A DNA stretch of 64,000 bases, from assembly GCF_900110435.1 (NCBI RefSeq), contig NZ_FODT01000009.1:62001-126000 (forward strand). Reading direction: 5' to 3'. The notes beneath the pieces were generated by a model, which saw only the letters and a list, made by a program, of their open reading frames with translations, made no database searches and was not told the origin of the DNA. This document shows, piece after piece, positions 1 to 64,000 of this stretch (within the stretch, counting starts at the first letter, position 1; each line of letters starts with the position of its first letter). The translations under genes and the position numbers were made by a program. Source of the stretch: Rhodopseudomonas pseudopalustris (GTDB lineage: Bacteria > Pseudomonadota > Alphaproteobacteria > Rhizobiales > Xanthobacteraceae).

Positions 1-569
1 CGGGGCTGGGCCCGGGCGTCGGCCCGCGTCACAGGAGCGTCATAAATCACCTCGGGCGATGGCAGGCAACCGCCCATTCGAAGAACACCTCCCCCATCGA
101 CGCGTATCAGGGGTTCCTGGCGGGCCGGCCGGCCGATGCAACGCAGCGACACACTACAACGCCAACGATTGACGCTCCCCGGTCATCCACAGAAATACAC
201 GCGGGCCAATATTGCGTCGCAATCGAAATCACCGCGCAAGCGCCCTTCGCGAATCACTTGAACACGCTGAGGTCGATTCGAGCTGCGCGAACCTGTGAGT
301 CGCAGCGGTACCCAGAAACAGATCACCCCCCTGTCAACGCCCGACCCCGGAAAATTTTTGAGGACAGTACAAGCTGCGTCCGAGCCCGGCGAGACGCCGA
401 ACTTCTCTCCTGACTATCAACACTTAGCGGCCATTGCTGAGCTGAACTGAGAGGCTGTTGAATCGACCTGAGAGCAGCGCCGCGTATTGAATTCGCTAAC
501 GCTCTGTTAAAGTCAGGCAGACTTGTCACTTTCCAACCGCGGCGCACATCACCGCAGAATTGGGCGGCC
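1..569. other. Intergenic stretch, no gene recognised
   Basis: I see no convincing coding sequence here. Reading frames are short or are antisense continuations of the downstream gene. Composition is mixed, with a less GC-rich part at about 380-520. The last part presumably holds the promoter of the DUF4407 gene, but I could not pick out a -35/-10 pair with confidence. Confidence 0.5.
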
Positions 570-3092
570 ATGATTCAAAGCGCACTTGGTGTCATCGCAG
601 GCGTCGATCGCAAGACCCTCTCGACCTGCCCGGCCTCCGACAAGCTGTGGGCCGCGCATCTCGGCGCGTCGCTCTGCCTCTCCTTCATCGTCGTGCTCGG
701 CGTTTCGTATCACGCCACCGGCTACATGATCGAGAGCGTCTCGACGCGGTTGCTGGTCTCCGGCGTGATCGCGCTCACCGTGCTGATGTTCGATCGCGCG
801 CTGTGCCAGTCGGATTGGTTCTATCAGGGGACGCTCTGGGATACCGCGCCGATCCAGTCGAGCGCCGAAGCAAAGCAGACCGCCTGGCGGTTCGTGCGCG
901 TCGGGATCCGGCTGCTGATGTCGTTCGGGCTCGCCTGGGTGATCGCGATGTTCCTGGAACTCGCGATCTTCTCCGGCACCATCAACGAGAAGATCGAGGC
1001 GGACCGCGTCGCCGCCAATCAGCCGATCTACAACAAGATCGCGCAATACGAGTCGGGGCTGAACGCCGAGGTCGCCCGCCGGCAGGCCAGCATTGATGCG
1101 CTGGAGGCCCTGCACCGCGACGCACTTACCGAGGCGCCGGCGCCGGAGCCGAACCTCCAGACCCGCAACGACGACATCGAACAACAGATCAAGGCGCTGG
1201 TTGTCCGCGAGAGCGAAATCCGCGCCGATATTGGTCAGATCGACCGCACCATCCAGCGCTACATCGCCGACATGAACGCCGAAGAGTTCGGGATGAAGGC
1301 CTCGCCGAACAATTCGGGCCGCCCCGGCGCGGGGCCGCGCTATGAATTCGCCAAGAAGCAGAAAGAGGCGTTCCTGGTCCAGCGCGCCGCGCGCGAAGCC
1401 GAGATCGCCCAGCTCCACGTCAAGCGCGACGAACTGCGCGCGGCGCAATCCAAGATCGGCGCCGAGGCGCTGGTCGCGCGCGATCAGGAGCGCGCCGCAA
1501 TCAAGGCCAAGGCCGATGCGCTGCAGACCCGGATCGATGCCGCCCGCGCCGAGCTCAAGTCGTTTGAAACGGCCAAGGTCGCCAGCGTCGCCGAGTTCCG
1601 CAGCAAGGCGCTGGCCGAGTCGTACTACCAGGACAAGAGGGAGCTGGTCGACCCGCTGACACGGATCGCAGCCTATCAGGAGTTGAAGAACGACCCCAAG
1701 GACGGCGGCACCATGACGCTGTTCTCGTGGATGACGCGCTTCTTCATCATCTTCCTCGAAATCGTTCCAGTCGTTGCGAAAATCTTCTTCTCGCCGCCGA
1801 GCGTCTATGCCGCCAAGATCCAGGCCCAGGTCGAGCGCGCACGGCAGCGGATCGAGAACAACGAGGATCTGGACGACGACAAGCCGGCGGAGCCCGCCCC
1901 CGTGCTGGCGATGGCGGCGATGCCGCTGCCGGCAATGAGCCTCGACCCGGTTGTTGTGAAACCTGCGCCGCAGCCGAAGGCCGAGCCGCCGAAACAGCCG
2001 GCCCGACAGCCCGAGCGACAATATTATGAGGAAGACCAGCACGAACTGCCGCGGCGACCGGCCCGCGACCGCGACGACCGCCTCCCCGACTACAGGCCGC
2101 GCGAATATGCCGAGCGCGACGCCGATCCGCGCGGCTATGGCCGGCGTCACGACGATCCGCGACGCTACGGCGCGCGGGACGACTATGCCGGGTATGACGA
2201 CTTCGATCGCAGGAGTTTCGAGCGTCGTGACCTGCATCCCCGCTACGACGACGAACGCGACTACGATCGGCCGCGGACGGCGCCGGTGCGCCGACGGACG
2301 CCGCAATTCGCCGCCCAGGACTATGCGGCGCACGACTATGCAGCTCGAAATTTCGGCGCGAGCAGCTACGGCGAGCCGGAGTTCGATACGAGCGAGATCG
2401 ACGTCCGCAATCTGATCGTGCCGCGGAAGGGTGCGCCGCGGTATGACACCGCGGACCAACAGCCGGGCAGCAGAATCCGATTTACCGTGAAGGACGACGC
2501 GCCCGCCACGCCGGACCACGCCGCGCGGCCCGCCGCGAACGCCGAGCGCAATCTGCGCTGGCCGGACGGCCTGCCGGTGGACGATCTGAACACCCGGGAA
2601 CTGCTGCGGCAGGTGCTCGCAGATGCCGAAACCGGCCCGCGCGCCGAGCCGGAGCGCAAGCAGATGGCCGCAATTGCGGACACGCCGCCGCCGGTTTCCG
2701 AGGATGCGCCGATCCCCGCTGACGCGACCGCGCAGCCTGTCGTCGCTGACGCGCCAGCTCAGCCAGTCGTCGAGGCCGAAGCGGCCGCAGAGCCGGATGT
2801 GATTCCGACATTTCTCGGGAAAAAGAATCACGGATCCAGCGGCGAAAACTCACCGGCCGAGGCGGCGCCTCCCGCGCCGCACGCAACCGAAGAGGTTGCG
2901 GCTCCGCCCAGTGAAATCGTCGGCCCGGTTCAGAAATACAGCGCCGACGTCGAGAAGCTGATGACCGAGGCGATGGAACTATCGCGCGCCAGAAAGAAGG
3001 CGGCACATCCGCGGCGCGACCATCACCACGAGGGCGACGCCGAATTGCCTCTGGACAACAAGGTCCAGTACGAGATCTTTCCGAAGCAATAG
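570..3092 (+). CDS. DUF4407 domain membrane protein with long charged tail
   Basis: 840 residues. The N-terminal half fits the DUF4407 family: hydrophobic segments at about residues 30-50, 60-78 and 108-132, then a long Glu/Arg/Ala-rich coiled coil (about 135-360), then another membrane segment near 378-400 with the motif FFIIFLEIVPVVAK. The C-terminal half (about 420-840) is low complexity. It starts Pro-rich, then is very rich in Arg, Asp and Tyr (about 480-600), then Ala/Pro-rich. The family has no established biochemical role; the tail resembles disordered envelope-protein regions. The gene stands alone, with the opposite-strand liv operon downstream. The start is the ATG after gggcggcc; no strong Shine-Dalgarno sequence is visible. 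The antisense strand is also open for 760 codons, which I treat as a GC artefact. Confidence 0.85.
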   Translation: MIQSALGVIAGVDRKTLSTCPASDKLWAAHLGASLCLSFIVVLGVSYHATGYMIESVSTRLLVSGVIALTVLMFDRALCQSDWFYQGTLWDTAPIQSSAEAKQTAWRFVRVGIRLLMSFGLAWVIAMFLELAIFSGTINEKIEADRVAANQPIYNKIAQYESGLNAEVARRQASIDALEALHRDALTEAPAPEPNLQTRNDDIEQQIKALVVRESEIRADIGQIDRTIQRYIADMNAEEFGMKASPNNSGRPGAGPRYEFAKKQKEAFLVQRAAREAEIAQLHVKRDELRAAQSKIGAEALVARDQERAAIKAKADALQTRIDAARAELKSFETAKVASVAEFRSKALAESYYQDKRELVDPLTRIAAYQELKNDPKDGGTMTLFSWMTRFFIIFLEIVPVVAKIFFSPPSVYAAKIQAQVERARQRIENNEDLDDDKPAEPAPVLAMAAMPLPAMSLDPVVVKPAPQPKAEPPKQPARQPERQYYEEDQHELPRRPARDRDDRLPDYRPREYAERDADPRGYGRRHDDPRRYGARDDYAGYDDFDRRSFERRDLHPRYDDERDYDRPRTAPVRRRTPQFAAQDYAAHDYAARNFGASSYGEPEFDTSEIDVRNLIVPRKGAPRYDTADQQPGSRIRFTVKDDAPATPDHAARPAANAERNLRWPDGLPVDDLNTRELLRQVLADAETGPRAEPERKQMAAIADTPPPVSEDAPIPADATAQPVVADAPAQPVVEAEAAAEPDVIPTFLGKKNHGSSGENSPAEAAPPAPHATEEVAAPPSEIVGPVQKYSADVEKLMTEAMELSRARKKAAHPRRDHHHEGDAELPLDNKVQYEIFPKQ

Positions 3093-3154
3093 GCGCGATT
3101 GCGGACGGGCGTAGCCCCGCTCGCGCGACCTGCCGCTTCACAACGTCTCGATGG

Positions 3155-3198
3155 TTCGCCGCGTCGGTTCTGATTTGCCCCAGAACCGACGCGGCGAA
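3155..3198. terminator. 18-bp perfect hairpin downstream of the DUF4407 gene
   Basis: Positions 3155-3172 and 3181-3198 are perfect reverse complements around an 8-base loop. The inner arm contains CGGTTCTG, the same core as the palindromic repeat 80 bp further on. It lies between the converging DUF4407 and liv units, so it could serve as a transcription terminator, but the T-rich tail is weak. It may instead be a degenerate copy of the repeat family. Confidence 0.6.
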
Positions 3199-3234
3199 TT
3201 GCTTTTCGGGCTCGTTTTTTACGAGGCCGCCTGT

Positions 3235-3373
3235 TCCGGCATCAAAAAGCTGAACCCCAAAGCGGACTGGAGCTTTTCCGGTTCTGATCGAATCAGAACC
3301 GGAGCTCTAACTTTTTGTTCTGACGCGTTGTCTTCACGCGAACCGGCACCCCTTCGCTCGAAAACGCTATGGG
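3235..3373. repeat. Bradyrhizobiaceae-type palindromic intergenic repeat
   Basis: The core at 3278-3302 is CCGGTTCTGAT, loop CGA, ATCAGAACCGG: 11-bp perfect arms. It is flanked by AAAAAGCTGAA-type and CTTCACGCGAACCGG-type sequence ending in AAAACGCTATG. That organisation recalls dispersed non-coding repeats I know from Bradyrhizobium/Rhodopseudomonas genomes. A second core copy is at 23201-23223. Function is unknown; fold-back RNA or a mobile MITE-like origin are possible. Confidence 0.6.
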
Positions 3374-3462
3374 GGATTGTCGCCCGCCGCGGTCTACGGG
3401 AATTGCCCGAAGGCAGCGCGAGCTTCGCGCCGCCATGGCGGCGCGAAGCTCGGCTCAGGCCC

Positions 3463-4437
3463 TTACAGCGAGCGTTTGAAGTAGTGCCCGATCTCGCCGA
3501 CGATGCCCCGGCGGAAGGTCAGCACGCAGGCGACGAAGATCACACCCTGGATCACCGTCACCCATTGGCCGAAGCCCGCAAGATACTGCTGCATGGCGAT
3601 GATCACGAAGGCGCCGACCACCGGACCGAACACGGTGCCGAGCCCGCCGACCAGCGTCATCAGCACGATTTCACCGGACATCGACCAGTGCACGTCGGTC
3701 AGCGAGGCGTTCTGCGCCACGAACACTTTGAGCGCGCCGGCGAACCCCGCCAGCGTGCCGGACAGGATGAAAGCCATCAGCTTGTAGTGGTCGGTCTTGT
3801 AGCCGAGCGAGATCGCGCGCGGCTCGTTCTCGCGGATCGCCTTCAGCACCTCGCCGAACGGCGAGTTGATGGCGCGATAGATGATCAAGAAGCCCAGCAG
3901 GAAGCCCGCCAGCACCACGAAATACAGCGTCGTGGTGTTCTGAAGGTCGATCACGCCGAACATCTTGCCCTGCGGGATGCCCTGGATGCCGTCTTCGCCG
4001 TGGGTGAACGGCGCCTGCAGATAGATGAAGTACAACAGCTGCGACAGCGCCAGGGTGATCATCGCGAAGTAGATGCCCTGGCGGCGGATCGCGATCAGGC
4101 CGGTGATGACCGAGAGCCCGAACGCCGCCGCAGTGCCGGCCACGATCGCGAGCTCGGGCGGCAGTTCCCACACCTTCAGCGCGTGGGCGCTGACATAGCC
4201 CGCCGTGCCGAGGAACATCGCGTGACCGAACGACAGCAGGCCGCCATAGCCGATCAGCAGATTGAAGGCGCAGGCCAGCAGCGCGAAGCACAGCCCCTGC
4301 ATCACGAAAAACGGATAGACGCCGGTGAACGGCACCACCGCCAGCACGATCGTCATCAGCGCGAAAGCGATCATCTCGTCGCGCATCGGACGCCGCGTCG
4401 TCGGGGTCGGAACGGAGTTTTGCGTAATCGTGCTCAT
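3463..4437 (-). CDS. livM: Branched-chain amino-acid ABC transporter permease LivM
   Basis: 324-residue polytopic inner-membrane permease of the LivM family. About nine hydrophobic segments begin near residue 25 (MIAFALMTIVLAVVPF), with the family-typical LLIGYGGLLSFGHAMFLG and GAxxxREN EPRA-type cytoplasmic loop (AIRENEPRAISLGY). It pairs with LivH to form the membrane channel of an ATP-driven importer of leucine/isoleucine/valine or related substrates. It is the last gene of the minus-strand operon livG-livF-livH-livM and starts 1 bp after the livH stop, so it is probably translationally coupled. No substrate-binding protein gene (livK/J) is in the window, so the substrate is uncertain. Confidence 0.93.
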   Translation of the reverse strand: MSTITQNSVPTPTTRRPMRDEMIAFALMTIVLAVVPFTGVYPFFVMQGLCFALLACAFNLLIGYGGLLSFGHAMFLGTAGYVSAHALKVWELPPELAIVAGTAAAFGLSVITGLIAIRRQGIYFAMITLALSQLLYFIYLQAPFTHGEDGIQGIPQGKMFGVIDLQNTTTLYFVVLAGFLLGFLIIYRAINSPFGEVLKAIRENEPRAISLGYKTDHYKLMAFILSGTLAGFAGALKVFVAQNASLTDVHWSMSGEIVLMTLVGGLGTVFGPVVGAFVIIAMQQYLAGFGQWVTVIQGVIFVACVLTFRRGIVGEIGHYFKRSL

Positions 4438-4438
4438 G

Positions 4439-5314
4439 TCAGGTTGCCCGTCCCGTCAGGCCCGAGGGTTTTACAAGCAGCACCAGCACCATCAGCACGA
4501 ACACCACGGTATTGGAGGCCTCGGGGTAAAAATATTTGGTCAGGCCTTCGATCACGCCCAGCGCAAAGCCGGTAATGATCGAGCCCATGATCGAGCCCAT
4601 GCCGCCGATCACCACCACCGCGAACACCACGATGATCAGGTCGGCGCCCATCAGCGGCCGCACCTGGTTGATCGGCGCCGACAGCACACCGGCGAGCGCG
4701 GCGAGACCGACGCCGAGCCCGTAGGTCAGCGTGATCATCCGCGGCACGTTGATGCCGAAGGCGCGCACCAATGTCGGATTCTCCGTGGCGGCGCGCAGAT
4801 TGGCGCCGAGCCGGGTGCGCTCGATCAGGTACCAGGTCAACAGGCAGATCACGAGCGAGAACGCCACCACCCAGCCGCGATAGATCGGTAGGAACATGAA
4901 GCCGAGATTGACGCCGCCCTTGAGTTCGTCGGGGATCGCATAAGGCAGACCCGACGAGCCGAAATAATTCTGGAACACGCCCTGGATGATCAGCGCCACG
5001 CCGAAGGTCAGCAGCAGTCCGTAGAGATGGTCGAGCCCGGACAGCCATTGCAGCAGCGTGCGCTCCATCAGCATCCCGAACAGGCCGACCGTGAGCGGCG
5101 CCAGGATCAGCGCCCACCAATAGCCGATGCCGAACAGGTTCAGCAGGAAATAGGCGCAGAACGCGCCCATCATATACAACGCGCCGTGGGCGAAGTTGAT
5201 GATGTTGAGCATGCCGAAGATCACGGCGAGGCCGAGACTCAGCAAGGCGTAGAACGAACCGTTGATCAGCCCGACCAGAAGCTGCGCCAACAGGGCCTGG
5301 ATATTGATCGACAT
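4439..5314 (-). CDS. livH: Branched-chain amino-acid ABC transporter permease LivH
   Basis: 291-residue polytopic permease of the LivH family. Family-typical sequences are visible: GLINGSFYALLSLGLAVIFG at the N-terminus, NIINFAHGALYMMGAF (the GxxNFAHG signature) and VIGGMGSIMGSI near residue 230. It forms a heterodimeric channel with LivM, energised by LivF and LivG. It lies 39 bp after livF and 1 bp before livM on the same strand. The ATG start is followed by a short, charge-poor N-terminus leading straight into the first membrane segment, as usual for this family. Confidence 0.94.
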   Translation of the reverse strand: MSINIQALLAQLLVGLINGSFYALLSLGLAVIFGMLNIINFAHGALYMMGAFCAYFLLNLFGIGYWWALILAPLTVGLFGMLMERTLLQWLSGLDHLYGLLLTFGVALIIQGVFQNYFGSSGLPYAIPDELKGGVNLGFMFLPIYRGWVVAFSLVICLLTWYLIERTRLGANLRAATENPTLVRAFGINVPRMITLTYGLGVGLAALAGVLSAPINQVRPLMGADLIIVVFAVVVIGGMGSIMGSIITGFALGVIEGLTKYFYPEASNTVVFVLMVLVLLVKPSGLTGRAT

Positions 5315-5353
5315 AGGGTTTCCAGATCTCAGCAGATTTCGAAGGGCACGCGC

Positions 5354-6100
5354 TCACACGCCGAGATAGGTGTGAAGCTTGTCCATGTTGGCCTCGAGCT
5401 CCGAATTGGCGAAGCCGTCGATGATCTTGCCGTGCTCGACCACGTAGTAGCGATCGGCCACCGTCGCAGCGAAGCGGAAGTTCTGCTCCACCAGCAGGAT
5501 GGTGAAGCCTTCCGTCTTCAGCCGCGCGATGGTGCGGCCGATCTGCTGGATGATCACCGGAGCAAGGCCCTCGGTCGGCTCGTCGAGCATCAGGAAGCGC
5601 GCGCCGGTGCGCAGGATGCGTGCGATCGCCAGCATTTGCTGCTCGCCGCCCGACAGCTTGGTGCCCTGGCTTTTCAGCCGCTCGCGCAGGTTCGGGAACA
5701 GTTCGAAGATCTGCTCCTGCGACAGCCCGCCGGGCCGGACCTGCGGCGGCAGCATCAGGTTCTCGCGGACGTCGAGGCTGGCGAAGATACCACGCTCCTC
5801 CGGGCAGAACGCGATGCCGCGCCGCGCGATCTTGTCCGACGAGGCCCGGCTGATGTCGTGACCGTCGAAGGTGATGGCGCCGGTGCGCTTGCCGATGATG
5901 CCCATCACCGATTTCAGCGTGGTGGTTTTGCCAGCGCCGTTGCGGCCCAGCAGCGTCACCACCTCGCCGGTGCGGACCTCGAAGTCCATACCGTGCAGAA
6001 TGTGGGACTCGCCGTACCACGCCTGCAGATCGCGCACGCTCAACAACGCATTGCCGGCCGATGCCGCCTTGGTGCGGTCCAAAGTCGTCGTCTCAACCAT
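5354..6100 (-). CDS. livF: Branched-chain amino-acid ABC transporter ATPase LivF
   Basis: ABC ATPase of the LivF type, about 248 residues from the chosen start. Visible motifs are Walker A GRNGAGKTT, signature LSGGEQQMLAIAR, Walker B FLMLDEP and the H-loop region ILLVEQN. I start it at the ATG at 6100 (MVETTTLD) rather than an upstream in-frame ATG. The 6100 start overlaps the livG stop by 8 bp, the usual coupled arrangement, while the longer version would intrude deep into livG. It hydrolyses ATP with LivG to power import through LivH/LivM. Confidence 0.93.
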   Translation of the reverse strand: MVETTTLDRTKAASAGNALLSVRDLQAWYGESHILHGMDFEVRTGEVVTLLGRNGAGKTTTLKSVMGIIGKRTGAITFDGHDISRASSDKIARRGIAFCPEERGIFASLDVRENLMLPPQVRPGGLSQEQIFELFPNLRERLKSQGTKLSGGEQQMLAIARILRTGARFLMLDEPTEGLAPVIIQQIGRTIARLKTEGFTILLVEQNFRFAATVADRYYVVEHGKIIDGFANSELEANMDKLHTYLGV

Positions 6101-6848
6101 GACCCGCTCCGAGATAGGCTTCCTTGACGCGATCGTCCTGAGTGAGGTCATTGTAATGGCCTTCGGCCAACACCTGACCGCGGGTCAGCACCGTGATGAT
6201 ATCGGACAGATTGGCGACGACGCTGAGATTATGCTCGACCATCAGGATGGTGTACTTCGCCGAGATCCGCTTGATCAGCGCGGCGATCTTGTCGATGTCC
6301 TCGTGGCCCATGCCGGCCATCGGCTCGTCGAGCAGCATCATCTCCGGATCGAGCGCCAGCGTGGTGGCGATCTCCAGCGCGCGCTTGCGGCCATAGGGCA
6401 TCTCGACCGCGGGGGTGTCCGAAAACTCGCTGAGGCCGACGTCGTCGAGCAGTTCACGAGCGCGATGATTGAAGCGGTCGAGCACGCTCTTGGAGCGCCA
6501 GAAATCGAACGAGTGGCCGTGCTGGCGCTGCAGCGCGACGCGGACGTTCTCCAGCGCCGTCAGATGCGGGAAAACAGCCGAAATCTGGAACGATCGCACC
6601 AGCCCGAGCCGCGCCACATCGGCCGGCGCCATCGCGCTGATGTCCTGTCCCTTGTAGAGAATTTTGCCGGCCGAAGGCTGCAGGAACTTCGTGAGCAGAT
6701 TGAAACACGTGGTCTTGCCGGCTCCGTTGGGACCGATCAGCGCGTGAATATGCCCACGCTTTACACGCAGATTGACGTCACGGACCGCGAAGAAGCCCGA
6801 AAACTCCTTCGTCAGACCTTGCGTCTCAAGGATGATGTCATCAGCCAA
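6093..6848 (-). CDS. livG: Branched-chain amino-acid ABC transporter ATPase LivG
   Basis: ABC ATPase of the LivG type. Motifs are Walker A GPNGAGKTT, the LivG-specific stretch VRSFQISAVFPHLTALENV and Walker B MMLLDEPMAGMGHED. An open frame reaches ATG at 6893, but the residues before LADDIILETQGL look non-native and a purine-rich GGGAAGAG lies just upstream of a TTG at 6848. I therefore prefer TTG 6848 (about 251 residues). The first gene of the four-gene liv operon; its promoter should lie in 6849-7077, where no gene is seen. Confidence 0.9.
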   Translation of the reverse strand: MADDIILETQGLTKEFSGFFAVRDVNLRVKRGHIHALIGPNGAGKTTCFNLLTKFLQPSAGKILYKGQDISAMAPADVARLGLVRSFQISAVFPHLTALENVRVALQRQHGHSFDFWRSKSVLDRFNHRARELLDDVGLSEFSDTPAVEMPYGRKRALEIATTLALDPEMMLLDEPMAGMGHEDIDKIAALIKRISAKYTILMVEHNLSVVANLSDIITVLTRGQVLAEGHYNDLTQDDRVKEAYLGAGHG

Positions 6849-7077
6849 GAAACTCTTCCCCCCCTGTCGGTCCCGCGGCGGAGCCACGCGCACGGCCGAT
6901 CTTTTGTTGCTATTTGGGTGCGGGCGCCTCGGCTGGCTCCGACCCTTCGTTCTTCTCGGGACTATGCCGCTATTCCGCAGCCGCGCGCAAGATGCAAAGC
7001 AGGCCCGCGTTTATCAGCGCCCGGGTGTGGAAAACAGGCGGCGGCAACAACGCGCGATCACCTCACGCGCCCTGAAT

Positions 7078-7425
7078 TCATCCGAACGCCTCGGCATAGG
7101 CCTCGGGCCGAAAGCCCACCAGCAATGTCGCGCCCGTCTGCAGTACCGGACGCTTGATCATCGACGGTTGCGCCAGCATCAACGCCATTGCCTTGGCTTC
7201 GGTCAGCCCCTCTTTTTCGGCATCAGGTAGTTTGCGGAAAGTGGTTCCGGCGCGATTGAGCAGCGTCTCCCAGCCTACCTGTTTCAACCAGCGCGCGAGA
7301 TGCGCCTTGTCGATGCCCGCAGTCTTGTAGTCGTGGAAGTCGTATGCGACGCCATGGCTATCGAGCCAGGCCCGCGCCTTCTTCATGGTGTCGCAGTTCT
7401 TAATGCCGAAGATGGTGACGGACAT
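7078..7425 (-). CDS. ArsC/Spx-family (YffB-like) thioredoxin-fold protein
   Basis: 115 residues, the usual length for the YffB branch of the ArsC superfamily. The single redox cysteine sits in GIKNCDTMKKA near residue 10. The C-terminal half contains MLAQPSMIKRPVL, matching the ArsC-family hallmark in which an Arg follows P-x-x-I-K. Family members are glutathione-dependent reductases or arsenate reductase relatives. With no ars genes nearby an arsenate role is not supported, and YffB function is poorly defined. It lies alone between liv and the pyruvate-kinase-like gene. Confidence 0.88.
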   Translation of the reverse strand: MSVTIFGIKNCDTMKKARAWLDSHGVAYDFHDYKTAGIDKAHLARWLKQVGWETLLNRAGTTFRKLPDAEKEGLTEAKAMALMLAQPSMIKRPVLQTGATLLVGFRPEAYAEAFG

Positions 7426-7647
7426 GCGGGCCTCGCGTTCGAGCTGAGGGGCGCATTCAGGCGGCCCGTTGCATCGCCGTCAAGCAGCCGGCGGCTGTGA
7501 ACTGCGGCAGACGCCCCCCGCCGCCCCTGATGATCGTCAAATCGTAAGCGGAGACCGCTTCGCTGTCACAGCAGTTACATAGCCGCCCCCTAAAGCAGGC
7601 AGGATGCCGCCGATGGCGGCCGCCCGCGATCCAGAGAGCCCGCAGCG

Positions 7648-9126
7648 ATGTCGACCGAGATCGTCCGCCTGAAGCAGAAACTCGACCGGCTGATCGCCGA
7701 GATCGAAGCCGACAGCAGGCCGCGCATCGGCGCCTGGAGCGGTCGGATCGGACGCCCCGGCTTCGCCGCGAGCGCGGCCAATCTCGCGCATTATCTGGCG
7801 CTGCGGCAGCACGATCTGCGGCCGCTGCAGCGTGGACTCATGACGCTCGGCCTGTCGTCGCTGGGGCGGCTGGAAAGCCGGGTGATGCCGACGCTGCTCG
7901 CCGTCCGCGCCACCCTGACCGCGCTGTGCGGCGAACCGGAAACTCTGCGGCCGTCCCCACGGCAGTTCTTTGCAGGCGAGCACGACCTCGCCCAACGCAG
8001 CGAGGAGTTGTTCGGTACGCTGTCGAGCGGTCGCGCGACCGCGCTGCTGGTCACCTGCCCGAGCGAAGCCGCCGACGATCCCTCGTTCATGCTGCGGCTC
8101 GCCGAGCGAAAAGTCGAGGCGGTGCGGATCAATTGCGCCCACGATGACGCCGACGCCTGGCAGCGCATGATCAATCACCTTCACGTCGCCGAGCAAACCA
8201 CCGGCCATCGGATGAAGATCCTGATGGACATTGCCGGTCCGAAAATCCGCACCGGCGCGGCGCGCGCGCCGCAAGGCCGTGAACGCATTCTCACCGGCGA
8301 CCTGATCGCGATCGTCGCGGCCGGCGCGCTCGATCGCATCGACCTCGCCGAGGATCACTTCTCGGTGGAGTGCACGCTGAGCGATCCGCTGATCAACAGT
8401 GCGGTCGGCGCGCGGGTCTTCGTCGACGACGGCAAGCTCTGTATCCGCATCGAGCGCAAGACGCCGTGGGGCCTGATCGGACGCGTCACTTCGACCTCGG
8501 ACAAGGGCCTGCGGCTGAAGCCGGAGAAGGGTCTCAACTTCCCCGACACGCTGCTCGACATCCCGGCGCTGACCGCGAAGGATCGCACCGATCTCGACTT
8601 CGTCGCCGAACACGCCGACGGCATCGAGTTCTCCTTCGTGCAATCGGTCGCCGATGTCGAAACGCTGCAGGCAGCGCTCGCCGAACGCCGGCCGGACGAT
8701 TGGCGCAAGCTGTCGTTGGTGTTGAAGATCGAGACGCCGGAAGCGGTCGCCAACCTGCCGGACATTCTGATGCAGGCGGCGGGACAACAGCCGACCGCGG
8801 TGATGATCGCGCGCGGCGACCTCGCCGTCGAGATCGGCTTCGCGCGACTTGCCGAGATGCAGGAGGAGATCCTGTGGCTCGGCGAGGCTGCGCATATCCC
8901 GGTGATCTGGGCGACGCAGGTACTGGAGCAACTGGTCAAGAAGGGCACGCCCTCGCGCGGCGAGATGACCGACGCGGCAATGGCCGCGCGCGCCGAATGC
9001 GTGATGCTGAACAAGGGCCCCTATTTGTTCAAGGCGATTACCGAGCTCGACACCCTGCTCGGCCGGATGGCCGACCACCAGCACAAGAAGACGCCGCAAC
9101 TCCGCAAGCTGCAGAGCTGGGGCTGA
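7648..9126 (+). CDS. Pyruvate-kinase-like barrel protein with non-standard architecture
   Basis: 492 residues. Residues from about 125 onward match the pyruvate kinase TIM barrel: MKILMDIAGPKIRTG, the catalytic-lysine strand LSLVLKIETPEAV, IARGDLAVEIG, and ATQVLEQLVKKGTPSRGEMTDAA. The first 120 or so residues are a helical extension absent from canonical enzymes. The usual N-terminal motif and the C-terminal allosteric domain are missing; the protein stops shortly after the barrel. It may transfer phosphate between phosphoenolpyruvate and ADP, or act on another enolate. It probably belongs to the diverged pyruvate-kinase-like group rather than being the housekeeping enzyme. Monocistronic. Confidence 0.8.
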   Translation: MSTEIVRLKQKLDRLIAEIEADSRPRIGAWSGRIGRPGFAASAANLAHYLALRQHDLRPLQRGLMTLGLSSLGRLESRVMPTLLAVRATLTALCGEPETLRPSPRQFFAGEHDLAQRSEELFGTLSSGRATALLVTCPSEAADDPSFMLRLAERKVEAVRINCAHDDADAWQRMINHLHVAEQTTGHRMKILMDIAGPKIRTGAARAPQGRERILTGDLIAIVAAGALDRIDLAEDHFSVECTLSDPLINSAVGARVFVDDGKLCIRIERKTPWGLIGRVTSTSDKGLRLKPEKGLNFPDTLLDIPALTAKDRTDLDFVAEHADGIEFSFVQSVADVETLQAALAERRPDDWRKLSLVLKIETPEAVANLPDILMQAAGQQPTAVMIARGDLAVEIGFARLAEMQEEILWLGEAAHIPVIWATQVLEQLVKKGTPSRGEMTDAAMAARAECVMLNKGPYLFKAITELDTLLGRMADHQHKKTPQLRKLQSWG

Positions 9127-9165
9127 GCGCGCGTCACCAAGCAACGATCGGTCGCCGAGCCGCCC

Positions 9166-9930
9166 TCATTCGTTTCCGTCCGATCTGAGCAGATACGCAT
9201 CCATGATCCAACCCTTGGCGCTCCGCGCTTCGCGTCGGACGCGCTGAATCTCGGAAGCGACCTCGTCCAGCTTTCCGGCGACGAGGATCTCGTCATCCAT
9301 CCCAAGATTCGCACCCCAGTAGATCGAGACGTCGCGCGCATCGATCTTGGCGAAGGTCTCATCACCATCCAGCAGAACGACAATGGTGTCGTCAGTGAGT
9401 TGACCCGCTGCGCCCAGCTTCCGCCCGGTCGTAATCGTGACCGATTGGCCAATTCGGTTGAGCGGGATTCGGTGACGTGCGGTCAGCGCCTGGACCGCGG
9501 TGATCCCGGGGATGATTTCATAGGCGATGTCTGATCCTTGCGCCTGCAATCGGTCCAGGATCCTCATCGTGCTGTCGTAAAGGCTCGGGTCTCCCCACAC
9601 CAGGAACGCGCCGCAGCCGCCATCGGGCAGCGACTCGGTCAGGACGCTCTGATAGCGTTCGGCGATCCGCGCGTGCCAATCGTCGACGGTCGCCTGATAG
9701 TCCTCCGGGTGCGCGTCGCGCTTCGGGATATCGATGGTGACGGTGCGATAATCAGCGTTGGTGATGAACCGCTTGCAGATCTGCTCGCGCAACTGGCGAA
9801 GCTCCGCCTTTTCGGCGCCCTTATCGGGAATGAAGAACACGTCTGCTCGGTTCAGGGCGTTGATCGCCTGAACCGTCAGGTAGTCCGGGTCGCCCGGACC
9901 GATACCGATCAGCAGGATCTTTCGCATCAC
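9166..9930 (-). CDS. cobF: Precorrin-6A synthase (deacetylating) CobF
   Basis: 254 residues. Tetrapyrrole methylase fold with the N-terminal motif ILLIGIGPGDPDYLT and a later VWGDPSLYDST that aligns with the CobF family. CobF methylates C1 of precorrin-5 with SAM and releases acetate, giving precorrin-6A. That step is specific to the aerobic cobalamin route. It is the last gene of the minus-strand operon cobT-cobS-cobF, 65 bp after cobS, and so under the riboswitch at 12044-12226. The two ATG codons at the start differ by one residue only. Confidence 0.92.
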   Translation of the reverse strand: MMRKILLIGIGPGDPDYLTVQAINALNRADVFFIPDKGAEKAELRQLREQICKRFITNADYRTVTIDIPKRDAHPEDYQATVDDWHARIAERYQSVLTESLPDGGCGAFLVWGDPSLYDSTMRILDRLQAQGSDIAYEIIPGITAVQALTARHRIPLNRIGQSVTITTGRKLGAAGQLTDDTIVVLLDGDETFAKIDARDVSIYWGANLGMDDEILVAGKLDEVASEIQRVRREARSAKGWIMDAYLLRSDGNE

Positions 9931-9995
9931 TCACGCTCCTCGTGGCACGTCGGTGTCATTCAAGCGAGCTTGGCGCTCGACTTCGCGCCCGCGCA

Positions 9996-10772
9996 TCAGA
10001 TCGGGCCGTGACCGACCGCCGCCGCGACGCCGAGCAGGAGGCCGATCTCGATCATCTGCTCCGTGGCGCCGAGCACATCGCCGGTGTAGCCGCCCAGAAG
10101 GCGACGCGCCGCGAGCGGCGGCAGCACCCCCAAGACCACGGCGACAGCCAATCCACATCCTGCCGCCCAAACATCGGTCGTGGCGAGCCATAGCACACCA
10201 AGCACGGTGAAAGCCGACGCCCACATCCGTCCGATCTGGTCGATCCGGGTGGTCGGGTAGTTCAGCTTGGCGGTCGCGACATTGCCGGCATAGGGGATCG
10301 CCGACATCGTCAACAAAATTCCGCTCCGTCCCAGGCTGTGAGCGGCGACCAAAGCCGCCGCGCCCAGCCAGCCAGGCAGACTCGCGAGCAGCGCGATGCG
10401 AAGCACCAGGCTCGAGACCAACGCGATCGCGCCGTAAGTTCCGATGCGGCTGTCCTTGATGATCAGCAGGCGCTGCTCGCGCGTTCTTCCGCCGAACAGG
10501 CCATCAGCCGTGTCGGCGATGCCGTCTTCGTGCAATGCGCCGGTGAGGATCGTGCCGGTCAAGATCGCCAGAACGGCGGGGACGATGCCGGTCCAGATCG
10601 CCGAACCGGCCAGCAGGACGGCGGCAGAAGCAAGACCGATCAGCGCGCCGACCAGCGGAAAGTACTTGGCCGCGCTGAGCAGCCAGTCATCGTCGAGCCG
10701 ATCCGCCCCTGGCGTCGGCACGATCGTCATGAACTGAATGGCGTTCAGCAGCGGTTGCAGCGGCCGGATCAC
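9996..10772 (-). CDS. cobS: Adenosylcobinamide-GDP ribazoletransferase
   Basis: 258-residue integral membrane protein (called CobV in the aerobic nomenclature). The family signature is at residues 81-95: HEDGIADTADGLFGG, the metal-binding Asp-rich loop. Several hydrophobic helices follow. It joins alpha-ribazole(-phosphate) to adenosylcobinamide-GDP in the last stage of cobalamin assembly. Its ATG overlaps the cobT stop as ATGA, so translation is probably coupled. Confidence 0.93.
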   Translation of the reverse strand: MIRPLQPLLNAIQFMTIVPTPGADRLDDDWLLSAAKYFPLVGALIGLASAAVLLAGSAIWTGIVPAVLAILTGTILTGALHEDGIADTADGLFGGRTREQRLLIIKDSRIGTYGAIALVSSLVLRIALLASLPGWLGAAALVAAHSLGRSGILLTMSAIPYAGNVATAKLNYPTTRIDQIGRMWASAFTVLGVLWLATTDVWAAGCGLAVAVVLGVLPPLAARRLLGGYTGDVLGATEQMIEIGLLLGVAAAVGHGPI

Positions 10773-11833
10773 GCTTGCGGTCCGAAATTGCCCGCGAGCA
10801 CGTCGGACAGATCGGCCAGATCGTTGAGGATCCCGGCAGCGGCGCGCAACAGCGGTACCGTCGTCAAGGCGCCGGTGCCTTCACCCAGGCGCAAACCGAG
10901 ATCGAGGTAAGGCGTCGCCTCCATCGCCTCCAGCAGAACCCGGTGTCCCCGCTCGGCGGAGCGGTGCGAGAACACGCAGTAATCGCGCGCCGCCGGATGC
11001 AACCGCACGGCCACCAGCGCGGCCGCACTTGCGATGAAGCCATCGATCACCACCGGACGCTGCGACGCTGCGGCGCCGAGCACGGCGCCGGCCATCATCG
11101 CAATGTCATAGCCGCCGAATTCGGTCAGCACGTCGAGCGGCTCGGTCGGCTGCGCACGCGCCGCCGCTGTCGCGACAACGGCCCGCTTGTGCGCCAGACC
11201 GGCGTCGTCCATCCCCGCGCCGCGGCCGACGCAATCGTCGATCGGCGCTCCGGTCAGACAATGCGTGATCAGCGCGGCTGCCGTGGTGTTGCCGATCCCC
11301 ATCTCGCCGATCGCCACGATATCGACCCCGCTCGCGATCTCGTCCGAAACCAGCCTGGCTGCGGCGGCGATCGCACCCATCGCCTCGCTTGGCGTCAGCG
11401 CCGCCTCACGAACCGAGTTGCGGCTGCCGCGCCGGATCTTGCGGTCGATCAGTTCGGGATGAGGCGCAAGATCGGCATCAACTCCGGCATCGACGACACG
11501 GATTTCGGCAGAGGCCGCCCGCGCCAAGACGTTCAACCCGGCGCGGCCCGCGAGATACGCACCGACCATCAGCCGTGTGACGCTTGCCGGATAGGGCGAG
11601 ATACTCTCTTCCGCGATGCCGTGATCACCCGCGAACACGAACACCATCGCGCGGTCCGCGCGTGGCGGGGCCGGATGCCAGATCAAGCCGAGTTGGACCG
11701 CGAGGTCCTCGAGCCGTCCCAACGACCCCGGCGGCTTCGCCTTGGCATCGAGACGCGCCCGCAGATCGGGTTCGCGGGAACGATCGACCGCAGCAATGGA
11801 CAGAGTGATTGGATCGCGCATCGGGGCGTGCAT
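10769..11833 (-). CDS. cobT: Nicotinate-nucleotide--dimethylbenzimidazole phosphoribosyltransferase
   Basis: 354 residues from the chosen ATG (CobU in Pseudomonas denitrificans naming). Motifs are PPGSLGRLEDLAVQLG near the N-terminus, GEMGIGNTTAAALI in the middle and LRLGEGTGALTTVPLL near the C-terminus, which carries the catalytic glutamate. It makes alpha-ribazole phosphate for the lower ligand. The frame is open further upstream to 12022, but that part runs through Arg/Ser-rich sequence next to the riboswitch. I start at MHAPMRDP (11833; 11821 is also possible). First gene of a riboswitch-controlled operon. Confidence 0.92.
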   Translation of the reverse strand: MHAPMRDPITLSIAAVDRSREPDLRARLDAKAKPPGSLGRLEDLAVQLGLIWHPAPPRADRAMVFVFAGDHGIAEESISPYPASVTRLMVGAYLAGRAGLNVLARAASAEIRVVDAGVDADLAPHPELIDRKIRRGSRNSVREAALTPSEAMGAIAAAARLVSDEIASGVDIVAIGEMGIGNTTAAALITHCLTGAPIDDCVGRGAGMDDAGLAHKRAVVATAAARAQPTEPLDVLTEFGGYDIAMMAGAVLGAAASQRPVVIDGFIASAAALVAVRLHPAARDYCVFSHRSAERGHRVLLEAMEATPYLDLGLRLGEGTGALTTVPLLRAAAGILNDLADLSDVLAGNFGPQA

Positions 11834-12043
11834 GAGAGGCTCGGAAATAGAGAGAGGTTTGCCGCCGCGGACGCGGGGCATCGATGATGCGGTCAGACGC
11901 AGGGATGACGGATGTCGCGAACGATCGCGCTGGCCGTCGATGCGACTTGCTTCCGCAAGTGCGGAACCGCGCGCGCTACGCGTATCGTCGTCGGTGCATG
12001 TAAGTGTCCTTCTTCGACCCACCGTCGAATGGCGTTGCTACGG

Positions 12044-12226
12044 TCTTCGGCCGGTCTCCTGGCTTGCGGATGTTGTCCTGATCGCCTTCCCGAGCGGCTG
12101 GTGCCGAACTCAGTGGCGCATGTGATCGAAGACAATCCGCTTACAGTTGCGGGGGCAGCCGCGGATTGGGCGATCACTCGCCTCACCGCATTCCCGTTTC
12201 ACCCTTCCGACGAAGGGCACCGAAGA
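12044..12226 (-). promoter_or_regulatory. Cobalamin riboswitch upstream of cobT-cobS-cobF
   Basis: Read on the minus strand it has, in order, a GGTGCCC opening helix, AAACGGGAA, the highly conserved GCTGCCCCCGCAACTGTAA box, GCCACTG, CGGGAAGG and CCGCAAGCCAGGAGACC. These are the expected cobalamin riboswitch elements in the expected order. It ends about 210 bp before the cobT start and should reduce expression when adenosylcobalamin is plentiful. Confidence 0.95.
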
Positions 12227-12374
12227 TGCGCGACAACAGCATGGCACCGTGACGAACGCAAGATTGACAAGGCTGATGTCGCCGCCTCTAAGACGAAGGT
12301 GCAAAGAAACCGGATTTATCAGGTCGTCGCAGCGGCATCGGTCCGGTGCGTCGTCATGATCGGATTGTCCTCCA

Positions 12375-13691
12375 TTGCTCTGGGATGTCACAGTGATCGG
12401 CGGCGGCATCGCCGGCCTCAGCGCGGCGATCGCGGCGCGGCGATCCGGCGCATCGGTCCGCCTGCTCGAAGCAGCCCCACAGAGCTTGCGCGGCGGCAAT
12501 GCGCGTCATGGCCGCAACTTCCGCCTGATGCACGCATCGCCGCTCTGCTATGTGCCGGACCGATATGACGCCAACGAGTTCCTCGACGAACTGCACGGCG
12601 TCACCGGAGCCGGAACGGATCCGTCGCTCGCGCAGTTGCTGATCGACGGATCCGAAACGATTGCGCCGTGGTTGATCGGCAACGGCGTGCATCTACAGCC
12701 GCCCGGCACCGGTGTGATGCCCTATTCCCGCCGGACCGCCTTTCCGCTCGGCGGCGGCAAGGCGATGATGAACGCGTTGTATGCGACCGCCGCCAAGCTC
12801 GGAGTTGTGATCAGCTACGACAGCGAAGCCCGCGCGCTGGTTAGGAAGGGCCGTCCGGGCTGGACGATCGAGGCTTGCAGCAACGCGACATGCGAAACAA
12901 TCGAAGCGCGTAGCGTGATCGCCTGCGCCGGTGGCGCTGGCGCCGACCCGGACTGGCTGCGCACGCATTTCGGAATCGCGGCCGAAGGAATGATGATCCG
13001 CGGCGTCCCCTACGCCAACGGACGCATCCTGACCCTCTTGATCGACTCAGGGGCCTGCCCGGTCGGCGATCCCGCAACCGGCCATATCGTTCCGGTGGAC
13101 GCGCGCGGACCGCGAATGGACGGCGGCATCGTCACCCGCATCACCGCGATCCCCTACGGCCTCGTCGTGGATCGATCGGGCCGACGCGTCGATGTGACCG
13201 ACGCCGGCGCCCAGCCGACGCATTATGCAAAATGGGGACCGCGGATCGCCGCCTGCGCCGATCAGCTCGCCTTTCTCATTCTCGATGCGCGCGGGATGGC
13301 GCGCGCCGCGCCGTCCGCGTTTCCGCCGATCACAGCGCAAAGCCGCGCCGACCTGGCTGTCGCGCTCGGGCTCGATCCGGTCGCGTTCGCGGGCAGCGTC
13401 GACGGCTTCAACGCGGTTCCTCCGCCGAGCGCTCGCCCGATCGTCGCGCCGCCGCTCGCTGCCTATCCGATGCGGCCGGGGCTGACCTTCGTGCATTACG
13501 GCATCAAGGTCGACGACACGATGCGCGTGGTGCAAGCGGATGGAAGCCGTCATGACAATCTGTTCGCGGCCGGCATGATCATGACGGCCAATGTGCTCCG
13601 CCGCGGCTATCTCGCCGGACTTGGCATCACGCTGTCGGCGGTGTTCGGACGGCGCGCGGGCGAGGAGGCGGCGCGCTATGTCACAGGCTGA
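12375..13691 (+). CDS. tcuA: TcuA-like FAD-dependent oxidoreductase (CobZ N-terminal half)
   Basis: 438-residue flavoprotein. The FAD-binding Rossmann motif VTVIGGGIAGLSAAIAARR is at the extreme N-terminus, and a second FAD-contacting region near the C-terminus reads LFAAGMIMTANVLRRGYLAG. It resembles the tricarballylate dehydrogenase TcuA and the N-terminal part of Rhodobacter CobZ, a precorrin-3B synthase that replaces CobG. The neighbours are all cobalamin genes and no cobG is seen, so the CobZ role is the better inference. The only start is a TTG soon after an in-frame stop, with a weak Shine-Dalgarno sequence. It overlaps the next gene by 14 bp. Confidence 0.82.
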   Translation: MLWDVTVIGGGIAGLSAAIAARRSGASVRLLEAAPQSLRGGNARHGRNFRLMHASPLCYVPDRYDANEFLDELHGVTGAGTDPSLAQLLIDGSETIAPWLIGNGVHLQPPGTGVMPYSRRTAFPLGGGKAMMNALYATAAKLGVVISYDSEARALVRKGRPGWTIEACSNATCETIEARSVIACAGGAGADPDWLRTHFGIAAEGMMIRGVPYANGRILTLLIDSGACPVGDPATGHIVPVDARGPRMDGGIVTRITAIPYGLVVDRSGRRVDVTDAGAQPTHYAKWGPRIAACADQLAFLILDARGMARAAPSAFPPITAQSRADLAVALGLDPVAFAGSVDGFNAVPPPSARPIVAPPLAAYPMRPGLTFVHYGIKVDDTMRVVQADGSRHDNLFAAGMIMTANVLRRGYLAGLGITLSAVFGRRAGEEAARYVTG

Positions 13692-14802
13692 TCCAATCGA
13701 AGAGGCCGATCGCGTGTTGCGCATTTGCGCGGCCTGCATGTATTGCGACGGTCTCTGCCCGGTGTTTCCGGCGATCGACGGCAAGCATGGATTCGACCTC
13801 GCCGACCTGAACTATCTGTCGAACCTGTGCCACAACTGCCAGGGTTGCTGGCACGACTGCCAATACGCGCCGCCGCACGCCTTCGCTGTCAATCTGCCGG
13901 CGACGCTCGCCGATCTCCGACAGCGCTCTTATGCCGACTATCTGTGGCCGCCCCTGCTCGGCCGCGCGTTTCGCGCCTCGGGCATCGTCGTGCCGGCGAT
14001 TGTCGTGCTTGCCATGTCCGTCACCTTTGCGACCGTCCTGATCACCGCTTCGCCGGCGCAGTTGTTTTCAGCGGATTCGAGCGAAGGCGCGTTCTATCGG
14101 GTGCTGCCCTGGCCGGCGATGGCGGGGATCGCCGGCGCAACGCTGCTGTGGGCGGTCGCGACGTTGACGCTGGCGACGGTGCAATACTGGCGTGCGATCG
14201 CGCCGCGTGCCTCGGCCGGCGAGATCATGCGCGCCCTGCCGCCTGCCCTCCGCGACATCGTCACCTTGCGCCACCTCGGCGGCGGCGGGCCGGGCTGCCA
14301 CGATGAGGGCGACCGAACCTCACATCGTCGTCGCATCCTTCATCATCTGACGGCTGGCGGCTTCCTGCTGAGCGCGCTGTCGACGGTCGCAGCCGCCGCC
14401 TATCACCACCTGCTCGGCATTGCGGCGCCCTACCCGATCATCAGCCTTCCGGTGATGCTGGGACTGGTCGGCGGCGTCGCCTTGACGGCCGGATCGGCCG
14501 GGCTGCTCCGGCTGGAATACATCGCGGATCGCCAGCCCTCGAACCGGCGAGAAGCCAGGCTCAACGTCGCGTTCCTGCTGCTGCTGGGACTGGTCGCGGT
14601 CAGCGGGCTCGCAGTACTCGCATTCCGCAGCACGCCCGCGATGGGCCTGCTGCTCGTCGGACATCTCGGACTGGTCTTCGGGATGTTCGCCGCGTTGCCC
14701 TTCACCAAGGCGCTGCACGCCCCGTTCCGCGCGGCGGCGCTGCTGCGCGCGGCGATCGACAAACAACAGGCGGCAGCACGGCGTGACGCTGATGCAGGCT
14801 GA
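13678..14802 (+). CDS. tcuB: TcuB-like Fe-S/heme membrane protein (CobZ C-terminal half)
   Basis: 374 residues from the ATG that overlaps the upstream stop by 14 bp. The N-terminus has two cysteine clusters for Fe-S centres, ICAACMYCDGLCPVF and CHNCQGCWHDC. About six membrane helices with several histidines follow, consistent with b-heme binding. TcuB relatives pass electrons from the partner flavoprotein to the membrane. In Rhodobacter capsulatus the same modules are fused in CobZ. Here it probably reoxidises the flavin of the upstream protein during oxygen-dependent ring contraction. It ends 134 bp before the second riboswitch. Confidence 0.82.
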   Translation: MSQADPIEEADRVLRICAACMYCDGLCPVFPAIDGKHGFDLADLNYLSNLCHNCQGCWHDCQYAPPHAFAVNLPATLADLRQRSYADYLWPPLLGRAFRASGIVVPAIVVLAMSVTFATVLITASPAQLFSADSSEGAFYRVLPWPAMAGIAGATLLWAVATLTLATVQYWRAIAPRASAGEIMRALPPALRDIVTLRHLGGGGPGCHDEGDRTSHRRRILHHLTAGGFLLSALSTVAAAAYHHLLGIAAPYPIISLPVMLGLVGGVALTAGSAGLLRLEYIADRQPSNRREARLNVAFLLLLGLVAVSGLAVLAFRSTPAMGLLLVGHLGLVFGMFAALPFTKALHAPFRAAALLRAAIDKQQAAARRDADAG

Positions 14803-14935
14803 TTTCGAGACCCGAACGGCAGACGGCAAGTTGACGTCGCCATGATCCACATCAAGTTGATCGCTGCCGGGCGCGGTGGCGACGGTGGCCAAGGCCGATT
14901 GACAGTTCTCCTTTTCCATCCCAAACATCACGCGC

Positions 14936-15124
14936 CGATGGTGTCCCGTCTTTGGACGGGACGAAAAGGGAATGCCGGAAGTCGCTGCCCGCATTGATGC
15001 GAGCAGAGACCGAGCCGGAGCTGCCCCCGCAACTGTAAACGGCGAGCCGACGCAACACGCCACTGGATGTTTCTCCGGGAAGGCTGCGCCTGCGACGACC
15101 CGTGAGCCAGGAGACCTGCCATCG
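14936..15124 (+). promoter_or_regulatory. Cobalamin riboswitch upstream of the cobHIJLEMBA run
   Basis: In order: a CGATGG/CCATCG closing helix, AAAAGGGAA, GCTGCCCCCGCAACTGTAAA, GCCACTGG, CCGGGAAGG and GAGCCAGGAGACCTGCC. The complete cobalamin riboswitch set is present. The first downstream start codon is about 125 bases away. It should control the long overlapped plus-strand operon that begins with the CobN-like fragment. Confidence 0.96.
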
Positions 15125-15247
15125 CCTGCTGTGTTGACCCATTTCGGGCGGGGTGCCCCGGAGTGTCTTTCGGCGGCCCGGAGTGCAGGTCCGTTCGCCG
15201 GTTCTGAGCCATCGTTCGTGATGGCGGCCAACTGACGGATCGGCGCC

Positions 15248-15835
15248 ATGCCGCGCACTGCACCTAACTCCAGCGGGTTCGCTGACTCTCTGCCATCGGT
15301 CGTATCCGCAATCAGGGCCGATATCATCGTGCTGTCCCCGTCCGACGACGAGTTGGCCGCGTTCGCAACCGAATGGCGCGATCGGCGCGGGTCTTCAATT
15401 CATCCGATCAACATCGCGACTGTCGCGCAGCGGCACGGGTCGGATCGCCAGGCCGATCAGTTGATTGCGACCGCTGGCGCAATCCTGATCACGCTGCCGA
15501 ACGGCCTCGCCCCATGGCGTGAAGCAGCCGAAGACATTGCAACGATCGCGCGCAATCGCCGGATCGCTTTCGCGGTGATCGCCTCGAACGATGCCGGCGA
15601 GTTGCCGAGCGAACTTGCCACTAATCTGCCGCCCTCGACCCTGCGGCGTCTGATCAGACTGTATCGGCAGCACGGCAGCAACGCCGCGCGAAACATCCTG
15701 GCGCAGTTATCGCTTGCCGCCGGCCTGTCCCACGACATCGACAGCGACGATCGTCCGCAGCGGAACTCGCATCCGCCGGAATGCGCGTCAAGCACTCCCA
15801 TTCTCCGCGACCTGATCGAGGACGCCACGCGATGA
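15248..15835 (+). CDS. Stand-alone CobN N-terminal-domain-like protein
   Basis: 195 residues. The sequence ADIIVLSPSDDELAAFA, the pattern through ATVAQRHGSDRQADQLI, and IAFAVIASNDAGELPSELA follow the first 150 or so residues of the cobaltochelatase subunit CobN (about 1,200 residues), where the equivalent stretch reads like ILFLSAADTEL and LPGDD. The rest of CobN, including the chelatase core, is absent. It is the first gene after the riboswitch and its stop overlaps the cobH start as ATGA. It is either a relic kept for translational coupling or a small accessory protein. The match is from memory of the family, so moderate confidence. Confidence 0.6.
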   Translation: MPRTAPNSSGFADSLPSVVSAIRADIIVLSPSDDELAAFATEWRDRRGSSIHPINIATVAQRHGSDRQADQLIATAGAILITLPNGLAPWREAAEDIATIARNRRIAFAVIASNDAGELPSELATNLPPSTLRRLIRLYRQHGSNAARNILAQLSLAAGLSHDIDSDDRPQRNSHPPECASSTPILRDLIEDATR

Positions 15836-16461
15836 ACTACACTTATGAGAAGCACGGCGACGCGATCTATCGTCACTCCTTCGCCATCATCCGAGCTGAA
15901 GCCGCGCTCGATCGCTTCGATCGCGACGAAGAGACGATCGCGGTGCGCATCATCCACGCCAGCGGCATGGTCGAGATCGCCGCGGACATCGCGTTCACTC
16001 CCGGCTTCGTGACGGCCGGACGCGCCGCGCTTCAGGCCGGCGCGCCGATCCTGTGCGACGCCCAGATGGTCGCTAACGGCGTCACCCGCGCGCGGCTGCC
16101 GGCCGACAACGAGGTGATCTGCACGTTGAACGATCCCGCCGTGCCGGCGCTCGCCGCGCGGCTCGGCACCACGCGCTCCGCGGCCGCGATCGAGCTGTGG
16201 CGCGATCGGCTCGACGGCGCCGTGGTCGCGATCGGCAACGCTCCGACCGCGCTGTTTCGCCTCCTCGAGATTCTCGCCGAGCCCGGCGCGCCCCGTCCCG
16301 CTGCCATCATCGGCATCCCGGTCGGCTTCGTCGGCGCCGCTGAATCCAAGGACGCGCTGTTGCAGGATTTGCCGGCGCCTTGCGTCATCGTTCGCGGCCG
16401 GCGCGGCGGCAGCGCGATGACGGCGGCCGCAATCAACGCGCTCGCGAGCGAACGCGAATGA
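15832..16461 (+). CDS. cobH: Precorrin-8X methylmutase CobH
   Basis: 209 residues from the ATG that overlaps the upstream stop (ATGA). The catalytic histidine is H42 in VRIIHASGMVEIAADI, the expected place for the family. The C-terminal half has GIPVGFVGAAESKDAL and the RGRRGGSAMTAAAINAL ending typical of CobH/CbiC. It moves the methyl group from C11 to C12, turning precorrin-8X into hydrogenobyrinic acid. The next gene, cobI, overlaps by 4 bp. Confidence 0.95.
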   Translation: MNYTYEKHGDAIYRHSFAIIRAEAALDRFDRDEETIAVRIIHASGMVEIAADIAFTPGFVTAGRAALQAGAPILCDAQMVANGVTRARLPADNEVICTLNDPAVPALAARLGTTRSAAAIELWRDRLDGAVVAIGNAPTALFRLLEILAEPGAPRPAAIIGIPVGFVGAAESKDALLQDLPAPCVIVRGRRGGSAMTAAAINALASERE

Positions 16462-17186
16462 GCGCCGCAACAGTCTACGGCGTCGGCGTCGGTCCCGGCG
16501 CCCCAGATCTGATGAGCGTCCGCGCCGCGCGCCTCGTCGGCGATGCAAAGGTCGTCGCCTATTTCCGCAAGGCCGGCCGACCCGGACATGCGCGCAGCAT
16601 CGTCGACGGCCTGCTGGTAGACGGCGTGGTCGAAGAACCGATGGACTATCCGGTGACCACCGAGATCGCGCTCGATGATCCGGCCTATGCCGCAACGTTG
16701 CGCAGCTTCTACGAGGATTGCGTCGCGCGCCTCGCGCACCACGTCGCGCAAGACCGCGATGTCGTCGTGCTGTGCGAAGGCGACCCGTTCCTGTACGGCT
16801 CGTTCATGCATCTGCACAGCCGCCTCGCGGCGCGGGTGCCGGTGGTGGTGGTGCCCGGCATCTCCGGCATGGCGGCGTGCTGGACGGCGAGCGGCACGCC
16901 GATCACCTATGGCGACGACGTGCTTTGCGTCGTGCCGGCGACGCTGGATGCGGCGCGGATCGCCGAGGCGCTGGCGACCAGCGATGCCGTGGTGATCATG
17001 AAGCTCGGCCGCAATCTGGCGAAAGTCCGCAGCGCGCTCGCCGCGGCCGGGCTGCTCGACCGCGCGGTCTATGTCGAGCGCGGCGCGATGGCCGATCAGG
17101 TCGTGATGCCGCTGGCCGCCAAGACCGACGACGACGCGCCGTATTTCTCGATCATTCTGGTGCACGGACAGGGACGACGGCCATGA
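16458..17186 (+). CDS. cobI: Precorrin-2 C20-methyltransferase CobI
   Basis: 242 residues starting at MSAATVYGVGVGPGAPDLMS, a tetrapyrrole-methylase N-terminus. VVVLCEGDPFLYGSFMHLH and VPGISGMAACWTASGTP are characteristic of CobI/CbiL. It uses SAM to methylate C20 of precorrin-2, making precorrin-3A, the substrate of the CobZ/CobG step. Overlaps of 4 bp on both sides put it firmly in the cob operon. Confidence 0.95.
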   Translation: MSAATVYGVGVGPGAPDLMSVRAARLVGDAKVVAYFRKAGRPGHARSIVDGLLVDGVVEEPMDYPVTTEIALDDPAYAATLRSFYEDCVARLAHHVAQDRDVVVLCEGDPFLYGSFMHLHSRLAARVPVVVVPGISGMAACWTASGTPITYGDDVLCVVPATLDAARIAEALATSDAVVIMKLGRNLAKVRSALAAAGLLDRAVYVERGAMADQVVMPLAAKTDDDAPYFSIILVHGQGRRP

Positions 17187-17944
17187 CCGGATCGCTGGTG
17201 GTTGCCGGTCTCGGGCCCGGCGCGCAGGAACTGATCACGCCCGAAGTCAACGCCGCGCTCGCGCACGCGACCGACCTCGTCGGCTACGCGCCTTATGTTG
17301 CGCGGGTCGCCGAGCGTCCCGGCCTGCGCCGGCACGGCTCGGACAATCGCGTTGAGCTCGACCGCGCCGCCTTCGCGCTGCGCCTCGCCGCGGAGGGACA
17401 TCATGTCGTGATCGTCTCCTCCGGCGATCCCGGCGTGTTCGCGATGGCGGCGGCGCTGTTCGAGGCGATCGAGGCCGGCGAGCCGTCCTGGCGCGATCTC
17501 GACATCCGCGTGCTGCCCGGCATCAGCGCGATGTTCGCGGCGGCGGCGCGGATCGGCGCACCGCTCGGCCACGATTTCTGCGCGATCAATCTCTCCGACA
17601 ATCTCAAGCCTTGGGAGACGGTGGAGCGCCGGCTGCGCGCCGCGGCCGAGGCCGATTTCGTCATCGCGCTGTACAATCCGATCTCGAAAGCGCGGCAATG
17701 GCAACTCGACAAGGCGTTCGCGTTGTTGCGCGGCATTCACCCGGCTTCGGTGCCGGTGGTGTTCGCGACCGCAGTGAGCGATCCCCGCGAGCGCATCGAT
17801 GTCGTTGCGCTCGGCGAGGCGGTTGGGAGCCGCGCCGACATGCGCACGCTGGTGATGATTGGATCGTCGCAGACCCGCACGATCGCACGCGCAAGCGGCG
17901 GCGCTTACGTCTACACGCCGCGTTTCTCCGGAGCAGCGTCGTGA
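17183..17944 (+). CDS. cobJ: Precorrin-3B C17-methyltransferase CobJ
   Basis: 253 residues from MTGSLVVAGLGPGAQELITP. VVIVSSGDPGVFAMAAALFE, VLPGISAMFAAAARIGAPLGHDF and DFVIALYNPISKARQWQL are the CobJ/CbiH hallmarks. It contracts and methylates precorrin-3B at C17, giving precorrin-4. Start overlap with cobI is ATGA. Its 3' end overlaps the 3' end of the opposite-strand cobK by 34 bp. Confidence 0.95.
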   Translation: MTGSLVVAGLGPGAQELITPEVNAALAHATDLVGYAPYVARVAERPGLRRHGSDNRVELDRAAFALRLAAEGHHVVIVSSGDPGVFAMAAALFEAIEAGEPSWRDLDIRVLPGISAMFAAAARIGAPLGHDFCAINLSDNLKPWETVERRLRAAAEADFVIALYNPISKARQWQLDKAFALLRGIHPASVPVVFATAVSDPRERIDVVALGEAVGSRADMRTLVMIGSSQTRTIARASGGAYVYTPRFSGAAS

Positions 17945-18693
17945 CCGAGCCAGGCCAGCACCTCGGCGACCGTAGCGACTGTCCGTCGCGCGGGCACGGC
18001 CGGACGCCGAACCATCACCACCGGCAGACCGAGTTCGCGCGCTGCGGTGATCTTCGCCACCGCCGCGTCGCCGCCGGCGTTCTTGGCGACGACGATCTCG
18101 GTGCGATGCGCCTCGAGCATCGCCCGATCGCCGGCAAGATCGAACGGCCCGCGCGCCACCACCAACTCGACATTCGGCAGCGGCAACGGCCCGCGCGGCG
18201 GATCGACCAGCCGCACCAGATAGGCGTGCTGCGGATACGCCGCGAAGATATCGAGGTTCTGCCGACCGATGCCGAGAAACACCCGGCGCGGCTGCGCGCC
18301 GAGCGCATCCGCGGCCTGAGGCAGATCGTCGACCTCGATCCAGCGATCACCGGCGACCGGCCGCCACGGCGCGCGCTCGAGCGCGAGCAGCGGCACGCCG
18401 GCGGCGTTGCAGGCGATCACCGCGTGGCGGCTCATCTGCGCCGCGAACGGATGGGTCGCATCGACGACGCGATCGATCTTCTCGTCGCGCAAGTAATTGA
18501 TCAGACCGTCGACGCCACCGAACCCGCCGATGCGCCACGGGATCGGCGGCAGCTTCGGATTGTCGGTGCGGCCGGCGAACGACAGCACCGCGTCGACGGG
18601 TGCGTCGGCGGCGAGCGTCGCGGCGAGCGCCGAGGCATCGGCGGTGCCGCCGAGGATCAACAGGCGCAGGCGCTGGGTGAGAGGGAGCGTCAT
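17911..18693 (-). CDS. cobK: Precorrin-6A reductase CobK, antisense within the cob operon
   Basis: 260 residues from [24 protein letters not shown]. Family features are the ILGGTADA nucleotide-binding start, VDATHPFAAQMSRHA and the ending VVMVRRPAVPA. It reduces precorrin-6A with NADPH to dihydro-precorrin-6B. It is the only minus-strand gene within the plus-strand cob run. Its 3' end overlaps cobJ by 34 bp, and its ATG (complement of 18691-18693) overlaps the cobL ATG (18692-18694) inside one CATG. Any promoter must therefore lie inside cobL, and operon read-through would produce antisense RNA over the whole gene. Confidence 0.94.
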   Translation of the reverse strand: MTLPLTQRLRLLILGGTADASALAATLAADAPVDAVLSFAGRTDNPKLPPIPWRIGGFGGVDGLINYLRDEKIDRVVDATHPFAAQMSRHAVIACNAAGVPLLALERAPWRPVAGDRWIEVDDLPQAADALGAQPRRVFLGIGRQNLDIFAAYPQHAYLVRLVDPPRGPLPLPNVELVVARGPFDLAGDRAMLEAHRTEIVVAKNAGGDAAVAKITAARELGLPVVMVRRPAVPARRTVATVAEVLAWLGHDAAPEKRGV

Positions 18694-19915
18694 GATCCGG
18701 ACCGATGACACGACGCGGCCCTGGCTGTCCATCGTCGGAATCGGCGAGGACGGCGTCGCCGGCCTGTCCGAGCGGGCGCGCGCGCTGCTCGCCGCGGCCG
18801 ATCTCGTGGTCGGCGGCGACCGCCATCTCGCGCTGGTCGCCGCGCTGAACAAGCCGTCGCTGCCCTGGCGCGTGCCGTTTTCCGCCTCGCTGCCCGAGGT
18901 GCTGGCGCAGCGGGGACGACATGTCGTCGTGCTGTGCTCCGGCGATCCGTTCTGGCACGGCGCGGGCGCGGTGCTCGCCGATCACCTGGCGCCGCAGGAA
19001 TGGACCGCCCTGCCCGCGCCGTCGACGTTTTCATGGGCCGCAGCCAAGCTCGGCTGGCGGCTGGAGGATGTGGTCCCGCTCGGCCTGCACGCGCGGCCGA
19101 TCGCGACGCTGCGGCCGCATCTTCGCGACGGCGCGCAGCTACTCGTGCTGCTGCGCGACGGCGCAGCGGTCGCGGATGTCGCCGCTTATCTCACGACCTC
19201 CGGTTTCGGCGCCTCCGAAATCGTCGTGCTCGAAGCGCTCGGCGGCCCGCACGAGCGCATCCGGCGCACGACCGCGAGCAACTACGCCTATGCGGACGTC
19301 GCCGCGCCGGTCGCACTCGGCATCGTCGCTGTCGCCGAACCCGGCGCGACGATCATCCCGTGCGCCGGCGGCCTGCCGGACGATCTGTTCCAGCACGACG
19401 GCCAATTGACCAAGCGCGAGATCCGCGCGGTGACGCTGTCGACGCTGGCGCCGCGCGGCCACGAACTACTCTGGGACATCGGCGCCGGCTCAGGCTCGAT
19501 CGGGATCGAATGGCTGCTGGCGGCGCGAAGCAATCGCGCGATCGGGATCGAGGCGCGGCCGGACCGGCTCGCCACCGCCCGCGCCAATGCCGAAGCGCTC
19601 GGCGTGCCGCATTTCGATCTGCGGCTCGGCCAGGCTCCCGACGCGCTCACCGCGCTTCCTCCGCCCGATGCGGTGTTCATCGGCGGCGGCGCCAGCCGTC
19701 CCGGGGTGATGGAGACGGTGTGGCAGGCCCTGCCCGCCGGTGGCCGACTGGTGGTCAACGCCGTGACGCTCGAGACCGAAGCATTGCTGATCGACTGGCA
19801 CGGCCGCCATGGCGGCGAGCTGCTGCGGCTCGCGGTCGAACGCGCATCGCCTGTCGGCGGGCTGACAGCTTGGCGCGCCGCGATGCCGGTGGTGCAATGG
19901 AGCGTTCGCAAATGA
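18692..19915 (+). CDS. cobL: Precorrin-6Y C5,15-methyltransferase (decarboxylating) CobL
   Basis: 407 residues, a fusion of CbiE-type (about 1-205) and CbiT-type (about 215-407) domains. [20 protein letters not shown] and [17 protein letters not shown] mark the first; [16 protein letters not shown] is the SAM-binding loop of the second. It methylates C5 and C15 and decarboxylates the C12 side chain to give precorrin-8X. The ATG at 18692 follows a good GAGGGAG Shine-Dalgarno sequence; the longer open frame upstream is antisense to cobK and is rejected. Confidence 0.94.
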
Positions 19916-20304
19916 CCGCTGTGGTGATCGGCGTCGGATTTCGCTCGGCCGCACGAGCATCGTCGATCACCGACGTGATCGAGGCCGCGTCCCGCGCCGT
20001 CGCGCCGCGGCGGCCGACGGCGTTGGCGACGCCCGCCGACAAGGCCGGTCACACCGCGCTGCTCGAAGCGGCAAGCGCCGCGTCCCTGCCGGTGCGTTCC
20101 ATCGACGACGCAGCTCTCCGGCAGAGCGGCGGTCGCGTCGCCACGTCGTCGCCGCTGGTCACGCGCCACCGCGGCGTCGGCAGCGTCTGCGAGGCCGCGG
20201 CGCTCGCCGCCACGGGCCCCGCCGCGCGCCTGCTCGTTCCCCGCCTGATTTCCCAGGATCGCCTTGCGACCGCCGCCGTCGCCATCGAGGAGCCCACACC
20301 ATGA
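19912..20304 (+). CDS. cobE: Cobalamin biosynthesis protein CobE
   Basis: 130 residues. It opens [19 protein letters not shown], and [18 protein letters not shown] and the late [12 protein letters not shown] match the CobE/CbiG-C family. There CobE is needed for aerobic corrin synthesis and binds intermediates, but its exact reaction is unsettled. I start at the ATG that overlaps the cobL stop (ATGA); an in-frame ATG 15 bases upstream is also possible. It ends in another ATGA overlap with cobM. Confidence 0.88.
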
Positions 20305-21080
20305 CCGTCCATTTCATCGGTGCCGGGCCCGGCGCGCCCGACCTGATCACCGTGCGCGGCCGCGATCTGGTGGTGCGCTGCCCGGTCTGTCTCTACGCCG
20401 GCTCGCTGGTGCCGCGCGAGATCGTCGCGCTGTGTCCGCCGGACGCGCGGGTAATCGACACCGCGCCGCTCGATCTCGACGCCATCACCGCGGAATTCGT
20501 CGCGGCCGCCGCAGCCGGCCACGACGTGGCGCGGCTGCATTCCGGCGATCTGTCGGTATGGAGCGCGATGGGCGAACAGATCCGGCGGCTCGAACAGCAC
20601 GGCATTCCCTACACGGTCACGCCCGGCGTGCCGTCATTCGCCGCGGCGGCGGCGTTGCTCGGCCGCGAGCTGACCTTGCCCGAAGTGGCGCAGACCGTGG
20701 TGCTGACCCGCACCTCCGGCCGCGCCTCGGCGATGCCGCCGCGCGAAACGCTCGAGGCCTATGCGGCGACCGGCGCGACGCTGGCGATTCATCTGTCGAT
20801 CCACGTGATCGATGACGTGGTCGAGCGGCTCCGTCCGCATTACGGCGACGACGGCGCGGTGGCCGTGGTGGTGCGCGCGAGCTGGCCCGAACAACAGGTG
20901 ATCCGCGGCACCTTGAACACGATCGCCGCGCAGGTCGCCGCCACCGGCATCGACCGGACCGCGCTGATCCTGGTTGGGCCGGCGCTCGCTGCCTCCGACT
21001 TCAGAGACAGCGCGCTGTATGACCGCGGCTACGACCGCCGCTATCGCCGCTCGGCGGAGGACGGCCGTGATCACGACTGA
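20301..21080 (+). CDS. cobM: Precorrin-4 C11-methyltransferase CobM
   Basis: 259 residues with [37 protein letters not shown] and [20 protein letters not shown], the CobM/CbiF pattern. It methylates precorrin-4 at C11 with SAM to form precorrin-5, the substrate of CobF. It overlaps cobE by 4 bp; cobB starts inside its last 14 bp. Confidence 0.95.
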
Positions 21081-22428
21081 CCGCCTCCCTGATGTTGCGA
21101 CGACAGGCCGGCCGCCCGGGCTGATCATCGCGGCGCCGGCGACCAGCAGCGGCAAGACCACGGTGACGCTGGCGCTGCTCGCGGCGCTGCGCCGTCGCGG
21201 TCTGAGCGTGCAGCCCTACAAATGCGGCCCGGACTACATCGATCCGGCCTTCCATGAAATCGCGGCCGGACGGCCGTGCTTCAATCTGGATTCCTGGGCG
21301 TTCAGCCGCGGCCGGATCGCGGCGCTGCTCGACGCCGCAGCCGGCGCCGAGCTGTGTATCACCGAAGGGGTGATGGGGCTGTTCGACGGCGGCAGCGCCG
21401 TCGGCGCCTGGGGCAACGGCGCGACCGCTGACATCGCCGCCGCGACCGGCTGGCCGGTAGTGCTGGTGATCAACGTCGCCGGTCAGTCGCAATCCGCCGC
21501 CGCACTGGCGCTCGGCTTTGCGCGCTATCGTGGCGACGTGATGCTCGCCGGCGTCATCCTCAACAATGTCGCGAGCCCGCGTCACGAAGCGCTGGTGCGC
21601 GACGGTTTCGCAGCATCCGATATCGCCGTGCTCGGCGTGCTCGACCGGCAAAGCGACTTTGCGTTGAAGAACCGCCACCTCGGGCTGGTGCAGGCGCGCG
21701 AGACGCTTCGCCTCGACGACCGGCTGCAACAACTCGCCGTGAGCGCCGAGCGCGGCATCGACCTCGACGCGCTGATCCGCGCGGCGCAGCCGGCGCGTCT
21801 CGATGCGCCGACGCTGCGGCCGCTGGTTCCACCCGGGCAACGCATCGCGCTGGCCAGCGACGACGCCTTCTCCTTCATCTATCCCCACCTGGTCGCCGGA
21901 TGGCGCGCCGCCGGCGCCGAGATCGTCCCGTTCTCGCCGCTCAACGACGAAGGCCCCGACGACGGCTGCGACGCCGCCTGGCTGCCGGGCGGCTATCCCG
22001 AGCTGCACGCCGGCCGGCTTGCGGCAGCGACAAACTTCAAAACTAAGCTCGCAGCGTTCGCGCGCACCCGGCCGCTGCATGGCGAGTGCGGCGGCTACAT
22101 GACCCTCGGCGCCGGACTGATCGACGCCGCAGGTTGCCGTCACGCGATGGCCGGGCTGCTCGGCCTCGAAACCGATTTCGCGACCCGCAAGCTGCATCTC
22201 GGCTATCGGCTGGCGACGTTGCACGCGCCCGCCGCCGGCCACGCCGCGGGAAGCGTGCTGCGCGGCCACGAGTATCACTACGCCCGCGTCGTCACCGTCG
22301 CCGACGATGCGCTCGCCGAGATTCGCGATCCCGGCGGCGTGGTCACCAGCGAGACCGGCAGCCGGCGCGGGCTCGTCACCGGAACGTTCTTTCACCTGAT
22401 CGATGCCGCCGAGGAGACTGTTTGCTGA
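21067..22428 (+). CDS. cobB: Cobyrinic/hydrogenobyrinic acid a,c-diamide synthase CobB
   Basis: 453 residues. P-loop in [20 protein letters not shown], then [12 protein letters not shown], and a C-terminal glutamine-amidotransferase domain whose nucleophile cysteine is in [12 protein letters not shown]. It amidates the a and c side chains with glutamine and ATP. I choose GTG at 21067 because GGAGG lies 6 bases upstream and the reading before it is antisense-like filler. This gives a 14-bp overlap with cobM. Its stop TGA shares a base with the cobA ATG. Confidence 0.92.
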
Positions 22429-23183
22429 TGCCGAAATCCTCCGATCATCACGGCGCGGGCGCGACCGGGAGCATCGCGCTGGTCGGCGCCGGTCCGGGCG
22501 ATGCCGATCTGCTGACCCTGCGCGCGATCAAGCGCCTGCAGACCGCCGACATCGTGCTGTACGACGATCTCGCCGGCGAAGACTTCATGGCCTATCTGCA
22601 CCCGGACGCCGAACTGATCGCTGTCGGCAAACGCGCGGGGCACCCCTCGCCGCGCCAGGACGAAGTCAGTCGCCTCGCGATCGCCCACGCGCTCCTCGGC
22701 AAGAACGTTGTGCGGCTGAAAGCCGGCGATCCAACGCTGTTCGCTCGCGCCGACGAGGAACTCCGCGCGGCGCGCGACGCGGGCATCGCCGTCGAGATCG
22801 TCCCGGGGATCACGACCGCCACGGCCGCGGCGGCGGCGATCGGGGCGTCGCTGACCAAGCGCGGCGTCGCCCGCCGGGTGCAATTCGTCACCGGTCACGA
22901 CGTCGATGGCCGGCTGCCCCGCGATCTCGACCTCGCCGCGCTGGCGGACCCCACCGCGACGACCTGCGTCTATATGGGCAAGGCGACCTTCCCCGGACTC
23001 ACCGAGCAACTCATCGCCCACGGGCTGAGTGCGGCAACGCCCGCCGTGATCGTGGAAAGCCTGGGATCGGAGACGACGAAAATTCTGCGGGGAACCATCG
23101 CGGAGATCGCCGCCCGCCTCACCATCGATCGTCCATCGGGACCGTGCATCATCCTCTACGGCGCCGCGCTCGCGGAAGCCTGA
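22428..23183 (+). CDS. cobA: Uroporphyrinogen-III C-methyltransferase CobA
   Basis: 251 residues, the single-domain SUMT without a CysG N-terminus. Signatures are IALVGAGPGDADLLTLRAIK and VVRLKAGDPTLFARADEE. It methylates C2 and C7 of uroporphyrinogen III to precorrin-2, the branch point to cobalamin and siroheme. It is the last gene of the cob run, joined to cobB by a TGATG overlap. A palindromic repeat lies 18 bp after its stop. Confidence 0.95.
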   Translation: MPKSSDHHGAGATGSIALVGAGPGDADLLTLRAIKRLQTADIVLYDDLAGEDFMAYLHPDAELIAVGKRAGHPSPRQDEVSRLAIAHALLGKNVVRLKAGDPTLFARADEELRAARDAGIAVEIVPGITTATAAAAAIGASLTKRGVARRVQFVTGHDVDGRLPRDLDLAALADPTATTCVYMGKATFPGLTEQLIAHGLSAATPAVIVESLGSETTKILRGTIAEIAARLTIDRPSGPCIILYGAALAEA

Positions 23184-23200
23184 TGCTCACAGCGCTTTTT

Positions 23201-23223
23201 CGGTTCTGATTGAATCAGAATCG
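23201..23223. repeat. Second copy of the GGTTCTGAT palindromic repeat core
   Basis: CGGTTCTGAT, loop TGA, ATCAGAATCG: ten-base arms with one G-T pairing, preceded by GCTTTTT. It matches the core at 3278-3302, including the T-rich 5' flank. Lying just after cobA, it may act as a terminator, or simply be a dispersed repeat. Confidence 0.6.
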
Positions 23224-23343
23224 AGGTCGGACGAATCAAACTTCGCCGACCATTGGATGCGATTCAGATACTCCGAGGCCCGACAACCGGATCGCCTCCA
23301 GTCCTGTTCTTTGATCCGGATCGCAACGCTCCAAAAGCTGCTG

Positions 23344-23374
23344 TTGACCTTCCTGTCACTGGAAGCACTAGCGT
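23344..23374 (+). promoter_or_regulatory. CueR/MerR-type promoter of the RND pump genes
   Basis: A TTGACC -35 and TAGCGT -10 are separated by exactly 19 bases, the over-long spacer that MerR-family activators untwist. The spacer contains the dyad CTTCC-TGTCACT-GGAAG. The same pattern recurs before copA, cueR and copZ in this window. The RND adaptor ATG is about 60 bases downstream. Confidence 0.85.
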
Positions 23375-23436
23375 CGCCAGAATATTGCAGCGGTGTCATC
23401 GGAGACATCGCGCATTCTGACGACGAGGTAGCTCAG

Positions 23437-24678
23437 ATGACGAGGACGTCCCGGATCTTTCTTTTCGCTTTAGCGGCAGCGGCCGGTGGCGCATTGCTCG
23501 TCTATCTCAATGGTGTGCCTTCCATTGTCAGCAGGGTGCTGACCTCGGGTGAAACGATCAAGATCGCCCCGAAGCCCTCGCCACCGCCCCAGGTGCCTGT
23601 CGGTCAGGTCGTCACACGGGTGGCCGCACGATCGTCGGAGTTCACTGGCGTCATCGCCGCCGTCAAAACGGTCGAGCTACGGCCGCGTGTCGGTGGCACA
23701 CTTGAATCCGTCACGGTGCCGGAAGGTGGTCTCGTTGAACGAGGCCAGTTGTTGTTTCAGATCGATCCTCGCCCGTTCGAGATCGCGCTGCAGAATGCGG
23801 AAGCGCGGCTGCAACGGGCCGAGGTTCTGTTCTCACAAGGCGAAACGGATCTCGATCGATCGCAGCGGTTGGTCCCGAGCGGATCCATCTCCACGAAGAC
23901 CTTTGATGACGCCCTGTCCAGGAAACAGGAACGGCAAGCGCAGATGCTGGAGGCGAAAGCTGCAGTAGCTGCTGCCGCGCTCGACCTTTCCTATTCACGC
24001 CTGACCGCCCCGATCGCCGGACGGGTCGACAAGGTACTTGTGACAGAAGGAAACCTCGTCACCGGAGCCTCCGGGGCCACGGCGACATTGCTCACCACGA
24101 TCGTTTCGGTCGACCCTGTCTATGTCTATTTCGATATCGATGAAGCCACATATCTGGGCTTTCTGGGCCAGACCCGCCCGGAGGCCGTCGGACGCCAGGG
24201 CACCCCGTTCCCGGTGGAAGTCGGGCTCGCCACCGAGAACGGCTACCCGCATTCCGGCGCCTTGGACTTCCTTGGAAATCGCGTCGATCGCGGCACCGGG
24301 ACGATCCGCGCCCGCGCAGTGCTGGCAAATCCCGACGGCAGGCTGACACCTGGCCTGTTCGCACGGGTGAAACTCGCCACGAGCGCGCCCCGGGAAACCG
24401 TTCTCATCGATGATCAAGCGGTCGGGACCGATCAAGGCCGCCGATACGTTCTGGTGCTGGGGGCCGGCAACAAGGTCGAGTACCGGCCGGTTGAATTGGG
24501 GGCGATGAACGAGGGACTGCGCGTCGTTGATAACGGCCTCAATCCTGGTGACACGATCATCATCAAGGGGCTCGTCCGACCCGGCATGCAGGTTACGCCG
24601 AACCGGATCGCGATGGCGCCCGATCAGCGCTCGGTCAACGGCGTTGCCAATAGCAGCTCGCAGGAAGCGCGTCGATGA
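23437..24678 (+). CDS. RND efflux periplasmic adaptor (membrane fusion protein)
   Basis: 413 residues from MTRTSRIFLFALAAAAGGALL, an N-terminal signal/anchor segment. Then come an HlyD-type barrel start (VELRPRVGGTLESVTVPEGG), a helical hairpin rich in Ala/Gln/Arg (about 105-180) and DLSYSRLTAPIAGRVDKV, all typical of AcrA/MexA adaptors. It links the inner-membrane pump encoded next to an outer-membrane channel, which is not in the window. The start lies 60 bases from the CueR-type promoter; the longer upstream frame runs through that promoter and is rejected. It overlaps the pump gene by 4 bp. Confidence 0.92.
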   Translation: MTRTSRIFLFALAAAAGGALLVYLNGVPSIVSRVLTSGETIKIAPKPSPPPQVPVGQVVTRVAARSSEFTGVIAAVKTVELRPRVGGTLESVTVPEGGLVERGQLLFQIDPRPFEIALQNAEARLQRAEVLFSQGETDLDRSQRLVPSGSISTKTFDDALSRKQERQAQMLEAKAAVAAAALDLSYSRLTAPIAGRVDKVLVTEGNLVTGASGATATLLTTIVSVDPVYVYFDIDEATYLGFLGQTRPEAVGRQGTPFPVEVGLATENGYPHSGALDFLGNRVDRGTGTIRARAVLANPDGRLTPGLFARVKLATSAPRETVLIDDQAVGTDQGRRYVLVLGAGNKVEYRPVELGAMNEGLRVVDNGLNPGDTIIIKGLVRPGMQVTPNRIAMAPDQRSVNGVANSSSQEARR

Positions 24679-27600
24679 GCCTGCCACGCTTCTTTATCAA
24701 TCGCCCGATCTTTGCGATCGTTCTTTCCGCCCTCATGCTGATCGCCGGTGCGATAGCGCTATTCCGACTCTCGTTGAGCGAATACCCGTCCATCACCCCG
24801 CCGACCGTGCAGGTGACCGCTAGCTATCCGGGCGCGAACCCGCAGGTGATCGCCGAGACAGTGGCCTCCCCGCTCGAGCAATCGATCAACGGCGTCGAGG
24901 GCATGCTCTATATGAGCTCGCAGGCTGCGACCGACGGCAGGATGACGCTCACCGTCACGTTCGCTCAAGGCACCGATGCGGACATCGCCCAGATTCAAGT
25001 GCAGAACCGCGTGTCGCGCGCCCTGCCGCGGCTGCCCGAAGAGGTTCAACGCATTGGCGTCGTCACCCAAAAGACCTCGCCCGACATCCTGATGGTGGTG
25101 CATCTTGTATCGCCCGGCAAGCGCTACGATCCGCTCTACATCTCCAACTACGCGACCCTCCAGATTCGCGACACGCTCGCCCGACTGCCGGGGATCGGCG
25201 ATGTCGTCGTATGGGGCGCCGGCGAATACGCCATGCGCGTATGGCTGGACCCCGCCAAGGTCGCTGCACGCGGTCTGACGGCTGGCGATGTCGTCACCGC
25301 AATTCGCGAACAAAACGTCCAGGTCGCAGCCGGTTCGGTCGGCCAACAGCCTTCGGAGGCTGCCAGCTATCAGGTTACGGTCAGTACGCTGGGGCGACTG
25401 TCCAGCGAAGAACAATTCGGCGAGATCGTGATCAAGACCGGCGATGACGGGCAGATCGTACGTCTGCGCGATGTTGCGCGGGTTGGCCTCGGTGCTGATG
25501 CCTACGCGTTACGAAGCCTGCTCAACGGTGATCCGGCCGTTGCCATGCAGATCATTCAACGACCAGGTGCAAATGCACTGGACGTCTCGAACGCGGTGCA
25601 CGCCGAGATGGAGCGGTTGCGGCGGGATTTTCCGGAAGGCCTGGAGTACCGGATCGCTTACGATCCAACCGTCTTCGTGCGCGCGTCCCTGGCCGCCGTC
25701 ATGATGACGTTGCTCGAAGCGATCGTTCTCGTCGTCGTCGTCGTCGTCCTGTTCCTGCAGACGTGGCGCGCTTCCATCATTCCGTTGGTGGCCGTGCCCG
25801 TATCGCTCGTCGGCACGCTTGCGGTGATGTATCTTTTGGGTTTTTCGCTGAACACTTTATCGCTGTTCGGCCTGGTTCTTTCGATCGGAATCGTCGTCGA
25901 TGACGCCATCGTTGTCGTCGAGAATGTCGAACGGCATATCGGTCTTGGCGAAACGCCGAAGGAAGCGGCCCGCAAGGCGATGGATGAGGTGACTGCGCCG
26001 ATCATCGCGATCACTTCCGTTCTGGCTGCAGTGTTCATTCCGTCCGCATTTCTGTCGGGCCTTATGGGCGAGTTCTACCGCCAGTTCGCAGTCACGATTG
26101 CGATCTCGACGGTTCTTTCGGCGATCAACTCCCTGACGCTTTCGCCGGCGCTGGCAGGCATGCTCTTGAAATCGCACCACTCAGGATCAAACCGCGACTG
26201 GCTTACCCGCGGCATCGATTTCGCGCTCGGCTGGTTTTTCCGTCTGTTCAATCGCTTCTTCGACAGGGCATCGAGCGCCTATGTCGGCGCGGCACGCGGC
26301 GCCATCCGCATCAGCGGCGTAATCCTGATACTCTATGCAGCACTTGTTGGAATGACGTGGGTGGGATTCCAGAGCATCCCGACCGGTTTCGTGCCTGCTC
26401 AGGACAAATACTATCTCGTCGGCATTGCCCAACTGCCGTCCGGGGCGTCGCTCGATCGGACGGAGGCTGTCGTCAAAGAGATGTCCAGGATCGCGGCAGC
26501 GGAACCGGGCGTCGAAAGCATCGTGGCCTTTCCGGGCCTGTCCGTGAACGGCTTCGTCAACCTGCCAAATGCAGCCGTCGTCTTCGCGATGCTCGATCCA
26601 TTCGAGCAGCGCAAGGATCCGTCTCTCTCGGCTAATGCGATCGCTGGCCGGCTGATGGGCAAGTACAGCCAGATCCCTGACGGCTTCGTCGGCATTTTCC
26701 CGCCGCCGCCGGTTCCGGGGCTCGGAACGATCGGTGGCTTCAAGCTCCAGATCGAGGATCGCGCCGGCGCAGGCCTCGAGGCCCTTGCCAAGGCGCAGGG
26801 CGAGATCATGACGAAAGCTTCGAACGCGCCGGAGCTTGCCGGCATGATGGCGAGCTTCCAGATGAACGCGCCACAGGTTCAGGTCGAACTCGATCGGGTC
26901 AAGGCCAAGGCGCAAGGCGTTCCGCTGACGGCGATCTTCGAGACATTGCAGGTTAATCTGGGTTCCTTCTACGCAAACGATTTTAACCGTTTCGGTCGCA
27001 CCTATCGCGTGATCGCCCAGGCGGAGGAGCGATTCCGCGCACAAATAGACGATATTGCGCGCCTGAAGGTTCGAAATGCCTCGGGCGAGATGGTCCCCCT
27101 GGCGGCTCTTGCAACTGTGGTTACCAGTTCAGGACCAGATCGGGTGATGCACTACAATGGCTATCCCTCGGTCGACATCACAGGAGGTCCGGCACCGGGT
27201 TATTCGTCCGGGCAAGCGACAGCGGCAATTGAGCGGATCGTCGTTGAGACGCTGCCAGACGGTATGATGTTCGAGTGGACTGATCTGACCTTCCAGGAGA
27301 AACAGGCTGGGAACACGGCCATGATCGTTTTTCCGCTCGCAGTCTTGCTCGCGTTCTTGATTCTCGCGGCGCAATACAACAGCTGGTCATTGCCCTTCAC
27401 CGTCCTCCTCATCGCGCCGTTGGCGTTGCTGTCTGCCATCATCGGCGTCTGGCTCTCCAACGGAGATAACAACATCTTCACCCAGATCGCCTTTGTCGTG
27501 TTGGTCGGTCTCGCGGCCAAGAATGCGATCCTGATTGTGGAGTTCGCCTACAAAGAGGAGAAGGATGGCCGCGAGCCACTTGCCGCGGTGCTCGAATCCG

Positions 27601-27863
27601 CGCGACTGCGTCTGAGGCCAATTCTGATGACGTCGCTCGCATTCATCGCTGGTGTTGTGCCACTGGTCATTGCAACGGGAGCCGGTGCAGAGATGCGCCA
27701 TGCGATGGGCATCGCCGTGTTCGCCGGCATGGTTGGCGTGACCTTCTTCGGGTTGATCCTGACGCCCGTCTTTTATGTCGTCATCCGACGGCTAGTCCTG
27801 CGGCGAGAAACCAATTCCGGGGCTAGCCGATTGACGCCAGTCGAAGGGGAGCCGCTGGGCTAA
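24675..27863 (+). CDS. RND efflux pump permease, HAE-1 (AcrB/MexB) type
   Basis: 1,062 residues, full length for the family. It opens with SLPRFFINRPIFAIVLSALM. The proton-relay pair is D409/D410 in IVVDDAIVVVENVERH, and the partner lysine lies in VVLVGLAAKNAILIVEF. These features and the overall sequence are of the drug-exporting HAE-1 class, not the CusA/CzcA heavy-metal class. It is nevertheless expressed from a copper-type MerR promoter. The substrate is therefore uncertain: copper complexes, a redox-active small molecule or a drug. It ends about 210 bp before the converging copZ. Confidence 0.93.
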   Translation: MSLPRFFINRPIFAIVLSALMLIAGAIALFRLSLSEYPSITPPTVQVTASYPGANPQVIAETVASPLEQSINGVEGMLYMSSQAATDGRMTLTVTFAQGTDADIAQIQVQNRVSRALPRLPEEVQRIGVVTQKTSPDILMVVHLVSPGKRYDPLYISNYATLQIRDTLARLPGIGDVVVWGAGEYAMRVWLDPAKVAARGLTAGDVVTAIREQNVQVAAGSVGQQPSEAASYQVTVSTLGRLSSEEQFGEIVIKTGDDGQIVRLRDVARVGLGADAYALRSLLNGDPAVAMQIIQRPGANALDVSNAVHAEMERLRRDFPEGLEYRIAYDPTVFVRASLAAVMMTLLEAIVLVVVVVVLFLQTWRASIIPLVAVPVSLVGTLAVMYLLGFSLNTLSLFGLVLSIGIVVDDAIVVVENVERHIGLGETPKEAARKAMDEVTAPIIAITSVLAAVFIPSAFLSGLMGEFYRQFAVTIAISTVLSAINSLTLSPALAGMLLKSHHSGSNRDWLTRGIDFALGWFFRLFNRFFDRASSAYVGAARGAIRISGVILILYAALVGMTWVGFQSIPTGFVPAQDKYYLVGIAQLPSGASLDRTEAVVKEMSRIAAAEPGVESIVAFPGLSVNGFVNLPNAAVVFAMLDPFEQRKDPSLSANAIAGRLMGKYSQIPDGFVGIFPPPPVPGLGTIGGFKLQIEDRAGAGLEALAKAQGEIMTKASNAPELAGMMASFQMNAPQVQVELDRVKAKAQGVPLTAIFETLQVNLGSFYANDFNRFGRTYRVIAQAEERFRAQIDDIARLKVRNASGEMVPLAALATVVTSSGPDRVMHYNGYPSVDITGGPAPGYSSGQATAAIERIVVETLPDGMMFEWTDLTFQEKQAGNTAMIVFPLAVLLAFLILAAQYNSWSLPFTVLLIAPLALLSAIIGVWLSNGDNNIFTQIAFVVLVGLAAKNAILIVEFAYKEEKDGREPLAAVLESARLRLRPILMTSLAFIAGVVPLVIATGAGAEMRHAMGIAVFAGMVGVTFFGLILTPVFYVVIRRLVLRRETNSGASRLTPVEGEPLG

Positions 27864-28074
27864 CGTGCGGGGGCAGGATCCGAACAGTCCCAGCCCCCAG
27901 CCCCCAGACACATCACGCCGTGAGCGTTCAAGCGTCCATCCCGGTTCTGGACCTTGTCGGGACGTGGTCAGGTCTCATCTCAGCGCGGTTTCCGCGCAAG
28001 TGCGTCTGGGAGAGTTCGGGAAGGGTGTTGCGCTGGGGACGGAGATGAAAGCTCCGCCCCCTAAGATATCGCTA

Positions 28075-28278
28075 TTACGCGGCGCTGACAGTGGCGGGGT
28101 AGCCCGCCACTTCAAGTGCTTGTGTGAAAGCGGAGTCGTCAGAGGCGGCGTCGATGGTTACGGTCTTGGTATTGAGATCGATACCGACCTTAGCGCCCGC
28201 GTCGACGCTCTGAATGGCCTTGGTGACGGCCCCGGCGCAGTGGCCGCAGGTCATGTCGGGTATGTTCAACGTCAGCAT
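28075..28278 (-). CDS. copZ: CopZ-like copper chaperone (HMA domain)
   Basis: 67 residues starting MLTLNIPDMTCGHCAGAV; the MxCxxC metal site is residues 9-14. One heavy-metal-associated domain, as in CopZ/Atx1 chaperones that hand Cu(I) to CopA. The open frame extends upstream, but that part contains the MerR-type promoter, so I start at 28278. It lies between the pump and copA, on the opposite strand. Confidence 0.9.
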   Translation of the reverse strand: MLTLNIPDMTCGHCAGAVTKAIQSVDAGAKVGIDLNTKTVTIDAASDDSAFTQALEVAGYPATVSAA

Positions 28279-28319
28279 TCGAAACTCCTGATTGGCATCG
28301 GCACAAGCGCCGTCTCTTG

Positions 28320-28350
28320 AGGCTGCAGGTTCCTGCCAGTGGAACGTCAA
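28320..28350 (-). promoter_or_regulatory. CueR/MerR-type promoter of copZ
   Basis: On the minus strand TTGACG and CAGCCT are 19 bases apart, with the dyad GTTCC-ACTGGCA-GGAAC between them. It is the most diverged of the four sites in the window but keeps the spacer length and half-sites. The copZ ATG is about 42 bases downstream. Confidence 0.75.
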
Positions 28351-28452
28351 GCAGGTTTTTTCCATACCCTTAAGTGCGCGCCGACCGGATCAGACCAAAG
28401 ACTGCATACAAAACAATAGCTTGAGTGGCCACAGAGTTTTCTGCCATCGCTA

Positions 28453-28483
28453 TTGACCTTCCCGTTACTGGAAGCATTAGCCT
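28453..28483 (+). promoter_or_regulatory. CueR/MerR-type promoter of copA
   Basis: TTGACC and TAGCCT are 19 bases apart, with dyad CTTCC-CGTTACT-GGAAG. It is nearly identical to the RND-pump promoter at 23344-23374. The copA ATG is 33 bases downstream. Confidence 0.88.
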
Positions 28484-28515
28484 CTGCTCAACTCATTCGA
28501 GCAAGGACTGAAACG

Positions 28516-31041
28516 ATGAACGCCGCACCGCAAGCCAGATCCGCAGTTGCCAGACAGATCTTCCCGATCGAGGGCATGACCTGCGCATCCTGTGTGCGCC
28601 GCGTCGAAGGCGCCATCACCAAGGTGCCGGGCGTGACGGCGGCGGCCGTCAACCTCGCCACGGAAAGCGCCGAAGTCACCTACAGCGGCGCCGTCGATTC
28701 CGGCGCGATCATCGCCGCTATCCGCGGCGCCGGCTACGACGTCCCGGTCGAGAGAATTGAAGTCGACATCGAGGGCATGACCTGCGCGTCGTGTGTGAAC
28801 CGTGTCGAAAAGACCATCGCCGCCGTTCCAGGCGTAAAATCGGTCTCTGTCAATCTCGCCACCGAACGCGCGACCGTCGAGCTGCTCGCGGGTTCCACGC
28901 CACGCACGGCGATCGACGCCGCCATCCGCAAGGCAGGTTACGAGCCGCGCCGCAGCGACGACGCGGAGGCCGGAAGCAATAGTCGCGAGGACGCCCGCAA
29001 CCGCGAATTCTCTCACCTGAAGCGCGATCTTGCTATCGCTGCAGTGCTTACGCTGCCGATCTTCGTTCTGGAAATGGGCGCGCACGCCTACCCGCCGCTG
29101 CATCACTGGTTGATGTCACATTTTGACGATCAGCCGCGCTACATCGCCTTCTTTGTCCTCGCGACCATCGTCCAGTTCGGCCCCGGCCTACGCTTCTACA
29201 AGAAGGGCGTGCCGGCACTGCTGCGCCTCGCCCCGGACATGAACTCACTGGTCGTGCTGGGCTCGACCGCGGCCTGGGCATATTCCGTCGTCGCGACCTT
29301 CGCGCCCGGCGTACTGCCGGAAGGTACGGCCAATGTCTATTACGAGGCCTCGGCGGTCATCATCACGCTGATCCTGCTCGGCCGCGTGCTGGAAGCCAAG
29401 GCCAAGGGCCGCACCAGTGAAGCGATCAAACGGTTGATGAGCTTGCAGGCCAAGTCGGCCCGCGTCGAGCGTGACGGTCATTTCGTTGAAATCATGCTCG
29501 ATAAGGTGGTCGCTGGTGATGTCGTCCAGGTGCGGCCGGGCGACAAATTGCCGGTCGATGGTGTCGTCGTGTCGGGCTCGTCGTTCGTGGACGAGTCGAT
29601 GATCTCGGGCGAGCCGATCCCGGTCGGCAAGCGCGAAGGCGCCGAGGTCGTCGGCGGCACGATCAACAAGACCGGCAGCTTCACCTATCGCGCGACCAAG
29701 GTCGGCGCCGACTCACTGCTTTCCCAGATCATCCGTATGGTGGAATCCGCACAAGGTTCGAAGCTGCCGATCCAGGCAGTCGTCGACAAGGTGACGGCTT
29801 GGTTCGTACCAGCCGTCATGGCCGCTGCCGCGATCACCTTCGTGGTCTGGCTGTTCTTGGGTCCTGAACCAGCCGTCACCTTCGCGCTGGTCAATGCGGT
29901 CGCAGTGCTGATCATCGCTTGCCCCTGCGCTATGGGGCTCGCCACCCCGACCTCGATCATGGTCGGCACCGGCCGCGCCGCCGAACTCGGCGTGCTGTTC
30001 CGCAATGGCGATGCACTGCAATCCCTGAAGTCCACGCAGGTCATCGCCTTCGACAAGACCGGCACGCTCACGGCCGGCAGGCCGGTGATGACCGATCTCG
30101 ACGTCATCGGCGATTTCAAGCGTGCGAAGGTTCTGGCACTCGTTGCTTCGGTCGAGGCTCAGTCCGAACACCCGGTTGCAGCGGCCATCGCAACTGCCGC
30201 CAAGGATGAAGGCTGTTCATTGGTTGAAGTCACCGCCTTCGAAGCCGAACCCGGTTTCGGTGTCAGCGCACAAGTTGGTCAGCACCAGGTTGCTGTGGGC
30301 GCCGACCGCTACATGGCTAAGCTGGGCATTGCGGTCGACAGCTTCGCCGACACCGCAAGCCGCATGGGCAAGCAGGCCAAGACGCCGCTCTATGCCGCAA
30401 TCGACGGCAAGCTCGCTGCTGTGATCGCGGTTTCCGATCCGATCAAGCGCTCGACCCCGCAAGCCATTCGAGCACTGCATGCCATGGGTTTGAAAGTCGC
30501 AATGATCACCGGCGACAACCGCCGAACCGCAGAAGCGATTGCAGCCCAACTCGGCATCGATGAGGTCGTTGCCGAAGTGCTGCCCAACGGCAAGGTCGAC
30601 GCAATCAAGCGGCTGCGGGACGGCAGCCGCACTGTCACCTTCGTCGGCGACGGCATCAACGATGCGCCGGCCCTCGCCGAGGCTGACGTCGGCGTCGCGA
30701 TCGGCACCGGCACCGACGTTGCGATCGAGAGCGCCGATGTGGTGTTGATGTCTGGCGATCTGCTCGGTGTCGCCAATGCGATCGCGCTGTCGAAGGCGAC
30801 GATCCGCAACATCCAGCAGAACCTGTTCTGGGCCTTCGCCTATAACGCAGCCCTGATCCCGGTTGCGGCCGGCGCCCTCTATCCCGTCAGCGGCACCCTG
30901 CTGTCGCCGATGCTGGCGGCCGGGGCGATGGCGCTGTCGAGTGTCTTCGTCCTCGGCAACGCAATGCGCCTGAAGCGCTTCCGGGCACCCGTCCGCGAAA
31001 CTGGCGACATCGCTGCGGTTTCACTGGCTCCGGCCGAATGA
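28516..31041 (+). CDS. copA: Copper-exporting P1B-type ATPase CopA
   Basis: 841 residues. Two N-terminal HMA domains carry GMTCASC (about residues 20-26 and 87-93). The membrane metal site is [13 protein letters not shown] (CPC near 470), the phosphorylated aspartate is in [11 protein letters not shown] (about 512), and the hinge is [20 protein letters not shown]. The CPC motif and HMA domains indicate Cu(I)/Ag(I) export (P1B-1). It is driven by the CueR-type promoter just upstream; copZ is divergent and cueR follows. The longer open frame upstream includes the promoter and is rejected. Confidence 0.96.
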
Positions 31042-31094
31042 GCGCATCCGGTCCGGAAATCATTCTGGCGGACCTTTCCCGCCCATGAAGGCAC

Positions 31095-31125
31095 TTGAGC
31101 TTCCAGTAACTGGAAACATTATATA
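31095..31125 (+). promoter_or_regulatory. CueR/MerR-type promoter of the cueR gene
   Basis: TTGAGC and TATATA are 19 bases apart, with dyad GCTTCC-AGTAACT-GGAAAC, suggesting autoregulation. The -10 is the strongest of the four, so basal expression of the regulator is likely. ATG 28 bases downstream. Confidence 0.85.
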
Positions 31126-31152
31126 TTGTCCGTACACGCCAGGGAGAACGAG

Positions 31153-31551
31153 ATGAACATTGGCGCCGCATCAGAAAAGTCCGGATTGCCGGCCAAGACC
31201 ATTCGTTACTACGAGGATATCGGCCTGCTGACGGCTGACCGCGCCAGCAATGGCTATCGCGATTATTCGATAGCTGACGTGCATCGCATGCGCTTCATCC
31301 AACGCTCGCGCCACCTCGGCTTTTCGGTCGAGGAATGCCGACAACTGCTTTCGCTCTATCACGACAAAGAGCGCGAGAGCGCCGACGTAAAGGCGCTGGC
31401 CGAGGCAAAGCTCGCCGAGATCGACCGCAAGCTGGTGGAGCTCGCCGAGTTGCGCGACACCCTTCGCCATCTTGTCCGCAACTGCCACGGCGATAGCCGC
31501 CCTGACTGCCCGATCCTCGACGGACTATCGCGATCCGACCACACGCAGTGA
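31153..31551 (+). CDS. cueR: Copper-responsive MerR-family regulator CueR
   Basis: 132 residues. N-terminal winged helix-turn-helix (MNIGAASEKSGLPAKTIRYYEDIGLL), a central dimerisation helix, and a C-terminal metal loop CHGDSRPDCPIL. The C-x7-C spacing and following PIL match the Cu(I)/Ag(I)/Au(I) site of CueR. The longer frame begins upstream, but ATG 31153 gives the family N-terminus. It probably activates the RND pump, copZ, copA and itself through the four 19-bp-spacer promoters listed here. Confidence 0.94.
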   Translation: MNIGAASEKSGLPAKTIRYYEDIGLLTADRASNGYRDYSIADVHRMRFIQRSRHLGFSVEECRQLLSLYHDKERESADVKALAEAKLAEIDRKLVELAELRDTLRHLVRNCHGDSRPDCPILDGLSRSDHTQ

Positions 31552-31696
31552 TGATGTTTGCCGACAATCGGATGACCAGCGAGATGAGTTCGGTTCGCTC
31601 GTTGTCGGCCCTCGTGGCTTGAGCAATTGCAGACCCACCGGCTTTCGAAAATCAGCTTTGGATTAGCCACGTCCAAGTTGTTCGCGACCATCATCA

Positions 31697-32512
31697 TCAC
31701 GCGCTGTTATCTGAGCCTCCCCCATCGGTGCCCGGTATCAGCCCCGGCCAATAAAACGCGTCGCTGGTCGGGCGAGCGCCAAAGATCGCCTGTCCGACCC
31801 GCACCACATTGGCGCCCTCTTCGATGGCGACCTCGAAATCACCCGACATGCCCATCGAAAGCTGGGTCAGTCCGGGGTGGATCGAGACGGCCCGGTCGCG
31901 CAGATCGCGTAGCAGCCGGAAGCAGGCGCGCACGCGCGCGGTATCGGCGCTGAAGATCGCCAGCGTCATCAGACCGCGCGGCTTGAGCCTTGGAAATTCG
32001 GCCAGACGTTCAATGAAGGCAATGACATCGTTGGGATGCAGCCCGTATTTGCTGGCTTCACCCGAGGTATTGACCTGCACGAACACGTCGAGGTCCCGGC
32101 CTTCCGCCTGCAAGCGACGGTTCAGCTCGTCGGCGAGCCGCAAGCTGTCCAGCGCATGGAATTCGGAGGCGAAGCGTACCAGGTACTTCACCTTGTTGGT
32201 CTGCAGGTGGCCGATAATGCTCCAGCGGATCGGTAGATCGCCGAGAATGGCGAACTTGTCGCGGGCCTCCTGGAGCTTGTTTTCTGCAAAGTCAGTAATG
32301 CCGGCGGCGTAGGCGAGCCGCAGCACACGGGCCGGAACCGTTTTGGTGACAGGTAGCAGGCGTACGTCATTTACGTTCCGGCCGCAGCGATCACAGGCGG
32401 CGGCGATGCGCTCCAAAACCGTTTTCAGGTTTGCGGCAAAGGAAGTGGTGGGATCGCGGCCGAAGCGCTCAATCTCGTCCGGCGCGAGTTCAACGGCGGC
32501 AGGGATATTCAT
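31697..32512 (-). CDS. YggS/PLPBP-family pyridoxal-phosphate-binding protein
   Basis: 271 residues with the PLP lysine in VRLLPVTKTVPA, then FAENKLQEARDKF, WSIIGHLQTNKVKYL and LSMGMSGDFEVAIEEGANVVRVG, the standard PLPBP signature. It carries about 30 extra N-terminal residues and a Gly-rich tail compared with typical 230-residue members. PLPBP proteins buffer PLP and have no catalytic role. It follows glyA by 18 bp on the same strand, so the two probably form an operon. Confidence 0.92.
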   Translation of the reverse strand: MNIPAAVELAPDEIERFGRDPTTSFAANLKTVLERIAAACDRCGRNVNDVRLLPVTKTVPARVLRLAYAAGITDFAENKLQEARDKFAILGDLPIRWSIIGHLQTNKVKYLVRFASEFHALDSLRLADELNRRLQAEGRDLDVFVQVNTSGEASKYGLHPNDVIAFIERLAEFPRLKPRGLMTLAIFSADTARVRACFRLLRDLRDRAVSIHPGLTQLSMGMSGDFEVAIEEGANVVRVGQAIFGARPTSDAFYWPGLIPGTDGGGSDNSA

Positions 32513-32530
32513 CGCAGTCCCGCCTTTCGA

Positions 32531-33835
32531 TCAGTAAGGCAATGGAAAGCGCGCCACCAGCTGGCGTACGCGCGCGTTGATCCCTTGCCGATCCGCATCG
32601 AGCGTTCCGGCGCGGACGGCTTGGAGCGTATCGAGAATGAGCGTGGCGATCTCACGATACTCGTCCACGCCAAATCCACGCGACGTGCCTGCGGCCGTCC
32701 CGACGCGGATGCCGGAGGTCACCATCGGCTTTTCCGGATCGTTCGGGACCGCATTCTTGTTGAGCGTGATGCCGACCGACTCCAGCGCCTTCTCTGCGAC
32801 ATTGCCGGTGATGCCGAACGGGCGCAGATCGACCACTGCCAAATGGCAATCGGTGCCGCCGGAGGTGATCGTCAAGCCGCCATCGGTCAGCGCCTGCGCC
32901 AAGACGCGGCAATTCTCGACCACGGCCTGCGCATAGGTCTTGAATGACGGTTGCAGCGCTTCGCCGAACGCCACCGCCTTCGCGGCGATGACATGCATCA
33001 GCGGACCGCCCTGAAGGCCGGGGAACGTCGCGGAATTGATCTTCTTCGACAGCTCCGCGTCGTTAGTCAGAACAAAACCGCCGCGCGGGCCGCGCAGCGT
33101 CTTATGCGTGGTCGAGGTGACGACATCGGCGAAAGCAACCGGCGACGGATAGGCGCCGCCAGCCACCAGCCCGGCGAAATGCGCCATATCGACCATCAGG
33201 CTCGCGCCGACCTCGTCGGCGATCTTACGGAAGCGCGCAAAGTCCAGGATACGCGGATAGGCTGAGCCTCCGGCAATCAGCAGCTTCGGCCGATACCGGC
33301 GAGCCAGCTCCGCCACCTGATCCATGTCGATGAGATGGGTTTTGGGGTCGACGCCATAGCTGACGACATTAAACCAGCGGCCGGACATGTTGACCGGCGC
33401 GCCATGGGTCAGGTGTCCACCGGCCTTCAAGTCCAGGCCGAGAATCGTGTCGCCCGGCGTCAGCAGCGCGAGAAACACCGCCTGATTGGCCTGGCTGCCC
33501 GAATGCGGCTGGACATTGGCGTAAGCGCTGCCGAACAGCTGGTTCACGCGCGCGATCGCCAGATCCTCGACCACATCCACATTGACGCAGCCGCCATAGT
33601 AGCGGCGGTGCGGATAGCCTTCGGCGTATTTGTTGGTAAGCACCGAGCCCTGCGCGTCGAGCACCGCCTGGCTGACGAAATTCTCCGAGGCGATCAGTTC
33701 GATGGACTCGCGCTGGCGGACTCTCTCGTTGGAGATCGCAACAGCAACGGCGGCGTCGGCCGCGGACAAGCCGGCAGCGCTCACGCCTGAGTTCCCGATG
33801 TTCTGAACTGCCTGCAGCGCGGCCGATGTGCTCAT
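32531..33835 (-). CDS. glyA: Serine hydroxymethyltransferase GlyA
   Basis: 434 residues. PLP lysine in [38 protein letters not shown] and the long conserved core are typical. It interconverts serine and glycine with tetrahydrofolate. The glycine it makes is a substrate of the aminolevulinate synthase encoded on the other side of the MocR regulator. Its upstream region carries a 33-bp element also found at the regulator/transporter promoter. The genome may hold another glyA; this copy seems tied to the PLP regulon. Confidence 0.95.
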
Positions 33836-33931
33836 TGCCGATCTCCTTCAAGATGCTGATCGTTGTTCGCCGTCACGCAGCGTTCGCGCGGCATTGTCCG
33901 TCAGCACCTAACATGAAGGCGGTCTGCTTCT

Positions 33932-33964
33932 CCCCTCCACTTCTAACGAGCTATCCAGACCATT
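33932..33964 (-). promoter_or_regulatory. Putative MocR-regulator operator upstream of glyA
   Basis: On the minus strand it reads AATGGTCTG, 6 bases, TCGTT, 2 bases, AAGTGGA, one base, GGG. The same string with the same spacing is at 35479-35511. It lies about 97 bases before the glyA ATG. Two copies at the two divergent ends of this PLP gene block suggest a binding site for the MocR-type regulator encoded between them. Confidence 0.7.
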
Positions 33965-33988
33965 AGATTCGACGAGACCCACGTCCGG

Positions 33989-35479
33989 CTACGGCTTCAT
34001 CACCGCCCGAAGCGCATTCGCCAGTTTCTTGACGGCCATCTCGATTTCCAGGGGCGTGTAGGCCGCAAAGCCCACCAGGAAGCCGGCCTTGCCATCGCCG
34101 CCCGCGTGCAGCGCCGACAGTCCAAGAAGATCGATTCCGACACGTCGCGCCGCGTCGATCGCGACGCGCTCCGAAACAGCGCAGCTCAATAGGCAGGGCA
34201 TTTGCAGCCCGCCGCTAGGCACGCGCGGCTCGACGACATCCGACAGATGTTTGCTGACGAGGCGCGCCAGCACGTCGAGGCGTTCGGCGTAGACGCCGCG
34301 CATGGTGCGAACATGCGCGCCGAAATGTCCGCCCTCCATGAAGCGCGCCAGCGTCAATTGCGCCATCGGCGCGGTATGGCCGTCCAGCAGCGTGCGCGCC
34401 ACCGTCATCGGTTTGACCAGCTGCGGCGGCAACACGACGTAGCCAATCCGCAACCCCGGAAACAGCGATTTGGTGAAGGTGCCGATATAGATGGTGCGGT
34501 CATGCGGATCGAGACCTTGCACGCAGGCGGTCGGCTTGCCCGCGTAGTGGAACTCGCTGTCGTAATCGTCTTCGATGATCCAGGCCTGATGCCGGGTCGC
34601 CCATTCGATCAGCGCCAGGCGGCGGTCCAGCGTCAGCGTTGCACCGGTCGGAAACTGGTGGGACGGCGTCAGGAAAACCGCCTTGGCCCTGCGCGGTTCG
34701 GCGATGATCTGATCGACGACGATGCCCTGCCGATCGACACGGATCGGAACGCATTCCAGCCCCGCCGCATCGAACGCCTTGCGCGCGCCGTAATAAGCAG
34801 GGTCTTCGATGAAGATCCGCTCGCCAGGATCGAGCAGCATGTTGGCGCACAGCGACATCGCCTGCTGCGAACTGGTCAGCACCAAGACGCGGTCAGCGGT
34901 GGCGCGCGCGCCGCGCTCCAGATTCACATAGTCGGCGATGGCGCGGCGCAGCGGTTCGGTCCCCTGCGGATCGCCATGAAGCAGCGTCTGCACGCCGACT
35001 TCTTTCCGAACCTGCCGCTCCAGACGTTCCCAGAGCTGAAGCGGAAAGGTCCGGGTTTCCGGCACGCCATGGGCGAAGGGCCGCGGCGAAAGCATCTCGC
35101 GAACGCCGCCGCTGTGGAACATGGCGGCTCCGCGCTTGCTGAGATTGGGCGCCTGATTGCGCGACAGCGCGTCCCGCTGCGACAGCCGGCGACCGGGCGT
35201 GAACTCGGTCATTTCCGCGACGAAGCTGCCGCTCCCCACGCGCCGGTCGATGAAGCCTTCGGCATGAAGCTGGGCATAGGCCGCTTCAATCGTGTCGCGC
35301 GACACGCCCAGCGATTTCGCGAGTACGCGTGACGCGGGCAGCGGCTTGCCCGGGCCAAGAGCACCGTCGACGATCAGCTGCCGGATCGCCCGTTGAATCC
35401 GCGCATGAAGCGGCATCGCCGCATGGGCGGGATGGGCGATCCATGCCTTTACGGATTCAAGTTGCGAGTGCTTGAACAA
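33989..35479 (-). CDS. MocR/PdxR-type regulator (GntR HTH + aminotransferase-like domain)
   Basis: 496 residues. N-terminal GntR winged helix (about 20-90; ASRVLAKSLGVSRDTIEAAY) followed by a fold-type I aminotransferase domain. That domain has ILTPSHQFPTGATL-type sequence, WIIEDDYDSEFHYAGKP and the PLP lysine in IYIGTFTKSLFPGLRIGYVV. MocR proteins sense PLP or amino-acid/PLP adducts. Neighbours (pyridoxal kinase, transporter, ALAS, glyA) argue for a PdxR-like role. The start is TTG at 35479, overlapping the candidate operator; an internal ATG at 35416 is a credible alternative. Confidence 0.9.
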   Translation of the reverse strand: MFKHSQLESVKAWIAHPAHAAMPLHARIQRAIRQLIVDGALGPGKPLPASRVLAKSLGVSRDTIEAAYAQLHAEGFIDRRVGSGSFVAEMTEFTPGRRLSQRDALSRNQAPNLSKRGAAMFHSGGVREMLSPRPFAHGVPETRTFPLQLWERLERQVRKEVGVQTLLHGDPQGTEPLRRAIADYVNLERGARATADRVLVLTSSQQAMSLCANMLLDPGERIFIEDPAYYGARKAFDAAGLECVPIRVDRQGIVVDQIIAEPRRAKAVFLTPSHQFPTGATLTLDRRLALIEWATRHQAWIIEDDYDSEFHYAGKPTACVQGLDPHDRTIYIGTFTKSLFPGLRIGYVVLPPQLVKPMTVARTLLDGHTAPMAQLTLARFMEGGHFGAHVRTMRGVYAERLDVLARLVSKHLSDVVEPRVPSGGLQMPCLLSCAVSERVAIDAARRVGIDLLGLSALHAGGDGKAGFLVGFAAYTPLEIEMAVKKLANALRAVMKP

Positions 35480-35511
35480 ATGGTCTGTCTCTATCGTTCA
35501 AAGTGGATGGG
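35479..35511 (+). promoter_or_regulatory. Putative MocR-regulator operator between regulator and transporter
   Basis: AATGGTCTG, 6 bases, TCGTT, 2 bases, AAGTGGA, one base, GGG: the same element as upstream of glyA. It lies between the divergent regulator and the transporter-pdxY-hemA-aminotransferase operon and touches the TTG start proposed for the regulator. Confidence 0.7.
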
Positions 35512-35568
35512 CATGTCAGGCCATTCATTGGCTAGATGTCAATGCCCTTCAGGAGACCTTTCAGGATC

Positions 35569-36801
35569 ATGTCGTCCGGTTCCTCGCATTCAGCCATCCG
35601 CCTGAACGATCTCGCCCACCCCATTGTCGCGGGTCTGATCTCCGTCATCGTCAATTACGGCGGCACTTTCATCCTGGTGTTTCAGGCCGCGAAGGTCGCG
35701 GGCCTCAGCCCTGAACTGACGGCCTCCTGGGTCTGGTCGGTGTCGATCGGCGTCGGTTTGACCGGGCTGTTCCTGAGCTGGCGCTATCGCGAGCCGGTGA
35801 TCACGGCCTGGTCCACTCCGGCAGCGGCGTTTCTGGTCACAGCACTTGCGACGACGCCCTATGCGGAGGCGGTCGGCGCTTACATGATCTCGGCGGCGGC
35901 CTTCGTCGCGCTCGGCATGTCGGGCTCTTTCGAGAAGGTGATCCGCCTGATTCCGCCCGGCATCGCCGCGGGCCTTCTCGCCGGCATCCTGCTGCAGTTC
36001 GGCATCGGCGCTTTCGGCGGCGCAAGTGTCGATCCGCTGCTGGTCGGCTTGCTGATCGTCGCCTATGTGGCGCTGAAGCGTTTCTCCGCCAGATACGCCG
36101 TGGTCGGTATTCTTGTTATCGGGCTTGCCGTCCTGCTGACGCAAGGTCGCCTCGACCTGTCGGGGCTGAAGCTGGAATTCGCAGCTCCGGTCTTCACCGC
36201 TCCGGAGTTCTCGCTGAACGCGCTCCTCTCCGTCGCTCTGCCGCTGTTCCTGATTACGTTGACCGGCCAATACATGCCGGGAATGCTGGTGTTGCGGAAC
36301 GATGGATTCAAGACGAGCGCCAATCCGATCGTGACCGTGACCGGTCTCGGCTCGCTGATCATGGCTCCGTTCGGCTCCCATGCCTTCAACATCGCGGCCA
36401 TCACCGCAGCGATCGCTACAGGCAAGGAAGCCCACGAGGATCCCTCCAAACGCTGGATTGCCGGCATCGCGGCGGGTTGCTTCTACGTGCTCGTCGGCGT
36501 GTTCGGCGTGACACTGGCCGCAATGTTCATGGCGTTTCCCGCGACCTTCATCACCACCCTCGCCGGCCTGGCGCTGCTTGGCACCATCGGCGGCAGCCTT
36601 GCCGCGGCGATGGCCGACCCGACCTCCCGCGAGGCGGCGCTGATCACCTTCCTTGCCTCAGCCGCCAATATCAAGCTGCTCGGCATCGGCGGGGCGTTCT
36701 GGGGCCTGCTGATCGGCCTCTTCGCCTACCTCGTCCTCAACGGTCGCCCGCCGCGCCGCGAGCGCAGCGACCTGTCCGTGAGCGAAGGAGCTACGAAATG
36801 A
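35569..36801 (+). CDS. BenE-family membrane transporter
   Basis: 410 residues from MSSGSSHSAIRLNDLAHPIVAG, with 11-12 hydrophobic segments. Segments such as TAWSTPAAAFLVTALA, GMSGSFEKVIRLIPPGIAAGLLAGILLQFG and FGSHAFNIAAITAAIATGKEAH follow the benzoate/H+ symporter BenE family (related to xanthine/uracil permeases). No aromatic-degradation genes are nearby. Its overlap with the pyridoxal kinase gene suggests it may bring in pyridoxal or pyridoxine instead; that is inference. The start was chosen to match family N-termini; an ATG at 35536 is an alternative. Confidence 0.87.
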   Translation: MSSGSSHSAIRLNDLAHPIVAGLISVIVNYGGTFILVFQAAKVAGLSPELTASWVWSVSIGVGLTGLFLSWRYREPVITAWSTPAAAFLVTALATTPYAEAVGAYMISAAAFVALGMSGSFEKVIRLIPPGIAAGLLAGILLQFGIGAFGGASVDPLLVGLLIVAYVALKRFSARYAVVGILVIGLAVLLTQGRLDLSGLKLEFAAPVFTAPEFSLNALLSVALPLFLITLTGQYMPGMLVLRNDGFKTSANPIVTVTGLGSLIMAPFGSHAFNIAAITAAIATGKEAHEDPSKRWIAGIAAGCFYVLVGVFGVTLAAMFMAFPATFITTLAGLALLGTIGGSLAAAMADPTSREAALITFLASAANIKLLGIGGAFWGLLIGLFAYLVLNGRPPRRERSDLSVSEGATK

Positions 36802-37664
36802 AACCTCGGACGTTGCCGATGACGACCTCCATCATCTCGATCCAGAGCCAAGTCGTGCATGGGCATGTCGGCAACAGCGCCGCCGTGCTGCCCATGCAGG
36901 CGCACGGGCTGAACGTGGCGGCGGTGCCGACGACGCTGCTCTCCAACCCGCCAGGCTTCGCAACCATGCGCGGCCGGGTGTTGGAGCCCGAACTTGTCGG
37001 CGATCTGTTGCGAGGCGTTGAGGAACGCGGCCTGCTCGAGACCAGCCGCTATATCGTCTCCGGCTATCTCGGCTCGCGCGCCAATGGCGAAGTGGTAGCA
37101 GCCTTTATCAAACGGGCGCGGCAGATCAATCCGGCCATCACCTATATCTGCGATCCGGTGATGGGAGACGCCCATCTCGGGGTGTTCGTCGCCGATCAGG
37201 TCGTCGAATGCCTGTGCGACGCGCTGGTCCCGCTCGCCGACCTCTTGACGCCCAACCAGTTCGAAATCGGGCTGATTGCGGGCCGTCAGCTATCGACATG
37301 GGACGAACTCGAGACGGCGGCGCTGCAGATCCAGGCAGCGCGCGGCGCCCGGCTGGTCGTCACCAGTTGCAAGCTTAGCGATACGCCGGAAGGCACGCTG
37401 GAGAACATCGTGTTCGAGGACAAGTCGAGTACGCGGCTGACATCGCCGCGCCTGCCGATGGCGCCGGTCGGGACTGGCGATCTCTACACCGGCCTTCTGA
37501 CAGCCAAGCTCGCACGCGGCGACACGTTGGTTGAAGCCGCGCGCCAAGCCGCCGCCACCGTGCTCAAAGTTCTGGGACAGACCATGGCGGCCGACGAACA
37601 CGAAATGCAACTCGCCAGCGTCATCGATACGCTTGGCCCCGCCTGCAAGGAGCCTTCGCAATGA
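36798..37664 (+). CDS. pdxY: Pyridoxal kinase PdxY
   Basis: 288 residues. [19 protein letters not shown] is the vitamin B6 kinase opening; [31 protein letters not shown] and the catalytic region [15 protein letters not shown] complete it. It phosphorylates pyridoxal (and perhaps pyridoxine) to PLP. ATGA overlaps at both ends and a GGAG Shine-Dalgarno sequence place it second in a four-gene operon with the transporter, ALAS and an aminotransferase. Confidence 0.94.
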
Positions 37665-38926
37665 CCATGTATAACTATCGGGACTTCTTCACCAGCGAAC
37701 TGGCGCAATTGCACCAAGAAGGGCGCTATCGCGTCTTCGCCGATCTCGAACGGGAAGCCCACAGCGGCATTCGTGCATTCGATCATCGGGCCGGCAGGCG
37801 TATTACGATCTGGTGTTCCAACGACTATCTGTCGATGGGCGTTCACCCGGAGGTCATTGCCGCGGCGCGTGTGGCCTTGGACCAATATGGCGCGGGCGCC
37901 GGCGGCACGCGCAACATCTCCGGCACCAGTCACGAACATGTCCTGCTCGAGCGTGAGCTTGCCGACCTGCACGGCAAGCAATCCGCTTTGCTGTTCACAT
38001 CGGGCTATGTCGCCAACGACGCCGCGCTTTCATCGCTCGGCCGCTTGTTGCCCGGCTGCGTGATTTTTTCCGACGCGCTGAACCATGCCTCGATGATCGA
38101 AGGCATTCGTCGATCGGGCGCGGAAAAACGCGTGTTCGCGCATAACGACTGGCGCGACCTCGAACGGCAGCTCGCCTCAGTCAGCACATCGCGGCCGAAG
38201 CTGATCTGCTTCGAGAGCTGCTATTCGATGGATGGCGACTTCGCGCCGATGGCAGCGATCTGCGATCTCGCCGAGGAGCACAATGCGTTCACCTATGTCG
38301 ATGAGGTCCATGCCGTCGGACTTTACGGCGCGCGTGGCGCCGGCATCGCCGAGCGCGATGGCCTTCTCGACCGCATCGATATGTTTCAGGGGACGCTCAG
38401 CAAGGGCTTCGGTTCGATCGGAGGCTACATCGCCGGCAGCCGAGATGCGGTCGATTTCGTTCGCAGCTTTGCGCCGGGCTTCATTTTCAGCACCGCGCTG
38501 CCGCCGTCCGTCGTCGCCGGAATTCGCGCGGCCCTGCGCCATCTGAAGGAAGACGGATCATCCCGGCTGATGCTTGCCATGCGGACGGCATCGCTGAAGG
38601 CGAAGATGTTGGCCAATGATATCCCGGTGCTGCCGAGCCCCAGCCACATCCTGCCGGTGATGATCGGCGATGCGACGCTGGCAAAGGCGATTACCGACCA
38701 ATTGATGGCCGAATTCGGTATCTACATTCAGCCGGTGAACTACCCGACCGTGCCGCGCGGCACCGAGCGGCTGCGCATTACGCCGACTCCACTGCATACC
38801 GACGAGGACGAGAACGCCCTTGTCGCGGCGCTGGTCGCGATACGCCGGCAATCTTCGCGCTGGCGGGAACTGGCGCAGGCGACGCAACCGGACAGCGCCG
38901 TCCCCATTGTGGAGGGCGTGACATGA
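37661..38926 (+). CDS. hemA: 5-aminolevulinate synthase
   Basis: 421 residues. [55 protein letters not shown], the PLP lysine in [13 protein letters not shown], and the ALAS-specific [19 protein letters not shown]-like ending (here [19 protein letters not shown]). That ending separates it from KBL and BioF. It condenses glycine and succinyl-CoA to 5-aminolevulinate using PLP. Embedding in a B6 salvage operon rather than with heme genes is unusual; it may be a second isozyme. Start overlaps pdxY (ATGA); MYNYRD two codons later is also possible. Confidence 0.95.
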
Positions 38927-40107
38927 CCAATGCACTGCTTCCGGTGTACCAGCCGGCATCCATGCTGTTCGACCGTGGCGAAGGCGCGTGGCTGACGACA
39001 GTCAACGGTGACCGCTATCTCGATTTCGGCGCAGGCATCGCCGTCAATGCGCTTGGCTACTCCCATCCGCATCTGATCGAGGCGCTGGAACGGCAAGGCC
39101 GCAAGCTGTGGCATCTGTCCAATGTCTATCGGATCGCCGAAACCGAGCGGCTGGCCGAACGCCTGACCGCCTCCTGTTTCGCCGACATTGCATTCTTTGC
39201 GAATTCAGGGGCCGAAGCCAATGAATGCGCCATCAAGATCGCGCGCCGGCACCACGACGCTCACGGCCTCCCCGACCGCTGGCGCATCATCACCTTTGAG
39301 GGCGCGTTTCACGGACGAACGCTGGCGACAATGGCCGCTGGCGGAAACCGTAAATATCTCGACGGCTTTGGCCCCACAGTCGATGCCTTCGATCAGTGCC
39401 CGCTCGAAGACATCGAGGCTGTCCGCGCCCGCATCGGCCCGCACACCGCCGCGATCATGATCGAGCCCATTCAGGGTGAAGGCGGACTCAGGCCAGTGAG
39501 CCACAGCTTCCTGCGCCAGCTCCGCGCGCTTTGCGACGCGCACGGCCTTCTTCTGATCTTCGACGAAATACAATGCGGCATGGGCCGTACCGGCTATCTG
39601 TTCGCGCATCAGGAATCCGGCGTCGTCCCCGACATCATGAGTCTCGCCAAGGGACTCGGCGGCGGCTTTCCAATCGGCGCGTGCCTTGCCACCCGCAACG
39701 CAGCTTTCGGCATGACGCCCGGCTCGCATGGCTCGACCTTCGGCGGCAATCCGCTTGCCGGGGCCGTCGCCAACGCGGTGCTCGACGTCGTGATGGATGA
39801 TGCGCTGCTCGGAGAAATCCGGCGCAAGGGCGCCTTGCTATTTGGGCTGTTGCAGGCCCTGGCTGGGCGCTATCCGGATAGCATTGTCGAGCTGCGCGGC
39901 CGTGGCCTGATGCTCGGCATTAAAACCACGCTGCCATCGCCGCAAGTGGTCGAGGCGTTGCGCGCACAGGCAAAGGTGCTGACCATTGCGGCCGGCGACA
40001 ATGTGACCCGGGTGCTGCCGCCGCTGATCGTCACCGACGAGGAGATCCACCTGTTCGCCGAGCGCTGCGACGAGACCCTTGCGCATCTCTTCAAGCGCGC
40101 GGCGTAG
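38923..40107 (+). CDS. Class III aminotransferase (ArgD-like)
   Basis: 394 residues. [55 protein letters not shown] and the PLP lysine in [18 protein letters not shown] put it in the acetylornithine/4-aminobutyrate group. Context does not favour arginine synthesis: it is the last gene of the transporter-pdxY-hemA operon (ATGA overlap). It may act on 5-aminolevulinate (giving 4,5-dioxovalerate) or another amine, which I cannot decide from sequence. The tRNA-Cys follows 15 bp later. Confidence 0.9.
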
Positions 40108-40122
40108 CAGACATCACAACCC

Positions 40123-40198
40123 GGCGCCGTGGCGGAGTGGATACGCAAAGGACTGCAAATCCTTGCAGCGCTGGTTCGAATCCAGCGCGGGGCCTCCA
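40123..40198 (+). tRNA. tRNA-Cys (GCA), slightly irregular
   Basis: Anticodon arm AAGGA-CTGCAAA-TCCTT gives anticodon GCA. The D-arm GCG...CGC and T-loop TTCGAAT are normal and the encoded end is TCCA. Two oddities: acceptor arms GGCGCCG and CGGGGCC pair except for a G-G at the fourth pair, and one extra base makes the T-stem read as six pairs (CGCTGG/CCAGCG). Near-cognate tRNA-Cys in relatives has perfect arms as far as I recall. Confidence 0.85.
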
Positions 40199-40359
40199 CA
40201 CCATCGCAGCGCCGCCGCTTCCTGCGGCAGGAGGCCATCCCTCCACGGACGCCGTCTCTCAACGGGGCGAGCCCCGCATTGCGGACCGCCCACAATAAAC
40301 GCCGCAAAAGATCGACACGATCGATTGACCGATTTCGGCTGCCATCTAGAATACTCGCC

Positions 40360-40545
40360 TGTCACGGTCTTTCGAGTCGTATCTGCACGCGATCCGAGAG
40401 CTAAGAGGGAAGCCGGTGCAAAGCCGGCGCTGCCCCCGCAACTGTCAGCGGCGAGCTGCGGTCCGATAGTCGCCACTGGGTCCATTGGACCCGGGAAGGC
40501 AGGACCGACGCTAAGACCCGCGAGCCAGGAGACCTGCCGCGACAG
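40360..40545 (+). promoter_or_regulatory. Third cobalamin riboswitch, no cob gene downstream
   Basis: Elements in order: GAGGGAAGCCGGTG, GCTGCCCCCGCAACTGTCA, GCCACTGG, CCGGGAAGG and GCGAGCCAGGAGACCTGCC. The canonical 3' half is intact. The first recognisable gene downstream is the Rossmann-domain protein at 41295, about 750 bp away. Confidence 0.93.
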
Positions 40546-41294
40546 TCGCAATCGTCCCTGGGCGGGGTGTCCCGGTGGGTCGCATGACAGCTGTCGCGGT
40601 CCTCATGGCCACAGCGCTGCGCGCGTCTCCGCTCGGCCCCTGCCCCAGCAACCCCGGGGTCTTGGGTGATGTCGTTCAAAACCAACACTGCTTGCGCCGC
40701 GCGTCACGCGGCACCGCCGGCATCGACTGCGGGCGTCTCGTCGTGTCAGCCGCCACAGGCGCCGATCGCAGATCGCCGCGCCGATCATCTCTGCACCGCC
40801 ACGCGCTGCGCTACGCTCAATCGGGATTTTCCGAGGTGAAGTCCCCTCATTCGCATCGGGTCGCTTCAAGCCCGCGCGCTGCCGCGCCCATTGAACAGCA
40901 CCACGATCTAGTAGCGTCCGCAGCAATAGCGCGGCCGCCGCGCGGTGATCACACGCCCCCGCTGACGGCTTCGTTCGATCACGCAGGTTCTTGCGCGTCG
41001 TCGTCCGCGCAAGGTCTCGGCGTTGCAGCGTCGATAGCAGCGGAAGCAACGCCAGGCTCGCGGCCGCGGGGTTGGCGGGTGCGCTTATGGCGACTGCAAT
41101 TTCATGTGCTACGCGCCATGGAGATGTTGCTGCGGATCGCGGTGGTGCGCGAGAGGCCTCGTCCAAACGAGCTGCGATCCGCTGCCGCGCCCCCGCTCAG
41201 TCAGGAAAGCGACGATCCATGGCGGCGACAGCTCAGCATCGGTCATGGCTGCTCCGGACCGGATTTAGCGACGCCTTCGATCAACGCCATCAAT
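40546..41294. other. Stretch without a recognisable gene behind the riboswitch
   Basis: About 750 bp lie between the riboswitch and the next recognisable gene. A plus-strand frame is open throughout, but it translates to Arg/Ser/Ala-rich sequence with no family resemblance and looks like GC-driven openness. It may be the eroded remains of a cobalamin-regulated gene, or an insertion that separated the riboswitch from its gene. I see no repeats or mobile-element ends. Confidence 0.45.
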
Positions 41295-41759
41295 ATGGGA
41301 GATGATCAGGTGCAACAGAGCGAGGGCATCTCGGTCGGCGTGGTCGGTCATGGTCACGCGATCACCCCGCTCATTCACCGTCTGGTCGAACTCGGCGTTC
41401 GCGTGCACGCCACCGCCGATACCATCGATGACTATGTCGCGCTGCGCAGCGCGGGCGCGATCCCCCATCGCTTCGAGGACATGCCTGCGGTCGCGGCCAA
41501 GGTCGATCTGCTGATTTCGACTAGCTTCGCTCGGCATCTCGGCGCCACCGTGGTGGCCCGGCTGCCGGAATCTGCCATCATCATCGATCTTGCAGGCCCA
41601 CCCGGCAGCGTCGATTTCGAGACCTCGCGCCGGCTCGGCCGTCACCCGATCTGGGCGCCCGCCATCGAAGGCAATCTCGAGGCAAGCTGGCCGCTCATCG
41701 CAGCGGAGATCGAGGCGATGGCGGCCGATAACAGGCGGCAACCGCGTTGTTCCAAGTGA
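41295..41759 (+). CDS. Small Rossmann-domain protein, DpaA C-terminal-like
   Basis: 154 residues. VGVVGHGHAITPLIHRL is a dinucleotide-binding loop; LLISTSFARHLGATVVARLPESAIIIDLAGPPGSVDF followed by a WAPAIEG segment resembles the C-terminal NAD(P) domain of dipicolinate synthase subunit A (usual form: IDLASxPGGVDF, APGLPG). The N-terminal half of that family is missing. Substrate unknown. The ATG at 41295 has little Shine-Dalgarno sequence; a GTG at 41310 has GGGAG seven bases upstream and may be the true start. It ends about 90 bp before the guaA-type terminator and faces it. Confidence 0.55.
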   Translation: MGDDQVQQSEGISVGVVGHGHAITPLIHRLVELGVRVHATADTIDDYVALRSAGAIPHRFEDMPAVAAKVDLLISTSFARHLGATVVARLPESAIIIDLAGPPGSVDFETSRRLGRHPIWAPAIEGNLEASWPLIAAEIEAMAADNRRQPRCSK

Positions 41760-41848
41760 ACAATCAGTAGAGTCCGAAACTCACGGCGGGTTACGCACGG
41801 CGCTAACCCGCCTTAGGCTGCAACGCGTAGCACCAACCAACCATGAAA

Positions 41849-41871
41849 AAGCCCACCGATTGGTTGGGCTT
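41849..41871 (-). terminator. Rho-independent terminator, probably of the displaced guaA gene
   Basis: On the minus strand AAGCCCAACC, a short loop, GGTGGGCTT is followed by TTTTC. It is oriented to end transcription from the right and sits 38 bases beyond the guaA-like stop codon at 41909. It also faces the Rossmann-domain gene and could serve both directions. Confidence 0.8.
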
Positions 41872-41908
41872 CTTCGTGCATCATCGGTCGTAGCCATCAG
41901 CAGGAAGG

Positions 41909-41929
41909 ATCATTCCCACTCGATTGTCC
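41909..41929 (-). other. guaA 3'-end remnant: left attachment site of a genomic island
   Basis: Read on the minus strand the codons give R-T-I-E-W-E and TGA, the near-invariant C-terminus of GMP synthase GuaA (TIEWE). Upstream of these codons there is no guaA coding sequence; the frame changes to unrelated, lower-GC DNA. The 3' end of guaA is a known target for integrative elements that rebuild the gene end on integration. The intact guaA should therefore lie at the other island end, to the right of this window. Confidence 0.75.
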
Positions 41930-42328
41930 GAATCCCGCATAAGTGTTTGAAAACCCGATGGTAAGTGCCCGGTCTGACGGTCATTCTCCGACTGCGAGGC
42001 CGTCAAAATGCTACGCTTTTGATTTCATTGAGAAATCGCCCAAAAAAATATTTTTGTAGTTTCTGTATCTATCGGCATCATTTGCCGTCAGGTTGCACTT
42101 TAGAGCGTCCCTGCGAGCGTTCAAACAGCGCTCGAAAAGTACCGTCACCTCGCATCGGGTATCAGATCTGAGCCGCCAACGCGAGCCCAACATCTTTGTC
42201 TCGGCACCGACTAAGAACATCTCCGCTTGCTGCATCGAACGGGCCGAGATCGAACATTGTCCTGGCTGGAATTGCCGCTGCCCAAGCCTGGTACGTTTCG
42301 ACACCTCCCACCGTCAAGAAGTGAGAGC
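41930..42328. other. Island left end, no gene recognised
   Basis: About 400 bp, lower in GC than the flanks, including an A/T run near 42040-42060. Short frames on both strands show no family resemblance. No integrase or excisionase gene is seen at this end. Confidence 0.5.
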
Positions 42329-43237
42329 CTATCCGTTCCGTATCAGATGATCGAAAGCATCACCCTCTTCTTCTTCCTCCTGAAAGCGTGGGCCATCTGC
42401 CTCAAATTGCAGCACGGTTATTTCCTGGTCATACCGATCGGAGCGAAAGCACATTTCATGGACGGGTTCATCAAACCAGACGCCAGCTTGTTGCGTGATA
42501 CCGATCAGCGCACTGTCGGAGTAGTCGCGCCTTGCCGCCAACGCTTGCGAGGGTAACTCATAGACTGTGCTCTTGGTCCTAATGAATCTCCCCGACTTCA
42601 GCGCGGGACCACTTGGTTTCGCCCAGTGGGCAAAGCCTTCGTTCGAGACCACCATCATCGCCCGTGTTTCAGTGTATTCAAGCCAGCGAAGGATCGCCGC
42701 AGTTAACGACACGCCGTAACGCTTGGCGAGGCGGCTGAGCTTGTCAAAATCCACCCGTTCTTTGGCTGGCTGCTGTCGGCGAAAATCGTGGAGTGGCATC
42801 AGCAGAGCCGCGGTGAACTCATCGGCCTCCTGTTCGATACCGGCTCCCCCGCGGCGGTCCACCGAGTTCTCGTCACAGTAAATGCCGCCCTTCAGGCCTT
42901 TGTCCTGCTCTATCAGCTGACGGTGCAGGAGGTAGTGGGCGAACTCGTGCCCCACCGTGAACGAACGCCGTCCGTTCGACTGGCCGGCATGGTACATGAT
43001 TGCCCATTGGCGTGGACTGGCCTTTCCATATACCAATGCGCCCACGCAGCCCGGGAGGTTGCGCTCCACTACCTCGTGGATCGGGCTCTCTGGCGCGATC
43101 TGACGGGAGTACTCTAATGCCAAATTGATTATATCGACCGGTGCGCGATCAAATCGATCTACTCCAAGCACCAGATCGAGCATCTGCGTGATTCGGGACG
43201 CCTCCCTTAGCGGCCGGAGGCGGGTCGGCTCGCTCAT
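42329..43237 (-). CDS. capP: ImmA/IrrE metallopeptidase, CapP-type CBASS regulator
   Basis: 302 residues. The zincin site is H97-E98-F-A-H101 in FTVGHEFAHYLLHRQ, as in ImmA/IrrE peptidases. The C-terminal half (about 180-300) is a separate sensor-like region. It overlaps the upstream helix-turn-helix gene by 4 bp, and the pair is divergent from a CBASS operon. That is the layout of CapH/CapP, in which CapP cleaves the CapH repressor in response to DNA damage. The same fold pair (ImmR/ImmA) also controls some integrative elements, so an island-control role is an alternative. Confidence 0.85.
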   Translation of the reverse strand: MSEPTRLRPLREASRITQMLDLVLGVDRFDRAPVDIINLALEYSRQIAPESPIHEVVERNLPGCVGALVYGKASPRQWAIMYHAGQSNGRRSFTVGHEFAHYLLHRQLIEQDKGLKGGIYCDENSVDRRGGAGIEQEADEFTAALLMPLHDFRRQQPAKERVDFDKLSRLAKRYGVSLTAAILRWLEYTETRAMMVVSNEGFAHWAKPSGPALKSGRFIRTKSTVYELPSQALAARRDYSDSALIGITQQAGVWFDEPVHEMCFRSDRYDQEITVLQFEADGPRFQEEEEEGDAFDHLIRNG

Positions 43238-43554
43238 TTACGGCTCTTCGAGTCGAGGATACGAGCCATCTCTCTAATCTGTCGGCGTGTTTCCTCTGGC
43301 AGACCGCTATACTGCCGGAAGAAGGCAGTATCCTCCGCTTCACCAAGCGTTTGTGCATCTGCCCCGAACAGATAGTCGACTGTCACCCCGAGCGCGCTGG
43401 CAATAGCGGACAGCTTCTCGGCGGAAGGGCGCGGTGGATTCTTGTTTTCGAGCTCCCAGATGTAGCTCTTCGACGAGCCGGTCTCCTGTGCGAGATGATC
43501 GAGCGTGAAGCCTTTCTTCGTACGTAAGTCCTTGATTCGCTCTCCAAATTTCAT
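43234..43554 (-). CDS. capH: XRE-family repressor, CapH-type
   Basis: 106 residues. N-terminal Cro/CI helix-turn-helix (about 5-60: ERIKDLRTKKGFTLDHLAQETGSSKSYIWELE), then a short C-terminal region that would contain the CapP cleavage site. It lies 166 bp from the divergent CD-NTase gene and probably represses it. The intergenic region holds two copies of GTTCGGAGTAG as candidate operators. Confidence 0.87.
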   Translation of the reverse strand: MKFGERIKDLRTKKGFTLDHLAQETGSSKSYIWELENKNPPRPSAEKLSAIASALGVTVDYLFGADAQTLGEAEDTAFFRQYSGLPEETRRQIREMARILDSKSRK

Positions 43555-43588
43555 AGTCGGTCCTTCCGCTTGAGCCGCTCAATCCCGC

Positions 43589-43655
43589 GTTCGGAGTAGC
43601 CATATCATAAGTGCCTTGACAGGCGCATTCAAGCTCCCCATTTTGTTCGGAGTAG
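43589..43655. promoter_or_regulatory. Divergent capH/CBASS control region with direct repeats
   Basis: GTTCGGAGTAG occurs at 43589-43599 and 43645-43655. A TTGACA hexamer lies at 43616-43621 between them, and TATAAC at 43659-43664. The repeats are the best candidates for CapH binding; the promoter assignment is tentative. Confidence 0.55.
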
Positions 43656-43720
43656 ACGTATAACGACTGATATCATCCCGAACATCGCGCGGGCGGTGGC
43701 GAGATGCAGCCAAGCCCGCC

Positions 43721-44980
43721 GTGGAGATCGATGTGAACATCCAGCCTACGCCGACCGGCCTCAATCCCTTCGACGACCCTCTCGACCGCATCCTCGCCGA
43801 GATCGCGCTTAGCGTTCAGCTGCCGCCCTCCCTGCATGACAAGGCGAAGTCGCGTTACGAGGCGGTGCGGCGTCATCTCGAGGCCACGACCGCCTTCTTC
43901 GACCAGATCGAGCACTTCTACCCGCAGGGCTCCATGGCGATCGACGCCACGATTTCCACGCGGGGGACCGACGACGAGTACGATCTCGACATCGTCTCGC
44001 AGCTCGGCGGCCGCTTTCGTGGCATGACGCCTCTCGAAATCTTGACCGAGCTCGAAGCCGCCCTCGCGGACTATCCTGTCCAGCGAGTGTTGCGGCAAAC
44101 GCGCTGCGTTACCCTGTTCTACGCCGATAAGATGCATCTCGACGTCACGCCGTCGCTGCGCGTCTACAGCAAGCTAGATCGCGAAAGCCTGATCACTCAC
44201 GCAAAGGGTCCGCGCCGGTCGGTCGACGACCGGTTCGTCGACATGAACGCCTATGGCTTCGCGCAGTGGTATGCGAACAGGACGCCGCTCGAATTGCGGA
44301 TGGCGAAGGAGTTCCACCGGCGGTGGCTTGACCATGCTGGCCTTGCGGCTCGCGCCGACGCCGATGTGGACGATGTTCCCGATCAGTGCGACTTCATCGT
44401 CAAGAACACTGCAACTCTCGCCCTCCAGCTCCTCAAGCGCTTCCGCAACATTCGCTACGCCAGCTACGCGGGCCGCATTCCGCCGTCGGTGATGCTCTCC
44501 TACTACGCGGGGCTCGCCGCGCAGCCGAACATGTCGCTCAGCGCCATGCTCGTTCGCCTTGCGAGCTGGATCATCCGCGACATCGAGCAGGCTTCGCTCT
44601 ACGGGCGGCTGTTGCATGTCGCCAATCCGATCTGCGAGGCTGATGTCTTCACCGACCGCTGGCCGGAATCCATCGCTCAGCAGGACGAATTCGCCGGGCA
44701 TCTTCGCGTACTGACTCGTTCGCTCGAGGCGATGCGCAAGGGCGAGATGTTCCCCGACACGATGATGGATGTGTTGCGCGGAAACTTCGGGGATCGCGTC
44801 GTGACCCGGGCCGCCGACCAGATCGCCACCGAGATCGGTGGCGGCATCCAGCAATCCCGTCAGCTCTACACGCGGCGCGGCGGCCTCCTGTTACCTTCTG
44901 CCGCTGGGGTCGCGGCGCCGATCATCAATCCGTCGGTTTCTGTTGCTCGGCCTCACACCTTCTTCGGGCGCAAGATCTGA
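43721..44980 (+). CDS. CBASS CD-NTase (cGAS/DncV-like nucleotidyltransferase)
   Basis: 419 residues. The nucleotidyltransferase core shows HFYPQGSMAIDATIS (G70-S71), then DDEYDLDIV with the metal-binding D88 and D90, and a third acidic strand in KMHLDVTPSLR. These are the features of the CD-NTases that make cyclic di- or trinucleotides upon phage infection. The following genes are an E2-like protein and a patatin phospholipase, so the product probably activates that lipase, perhaps 3',3'-cGAMP as in DncV-CapV systems. The start is GTG 43721; a GTG at 43733 has GGAG six bases upstream and may be better. Confidence 0.92.
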   Translation: MEIDVNIQPTPTGLNPFDDPLDRILAEIALSVQLPPSLHDKAKSRYEAVRRHLEATTAFFDQIEHFYPQGSMAIDATISTRGTDDEYDLDIVSQLGGRFRGMTPLEILTELEAALADYPVQRVLRQTRCVTLFYADKMHLDVTPSLRVYSKLDRESLITHAKGPRRSVDDRFVDMNAYGFAQWYANRTPLELRMAKEFHRRWLDHAGLAARADADVDDVPDQCDFIVKNTATLALQLLKRFRNIRYASYAGRIPPSVMLSYYAGLAAQPNMSLSAMLVRLASWIIRDIEQASLYGRLLHVANPICEADVFTDRWPESIAQQDEFAGHLRVLTRSLEAMRKGEMFPDTMMDVLRGNFGDRVVTRAADQIATEIGGGIQQSRQLYTRRGGLLLPSAAGVAAPIINPSVSVARPHTFFGRKI

Positions 44981-45432
44981 TGACGGCGGCGATCCTCTCC
45001 ATCGATGAGCAGATCGCCACGATGAAGGCGGCCTGGCCGCAGTTCACGGCGCGCCGGATCGATCGCCGCGCGCAGTCCGCGCGGTGGGCGGGGAGCGTGA
45101 GGCCGCAATTTGCAAGCTACTCGCTGGAGATCCGCTATGAGCTCGGGTCGTTCCCCAAGGTGCGAGTGCTTTCACCCGAACTGGTTCGGTTGCCCGGCAA
45201 TTCCGAGGGCCAGCTGCCCCACGTTTACCCACCGGCCGACGATCCGACCCTTTGTTTGTTCGACCCCAGCGAAAGGGAATGGACAGCGGCCATGACCATC
45301 GCGAGCACGACCGTCCCATGGGCGCTCGACTGGCTCGCTTGCTACGAACTTTGGTTGATGACCGGGCGCTGGACCGGCGGCGGACGCCACGCCGGCCAGT
45401 TGGTCAACCATGCAAGGGAGACAACAGGATGA
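44980..45432 (+). CDS. CBASS E2-like conjugation protein (short type II)
   Basis: 150 residues. The stretch LPHVYPPADDPTLCLFDPS places a likely catalytic cysteine at C92 after H81, as in stand-alone E2-like CBASS proteins; WALDWLACYELWLMTGRWTGGGRH is the conserved C-terminal part. In type II CBASS the E1-E2 protein conjugates or primes the CD-NTase. Here only the E2-like part exists, with no E1/ThiF domain and no JAB protease, so it is the short form. Start shares one base with the CD-NTase stop; its own stop overlaps the next start. Confidence 0.85.
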   Translation: MTAAILSIDEQIATMKAAWPQFTARRIDRRAQSARWAGSVRPQFASYSLEIRYELGSFPKVRVLSPELVRLPGNSEGQLPHVYPPADDPTLCLFDPSEREWTAAMTIASTTVPWALDWLACYELWLMTGRWTGGGRHAGQLVNHARETTG

Positions 45433-46463
45433 ACTATGTCCCGCCGCGGCGATCGGACGGCACCATCCAACACGCACGCTTAAAGCAGCCATGGCCGCGG
45501 GGCCGCCCGTTCCGCATCCTGTCGATCGACGGCGGCGGAATTCGTGGCGTCTTTCCGGCGGCAGTCCTGGCGGAACTAGAAAGCCGCTTCCTGGGCGGCG
45601 CATCCATCGCAAATCACTTCGACATGATCGCGGGCACGTCAACGGGCGGCATCATCGCGCTCGCCCTTGCCCATGGGATGACGGCTCGACAGGCATTGAA
45701 CATCTATCTTGAGCGCGGCGATCGCATCTTTCCGCCGGCGGCTGGCCTCGGCAAGGTGTCGAGAGCGCTGCGCTGGGTGTTCAAACCGAAGCACGACCAG
45801 ACCGCCCTCAAGGACGAGTTACTGCGGATCTTTGGTGGCAAAGTGCTCGATGATGCCATTACCCGGCTGGTGATCCCGAGCTTCGAAGGTCGCCACGGCG
45901 AGCCATTCCTCTACAAGACGCCGCACCACCCGGACTACCAGAAGGATCGCCACAAGAAGTTTGCCCATGTGGCGCTCCACACGACGGCAGCCCCGTCCTA
46001 TTACCCTGGCGTTGAGGACGACGGTTACATCATGATTGATGGCGGCATCTGGGCAAACAATCCGGTCATGAACGCCCTGGTAGACGCCCTGGCCTGCTTC
46101 GACATCGCGCGTGAGGACGTACGTATCCTGAGCCTGGGAACGGGTGAGTCCACCTTCACTGTCGATGAGCGGGCGCGCAACGGTGGGATCAAGGATTGGG
46201 CGTTCCTGCGCTCTTTCAATGCGGCGGCACGCGCACAGTCCCGAAATGCCCTCGGCCAGGCCTATCTGCTGATCGGCAAAAACAACGTCACACGTATCGA
46301 CGTGCCGGAAAGCGATGCGCCAATCGCAATGGACGACGTGCAACGCTCAATTCGGGAACTGCCGATGGTAGCGCGCAGTCTTGTTGAAGGCGCCGGGCAC
46401 CATATCGAGCGGGTATTTCTGGACGGCGAGGTCGAGCAGTATATCCGGTGTCCGATAACGTAG
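45429..46463 (+). CDS. capV: CapV-type patatin phospholipase effector
   Basis: 344 residues. Oxyanion motif DGGGIRG (34-40), nucleophile S71 in GTSTGG, and catalytic aspartate in IMIDGGIWANNPVMNAL. When activated by the nucleotide made by the neighbouring CD-NTase, such proteins degrade membrane phospholipids and kill the infected cell. ATGA overlap with the E2-like gene. It is the last plus-strand gene, and ends facing the opposite-strand Cys-rich gene. Confidence 0.93.
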   Translation: MNYVPPRRSDGTIQHARLKQPWPRGRPFRILSIDGGGIRGVFPAAVLAELESRFLGGASIANHFDMIAGTSTGGIIALALAHGMTARQALNIYLERGDRIFPPAAGLGKVSRALRWVFKPKHDQTALKDELLRIFGGKVLDDAITRLVIPSFEGRHGEPFLYKTPHHPDYQKDRHKKFAHVALHTTAAPSYYPGVEDDGYIMIDGGIWANNPVMNALVDALACFDIAREDVRILSLGTGESTFTVDERARNGGIKDWAFLRSFNAAARAQSRNALGQAYLLIGKNNVTRIDVPESDAPIAMDDVQRSIRELPMVARSLVEGAGHHIERVFLDGEVEQYIRCPIT

Positions 46464-46484
46464 GCTTCTAATTTCGCATGTTCC

Positions 46485-46931
46485 CTACCGGGCCGTGAGC
46501 AAACGACAGGCGAGCTCGCGCTCGCCCCAACGGGTCGAAAAAGTGTCGGAGACCTCAAACCAGGAACCGTCGTTGCCGATGCCATGGTTGGCGCCCATGC
46601 AGGAGCACTGGCATTCGTGCCCCTGTGCCTCCTGGCACGAGCGCGCGCAGATTTCTTGTTCGCGATAAGGCTGGATGATGTAGACCTTGCCGTACCGCTG
46701 CAGCGCCCGATCGACGAAGTCGTTGAACCAGGCTTTCGGCAGCTCCCAATAAGCGTGATTGCCGCCGATCCAATCCGGTGCTGTTCGCCGGCCGTCCTGC
46801 AACCATTGCCGGTTGTCATCGGCAAACGGCAGTCGCACTCGAAGCTTCTCACGAGGCCCAGTCCGGCGCAGGATGACTGGCGTGGTCTTCTGCTTCCAGA
46901 CGTAGTTGAGGGTGAGCCTCGCCATGGACAC
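46485..46931 (-). CDS. Small Cys-rich protein, unknown function
   Basis: 148 residues; not recognised. A central cluster EICARSCQEAQGHECQCSCM has five cysteines, with GANHGIG after it, suggesting a metal-binding site. The N-terminal third is basic and beta-like. An ATG two codons in (46925) is also possible. It lies 36 bp after gajB on the same strand and could be the last gene of the eight-gene defence operon, or an accessory of the GajAB pair. It converges on capV with a 21-bp gap. Confidence 0.7.
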   Translation of the reverse strand: MSMARLTLNYVWKQKTTPVILRRTGPREKLRVRLPFADDNRQWLQDGRRTAPDWIGGNHAYWELPKAWFNDFVDRALQRYGKVYIIQPYREQEICARSCQEAQGHECQCSCMGANHGIGNDGSWFEVSDTFSTRWGERELACRLLTAR

Positions 46932-46967
46932 CTTCTTCAGATTATCGGCCGCTTGGACGTGAAGAGC

Positions 46968-48677
46968 CTAGTCGACCAAAGGCCTCGCATTTTGAGGTCG
47001 AACAATCGTCACCAGTGTCCGCGCCCGCGTCAAACCCACTCGCAATAACCGGCGGCTGCGCTCAAATGGGGGTTGCTCAGTCCTTTCGTCAAAGAACCCC
47101 GACTTGAAGGCACCTTCAACAAGCACCACGCCATCGAACTCTTTGCCTTTGGCCTTGTGCATATTCATCAGAATGCAGCCGAACTGTGAATCGCGCTCGG
47201 CAGCGATGAGCCGCTCCTGTTCAAGGATGCGCTTCACGAGGTCACTCGCACCCCGGTAACTGCCTGATGCAAGCCAGCGTTCACTAAGGCCCGATGCCAG
47301 GGCATCCGTCGCCCTGAAGAGGCGGACAAGCCGCACTTCGCGGAATAATTCGCTGAGCGCAGGGATGTCCTGAAGCAGGCGACGCGCCACCTTCCAGTCC
47401 GCCACCGGCTCGCCGATCAACGCGACACCGGCTGCATGAGCGGCGACCAATGCCTTCGCGGCTTTGATCCGCGGTTCCTCACCCTTCGCCACCTTGGCCG
47501 CAGCCTCGTCATATTTGCGAGCGTTCTCGGCTGCCGTGTTGGTTTGCTCTTCCGCGTTCTTCAGCTTGTAGAAGCCGGCGATCGCCAGAAGCGTCCGCGC
47601 CAAGCTCTCCGCGGCCAACCCCGTCGGCCACTCCAGGATCGATGCGACCACGATTGCCGCCGCAGCCGATAGCTCCGCATCCCACACTACATCATGCTCA
47701 ATGACGGAGAGCAGCTGGTTGTTGTAGGTGTGAGGCTCGGAAAGGATAACCGAAAGGTCAGAGATCAGCGAGTTGCTCCGCGACAGCACCGCGACACTCG
47801 GCTTCTCGACACCTTTTCTTCGCAACGCACTGAAAGTCCAGATTACCGCCGTATGAACCGTCGCGGAGAAAGCGTTCCCCCAATAGCTCACCTGTTTGAC
47901 GTCAGGTGTCACCGGCAGCGGACCTTGATTACGCAACACCGCATCGGCAAAATGGAGGATGCCGGCGTTCGGACTCCTGTGGTTTTCGCCACCGAGATCG
48001 AATTCGGCGATCGCGACAGCCTCGCGCAGAATGTCCAGCCGGCGAGGATCGATGTCGTCCCGATAATCGAAGATCCGCTGCTCCGGATCCGCCAGACAGA
48101 ATACGTCGGTCACTTGGGCGAGCGCCCGCACGATCCGCCACTGATTATCGTCGGTGTCCTGGAACTCATCGACGATAATCATTGGGAACCGATCAGCGAC
48201 TAGCCCGCGTAGCGCCGCGCAGCCTTCGAGCAGATCGGCCGTGCCCGCCGCAAATAGGTCAAAGCAATAAAGCCCCATTTCTGCTGCCTGACGCTTGCGC
48301 TCGACACTCCAGTCCCCGTCGAACGCGGACTTCTGAAGCCGTTCCTCGCCAGGGTAAAGAAAACGCACCGACCGCCCATGCAACAGCCGCCCATGTGCTT
48401 CCAGCATCTCCATGCAGAAAGCGTGGTAGGTCTGGACCACGACGGCCCGGCGCTGGCTCGGCGTCAGGATTTCTTTGCAGCGTAGGAGGACCTGACGGAT
48501 CGCCGCGCGAGAGAAGCTCAGGAACAGAACTTCCTGACCGGGCTTGAGCGTCGCGAAGCGGCCTTGTGCCTTGAAAAGCGCGATCGTCGTCTTGCCTGAG
48601 CCCGGTCCACCGAGCACCAGCAGGTGCCCGGTCTGCGCGATGATCGCCTTTCGCTTGTCGCACAGCTCCAGTTTCAT
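46968..48677 (-). CDS. gajB: UvrD-like SF1 helicase, GajB-like
   Basis: 569 residues. Walker A in VLGGPGSGKTT (about 22-31), Walker B MIIVDEFQDTDDNQ, a motif III region VTDVFCLADPEQRIFDY, and motif V/VI LMNMHKAKGKEFDGVVLVEG and LRVGLTRARTLVTIV. It resembles UvrD/Rep helicases that pair with class 2 OLD nucleases, as GajB does with GajA in Gabija. It overlaps gajA by 4 bp. It is somewhat longer than the Gabija proteins I know (about 500 residues). Confidence 0.87.
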   Translation of the reverse strand: MKLELCDKRKAIIAQTGHLLVLGGPGSGKTTIALFKAQGRFATLKPGQEVLFLSFSRAAIRQVLLRCKEILTPSQRRAVVVQTYHAFCMEMLEAHGRLLHGRSVRFLYPGEERLQKSAFDGDWSVERKRQAAEMGLYCFDLFAAGTADLLEGCAALRGLVADRFPMIIVDEFQDTDDNQWRIVRALAQVTDVFCLADPEQRIFDYRDDIDPRRLDILREAVAIAEFDLGGENHRSPNAGILHFADAVLRNQGPLPVTPDVKQVSYWGNAFSATVHTAVIWTFSALRRKGVEKPSVAVLSRSNSLISDLSVILSEPHTYNNQLLSVIEHDVVWDAELSAAAAIVVASILEWPTGLAAESLARTLLAIAGFYKLKNAEEQTNTAAENARKYDEAAAKVAKGEEPRIKAAKALVAAHAAGVALIGEPVADWKVARRLLQDIPALSELFREVRLVRLFRATDALASGLSERWLASGSYRGASDLVKRILEQERLIAAERDSQFGCILMNMHKAKGKEFDGVVLVEGAFKSGFFDERTEQPPFERSRRLLRVGLTRARTLVTIVRPQNARPLVD

Positions 48678-50521
48678 CCCGGCAAGTCCTCGAAATCGCC
48701 GGGCACAGGTGCGGCAATCTCTTCGGGCATGGCGCTGAGGGTCTTATGAATCGCCTCCAGGATCTCGCGGATCGTCGCGGGCAGTTCCGCCGCGGTCTGG
48801 CACTGCGCGATCAGCATCGCCGCATAGCCATAAGCCTCGCCCTTGCGAGCCTTAAGCACTTTGGTCGCCAACGCCGCTGCGTCGGCATCGCCGGCCGCCG
48901 GATCATAGGCCCCGACAGCGGGATAATCGGACCGATCTTTCACCTCGTTGAGAAAGCGCCGCACGACCGCGATCGGCATCTGCTTGACAAGGACGTTCTC
49001 GATTCCCTTCTCGGGTGACTCCCAGACCTGAGTGTAGCTCTTCAGCTTTTCGAGGGAATCTTGACCAAACGCGGCGTTCGGCTTGTCGTAAAAGCCGAAG
49101 GCGAGCTTGCCTAGAGCCGAGAAAATCGGGCCATGACGCGGCACTGCATTGTCCGCGCCGGCGTCGAAGACGCTGACGCCGGCAAGATCGAAATGCATGT
49201 AAGAGTCCGCCGGCAGCGAATCTTCCATGATCGAAGATGCGACCGGAAACAGCGACGCCTCGGTCGAGCCCTCAACCACCAGCACCGCCCGGCTCAGGAT
49301 CGCTTCGGCGAACTGGCGCCGTTCCGTCCGGTAGGTCTTTGGCTTAACCGCCTGAGCGTCGATTGGCTTGCCTGTCAGCGCCCCACCTTCGTCGCGGTTA
49401 AGGATGACGATCTGCGATGCATCGAATTGCTCAATCACATAGGGCGAATGCGACGTAACGATAGATTGCCCCATCTCGGCCAGCACGAAGCGTGTGACGC
49501 GGCGCTGCGTATGCGGTGGCAGCGCAATCTCCGGCTCCTCCATCGCGAAGATCACAGACTGCTTGTCCTTCAACTCAGCGATGAAGGTCAGCAGCGCAAA
49601 GACCAACAGATTGATCGAGCCAGTGCCAAGCCGGCCGAACGGCACGAGATGCTGCCCCGGCTGTGCTGCGATGAAAAGGCGCACGACCTCGCGCAGATGC
49701 TCGCGCGTCAGGTCCGACGCGAAGAACGCTGTCGAGTTATCGCCTGGCGCAAGATTGACGAAGCGACCCATGCGCGAACGCACTTCGGCACGAATCTGCT
49801 TCAATTGCTCGATCTCACCAATCGCGGGGTCGAGCGCTTGCAGCCGGCCCAGAGTGTCCTGCCACATCTCAACTGCGCCAGACCCGCCGAGCTTCAGGAC
49901 CGAATCGAGTAACGACCCCCGCTGAAGGCTCAGCGCTCGGGACCCCGTCCGGAGGGTCCGCAAAAACACAAAGCCGCAAAGCCGCTTGTGAACGCGCGTG
50001 AAAGGTACGCGTCCCTGGCCGAGCTTTATCTCGGTCTCCTCGTCGAGTGCATCCAGCTCCTTGGTCGGATGGTCGAAGAAGGTATTCCCGACGAAATCAT
50101 CCTCGTCCCGGTCGTAGCGGCCGACGAACAGCAAAGGCAGGGCCCAGACCACGCCAGGCGCGTCGGCTTGGTCGAGCCCATTTTCCCGCTCGTCGATGAA
50201 AGTGCCGGCCTGATCGTCCCACCGCCGCAGATGCCCGCCGAACCGACGCGTTGCCTCTTCGGAGAGATCGACAAGAATAGCCTCAATGCGTATTTCGACG
50301 GGCGCTCCATCCTCAGTTAAATATCGTCCGCAGTGAAAATCATGCTCGTCAACGACCGGCCTGCGAAAGAGGCGTTCCGGCCCCAATACGAGGTCGAGGG
50401 CTTCGCATACTGTCGATTTGCCGACGTTGTTGCCGCCGACAAGAAGCGTATGGCCGGAAAAATCGATGCATCCTTGGGAGACGCCCCTAAAATTCGTGAT
50501 CTTGAGGCGTCGTACCCGCAT
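48674..50521 (-). CDS. gajA: OLD-family ATPase-TOPRIM nuclease, GajA-like
   Basis: 615 residues. Residues 1-40 read LKITNFRGVSQGCI and LLVGGNNVGKSTVCEAL (Walker A). FAMEEPEIALPPHTQR is the ABC-type Walker B and D-loop, followed by SIVTSHSPYVIEQF. The C-terminal TOPRIM domain begins SRAVLVVEGSTEASLFP. This is the class 2 OLD architecture found in GajA, which nicks DNA when nucleotide levels fall. It starts 26 bp after the res gene, so the pair may not be transcribed on its own. Confidence 0.88.
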   Translation of the reverse strand: MRVRRLKITNFRGVSQGCIDFSGHTLLVGGNNVGKSTVCEALDLVLGPERLFRRPVVDEHDFHCGRYLTEDGAPVEIRIEAILVDLSEEATRRFGGHLRRWDDQAGTFIDERENGLDQADAPGVVWALPLLFVGRYDRDEDDFVGNTFFDHPTKELDALDEETEIKLGQGRVPFTRVHKRLCGFVFLRTLRTGSRALSLQRGSLLDSVLKLGGSGAVEMWQDTLGRLQALDPAIGEIEQLKQIRAEVRSRMGRFVNLAPGDNSTAFFASDLTREHLREVVRLFIAAQPGQHLVPFGRLGTGSINLLVFALLTFIAELKDKQSVIFAMEEPEIALPPHTQRRVTRFVLAEMGQSIVTSHSPYVIEQFDASQIVILNRDEGGALTGKPIDAQAVKPKTYRTERRQFAEAILSRAVLVVEGSTEASLFPVASSIMEDSLPADSYMHFDLAGVSVFDAGADNAVPRHGPIFSALGKLAFGFYDKPNAAFGQDSLEKLKSYTQVWESPEKGIENVLVKQMPIAVVRRFLNEVKDRSDYPAVGAYDPAAGDADAAALATKVLKARKGEAYGYAAMLIAQCQTAAELPATIREILEAIHKTLSAMPEEIAAPVPGDFEDLPG

Positions 50522-50547
50522 AGCTGCTCCCTCAACTCATACCGGCG

Positions 50548-53500
50548 TCAGGCCGTCGCGCGACCCACGATATCCATGAGCTTCTCGTAACTCGTCACCA
50601 CGTCATACTTGACCCGTTCCTCGGACACTCGCTGACTGATCTCGTCGAAGAATTTCCGGGCGCAAGCGATCTTGGTGTTCTCGATCTCGCGGAGCTTCAT
50701 CGAGGACATGGTGCCCTTGGTCTCGGCGACGAAGTAGATGTGTTTGACGCTTCCCTCCTTGAAGGAGATCGCCCAATCGGGGTTGTAATCGCCAACCGGC
50801 GTCGGGATCAGGAAACCGCGCGGCAGCTTGGCGTAGACAACCACCTCGCTCGCTGTATCCAGCTCGTCGGCAAACTTTCGTTCGATCTCGGAGTCGGTGA
50901 CCACGTAATCGTACACGTGCCGCTTCAGCTTCGCCGACGCCTTCGAGAAGTCCTGGCCGGTCTGGTTCGCGGTGAAGATGTCGACGTCGTAGCGTTCGGC
51001 CAACCCGTCATAGGCCAACCGCTCGATTACCATTGTGGCCTTTTGCTCAGCGATGATCCGCGACGCTTCGGCGATGAAGTGCTCGGGGTTCTCCTTGAAC
51101 TGCCCGAACACGCTGGCCTGTATGCCGGTCAGGATTTCCGCTGCAGTCTTGCGCGTGAGCTCCGTGTTTTCGGCGATCTTCCCGAGGAGGTCGTACTTCA
51201 CGAGCGAATGGACAGATCCGCCGCGTTCGGTCGTTGAGCCTGTCAGGGCAAAACCATCACCCGCCTTCAGCTGCTCGTCCGTTAACCCGTCGCCCTGTAT
51301 GCCGGTCTGAACCGTGTACTGGAGCGGCGTCACGCGAAGCTGGCTATCGAGAGCGCTCACGCATTTTCGGACCAATTCATCGGAGTCGAACTCGACCCGA
51401 TAAACTGCCTTTTGGTTGATGCGCCGCCAGAGCTCCTGGAATTCCTTTTTCTCAAAATTCTCATTGAGCGGATTGGTCTTCGGCTTGCGGCCGTCCTCGA
51501 CCTTCGGGAGCTGCGCATCGCTGAACACGCTGTCGATGATCTGGAAAATCTGATCGGCATGCGCCTTCAGCTCATCCGGCAAGGCCGCCAGGGTTCCGGC
51601 CTCCTTCGCCTGGTGGTAGGCGCTGGTGATCTGGTCTGCGTCGTCGGAATAATCGTTCTTCACGAGGTAGCGGTAAATCTGCTTCGCCATGGCCGGCGTG
51701 ATCTCGATCGGGCCAGCATCCGTCGTGATGGTCTTCCCGGTGAAATAGGCCTCCGTCGCCTTGCGCGGGCGCGACGTCAGCGTGTCGGCGATCTCCTTCT
51801 GGAGGCCGGCCACGAAGTTCTTGTAACTCTCGCTGGCGACGACCGTGAGGACGTTGATGTCATGGACGACCGCGGGGTTGTCCATCCGGTCGCCGTTCTG
51901 GTCGACCGACAGGCGAAGGCCGCGGCCCACTTCCTGGCGCCGTGAGACGGTGTTGTCGCTGTGCTTGAGCATGCACATGACGAAGACGTTGGGATTGTCC
52001 CACCCTTCGCGCAGTGCGGAATGCGAGAAGATGAACCGCGTGGGTTCCGCGAAAGACAGCAGCCGTTCCTTGTCTTTCAGGATCAGGTCGTAGGCGTCCA
52101 CGTCATCTGAATCGACCGACCGTGCGCCGACGGCGGGGTCCTTGAGCCGGTTGGTCTTCTTGTCGATCGAGAAATAGCCGTTGTGAGTCTTGGCCGCATC
52201 GATGCCCGCCAGGTGCTTCCGATAGGCGTCGTTATCAATCGCCAGCTCAGCCAGATATTCCGCCTTGAGAAGCTCGTACTCCTCCTCGAACACGCGGGCA
52301 TATTCGCCCTTCTCATCCGGCTGTGCGTAATCGCGGTACTTCACGACCTCGTCGATGAAGAACAGCGACAGCACCTTGATGCCCTGGGCGAAGAGCTGCT
52401 TCTCCTTGTCGAGATGCGCCTTGATCGTCTCGCGGATTTGGATGCGCCGGATGTCGCGCTCGGACACATCACCGGTGGCCTCCCCAGCCTGGAGCACCAG
52501 GCCGTTGGTAAATTCGACCGTGTCGTTGCGCGCGTCGATCTGAGAGATCGTGAAGCCGTCGCGGTATTGATCTAACTCGCCGGACTCGGCGAACAGGTCG
52601 TCACGGAACTCCAGCCGCTTGAGCTGGCGCTTGATCTCGCCGCTCGCGAGCTTCACCTCGATCTCGAGCCGCGCCACCGGCGCCTTCTTCGAGATTTCAA
52701 TGCCCTCGAGGTAGAGGTAGGCGTTCGTGCCGGCGAGCCCGCGCGTCTGGATGCCTCGCACCGCGATCTTTTTCACCAGCTTCTGGTTGTAGGCGTCGAG
52801 CGCATCGAGCCGGTGAACACGGTTGTGTTGCGTCTTGTGGGTCGCCGAGTAGCGCAGGATCATGAGCGGCTTGAACTTGGGCAGCGCCTCCATCGTGGCC
52901 GCGCCTTCCATCTTCTGCGGCTCATCGAGGATCAGGATCGGCCGATTGCTGGCGATCACGTCGATGGGCTTGCGCGACTGGAAGTCGTCCAGCTCCTCAT
53001 AGATGCGACGGTTGTCGGCGCCGCGCGCCGCGAACGCCTGGATGTTGATGACCATCACATTGATGCCAGCGTCCGACGAGAAGCTTTCGAGCTCGTGCAG
53101 GCGCTTGGAATTGTAGATGAAGAAACGCGCCTTCTTGCCGTAGCTCTCGGTAAAATGGTCGGCGGTGATCTGCAGCGATTTGTGGACGCCTTCCCGGATG
53201 GCGATCGACGGCACCATGATGATGAACTTCGACCAGCCATAGCGCTTGTTCATCTCGAAGATCGTCTTGATGTAGCAATAGGTCTTGCCGGTCCCCGTCT
53301 CCATCTCGGTATCGAGGTTGATCCTGCACCCAGCGCTGGCAACCAGCTTATCCGATATTGGCAGATTCTGCCGGCGCTGAACGTCTTTGATGTTGGTAAG
53401 CACCTGAGGCTCGGTCAGTACTAGATCGGCGTTCTTGAACCCCTCCTCGAAGGCGCTCGTCTGCGCCTTTCGGCCTGGATCGATCCGATAAGTGATGCCG

Positions 53501-53586
53501 TTCGACATTGGTTGCCCGGCGAAGCAGTCCACGACCGAATTCACTGCCTCGGTCTGATAGGGCTGGACCTTGAATTTCAGTTTCAT
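50548..53586 (-). CDS. Type III-like restriction subunit Res (DEAD helicase-nuclease)
   Basis: 1,012 residues from [18 protein letters not shown]. Motor motifs: [20 protein letters not shown] (Walker A) and [13 protein letters not shown] (motif II), then [20 protein letters not shown] and the [11 protein letters not shown] helicase motif VI. The C-terminal endonuclease has PD-ExK elements in [10 protein letters not shown] and FVAETKG. It belongs to type III Res subunits, which cleave DNA after translocation. It begins 10 bp after mod. The start is chosen at 53586, since the upstream part is antisense-like filler. Confidence 0.92.
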
Positions 53587-53596
53587 GGCTGCCCCC

Positions 53597-55480
53597 TCAG
53601 ATCGACTTGACGTCGGTGGCGGGCGAGATCTGGCGGAAGACCTGCTCAACGTTGATCTTCACCGCGTCGGATACGAATCCATTATCGCGGAACACGACGC
53701 GCAGCGGCTCGCGGCCAGCGAGCTCCTTCACCAGCTCCTCTGTCACGCCGGTCTCGAAGCACGCGGCCAGTGCACTTCCGTCGACGAAGAACACGGTCTT
53801 GCCCTGTACCGTCTCGCGCTTGATCGGCAGCGTCAGGTCCACGCCCCAATCGACGAGCACCTGGAACAGCAAGTCTTCCGGGCTGCGGTCCGGCTTGATG
53901 TTGTCGACGGTGGCCAGCAGGTCCTTCTGATCGATTTGATCCGGGCGGTAGTAGACGTCCTGCATGTTCGAGGTGTCGACTTTCAGGACCCGGAAGCCGA
54001 CATCGCGGTTCCAGTCGGGGTGGCACTCACCTTCGAGCACCGCTTTCCCGGCTCGGCGCAATCGCTCCTTTGTTAGTTCAGCAATGTTGGCGGGCTTACC
54101 AATTCCGTGGCAGTAATCATACGCCGTTTTCTGCTCCCTGTTTCCCTTTTCCAGAGCTTCTGGAAGTTGGACAACAACAAACTTTCGATTGCCTCCATCT
54201 GCGGCGTTTTGGGCCATAACGGCGTGCGCTGTTGTTCCCGATCCCGCAAAGAAGTCGAGGATGGTATCGTTGTCTTTTGTCGCTTGCTCAACGATCTTTT
54301 TCATCAACGCTACTGGCTTGGGAAAGCTGAATACGCGCTCATTGAAGAGCGCCATCATGTCTGCTGTTCCGTCCCGGGTGTAGATTCCAGAACCAAGGAT
54401 AGTAGAAAAGCCAGTGAACTCGGACTCAAGCTCACTCAGAAAGGCCTTTCTTCTCGGCCGCCCTTCCGGGGAAGAAGGCCAGAGGATACGATCTTCTTGA
54501 ATGAGTCGCGCCATTGTATTTCTGTCATAGCGCCATCCCATAGTTGGGCACCCGTAATTTATGCCCGTAGCTGTATCAATGAGGTCATAGTGAAGATTGG
54601 GTCTTCTGTCTGCTGTAGCAATACCAACCATGTTTGCGCTGACCCAATCCCCCCTGGGATCATTGTCTGGATTGGTGTATTGCTCTATCTTTCTTTCTGA
54701 ACCGCGAATTGCGCGACCATAACAAAGTACATACTCATGATCGACAGATGCACCGGTTGTCGTTCTATTATCGATATTTTGCCGGCTCTTCCAAACGAAG
54801 TTGGCTATAAACTTGTCAGATCCGAAGATTTCATCGCAGATTTTTCTCGTGTTCTGAACTTCTCCATCGTCAATACTGATAAAAATAACTCCATCATCTG
54901 ATAGCAGATTTCGAGCCAGCTTGAGCCTCGGATACATCATGCTCAGCCAGTCAGAATGGAATCGTCCGTTCGAGGTGGGGTTGGCGACCAGAGAATTACC
55001 AGCCGAGTCTTTTTGGTTGGAAGATTCCAGGAACTCGGTGGTGGCAGAAGTGAAATTGTCGTTATAGACGAAGTCGTTTCCTGTGTTGTAAGGCGGGTCA
55101 ATATATATCATCTTAACTTGACCAAGGTAGGTCTCTTGAACAAGCCTGAGGGCGTCCAAATTATCGCCTTCGATGAAAACATTCTTCGTTTCTTGGAAAT
55201 CCGTGCTCTCGTCGATATGAGGCCGGAGTGACTTGGCAACAGGTGTATTCGCGAGCGCCAATGCCTCCCGCTTGCCTGGCCAATCGAGCCGATACCGCTC
55301 CTGCGGTCCCTCAACGATATGGTCGCTCAGCTCCTGACGCAACTGATCGAAGTCCACCGCAAGACGCAGCTGTCCCGTCGCCTCGTCGCGCGCCTCGGTC
55401 ACGCAGCCGGGAAACAGGTCGCAGATCTTCGCGATGTTCTCCTGGCTCAGGTCAGGGCTATGCATCTTCAGTTTGTCCAT
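53597..55480 (-). CDS. Type III-like DNA methyltransferase Mod
   Basis: About 627 residues from [19 protein letters not shown] (an in-frame ATG at 55498 is also possible). Catalytic motif [16 protein letters not shown] precedes the SAM motif [13 protein letters not shown], the beta-class order typical of N6-adenine type III Mod subunits. The target-recognition region lies between. The gene has a marked GC drop from about 54090 to 55200, while both ends match the GC-rich neighbours, so its central part appears to be imported. Its partner is res, 10 bp downstream. Confidence 0.92.
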
Positions 55481-55490
55481 CGTCTTTCCC

Positions 55491-56198
55491 TTACTCATTC
55501 GATGCGGCACTCATGGGTTCTCCTCCGGAGAGGCGCTCCAGTTCCTGCCGTGCAGCGCGCAGTTCGGCGTTGATCGCCACGCGCTTGTTGAACTGCTTCT
55601 CGCGGGCCAGGCGACCCTTGATGCGGTCCACCTCCCGCGTCTTGGCCCGGATCGCCTCCATCCGCGCCACACGCGCCTGGATGTCCTCACCGGCTTGCTC
55701 CGCTTCGGCGGCGGACTTCGGCATCAGCGCCGTGATGAGGGAGTCGTAGAGACCGCCGAGATTGAGGGCGACCGGCAACGGCCGACGCGCCGTGTCGTCA
55801 GGCGCCCAATCGGTCGCGAAATAGCCGCTGACAACCCACTTCGTGGAATCGGCATCACTCGGCCGCTTGAAAGCGGCCACCGCCTTGCGCTTTCCGGACC
55901 ATGTGAGCTCGAAGATCAGCGGGAACGGGATCGCGCGGTCGATCGCGCGCAACACCTCTTCGTCGAGCTTGCTGGAGCGCATGCTGATGCCGAACACCTG
56001 AATCTCGCTGACGGCCTTCGTCGCCGCGAGGTTGGTCGTTTCCGGCGCCAGCTTGTACTTCCAGACGATCTGATCGACCTGGGTGACGAACAGATCCCGG
56101 AGCGCCGTGCTGGCACCAGCGTGCTCGTATATGCGGCTTTTGGGGACAACCCGGCCGAATGCTGCAGCCTTGGGATAATCGAAGAACGCTGCCGTCAT
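55491..56198 (-). CDS. DUF4391 domain protein
   Basis: 235 residues. It opens MTAAFFDYPKAAAFGRVVPKSRIYEHA; VDQIVWKYKLAPETTNLAAT and LIFELTWSGKRKAVAAFKR match the DUF4391 family as I recall it. A C-terminal coiled coil rich in Arg/Glu follows (about 160-225). The family has no proven activity; it often lies between an SNF2 helicase and a Mod/Res pair. It overlaps the helicase stop by 4 bp and ends 10 bp before mod. Confidence 0.83.
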   Translation of the reverse strand: MTAAFFDYPKAAAFGRVVPKSRIYEHAGASTALRDLFVTQVDQIVWKYKLAPETTNLAATKAVSEIQVFGISMRSSKLDEEVLRAIDRAIPFPLIFELTWSGKRKAVAAFKRPSDADSTKWVVSGYFATDWAPDDTARRPLPVALNLGGLYDSLITALMPKSAAEAEQAGEDIQARVARMEAIRAKTREVDRIKGRLAREKQFNKRVAINAELRAARQELERLSGGEPMSAASNE

Positions 56199-59100
56199 GT
56201 GGCCCCCTCCTCGATCACGAGGAAGGCGATCAGCTCGAAATCGTCGAGCCCGGCGATGGTGTGGACCAGCGCCGTGGTCCGCCCACCGCTGAACAGGCTG
56301 TCAATGTCCTTCTCTTCCTTGACCTCTATCATCGAGCGGATCGCCGCACTCAGAAGGGCGGAGCAATGCTCCATCTTCCGGCCGTCCTGCGTCCGCTCGT
56401 TGAACAGCTGGCAGACCGCCCGGATCGGCTCTGCCTGGCCCTTGCAGCTCGTGCGGATCAGATCGAGCAAGCGCTTCACCTCGGTATGGTCGATGATGAC
56501 CCCACCGTCGTGACCGACATAGACGAGGTAATAAGGGTGCAGTCGGTTCTGCTGGTTGATGTTCACGCTGTCATGGATGTTCTTCAGCGCGAAGATCACA
56601 CCGGGCTTCAGCCCGAGCGCCGGCTGTGCCGGCACAACCGCGTGCATGCCGTTGGGCAGATGCTCGAGATCGCCGTGCTCCTTGATGTGATTCAGAAGGT
56701 CCATACGGAAATCGTTGAGGCCGAGATCCGTGATGGAAATCACGGTCCGCACGTCCTCCAGCTCGATCACCTCTTCCTGGAGCCGCTTGAGCTGCTCCTT
56801 CCGGTAGGCGATGTCGCTGCTCTTGGCCGTCAGCACGTTGTCGTCGCCGGTCGCCGTGACGTCGGCGATCATCATGCGGTTTTCGACGCGCTCCTTGAGA
56901 TTGATGTACTCGTCCAGCGAGATTTCCGGCCAATAGTTGACGAGCTGGATTTGCGCATTGGGAGACCCGATACGGTCGATGCGGCCAAACCGCTGGATGA
57001 TCCGCACCGGGTTCCAGTGAATGTCGTAGTTGATCAGATAGTCGCAATCCTGGAGGTTCTGGCCCTCGGAGATGCAATCCGTTCCGATAAGGATGTCGAT
57101 CTCGCCGGTTTCGTGCGGCAGGACCAGATGCTTCTCCTTTGCGCGCGGCGAGAACAGGGTCAGCAGGGACTGGAAGTCATAGCTTTTCTTTAGCGTGCTC
57201 TTCGGCGCGTCGGAGCCGGTGACCATGCCGCAGTGCAGGCTGTGCGACTGAAGAAAGGCCGGCGCCAAATTGGCGTAGAGGTACTTCGCCGTGTCTGCGA
57301 AGGCGGTGAAGATCAGAACCTTGCGGTTGCCGGGGTTGAGCGGGTCAGCGACCTTGCGGGTGATGACGTCCTTCAGATGCTGCAGCTTGGCATCATCCTC
57401 CGGAACCACCTTGTCCATCGAGGCGATCAGGTCACCGATCAGCGTGAGATCCGCGGCGAGGTCGTGCTTCCACGATGGAAGGTCCATGTCCGACAGACTG
57501 ATCTGAATCTTTTTGCCGACCGTGAACTCATCCAGTCCGCTCAGATCGTCGTCGTCGGGATCAAAACCCGGATCGCCAAGATGGTCTGTCACACTCGCGG
57601 CGGCGCCCGTGCGCTCAAAGGTGTCGATCGCCTTTAGCGTCTGCGCGATGTTGCCGCTCAGCGCCCGCAGGGTGAGCCGGAAGGCTTCGACCGAACTCTC
57701 CAACCGCTTGAGCAGGTTGGTAGTCATCAGAGCCTGAAGGCTCCGCTCACGGTCAGCCTGGCGCAGCTTGCCGCGACCACCCTCCACCTGGGTGTCGTAG
57801 ATTTCTTCGTACTTCCGAAGCCGGCTCGGCAGGATGTAGCTGATCGGCGCGTAGACAGCGAGCTTGAGCACCGACAGGCTGCCGAAGATGTCGTTGAGGC
57901 CGAGCACATCGGAGCGATGGGTGATCGGGCATTGGTACGACAGCGGCTTTCGGCGCTGGGGGAATTTTCCGATATCCTTGGTGTCGTAGAAAGTCTCGAT
58001 ATGCTTGCGCGACCGGGCGATCGTCACGGCATCGAGCATCTCGAAGAAATCGAAGTCCAGGGCCTTCAGGATTGCGGCTGCGGTTCGCTCGTGCGGCGGC
58101 AGATCCGACCAGGCATTGAACGCCTTTTGGGCGCGCCGGAAAATCTCTTCGATCCCGGTCTTGGTTTTCAGCTTGCGGCTGAGGTTTTCTGAATCCCCTT
58201 CATAGGCCAGCGCGAGCTGATTGCGCAGGTCGTTGAACCGGTTGTTCACCGGCGTCGCCGACAGCATCAGAACCTTGGTCTTCACGCCGGAGCGGATGAC
58301 CTTGTTCATCAGCTTTTGGTAGCGCGTCTCCCGATCCTTGAAGACATCGTTGTTTCGGAAATTGTGCGACTCATCGATGACGACGAGATCGTAATTGCCC
58401 CAGTTCACGCGGTTCAGCGGAATTCCGAATGCCTCGCCGGATGTGCGGGAGAGATCGGTATGGCTCAGAACGTCGTAGTTGAAGCGGTCCTTGGCGAAGA
58501 TGTTCGTGGTCAGATTGGTGTTGTAGTTGCGCCAATTGTCCGCAAGCTTCTTCGGGCACAGGACGAGCACCGACCGATTGCGCAGTTCGTAATATTTGAT
58601 GACCGCGAGCGCGGTGAAGGTTTTCCCGAGGCCGACGCTGTCCGCCAGAATGCACCCGTTGTGCATCTCCAGCTTGTTGATGATACCAGTGGCAGCATCC
58701 CTCTGGTAGTTGAACAGCTTGTTCCAAACGAGGCTGTCCTTGTAGCCGGTCAGATCGTTTGGCAGCGCATCCTGATCAATCTCTTCGAGGAAATCCTGGA
58801 AGAGGTTGTAGAGGATGTGAAAGTAGATCCGTTCAGGTGAATTTTCCTGGTAGACGGACTCGATGTGGTCGCAGATGGCGGCGGTGACGTCGCTGACCTT
58901 GTCCTCATCGTTCCAGATCTGATTGAACAGTTGCAGATAGACCTGTGTGTGCGCCGCATCGTCGATGCGCGTAACGAGATTCGAGACGGCGTCGCCCTTC
59001 TGATAGCCCAGGTCAACGGCCGTGAACCCGCTAATCGGCATGTAGGCGACGTCGCGGGCTTCCGATCCTGCGTGAATGAACTGCTGCATCGGTGCCTTAG

Positions 59101-59467
59101 TCTTGTTCGACTTGAAGCGAGCCTTCTTTCGTATCCATTCGGCGCACTCGCGCGCGACTGCGCGCTGCGTGAGCTTGTTGCGAAGCTGAATCTCGAACTC
59201 GGTGCCGTAGAGCCCCCGCTCTCGCGTCGTCTTTGGGATGAAGAACTCTCGCCGCTCCTTGCGGAGGCGGTCAGTCACATCCGTCGCGACGAAGGTTGGG
59301 GCTGTGAAAATGAACTGCAGGCTCTCGACCTTCGAAAACTCCGCCTTCAGGGCCTCGAACGCATAGATCGAGAAGCAGGACGCTGCGATTTTGATCCGAG
59401 CGCCACGCCCCAACGTCGCCTTCAGGTCATCGCCGAGAAGCAGTGAGGTGTTGTCGATTATCTTCAT
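56195..59467 (-). CDS. PLD-SNF2 helicase of a restriction-like system
   Basis: 1,090 residues from MKIIDNTSLLLGDDLKATLG. The first 200 or so residues look like a phospholipase-D-type nuclease/recognition fold. The SNF2 motor follows: ILADSVGLGKTFTALAVIKYY (Walker A), LVVIDESHNFRNND (DESH motif II), KTKVLMLSATPVNNRFNDL, then IGTDCISEGQNLQDCDYLINY and RIIQRFGRIDRIGS (motifs V and VI). It probably translocates on DNA as part of a defence complex. The start at 59467 is 10 bp after the ATPase gene stop; the longer frame overlaps that gene and is rejected. Confidence 0.9.
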   Translation of the reverse strand: MKIIDNTSLLLGDDLKATLGRGARIKIAASCFSIYAFEALKAEFSKVESLQFIFTAPTFVATDVTDRLRKERREFFIPKTTRERGLYGTEFEIQLRNKLTQRAVARECAEWIRKKARFKSNKTKAPMQQFIHAGSEARDVAYMPISGFTAVDLGYQKGDAVSNLVTRIDDAAHTQVYLQLFNQIWNDEDKVSDVTAAICDHIESVYQENSPERIYFHILYNLFQDFLEEIDQDALPNDLTGYKDSLVWNKLFNYQRDAATGIINKLEMHNGCILADSVGLGKTFTALAVIKYYELRNRSVLVLCPKKLADNWRNYNTNLTTNIFAKDRFNYDVLSHTDLSRTSGEAFGIPLNRVNWGNYDLVVIDESHNFRNNDVFKDRETRYQKLMNKVIRSGVKTKVLMLSATPVNNRFNDLRNQLALAYEGDSENLSRKLKTKTGIEEIFRRAQKAFNAWSDLPPHERTAAAILKALDFDFFEMLDAVTIARSRKHIETFYDTKDIGKFPQRRKPLSYQCPITHRSDVLGLNDIFGSLSVLKLAVYAPISYILPSRLRKYEEIYDTQVEGGRGKLRQADRERSLQALMTTNLLKRLESSVEAFRLTLRALSGNIAQTLKAIDTFERTGAAASVTDHLGDPGFDPDDDDLSGLDEFTVGKKIQISLSDMDLPSWKHDLAADLTLIGDLIASMDKVVPEDDAKLQHLKDVITRKVADPLNPGNRKVLIFTAFADTAKYLYANLAPAFLQSHSLHCGMVTGSDAPKSTLKKSYDFQSLLTLFSPRAKEKHLVLPHETGEIDILIGTDCISEGQNLQDCDYLINYDIHWNPVRIIQRFGRIDRIGSPNAQIQLVNYWPEISLDEYINLKERVENRMMIADVTATGDDNVLTAKSSDIAYRKEQLKRLQEEVIELEDVRTVISITDLGLNDFRMDLLNHIKEHGDLEHLPNGMHAVVPAQPALGLKPGVIFALKNIHDSVNINQQNRLHPYYLVYVGHDGGVIIDHTEVKRLLDLIRTSCKGQAEPIRAVCQLFNERTQDGRKMEHCSALLSAAIRSMIEVKEEKDIDSLFSGGRTTALVHTIAGLDDFELIAFLVIEEGAT

Positions 59468-59477
59468 CGGCTTTTCC

Positions 59478-60698
59478 TCACGCCCACAGACACGATAGAG
59501 GCGCGGCCGCCAGGCTGTCTCCGAACGGCACGACATCCGTGCTGTCGTAGAGGACGACGCCAAACGCGAAGCGGTCCCCACAAGCCTCGGCCAATGCGCG
59601 CAGGCCCGAAAAGTCGCTGGCCTTGACCGTTGCGCTCGCCTTCACCTCGATGGCGGCAATCATGCCGTCATCGCGCTCGAGCACGATGTCGACCTCGCGC
59701 ATGTCCCGATCGCGGAAATGATGTGGCGTCAGACGCAGGTCTGAGGCCGTCATCAGCTTCAGCACTTCGGAGAACACGAAGCTCTCGAGCAGCGCGCCAA
59801 ATGCCCCCCGATCCGCCTTGATCCGATCGAAAGTCAGCCCGCGCGCGGCAGCCAGCATGCCGGAATCAAGGAAATGCAGCTTGGGCGTCTTAACGATGCG
59901 CTTGAGCGCATTGGTGAACCATGGCTGCAGGGTCGCGATCAGGAACACCTGTTCGAGCAGACCGACATAGCGCTGACCGGTCCTGTGGTTGACGTTGATG
60001 CCGCTCGCAAGCTGGGAATAGTTGACGAGCTGCCCGGAATGTTCGGCGAGAAGACGCACGAACTTGGGGAGTTCGGTGAGCTTCTCAACTTCAGCGATAT
60101 CGCGCAGATCACGGGTCAGGATCGAGGTGAGATACGCACGCGCCCAGTCTTGTCGCCGGCGTTCGCTGTCGCGGCTAATCGCCTCAGGAAAGCCGCCGCG
60201 CAACGCAAGCTGGACCAACTCGTCGCCGACAATGGCGGCGCTTTGACTCTCCAAATTCCCCTCGAACAGGCGTTCCAGAAAGGTCGGTGCTCGGCTTTCG
60301 ATTTCCGCCCGAGCCAAGGGCAGCATCCGAATGGTTTCCATCCGGCCAGCGAGGCTGTCAGCGACGCGCGGCAAGGTCAGCACATTGGCCGAGCCGGTCA
60401 GCAGGAAACGGCCCGGGCGATAATCTTCGTCGACCGTCTTCTTGATCGCCAGCAACAGATTGGGCGCGCGCTGGATCTCGTCGATGATGGCGCGATCCAG
60501 ACCTCGGATGAACCCGGCCGGGTCGGACTGGGCGGCCTCAAGGACGGTCTGGTCGTCGAGTGTGCTGTAGGTCCAGCCGGTTTCTCCCATCTTTCGCACC
60601 AGCGTCGTCTTGCCGGCCCGGCGCGGTCCGACGATGAGGACGACCGGCGTGTCTGCAAGCGCCTCCTCCGCCCTCCGCTCAACGAATCGCTGGAACAT
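59478..60698 (-). CDS. AAA_14/DUF4143 ATPase
   Basis: 406 residues. Walker A in VVLIVGPRRAGKTTLVRKM, Walker B in AIIDEIQRAPNLLLAIKK, sensor region RFLLTGSANVLTLPRVAD, and a C-terminal DUF4143 region with HFLDSGMLAAARGL and VDIVLERDDGMIAAIEVKAS (a nuclease-like fold). Such ATPases are common as stand-alone genes of unknown role. Here it leads the eight-gene minus-strand run, 10 bp before the SNF2 helicase, so it may be part of the defence module or an unrelated passenger. Confidence 0.88.
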   Translation of the reverse strand: MFQRFVERRAEEALADTPVVLIVGPRRAGKTTLVRKMGETGWTYSTLDDQTVLEAAQSDPAGFIRGLDRAIIDEIQRAPNLLLAIKKTVDEDYRPGRFLLTGSANVLTLPRVADSLAGRMETIRMLPLARAEIESRAPTFLERLFEGNLESQSAAIVGDELVQLALRGGFPEAISRDSERRRQDWARAYLTSILTRDLRDIAEVEKLTELPKFVRLLAEHSGQLVNYSQLASGINVNHRTGQRYVGLLEQVFLIATLQPWFTNALKRIVKTPKLHFLDSGMLAAARGLTFDRIKADRGAFGALLESFVFSEVLKLMTASDLRLTPHHFRDRDMREVDIVLERDDGMIAAIEVKASATVKASDFSGLRALAEACGDRFAFGVVLYDSTDVVPFGDSLAAAPLSCLWA

Positions 60699-60901
60699 GA
60701 CATCTCCGACTACCGGCTGATTGGCATCATCAGCCTCGGCAGATTTGTAGTCAATGGTCCGCTGATTGGTATCGTGTGCATTCCCAGGATCTGAGGGGAA
60801 AGCCTTCCCCTGCGGCTGAACTTTGTCTCTGCCGACCCTTGTTTAGCGGGGAGCCCCCGCAACGCCCCCCGAGAGTGAGAGTGCAGGCCGGGTGTGCCGT
60901 A

Positions 60902-60956
60902 ACGGGTTGAAGGCTGGGAGAGAGGCTTCCGGCGCCCGTCGCGGAGACCCGTGATG
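60902..60956 (+). repeat. Leader repeat, copy 1 (before ardC)
   Basis: About 55 bp, roughly 85 percent identical to 62046-62101 and ending at the start codon in both cases. Conserved parts are GGGAGAGAGGCT, GCCCGTCGCGGAGACC and the ATG. The GGAG of GCGGAGACC serves as a ribosome-binding site. Confidence 0.8.
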
Positions 60957-61922
60957 TCGAAACGTGATCCAAGCGGCCGGCCGAGCGCTGACCGGACGAG
61001 CCTGTATGACGAAATCACCGGCAAGATCCTGGCCGAACTGGAGGCCGGACGGTTGCCCTGGGTCCAGCCCTGGGGGACGGCCGCGGCCAAGGCGCCACTC
61101 GCCATGCCGAACAACGCTGCGACCGGGCGCGGCTACTCAGGCGTCAATGTGCTGATCCTCTGGGGCGCGGTGATCTCGCTTGGCTTCCCGAGCCAAGGCT
61201 GGCTGACCTTCCGCCAGGCCCTGTCGCTCGGCGGCAATGTCCGGAAGGGCGAGCGCGGCACCACCGTCGTCTATGCCGACCGCTTCGTGCCGGACGATGA
61301 ACGCCGTCGTGCGCGAGAGACCGGTGAGGAGGCACAGGCGATACCGTTCCTGAAGCGCTTCACTGTCTTCAACGTCGCTCAGTGTGACGGCCTGCCTGAG
61401 GACCTCGTGGCCGCCGTGCCGGCGCCCGAACCCGGGCTGATCGAGCCCACGGTCGACGCGCTGATCCGGGCGAGCGGGATCGACTTTCGCATCGGCGGCG
61501 ACCGGGCTTACTACGCGCCGGCACCTGACTATGTGATGGTGCCGCCGCCCCAGGCATTCTTCGAGCCCATCAACTGGCATCGCACGGCGCTGCATGAATG
61601 CGCCCATGCCAGCGGCGCGGTCCATCGGCTGGGACGCGATCTCACAGGATCGTTCGGCTCCAAGAAATACGCGTTCGAGGAACTGGTGGCCGAAATCGCC
61701 TCGGCCTTCTGCTGCGCCGCCCTCGGCATCGCCCCGACCGTCCGCCACGCCGACTACATCGGATCCTGGGCCGAGGTCCTGCGCGAGGACAATCGCGCCA
61801 TCGTCCGTGCAGCCAGTCAGGCAAGCAAGGCAGCGGACTGGTTGCTGGCCTTCGCCCCAAATGCGGGCGAACCTGGTCAGGCAATTGCCACCACCCCCGA
61901 GGCCGCACGCCAGGCGGCCTGA
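60954..61922 (+). CDS. ArdC-like antirestriction protein
   Basis: 322 residues from the ATG behind the leader. N-terminal ssDNA-binding ArdC domain (SLYDEITGKILAELEAGRLPWVQPW), then a zincin-like metallopeptidase domain with H214-E215-C-A-H218 in TALHECAHASGAVHR. ArdC-type proteins protect incoming single-stranded DNA from restriction during conjugation and are typical of plasmids and ICEs. It is divergent from the defence operon and is followed by the ParB-like gene. Confidence 0.92.
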   Translation: MSKRDPSGRPSADRTSLYDEITGKILAELEAGRLPWVQPWGTAAAKAPLAMPNNAATGRGYSGVNVLILWGAVISLGFPSQGWLTFRQALSLGGNVRKGERGTTVVYADRFVPDDERRRARETGEEAQAIPFLKRFTVFNVAQCDGLPEDLVAAVPAPEPGLIEPTVDALIRASGIDFRIGGDRAYYAPAPDYVMVPPPQAFFEPINWHRTALHECAHASGAVHRLGRDLTGSFGSKKYAFEELVAEIASAFCCAALGIAPTVRHADYIGSWAEVLREDNRAIVRAASQASKAADWLLAFAPNAGEPGQAIATTPEAARQAA

Positions 61923-61980
61923 CCGACTCGTTATCGTTCCAAGCATCGGCGCAGTCCCGTCTTTCCGGCTCTACGGCGTT

Positions 61981-62008
61981 CCGGCTTTCCGGCTTTCCGG
62001 CTTTCCGG
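61981..62008. repeat. Short tandem repeat, CCGGCTTT x 3.5
   Basis: Three and a half head-to-tail copies of the 8-bp unit CCGGCTTT lie between the ardC stop and the parB leader. Looser copies (TTTCCGGCT, GCGTTCCGG) precede it from about 61961. Confidence 0.85.
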
Positions 62009-62045
62009 AGGCAATGAGAGGAAGAGGGCTGCGCCGATTTTCGTG

Positions 62046-62101
62046 ACGGGTTGGAGGTCGGGAGAGAGGCTCCCGGCCGCCCGTCGCGGAGACCTGTCAT
62101 G
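62046..62101 (+). repeat. Leader repeat, copy 2 (before the ParB-like gene)
   Basis: Second copy of the leader also found at 60902-60956, again ending exactly at a start codon. It probably provides both the promoter-proximal control and the ribosome-binding site (GGAG). Confidence 0.8.
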
Positions 62102-64000
62102 GCCACTGCCATTCAGAAGATCACCCTGTCGCCGTCGCGCGACATCCCCTTCAACAAGCTCACGCTCTCGCAGGCGAACGTCCGGCACATCAAAGCCGGC
62201 ATTTCGATCGAGGAACTCGCCGAGGACATCGCGCGCCGCGGTCTCCTGCAGAGCCTCAACGTCCGGCCCGTCCTCGATGCCGATGGCGCAGAGACCGGCC
62301 TTTACGAGATCCCGGCCGGCGGCCGTCGCTACCGGGCGCTCGAGCGCCTGGTGAAGCAGAAGCGCCTCGCCAAGACTGCCCCCGTGCCGTGCGTCGTGCG
62401 CGATCCCGCGACATCGATCCTGGCCGAAGATGACTCCCTCGCGGAGAACATCCAGCGCGCGCCGCTCCACCCGCTCGATCAGTTTCGGGCGTTCCAGAAG
62501 CTGCGCGACAAGGGCCAGTCCGAGGAAGACATTGCCGCGGCCTTCTTCACCTCCGCCCATGTGGTGAAGCAGCGTCTGCGCCTTGCAGGCGTCTCGCCGA
62601 AGCTTCTCGACATCTACGCCGAGGACGGCATGACGCTGGAGCAGCTGATGGCCTTCACGGTCAGCGCCGACCATCCGAGGCAGGAACAGGTCTGGGAGAC
62701 GATCGCAGGCTCCTGGTCCAAGGAGCCGTATCAGATCCGCCGGATGCTCACCGAGAAGACGGTGCGCGCGTCGGACCGCCGCGCCATGTTCGTCGGGCTC
62801 GATGCCTATGAAGCCGCTGGCGGCACGGTCCTGCGCGATCTTTTCCAACAGGACGATGGCGGCTGGCTCGCCGATGTCGCCCTGCTCGATACCCTGGTTG
62901 CCGCCAAGCTGAAGACAGAGGCCGAGGTCATCGCGGCCGAAGGTTGGAAGTGGATCGAGGTCGCTGCCGACTTCCCCTACGGTCACACCCACGGTCTGCG
63001 CCAGATCGACGGTGTCGCCGCCGAACGATCGGCTGACGAGCAGGCGACGATCGATGCGCTCAACGCTGAATATCAGCGGCTCGAAGCCGAGTATGAAGGT
63101 GCGGACGAATTGCCAGACGAGGTCGATGCGCGGCTCGGCGAGATCGAGGCCCTGCTGGATGAGCTCGACACCCGGCCGGTGATCTTTGATCCCTGCGATA
63201 TCACGCGTGCTGGCGTCTTCGTGAGCATCGGCGCGGACGGCAGGCTCGTGGCCGACCGCGGCTATGTTCGCCCGGACGACGAGGCGCCCCTCGTCCTGCC
63301 CGATGACGAGACCGGTGGCGCTACGGCGGCCACCAGCGCACATGCCGGCGAACCCGGACCGAGCGGCACGTCCCGCACCGTCATCACGGTCGGCGGGCAG
63401 CCGATCGAAAGCGAGGACGACGAGGACGACGTGATCAAGCCGTTGCCCGAGCGCCTGGTGATCGAACTGACCGCCCATCGCACGCTCGCGCTGCGCGACG
63501 CCGTGGCGAGCAACCCACAGATCGCGCTGACGGCGCTGCTGCACAAGCTCGTCATCGACACATTCCAGCGCACCAGCACCGGCGGCGGATGCATCGAAGC
63601 GTCCGTGCGACACGTCTTCTTCCCCGCGCAGGCCGCCGACCTCAAGGACAGCCCCTCCGCATACGCGATCGCGGAGCGTCACGACGCCTGGAAGGCCGAT
63701 CTTCCGCAGGACGATCAGGCGCTCTGGGACTGGCTGTCGGCACTCGACGATGCGCGCCGACTCGCGCTGCTCGCTCATTGCGTGAGCTTCGGCGTCAACG
63801 CGCTTTACGAGAAGCCGAACCCCTACGGCGGGAACGGCGTTTCCCTGCACGGGCTCGAACGCCGTCTCACCCAGGCCGACCGGCTCGCGCGGGCGACTGG
63901 TCTCGACATGGTGGAGGCCGGATGGCGTCCTTCGGTCGACAATTATCTCGGCCGGGTCCCGAAGCGCCGCATCGTCGAGGCCGTGCGTGAGGGCGCGGGA
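62099..64000 (+). CDS. Large ParB/RepB-type partition protein (partial, runs off the window)
   Basis: 634 codons are open to the right edge without a stop. Residues 1-220 follow the ParB N-terminus: LSQANVRHIKAGISIEELAEDI, EIPAGGRRYRALERLV, DDSLAENIQRAPLHPLDQF (box I/II region) and a helix-turn-helix EEDIAAAFFTSAHVVKQRLRL. A long acidic linker (about 330-470) follows, then a C-terminal region with no match. Proteins of this size are typical of plasmids and ICEs in alphaproteobacteria, possibly acting as both ParB and regulator. The start is the ATG of the leader copy. Confidence 0.88.
   Translation, partial: MATAIQKITLSPSRDIPFNKLTLSQANVRHIKAGISIEELAEDIARRGLLQSLNVRPVLDADGAETGLYEIPAGGRRYRALERLVKQKRLAKTAPVPCVVRDPATSILAEDDSLAENIQRAPLHPLDQFRAFQKLRDKGQSEEDIAAAFFTSAHVVKQRLRLAGVSPKLLDIYAEDGMTLEQLMAFTVSADHPRQEQVWETIAGSWSKEPYQIRRMLTEKTVRASDRRAMFVGLDAYEAAGGTVLRDLFQQDDGGWLADVALLDTLVAAKLKTEAEVIAAEGWKWIEVAADFPYGHTHGLRQIDGVAAERSADEQATIDALNAEYQRLEAEYEGADELPDEVDARLGEIEALLDELDTRPVIFDPCDITRAGVFVSIGADGRLVADRGYVRPDDEAPLVLPDDETGGATAATSAHAGEPGPSGTSRTVITVGGQPIESEDDEDDVIKPLPERLVIELTAHRTLALRDAVASNPQIALTALLHKLVIDTFQRTSTGGGCIEASVRHVFFPAQAADLKDSPSAYAIAERHDAWKADLPQDDQALWDWLSALDDARRLALLAHCVSFGVNALYEKPNPYGGNGVSLHGLERRLTQADRLARATGLDMVEAGWRPSVDNYLGRVPKRRIVEAVREGAG

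Follow-up and report, generated by a model that had tools for sequence, protein, structure and literature searches.

Type III restriction-modification (R-M) is usually regarded as a two-gene enzyme. Passages of two papers describe such systems as methylating one strand of the DNA and cleaving some 25 bp away from inverted sites that lack the modification (PMC12707154, PMC10059834). In the 64,000-nucleotide stretch of Rhodopseudomonas pseudopalustris DNA analyzed here (contig NZ_FODT01000009.1, positions 62,001 to 126,000; hereafter the window), mod and res are adjacent, and two further genes, encoding an SNF2-family helicase and a DUF4391 protein, accompany them within a longer minus-strand run (46485-60698; Table 1). 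This run is likely a mosaic of separately moving defence modules, with a four-gene type III R-M variant at its centre and the gene pair gajAB as one of many exchangeable cargoes.

Table 1. Genes of the run and its immediate neighbours, in window coordinates.
Feature	Position	Strand	Family match	Remark
DUF4143/AAA_14 ATPase	59478..60698	-	PADLOC PDC-S01, 564 bits	Separate accessory; first gene of the run
SNF2-family helicase	56195..59467	-	C3a139 'HKD+Snf2', 416 bits	Core gene 1; longest ORF from 59581
DUF4391 protein	55491..56198	-	DUF4391 family, 201 bits	Core gene 2
Type III Mod	53597..55480	-	PF01555; MTase_III, 753 bits	Core gene 3; longest ORF from 55510
Type III Res	50548..53586	-	PF04851, PF19778; REase_III, 1136 bits	Core gene 4; longest ORF from 53649
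GajA	48674..50521	-	OLD ABC ATPase + TOPRIM; GajA, 811 bits	Cargo
GajB	46968..48677	-	UvrD-like helicase; GajB, 693 bits	Cargo
Cys-rich protein (CYS)	46485..46931	-	None in Pfam, PADLOC, NCBIfam	148 aa
CBASS-like cluster	42329..46463	mixed	ImmA/IrrE peptidase (-), CD-NTase/SMODS (+), 150 aa protein (+), patatin phospholipase (+)	Left neighbour
ArdC-like anti-restriction protein	60951..61922	+		Divergent from the run; mobile-element backbone

A sequence-only reading had described eight minus-strand genes separated by gaps or overlaps of 4 to 36 bp, and this layout is borne out by the ORFs, all eight of which lie at the positions claimed, and by strong family matches. The longest-ORF starts are probably too early for the SNF2, Mod and Res genes. 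The SNF2 start at 59467 follows from the edge of DNA homology with a Sphingobium plasmid (L143), and the predicted starts of Mod (55480) and Res (53586) are the next in-frame Met residues where conserved sequence begins. With these revisions, the gaps from DUF4143 to CYS are 10, -4, 10, 10, 26, -4 and 36 bp. A scan of the region for sigma-70 consensus sites returned two, against 3.6 expected by chance, one lying 28 bp upstream of the DUF4143 start and the other within mod, with none in the 26 bp between res and gajA; no promoter or terminator signal in the region rose above chance. Co-transcription of gajAB with the core is plausible.

The same reading had suggested that the whole run, or the five genes around Mod and Res, might be one system. 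A multi-gene Mod/Res unit does stand, made of four genes, but the eight-gene system does not. The tight spacing on one strand would suit a single eight-gene defence system, as would Novosphingobium (L063/L172), where seven of the genes keep this order and which shares GajAB, the core and DUF4143 with the window. We nevertheless reject it as extremely improbable, because the distributions of its parts differ and homology ends at gene edges. DNA comparison splits the run into DUF4143, the core, gajAB and CYS, each of which is found without the others, and even L063 gives no hit for CYS and has a truncated gajB, which is missing one end and an internal segment. The DUF4143 gene, which also precedes the core in Novosphingobium, has a distribution of its own (182 plasmid records, 109 of them in Rhizobium or Agrobacterium). 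Of 15 annotated plasmid cores, 7 have a gene for a WYL protein, an HTH protein or a transcription factor in its place. CYS, which had been counted as the eighth gene and has no hit in Pfam, PADLOC or NCBIfam, belongs instead with the CBASS cluster to its left: 31 records of plasmid homologues were found, and in three of the five with neighbourhood examined the gene faces a patatin/CBASS cluster, as it does in the window. Since it groups with that cluster in relatives, membership of CYS in Gabija or in the R-M system was ruled out. The CBASS-side block is homologous to two plasmids (L167 and L169), and the backbone on the right carries ArdC and a ParB-like gene.

The four core genes occur alone on plasmids and were found in proteobacteria, Gram-positives, a Mycolicibacterium, a Bacteroidete and an archaeal plasmid, in a single gene order in 32 of 33 complete loci (the exception being L120). 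When a junction is counted as interrupted if its gap exceeds 250 bp, the SNF2/DUF4391 junction is interrupted in none of the 33 complete loci and in one of the 37 loci with both genes, incomplete ones included; in L052 the two are separated by 535 bp of inserted sequence that carries a 23S_rRNA_IVP gene. The DUF4391/mod junction is interrupted in 9 of 32 loci and the mod/res junction in 10 of 33; what intervenes is often another defence gene. Among individual loci, the mod/res gap of L054 measures 307 bp and holds no named gene, L053 has a doubtful reverse ORF, an unnamed protein replaces DUF4391 in L145, and transposons sit inside mod in L146 and L161, where the chaining of hits in the junction count masks them.

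A survey of 398 genomes found DUF4391 in 23, the SNF2 protein in 22 and both in 20, while Res was found in 42, of which 22 also have DUF4391 and 20 have Mod/Res without it. These figures bear on the idea that SNF2 and DUF4391 form an independent defence system that merely adjoins type III R-M. The Mod/Res genomes without DUF4391 would fit such independence, as would SNF2-type genes that adjoin an Eco57I-like or ISP-like methyltransferase in loci with no Mod or Res hits (L156, L158) and a Desulforapulum locus (L176) in which Res is shortened while matches span almost the whole of SNF2, DUF4391 and Mod. However, a Res relative is present in 22 of the 23 DUF4391 genomes and the gene order is constant across phyla and on the archaeal plasmid, and we regard an independent pair as improbable. 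One locus (L042) has DUF4391 without Mod/Res. Of two DUF4391 matches below the cut-off, that in G463 (L154) lies alongside Mod and Res and that in G643 (L153) alongside neither.

The hallmark residues of Mod, Res, GajA and GajB are all retained. In Mod, DPPYNTG (138-144) precedes DFFAGSG (with D419, F421, G423 and S424), which is the order of beta-class N6-methyltransferases, and its matches among solved structures are type III Mods including EcoP15I Mod. Its central, target-recognition part (54014-55049) has been exchanged relative to the Novosphingobium relative. Res combines an SF2 ATPase with a C-terminal PD-(D/E)XK nuclease, matches the EcoP15I Res structure (4zcf) and has nuclease residues P957, D958, E976 and K978 conserved in at least 97% of 31 rows. 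By analogy, the two proteins would act as a type III methyltransferase and restriction enzyme.

The helicase had been called a PLD-SNF2 helicase, and its N-terminal domain does have a PLD fold; a conserved catalytic HKD motif is absent from the alignment, as neither a His nor an H-x-K is found among the invariant or nearly invariant columns of 22 rows. Because this motif is missing, an active PLD nuclease was ruled out on alignment evidence. The PLD-like domain probably serves as a platform for DNA binding or for docking rather than as a nuclease. The protein missed every NCBIfam cut-off, including that of DISARM DrmD (NF038317; 151.3 bits against 610), and its weaker helicase matches include DrmA and BrxHI/BrxHII. 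The DUF4391 gene overlaps the helicase gene by 4 bp. Its product is predicted with good confidence (pLDDT 89) as an alpha/beta domain with a C-terminal helical hairpin; comparison of the model with PDB and viral structures gave no match at E ≤0.001, which does not prove a new fold, and 49 of 50 VIA rows cover the hairpin only. No function could be assigned from a good model without a clear known fold, no PADLOC model matched the protein, and the one paper in which we found DUF4391 names it in a domain table, with no function (PMC7784981).

The gajA gene lies directly behind res and overlaps gajB by 4 bp, and the pair has the genes, order and hallmarks of Gabija. Its usual place is elsewhere: 77 of 80 GajA relatives show no Mod/Res core (64 of the 67 loci whose upstream sequence extends to 3 kb or more), and only 5 of the 33 complete cores carry GajAB (L035, L040, L059, which is the window, L063 and L120). 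Therefore, Gabija does not need the core. This distribution is the first of the two signs that the sequence-only reading had named as pointing to neighbouring systems. In the 398 genomes, GajA was found in eight, of which two have it immediately behind res. DNA homology of gajAB stops at its gene ends in genomes without the core, the presence of the core changes three times on the GajA tree, and L035, with a second GajA subfamily, adds a fourth joining. GajAB-bearing cores also fall in four places in the SNF2 tree, with cores that carry different cargo around them. At least four joinings were thus separate, and in three lineages (window/L063, L040=L079 and L035) the pair lies directly behind res on the same strand at 8-35 bp.

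Two further explanations of this arrangement have to be weighed, each of which we consider unlikely. One is plain defence-island stacking, in which modules came to lie side by side in a mobile-element hotspot with their own promoters and without shared expression or function. This would agree with the ArdC/ParB-like backbone and the CBASS cluster on the opposite side, with the differing distributions of DUF4391, GajA and CYS, and with a Caulobacter locus (L064) that has GajAB and a HipA-like gene beside the same backbone, an ArdC-like gene nearby and no core. Genes inserted in the core operon, however, are mostly co-directional and tightly spaced, unlike random stacking, and because GajAB stands behind res in three lineages, stacking by chance does not by itself explain the arrangement well, and the two may be functionally linked. 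The other makes that link specific: GajAB would be a fail-safe wired to the core, sensing when the type III complex is attacked or fails, so that its place behind res reflects function and not co-expression alone. PrrC, which guards a type I enzyme, and PARIS, which senses Ocr, work along such lines. Recurrence of the slot in three lineages and two GajA subfamilies would favour a fail-safe, and precedents appear in passages proposing backup effectors, including OLD-ABC/TOPRIM modules, for BREX loci (PMC12839542) and toxins encoded within R-M operons of types I and III (PMC3506569). Against it, most GajA relatives show no core and the slots are occupied by many unrelated systems, namely Kiwa, DRT3, GmrSD, Mrr and SIR2 in addition to Gabija. 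RhuM is present in L037, L038, L039 and L048; L036, one L038 gene and L148 represent a separate unnamed family. GajAB is here a complete Gabija pair, and by analogy it probably acts independently, as a backup to restriction.

The mosaic as a whole appears to occupy a slot of variable content in the backbone of a mobile element, between ArdC and the ParB-like gene on the right and CBASS on the left. In the mechanism that we propose, Mod would methylate one strand at a short asymmetric site and so mark the host, and the Mod-Res complex would detect unmodified sites through ATP hydrolysis and long-range sliding, whereupon Res would cleave. SNF2 and DUF4391 may form an accessory arm tied to the methyltransferase, with an SNF2 motor that probably acts on incoming DNA by remodelling or blocking it. 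The operon tolerates insertions upstream of mod, between mod and the preceding end of res, and behind res, and other defence genes collected there would share its expression. We put forward only tentatively the fuller view of a distinct two-arm system, in which both arms read one methylation mark, Res cuts, and DNA without the mark is blocked or remodelled by DUF4391 together with a PLD-SNF2 motor that has no nuclease activity, while the operon serves as a platform into which mobile elements insert Gabija, Kiwa, DRT3, GmrSD, Schlafen and SIR2 at three preferred slots. If a second helicase pair is required or used by this widespread branch, the reading of self and non-self by methylation would gain an extra arm and DUF4391 a first role. 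The slot pattern, with one junction almost unbroken and two often broken, indicates which genes to keep together in experiments and suggests how, in general, whole immune systems may come to join an R-M operon that is already expressed. In the window, taking Gabija and type III R-M as separable parts avoids over-reading the run.

The open literature searched (titles, the beginnings of abstracts and passages, with most subscription papers outside it) yielded no description of the four-gene set and no mention of C3a139, and the parts seen of PMC12839542, PMC12707154, PMC3506569, PMC7784981, PMC10059834 and PMC2292703 do not describe the set. Among known systems, PADLOC C3a139 and PDC-S01 match the helicase and the DUF4143 ATPase, but are candidate models of one protein each. 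DISARM DrmD, the PLD-helicase antiphage proteins and SauUSI differ from the helicase in the missed NCBIfam cut-offs, the absent HKD motif and its partners DUF4391, Mod and Res; in a scan of ten ORFs (46485-63850), for which the best 25 of 43 PADLOC matches were considered, no ORF had DrmA, DrmB or DrmC as its best match. The PLD-type restriction nucleases SauUSI, NgoAVII and BfiI share the PLD fold, whereas the catalytic H-x-K(-D) is, on alignment evidence, not conserved here. BREX and BREX-related loci, in the passages seen of PMC12839542, likewise combine a methyltransferase with an SNF2-type helicase and recruit OLD/TOPRIM, Schlafen and other genes near or inside the locus; here, Mod/Res stands instead of BrxX, and PglZ, BrxC, a DUF499 ATPase and a PglX-type methyltransferase are not among the matches listed for the run. 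The Gabija pair is ordinary in its genes, order, overlap and hallmark residues and differs in lying 26 bp behind res as cargo. Closest to the core is type III R-M of the EcoP15I/EcoP1I type (Mod2Res), which it resembles in its Mod and Res families, in their motifs and in the order of mod and res, and from which the core differs in having SNF2 and DUF4391 upstream and in the other genes often inserted.

The run was borne out as eight consecutive minus-strand open reading frames, seven of which have a family in Pfam, PADLOC or NCBIfam (AAA_14/DUF4143, SNF2 helicase, DUF4391, type III Mod, type III Res, GajA and GajB), and the eighth, the Cys-rich protein CYS (148 aa), has none in these three collections. 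With the likely start codons, the intergenic gaps are 10, -4, 10, 10, 26, -4 and 36 bp, and because of this spacing the predicted co-transcription of the run is likely. In alignments of 34, 31, 76 and 71 rows for Mod, Res, GajA and GajB, respectively, the hallmark residues are at least 97% conserved. Sequence searches for relatives of solved structure matched Mod and Res to their EcoP15I counterparts and to further type III Mods, GajA to PtuA, several GajA entries and a protein of the OLD family, and GajB to UvrD/PcrA/Rep.

The sequence-only reading had proposed a search for the same gene order elsewhere, and the order SNF2-DUF4391-mod-res was indeed found in 32 of the 33 loci holding all four genes, a non-random sample of DUF4391 genomes of the phylum and class, 11 plasmids hand-picked among 102 records with an SNF2 match, and GajA loci, with close-relative pairs including L059 (the window locus)/L063, L050/L144, L053/L161 and L146/L164. 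The one deviant, L120, reads mod-res-SNF2-DUF4391. Three later plasmids, from archaeal Methanomethylovorans (L173), Enterococcus (L174) and Vibrio (L175), have the standard order; in Desulforapulum (L176) Res is represented by its first part only, and in Listeria (L145) an unnamed protein occupies the DUF4391 position. Of 398 genomes of the phylum, 23 have DUF4391, 22 the SNF2 helicase and 42 Res. DUF4391 is present in 20 of the 22 SNF2 genomes; in G071 and G353, the remaining two, the SNF2 gene is more distant and lies beside an Eco57I-like or Type-ISP-like methyltransferase, with no Mod/Res match. Where DUF4391 lacks an SNF2 match (G018, G022, G257), it lies at a contig edge. As Res accompanies DUF4391 in 22 of 23 genomes and DUF4391 is absent from 20 of the 42 Res genomes, type III Mod/Res is found without the SNF2-DUF4391 pair, and the pair rarely without Mod/Res. 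In a further sample of 385 genomes from the class, 11 have DUF4391, nine of them above the cut-off. The four-gene core is a unit.

The suggestion that all eight genes form a single system was not borne out. Of the best 80 of 288 GajA relatives kept from a single scan of genome contigs, three adjoin the core, in Novosphingobium (L063), Mariprofundus (L079) and Sediminicola (L120); 3/67 is the fairer figure, since 67 of the 80 loci have at least 3 kb of upstream sequence. On the GajA tree, whose 80 rows are the window and 79 loci (L091 omitted for partial coverage; L136 a long, badly translated row), the state 'with core' requires three changes. L035 is a fourth joining, from a different Gabija subfamily (22% identity; 803 bits with the GajA model). 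A GajA relative at E 1e-30 occurs in eight of the 398 genomes and lies directly behind res in two, the window's own, which was the one chosen for study, and G108, whose locus is L079; DUF4391 is absent from four of the eight. G285 has a weak GajA relative 7.5 kb from the core on the same contig, and G185 has GajA and core in different contigs. GajAB is carried by 5/33 complete cores. In three relatives (L064, L067, L068) homology to the window spans gajB stop to gajA start, and the core has no match in these loci. Gabija is separable from the core. Two contig pairs from different phyla (L072/L075 and L065/L066; MAGs or uncultured bins) have identical or nearly identical GajA, by recent transfer or binning error.

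Features of the window locus and of compared loci (window coordinates unless a locus is named)
Feature	Coordinates	Content or match
Eight-gene run (-)	46485-60698	
CBASS-like cluster	42329-46463	ImmA/IrrE peptidase, CD-NTase, 150 aa protein, patatin
CYS (-)	46485-46931	
CBASS + CYS block	42325-46907	Mesorhizobium L167
CBASS + CYS block	42365-46905	Bosea L169
CBASS + CYS block	44341-46905	Bradyrhizobium L166
gajBA block	46966-50521	
gajB stop to gajA start	46966-46970 to 50520-50521	Caulobacter L064, Devosia L067, Pleomorphomonas L068
Core block, five pieces	50564-59467	Sphingobium L143 (transposon-broken, Mod middle missing)
DNA identity 86-90%	48407-60302, 54014-55049 excepted	Novosphingobium
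No blastn similarity	54014-55049	Novosphingobium
ArdC-like anti-restriction and ParB-like genes	60951-63999	Both in Caulobacter L064; ParB-like in Novosphingobium L172
Presumed ParB-like gene	62017-63999	Comes next in Novosphingobium
Shortened gajB	L063:11845-12737	254 bp deletion; end lost beyond window 47539
Unnamed family directly before Fic	L036:9336-10460; L038:5738-6943; L148:7900-8934	mod/res slot
Core with three filled slots	L148:1084-11914	Abi_C; unnamed protein + Fic; DRT3a-DRT3b pair
PDC-S46 (>850 bits)	L057:10005-12197; L149:11592-13841	Before mod; behind res
2420 aa protein	L151:1-7260	Directly behind res; cut at locus edge

Other genes enter the core at particular junctions, or slots, counted in complete loci by a gap above 250 bp. 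Between SNF2 and DUF4391 no such gap occurs in 33 loci (maximum 64 bp), and with four incomplete loci included one of 37 is interrupted (L052, by a 23S_rRNA_IVP gene). The DUF4391/mod gap exceeds 250 bp in 9/32 loci, seven of them with a gene of a named family: a Zeta-toxin-like kinase (L036), GmrSD (L045), DUF2130 (L047), PDC-S46 (L057), Abi_C (L148), OLD + DUF2130 (L160) and a UvrD-like gene (L162); those of L038 and L048 have none. The mod/res gap does so in 10/33, again seven with a named family: Fic (L036, L038, L148), RhuM (L038, L048), Schlafen/AlbA (L051, L161) and AAA_21 + DUF4276 (L162); transposons fill that of L143, and the contents in L053 and L054 are unnamed. The family that precedes Fic in three cores has no Pfam match.

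Behind res, a same-strand reading frame of at least 100 aa starts within 150 bp in 17 of 35 testable loci; three more loci end too near res, and L151 and L165 fell outside the script's length limit. Genes in this place include GajAB, KwaAB, Mrr, GmrSD, DUF4268/PDC-S11, DRT3a-DRT3b, PDC-S06, PDC-S46 and, at 2420 aa, a SIR2 protein; four of the 17 are a short frame or transposase (L039, L047, L048, L143), and that of L038 is unnamed. The N-terminal SIR2 domain of the L151 protein resembles that of SIR2-Argonaute partners. The window's neighbours on the SNF2 tree bear other cargo (L151, SIR2; L051, Schlafen + Mrr), and GajAB-bearing cores take four separate places on this quick tree, in which long branches are flagged.

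Comparison of the window with its relatives by blastn gave the edges of the modules. Novosphingobium homology runs from DUF4143 on, to 60947, and there a gene that we take to be DUF932-like stands in the ArdC place. In Caulobacter L064 a presumably HipA-like gene separates GajAB from the ArdC/ParB side, and the core has no match there. The ArdC/ParB side marks a variable slot for defence genes in a plasmid or ICE. The CBASS-like cluster faces the run and ends 21 bp from CYS, which also stands opposite a patatin/CBASS cluster in Bradyrhizobium, Mesorhizobium and Bosea plasmids; in Pelagibacterium and Methylocella plasmids it does not face one. CYS may be an unrecognised CBASS companion.

Mod is nearly identical to that of Novosphingobium over some 75 residues at the N terminus and 130 at the C terminus, and its middle, with the catalytic and recognition parts, differs. 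This fits a change of specificity by recombination, which is known for type III mod genes. In L063, which has the run most closely related to that of the window, gajA and the core seem intact despite the shortened gajB, and this loss fits a Gabija that the core can do without.

Most likely, the run is a type III R-M enzyme extended by an SNF2-DUF4391 arm, its operon open to cargo, and Gabija would be one such cargo with its own activity. The open literature searched, with most subscription papers outside its scope, gave no account of the four-gene set or its slots. Precedents for a core operon with cargo appear in two papers: type I and III R-M operons hold toxins (PMC3506569), and BREX loci have recruited 'backup effectors', Gabija-type ones among them (PMC12839542).
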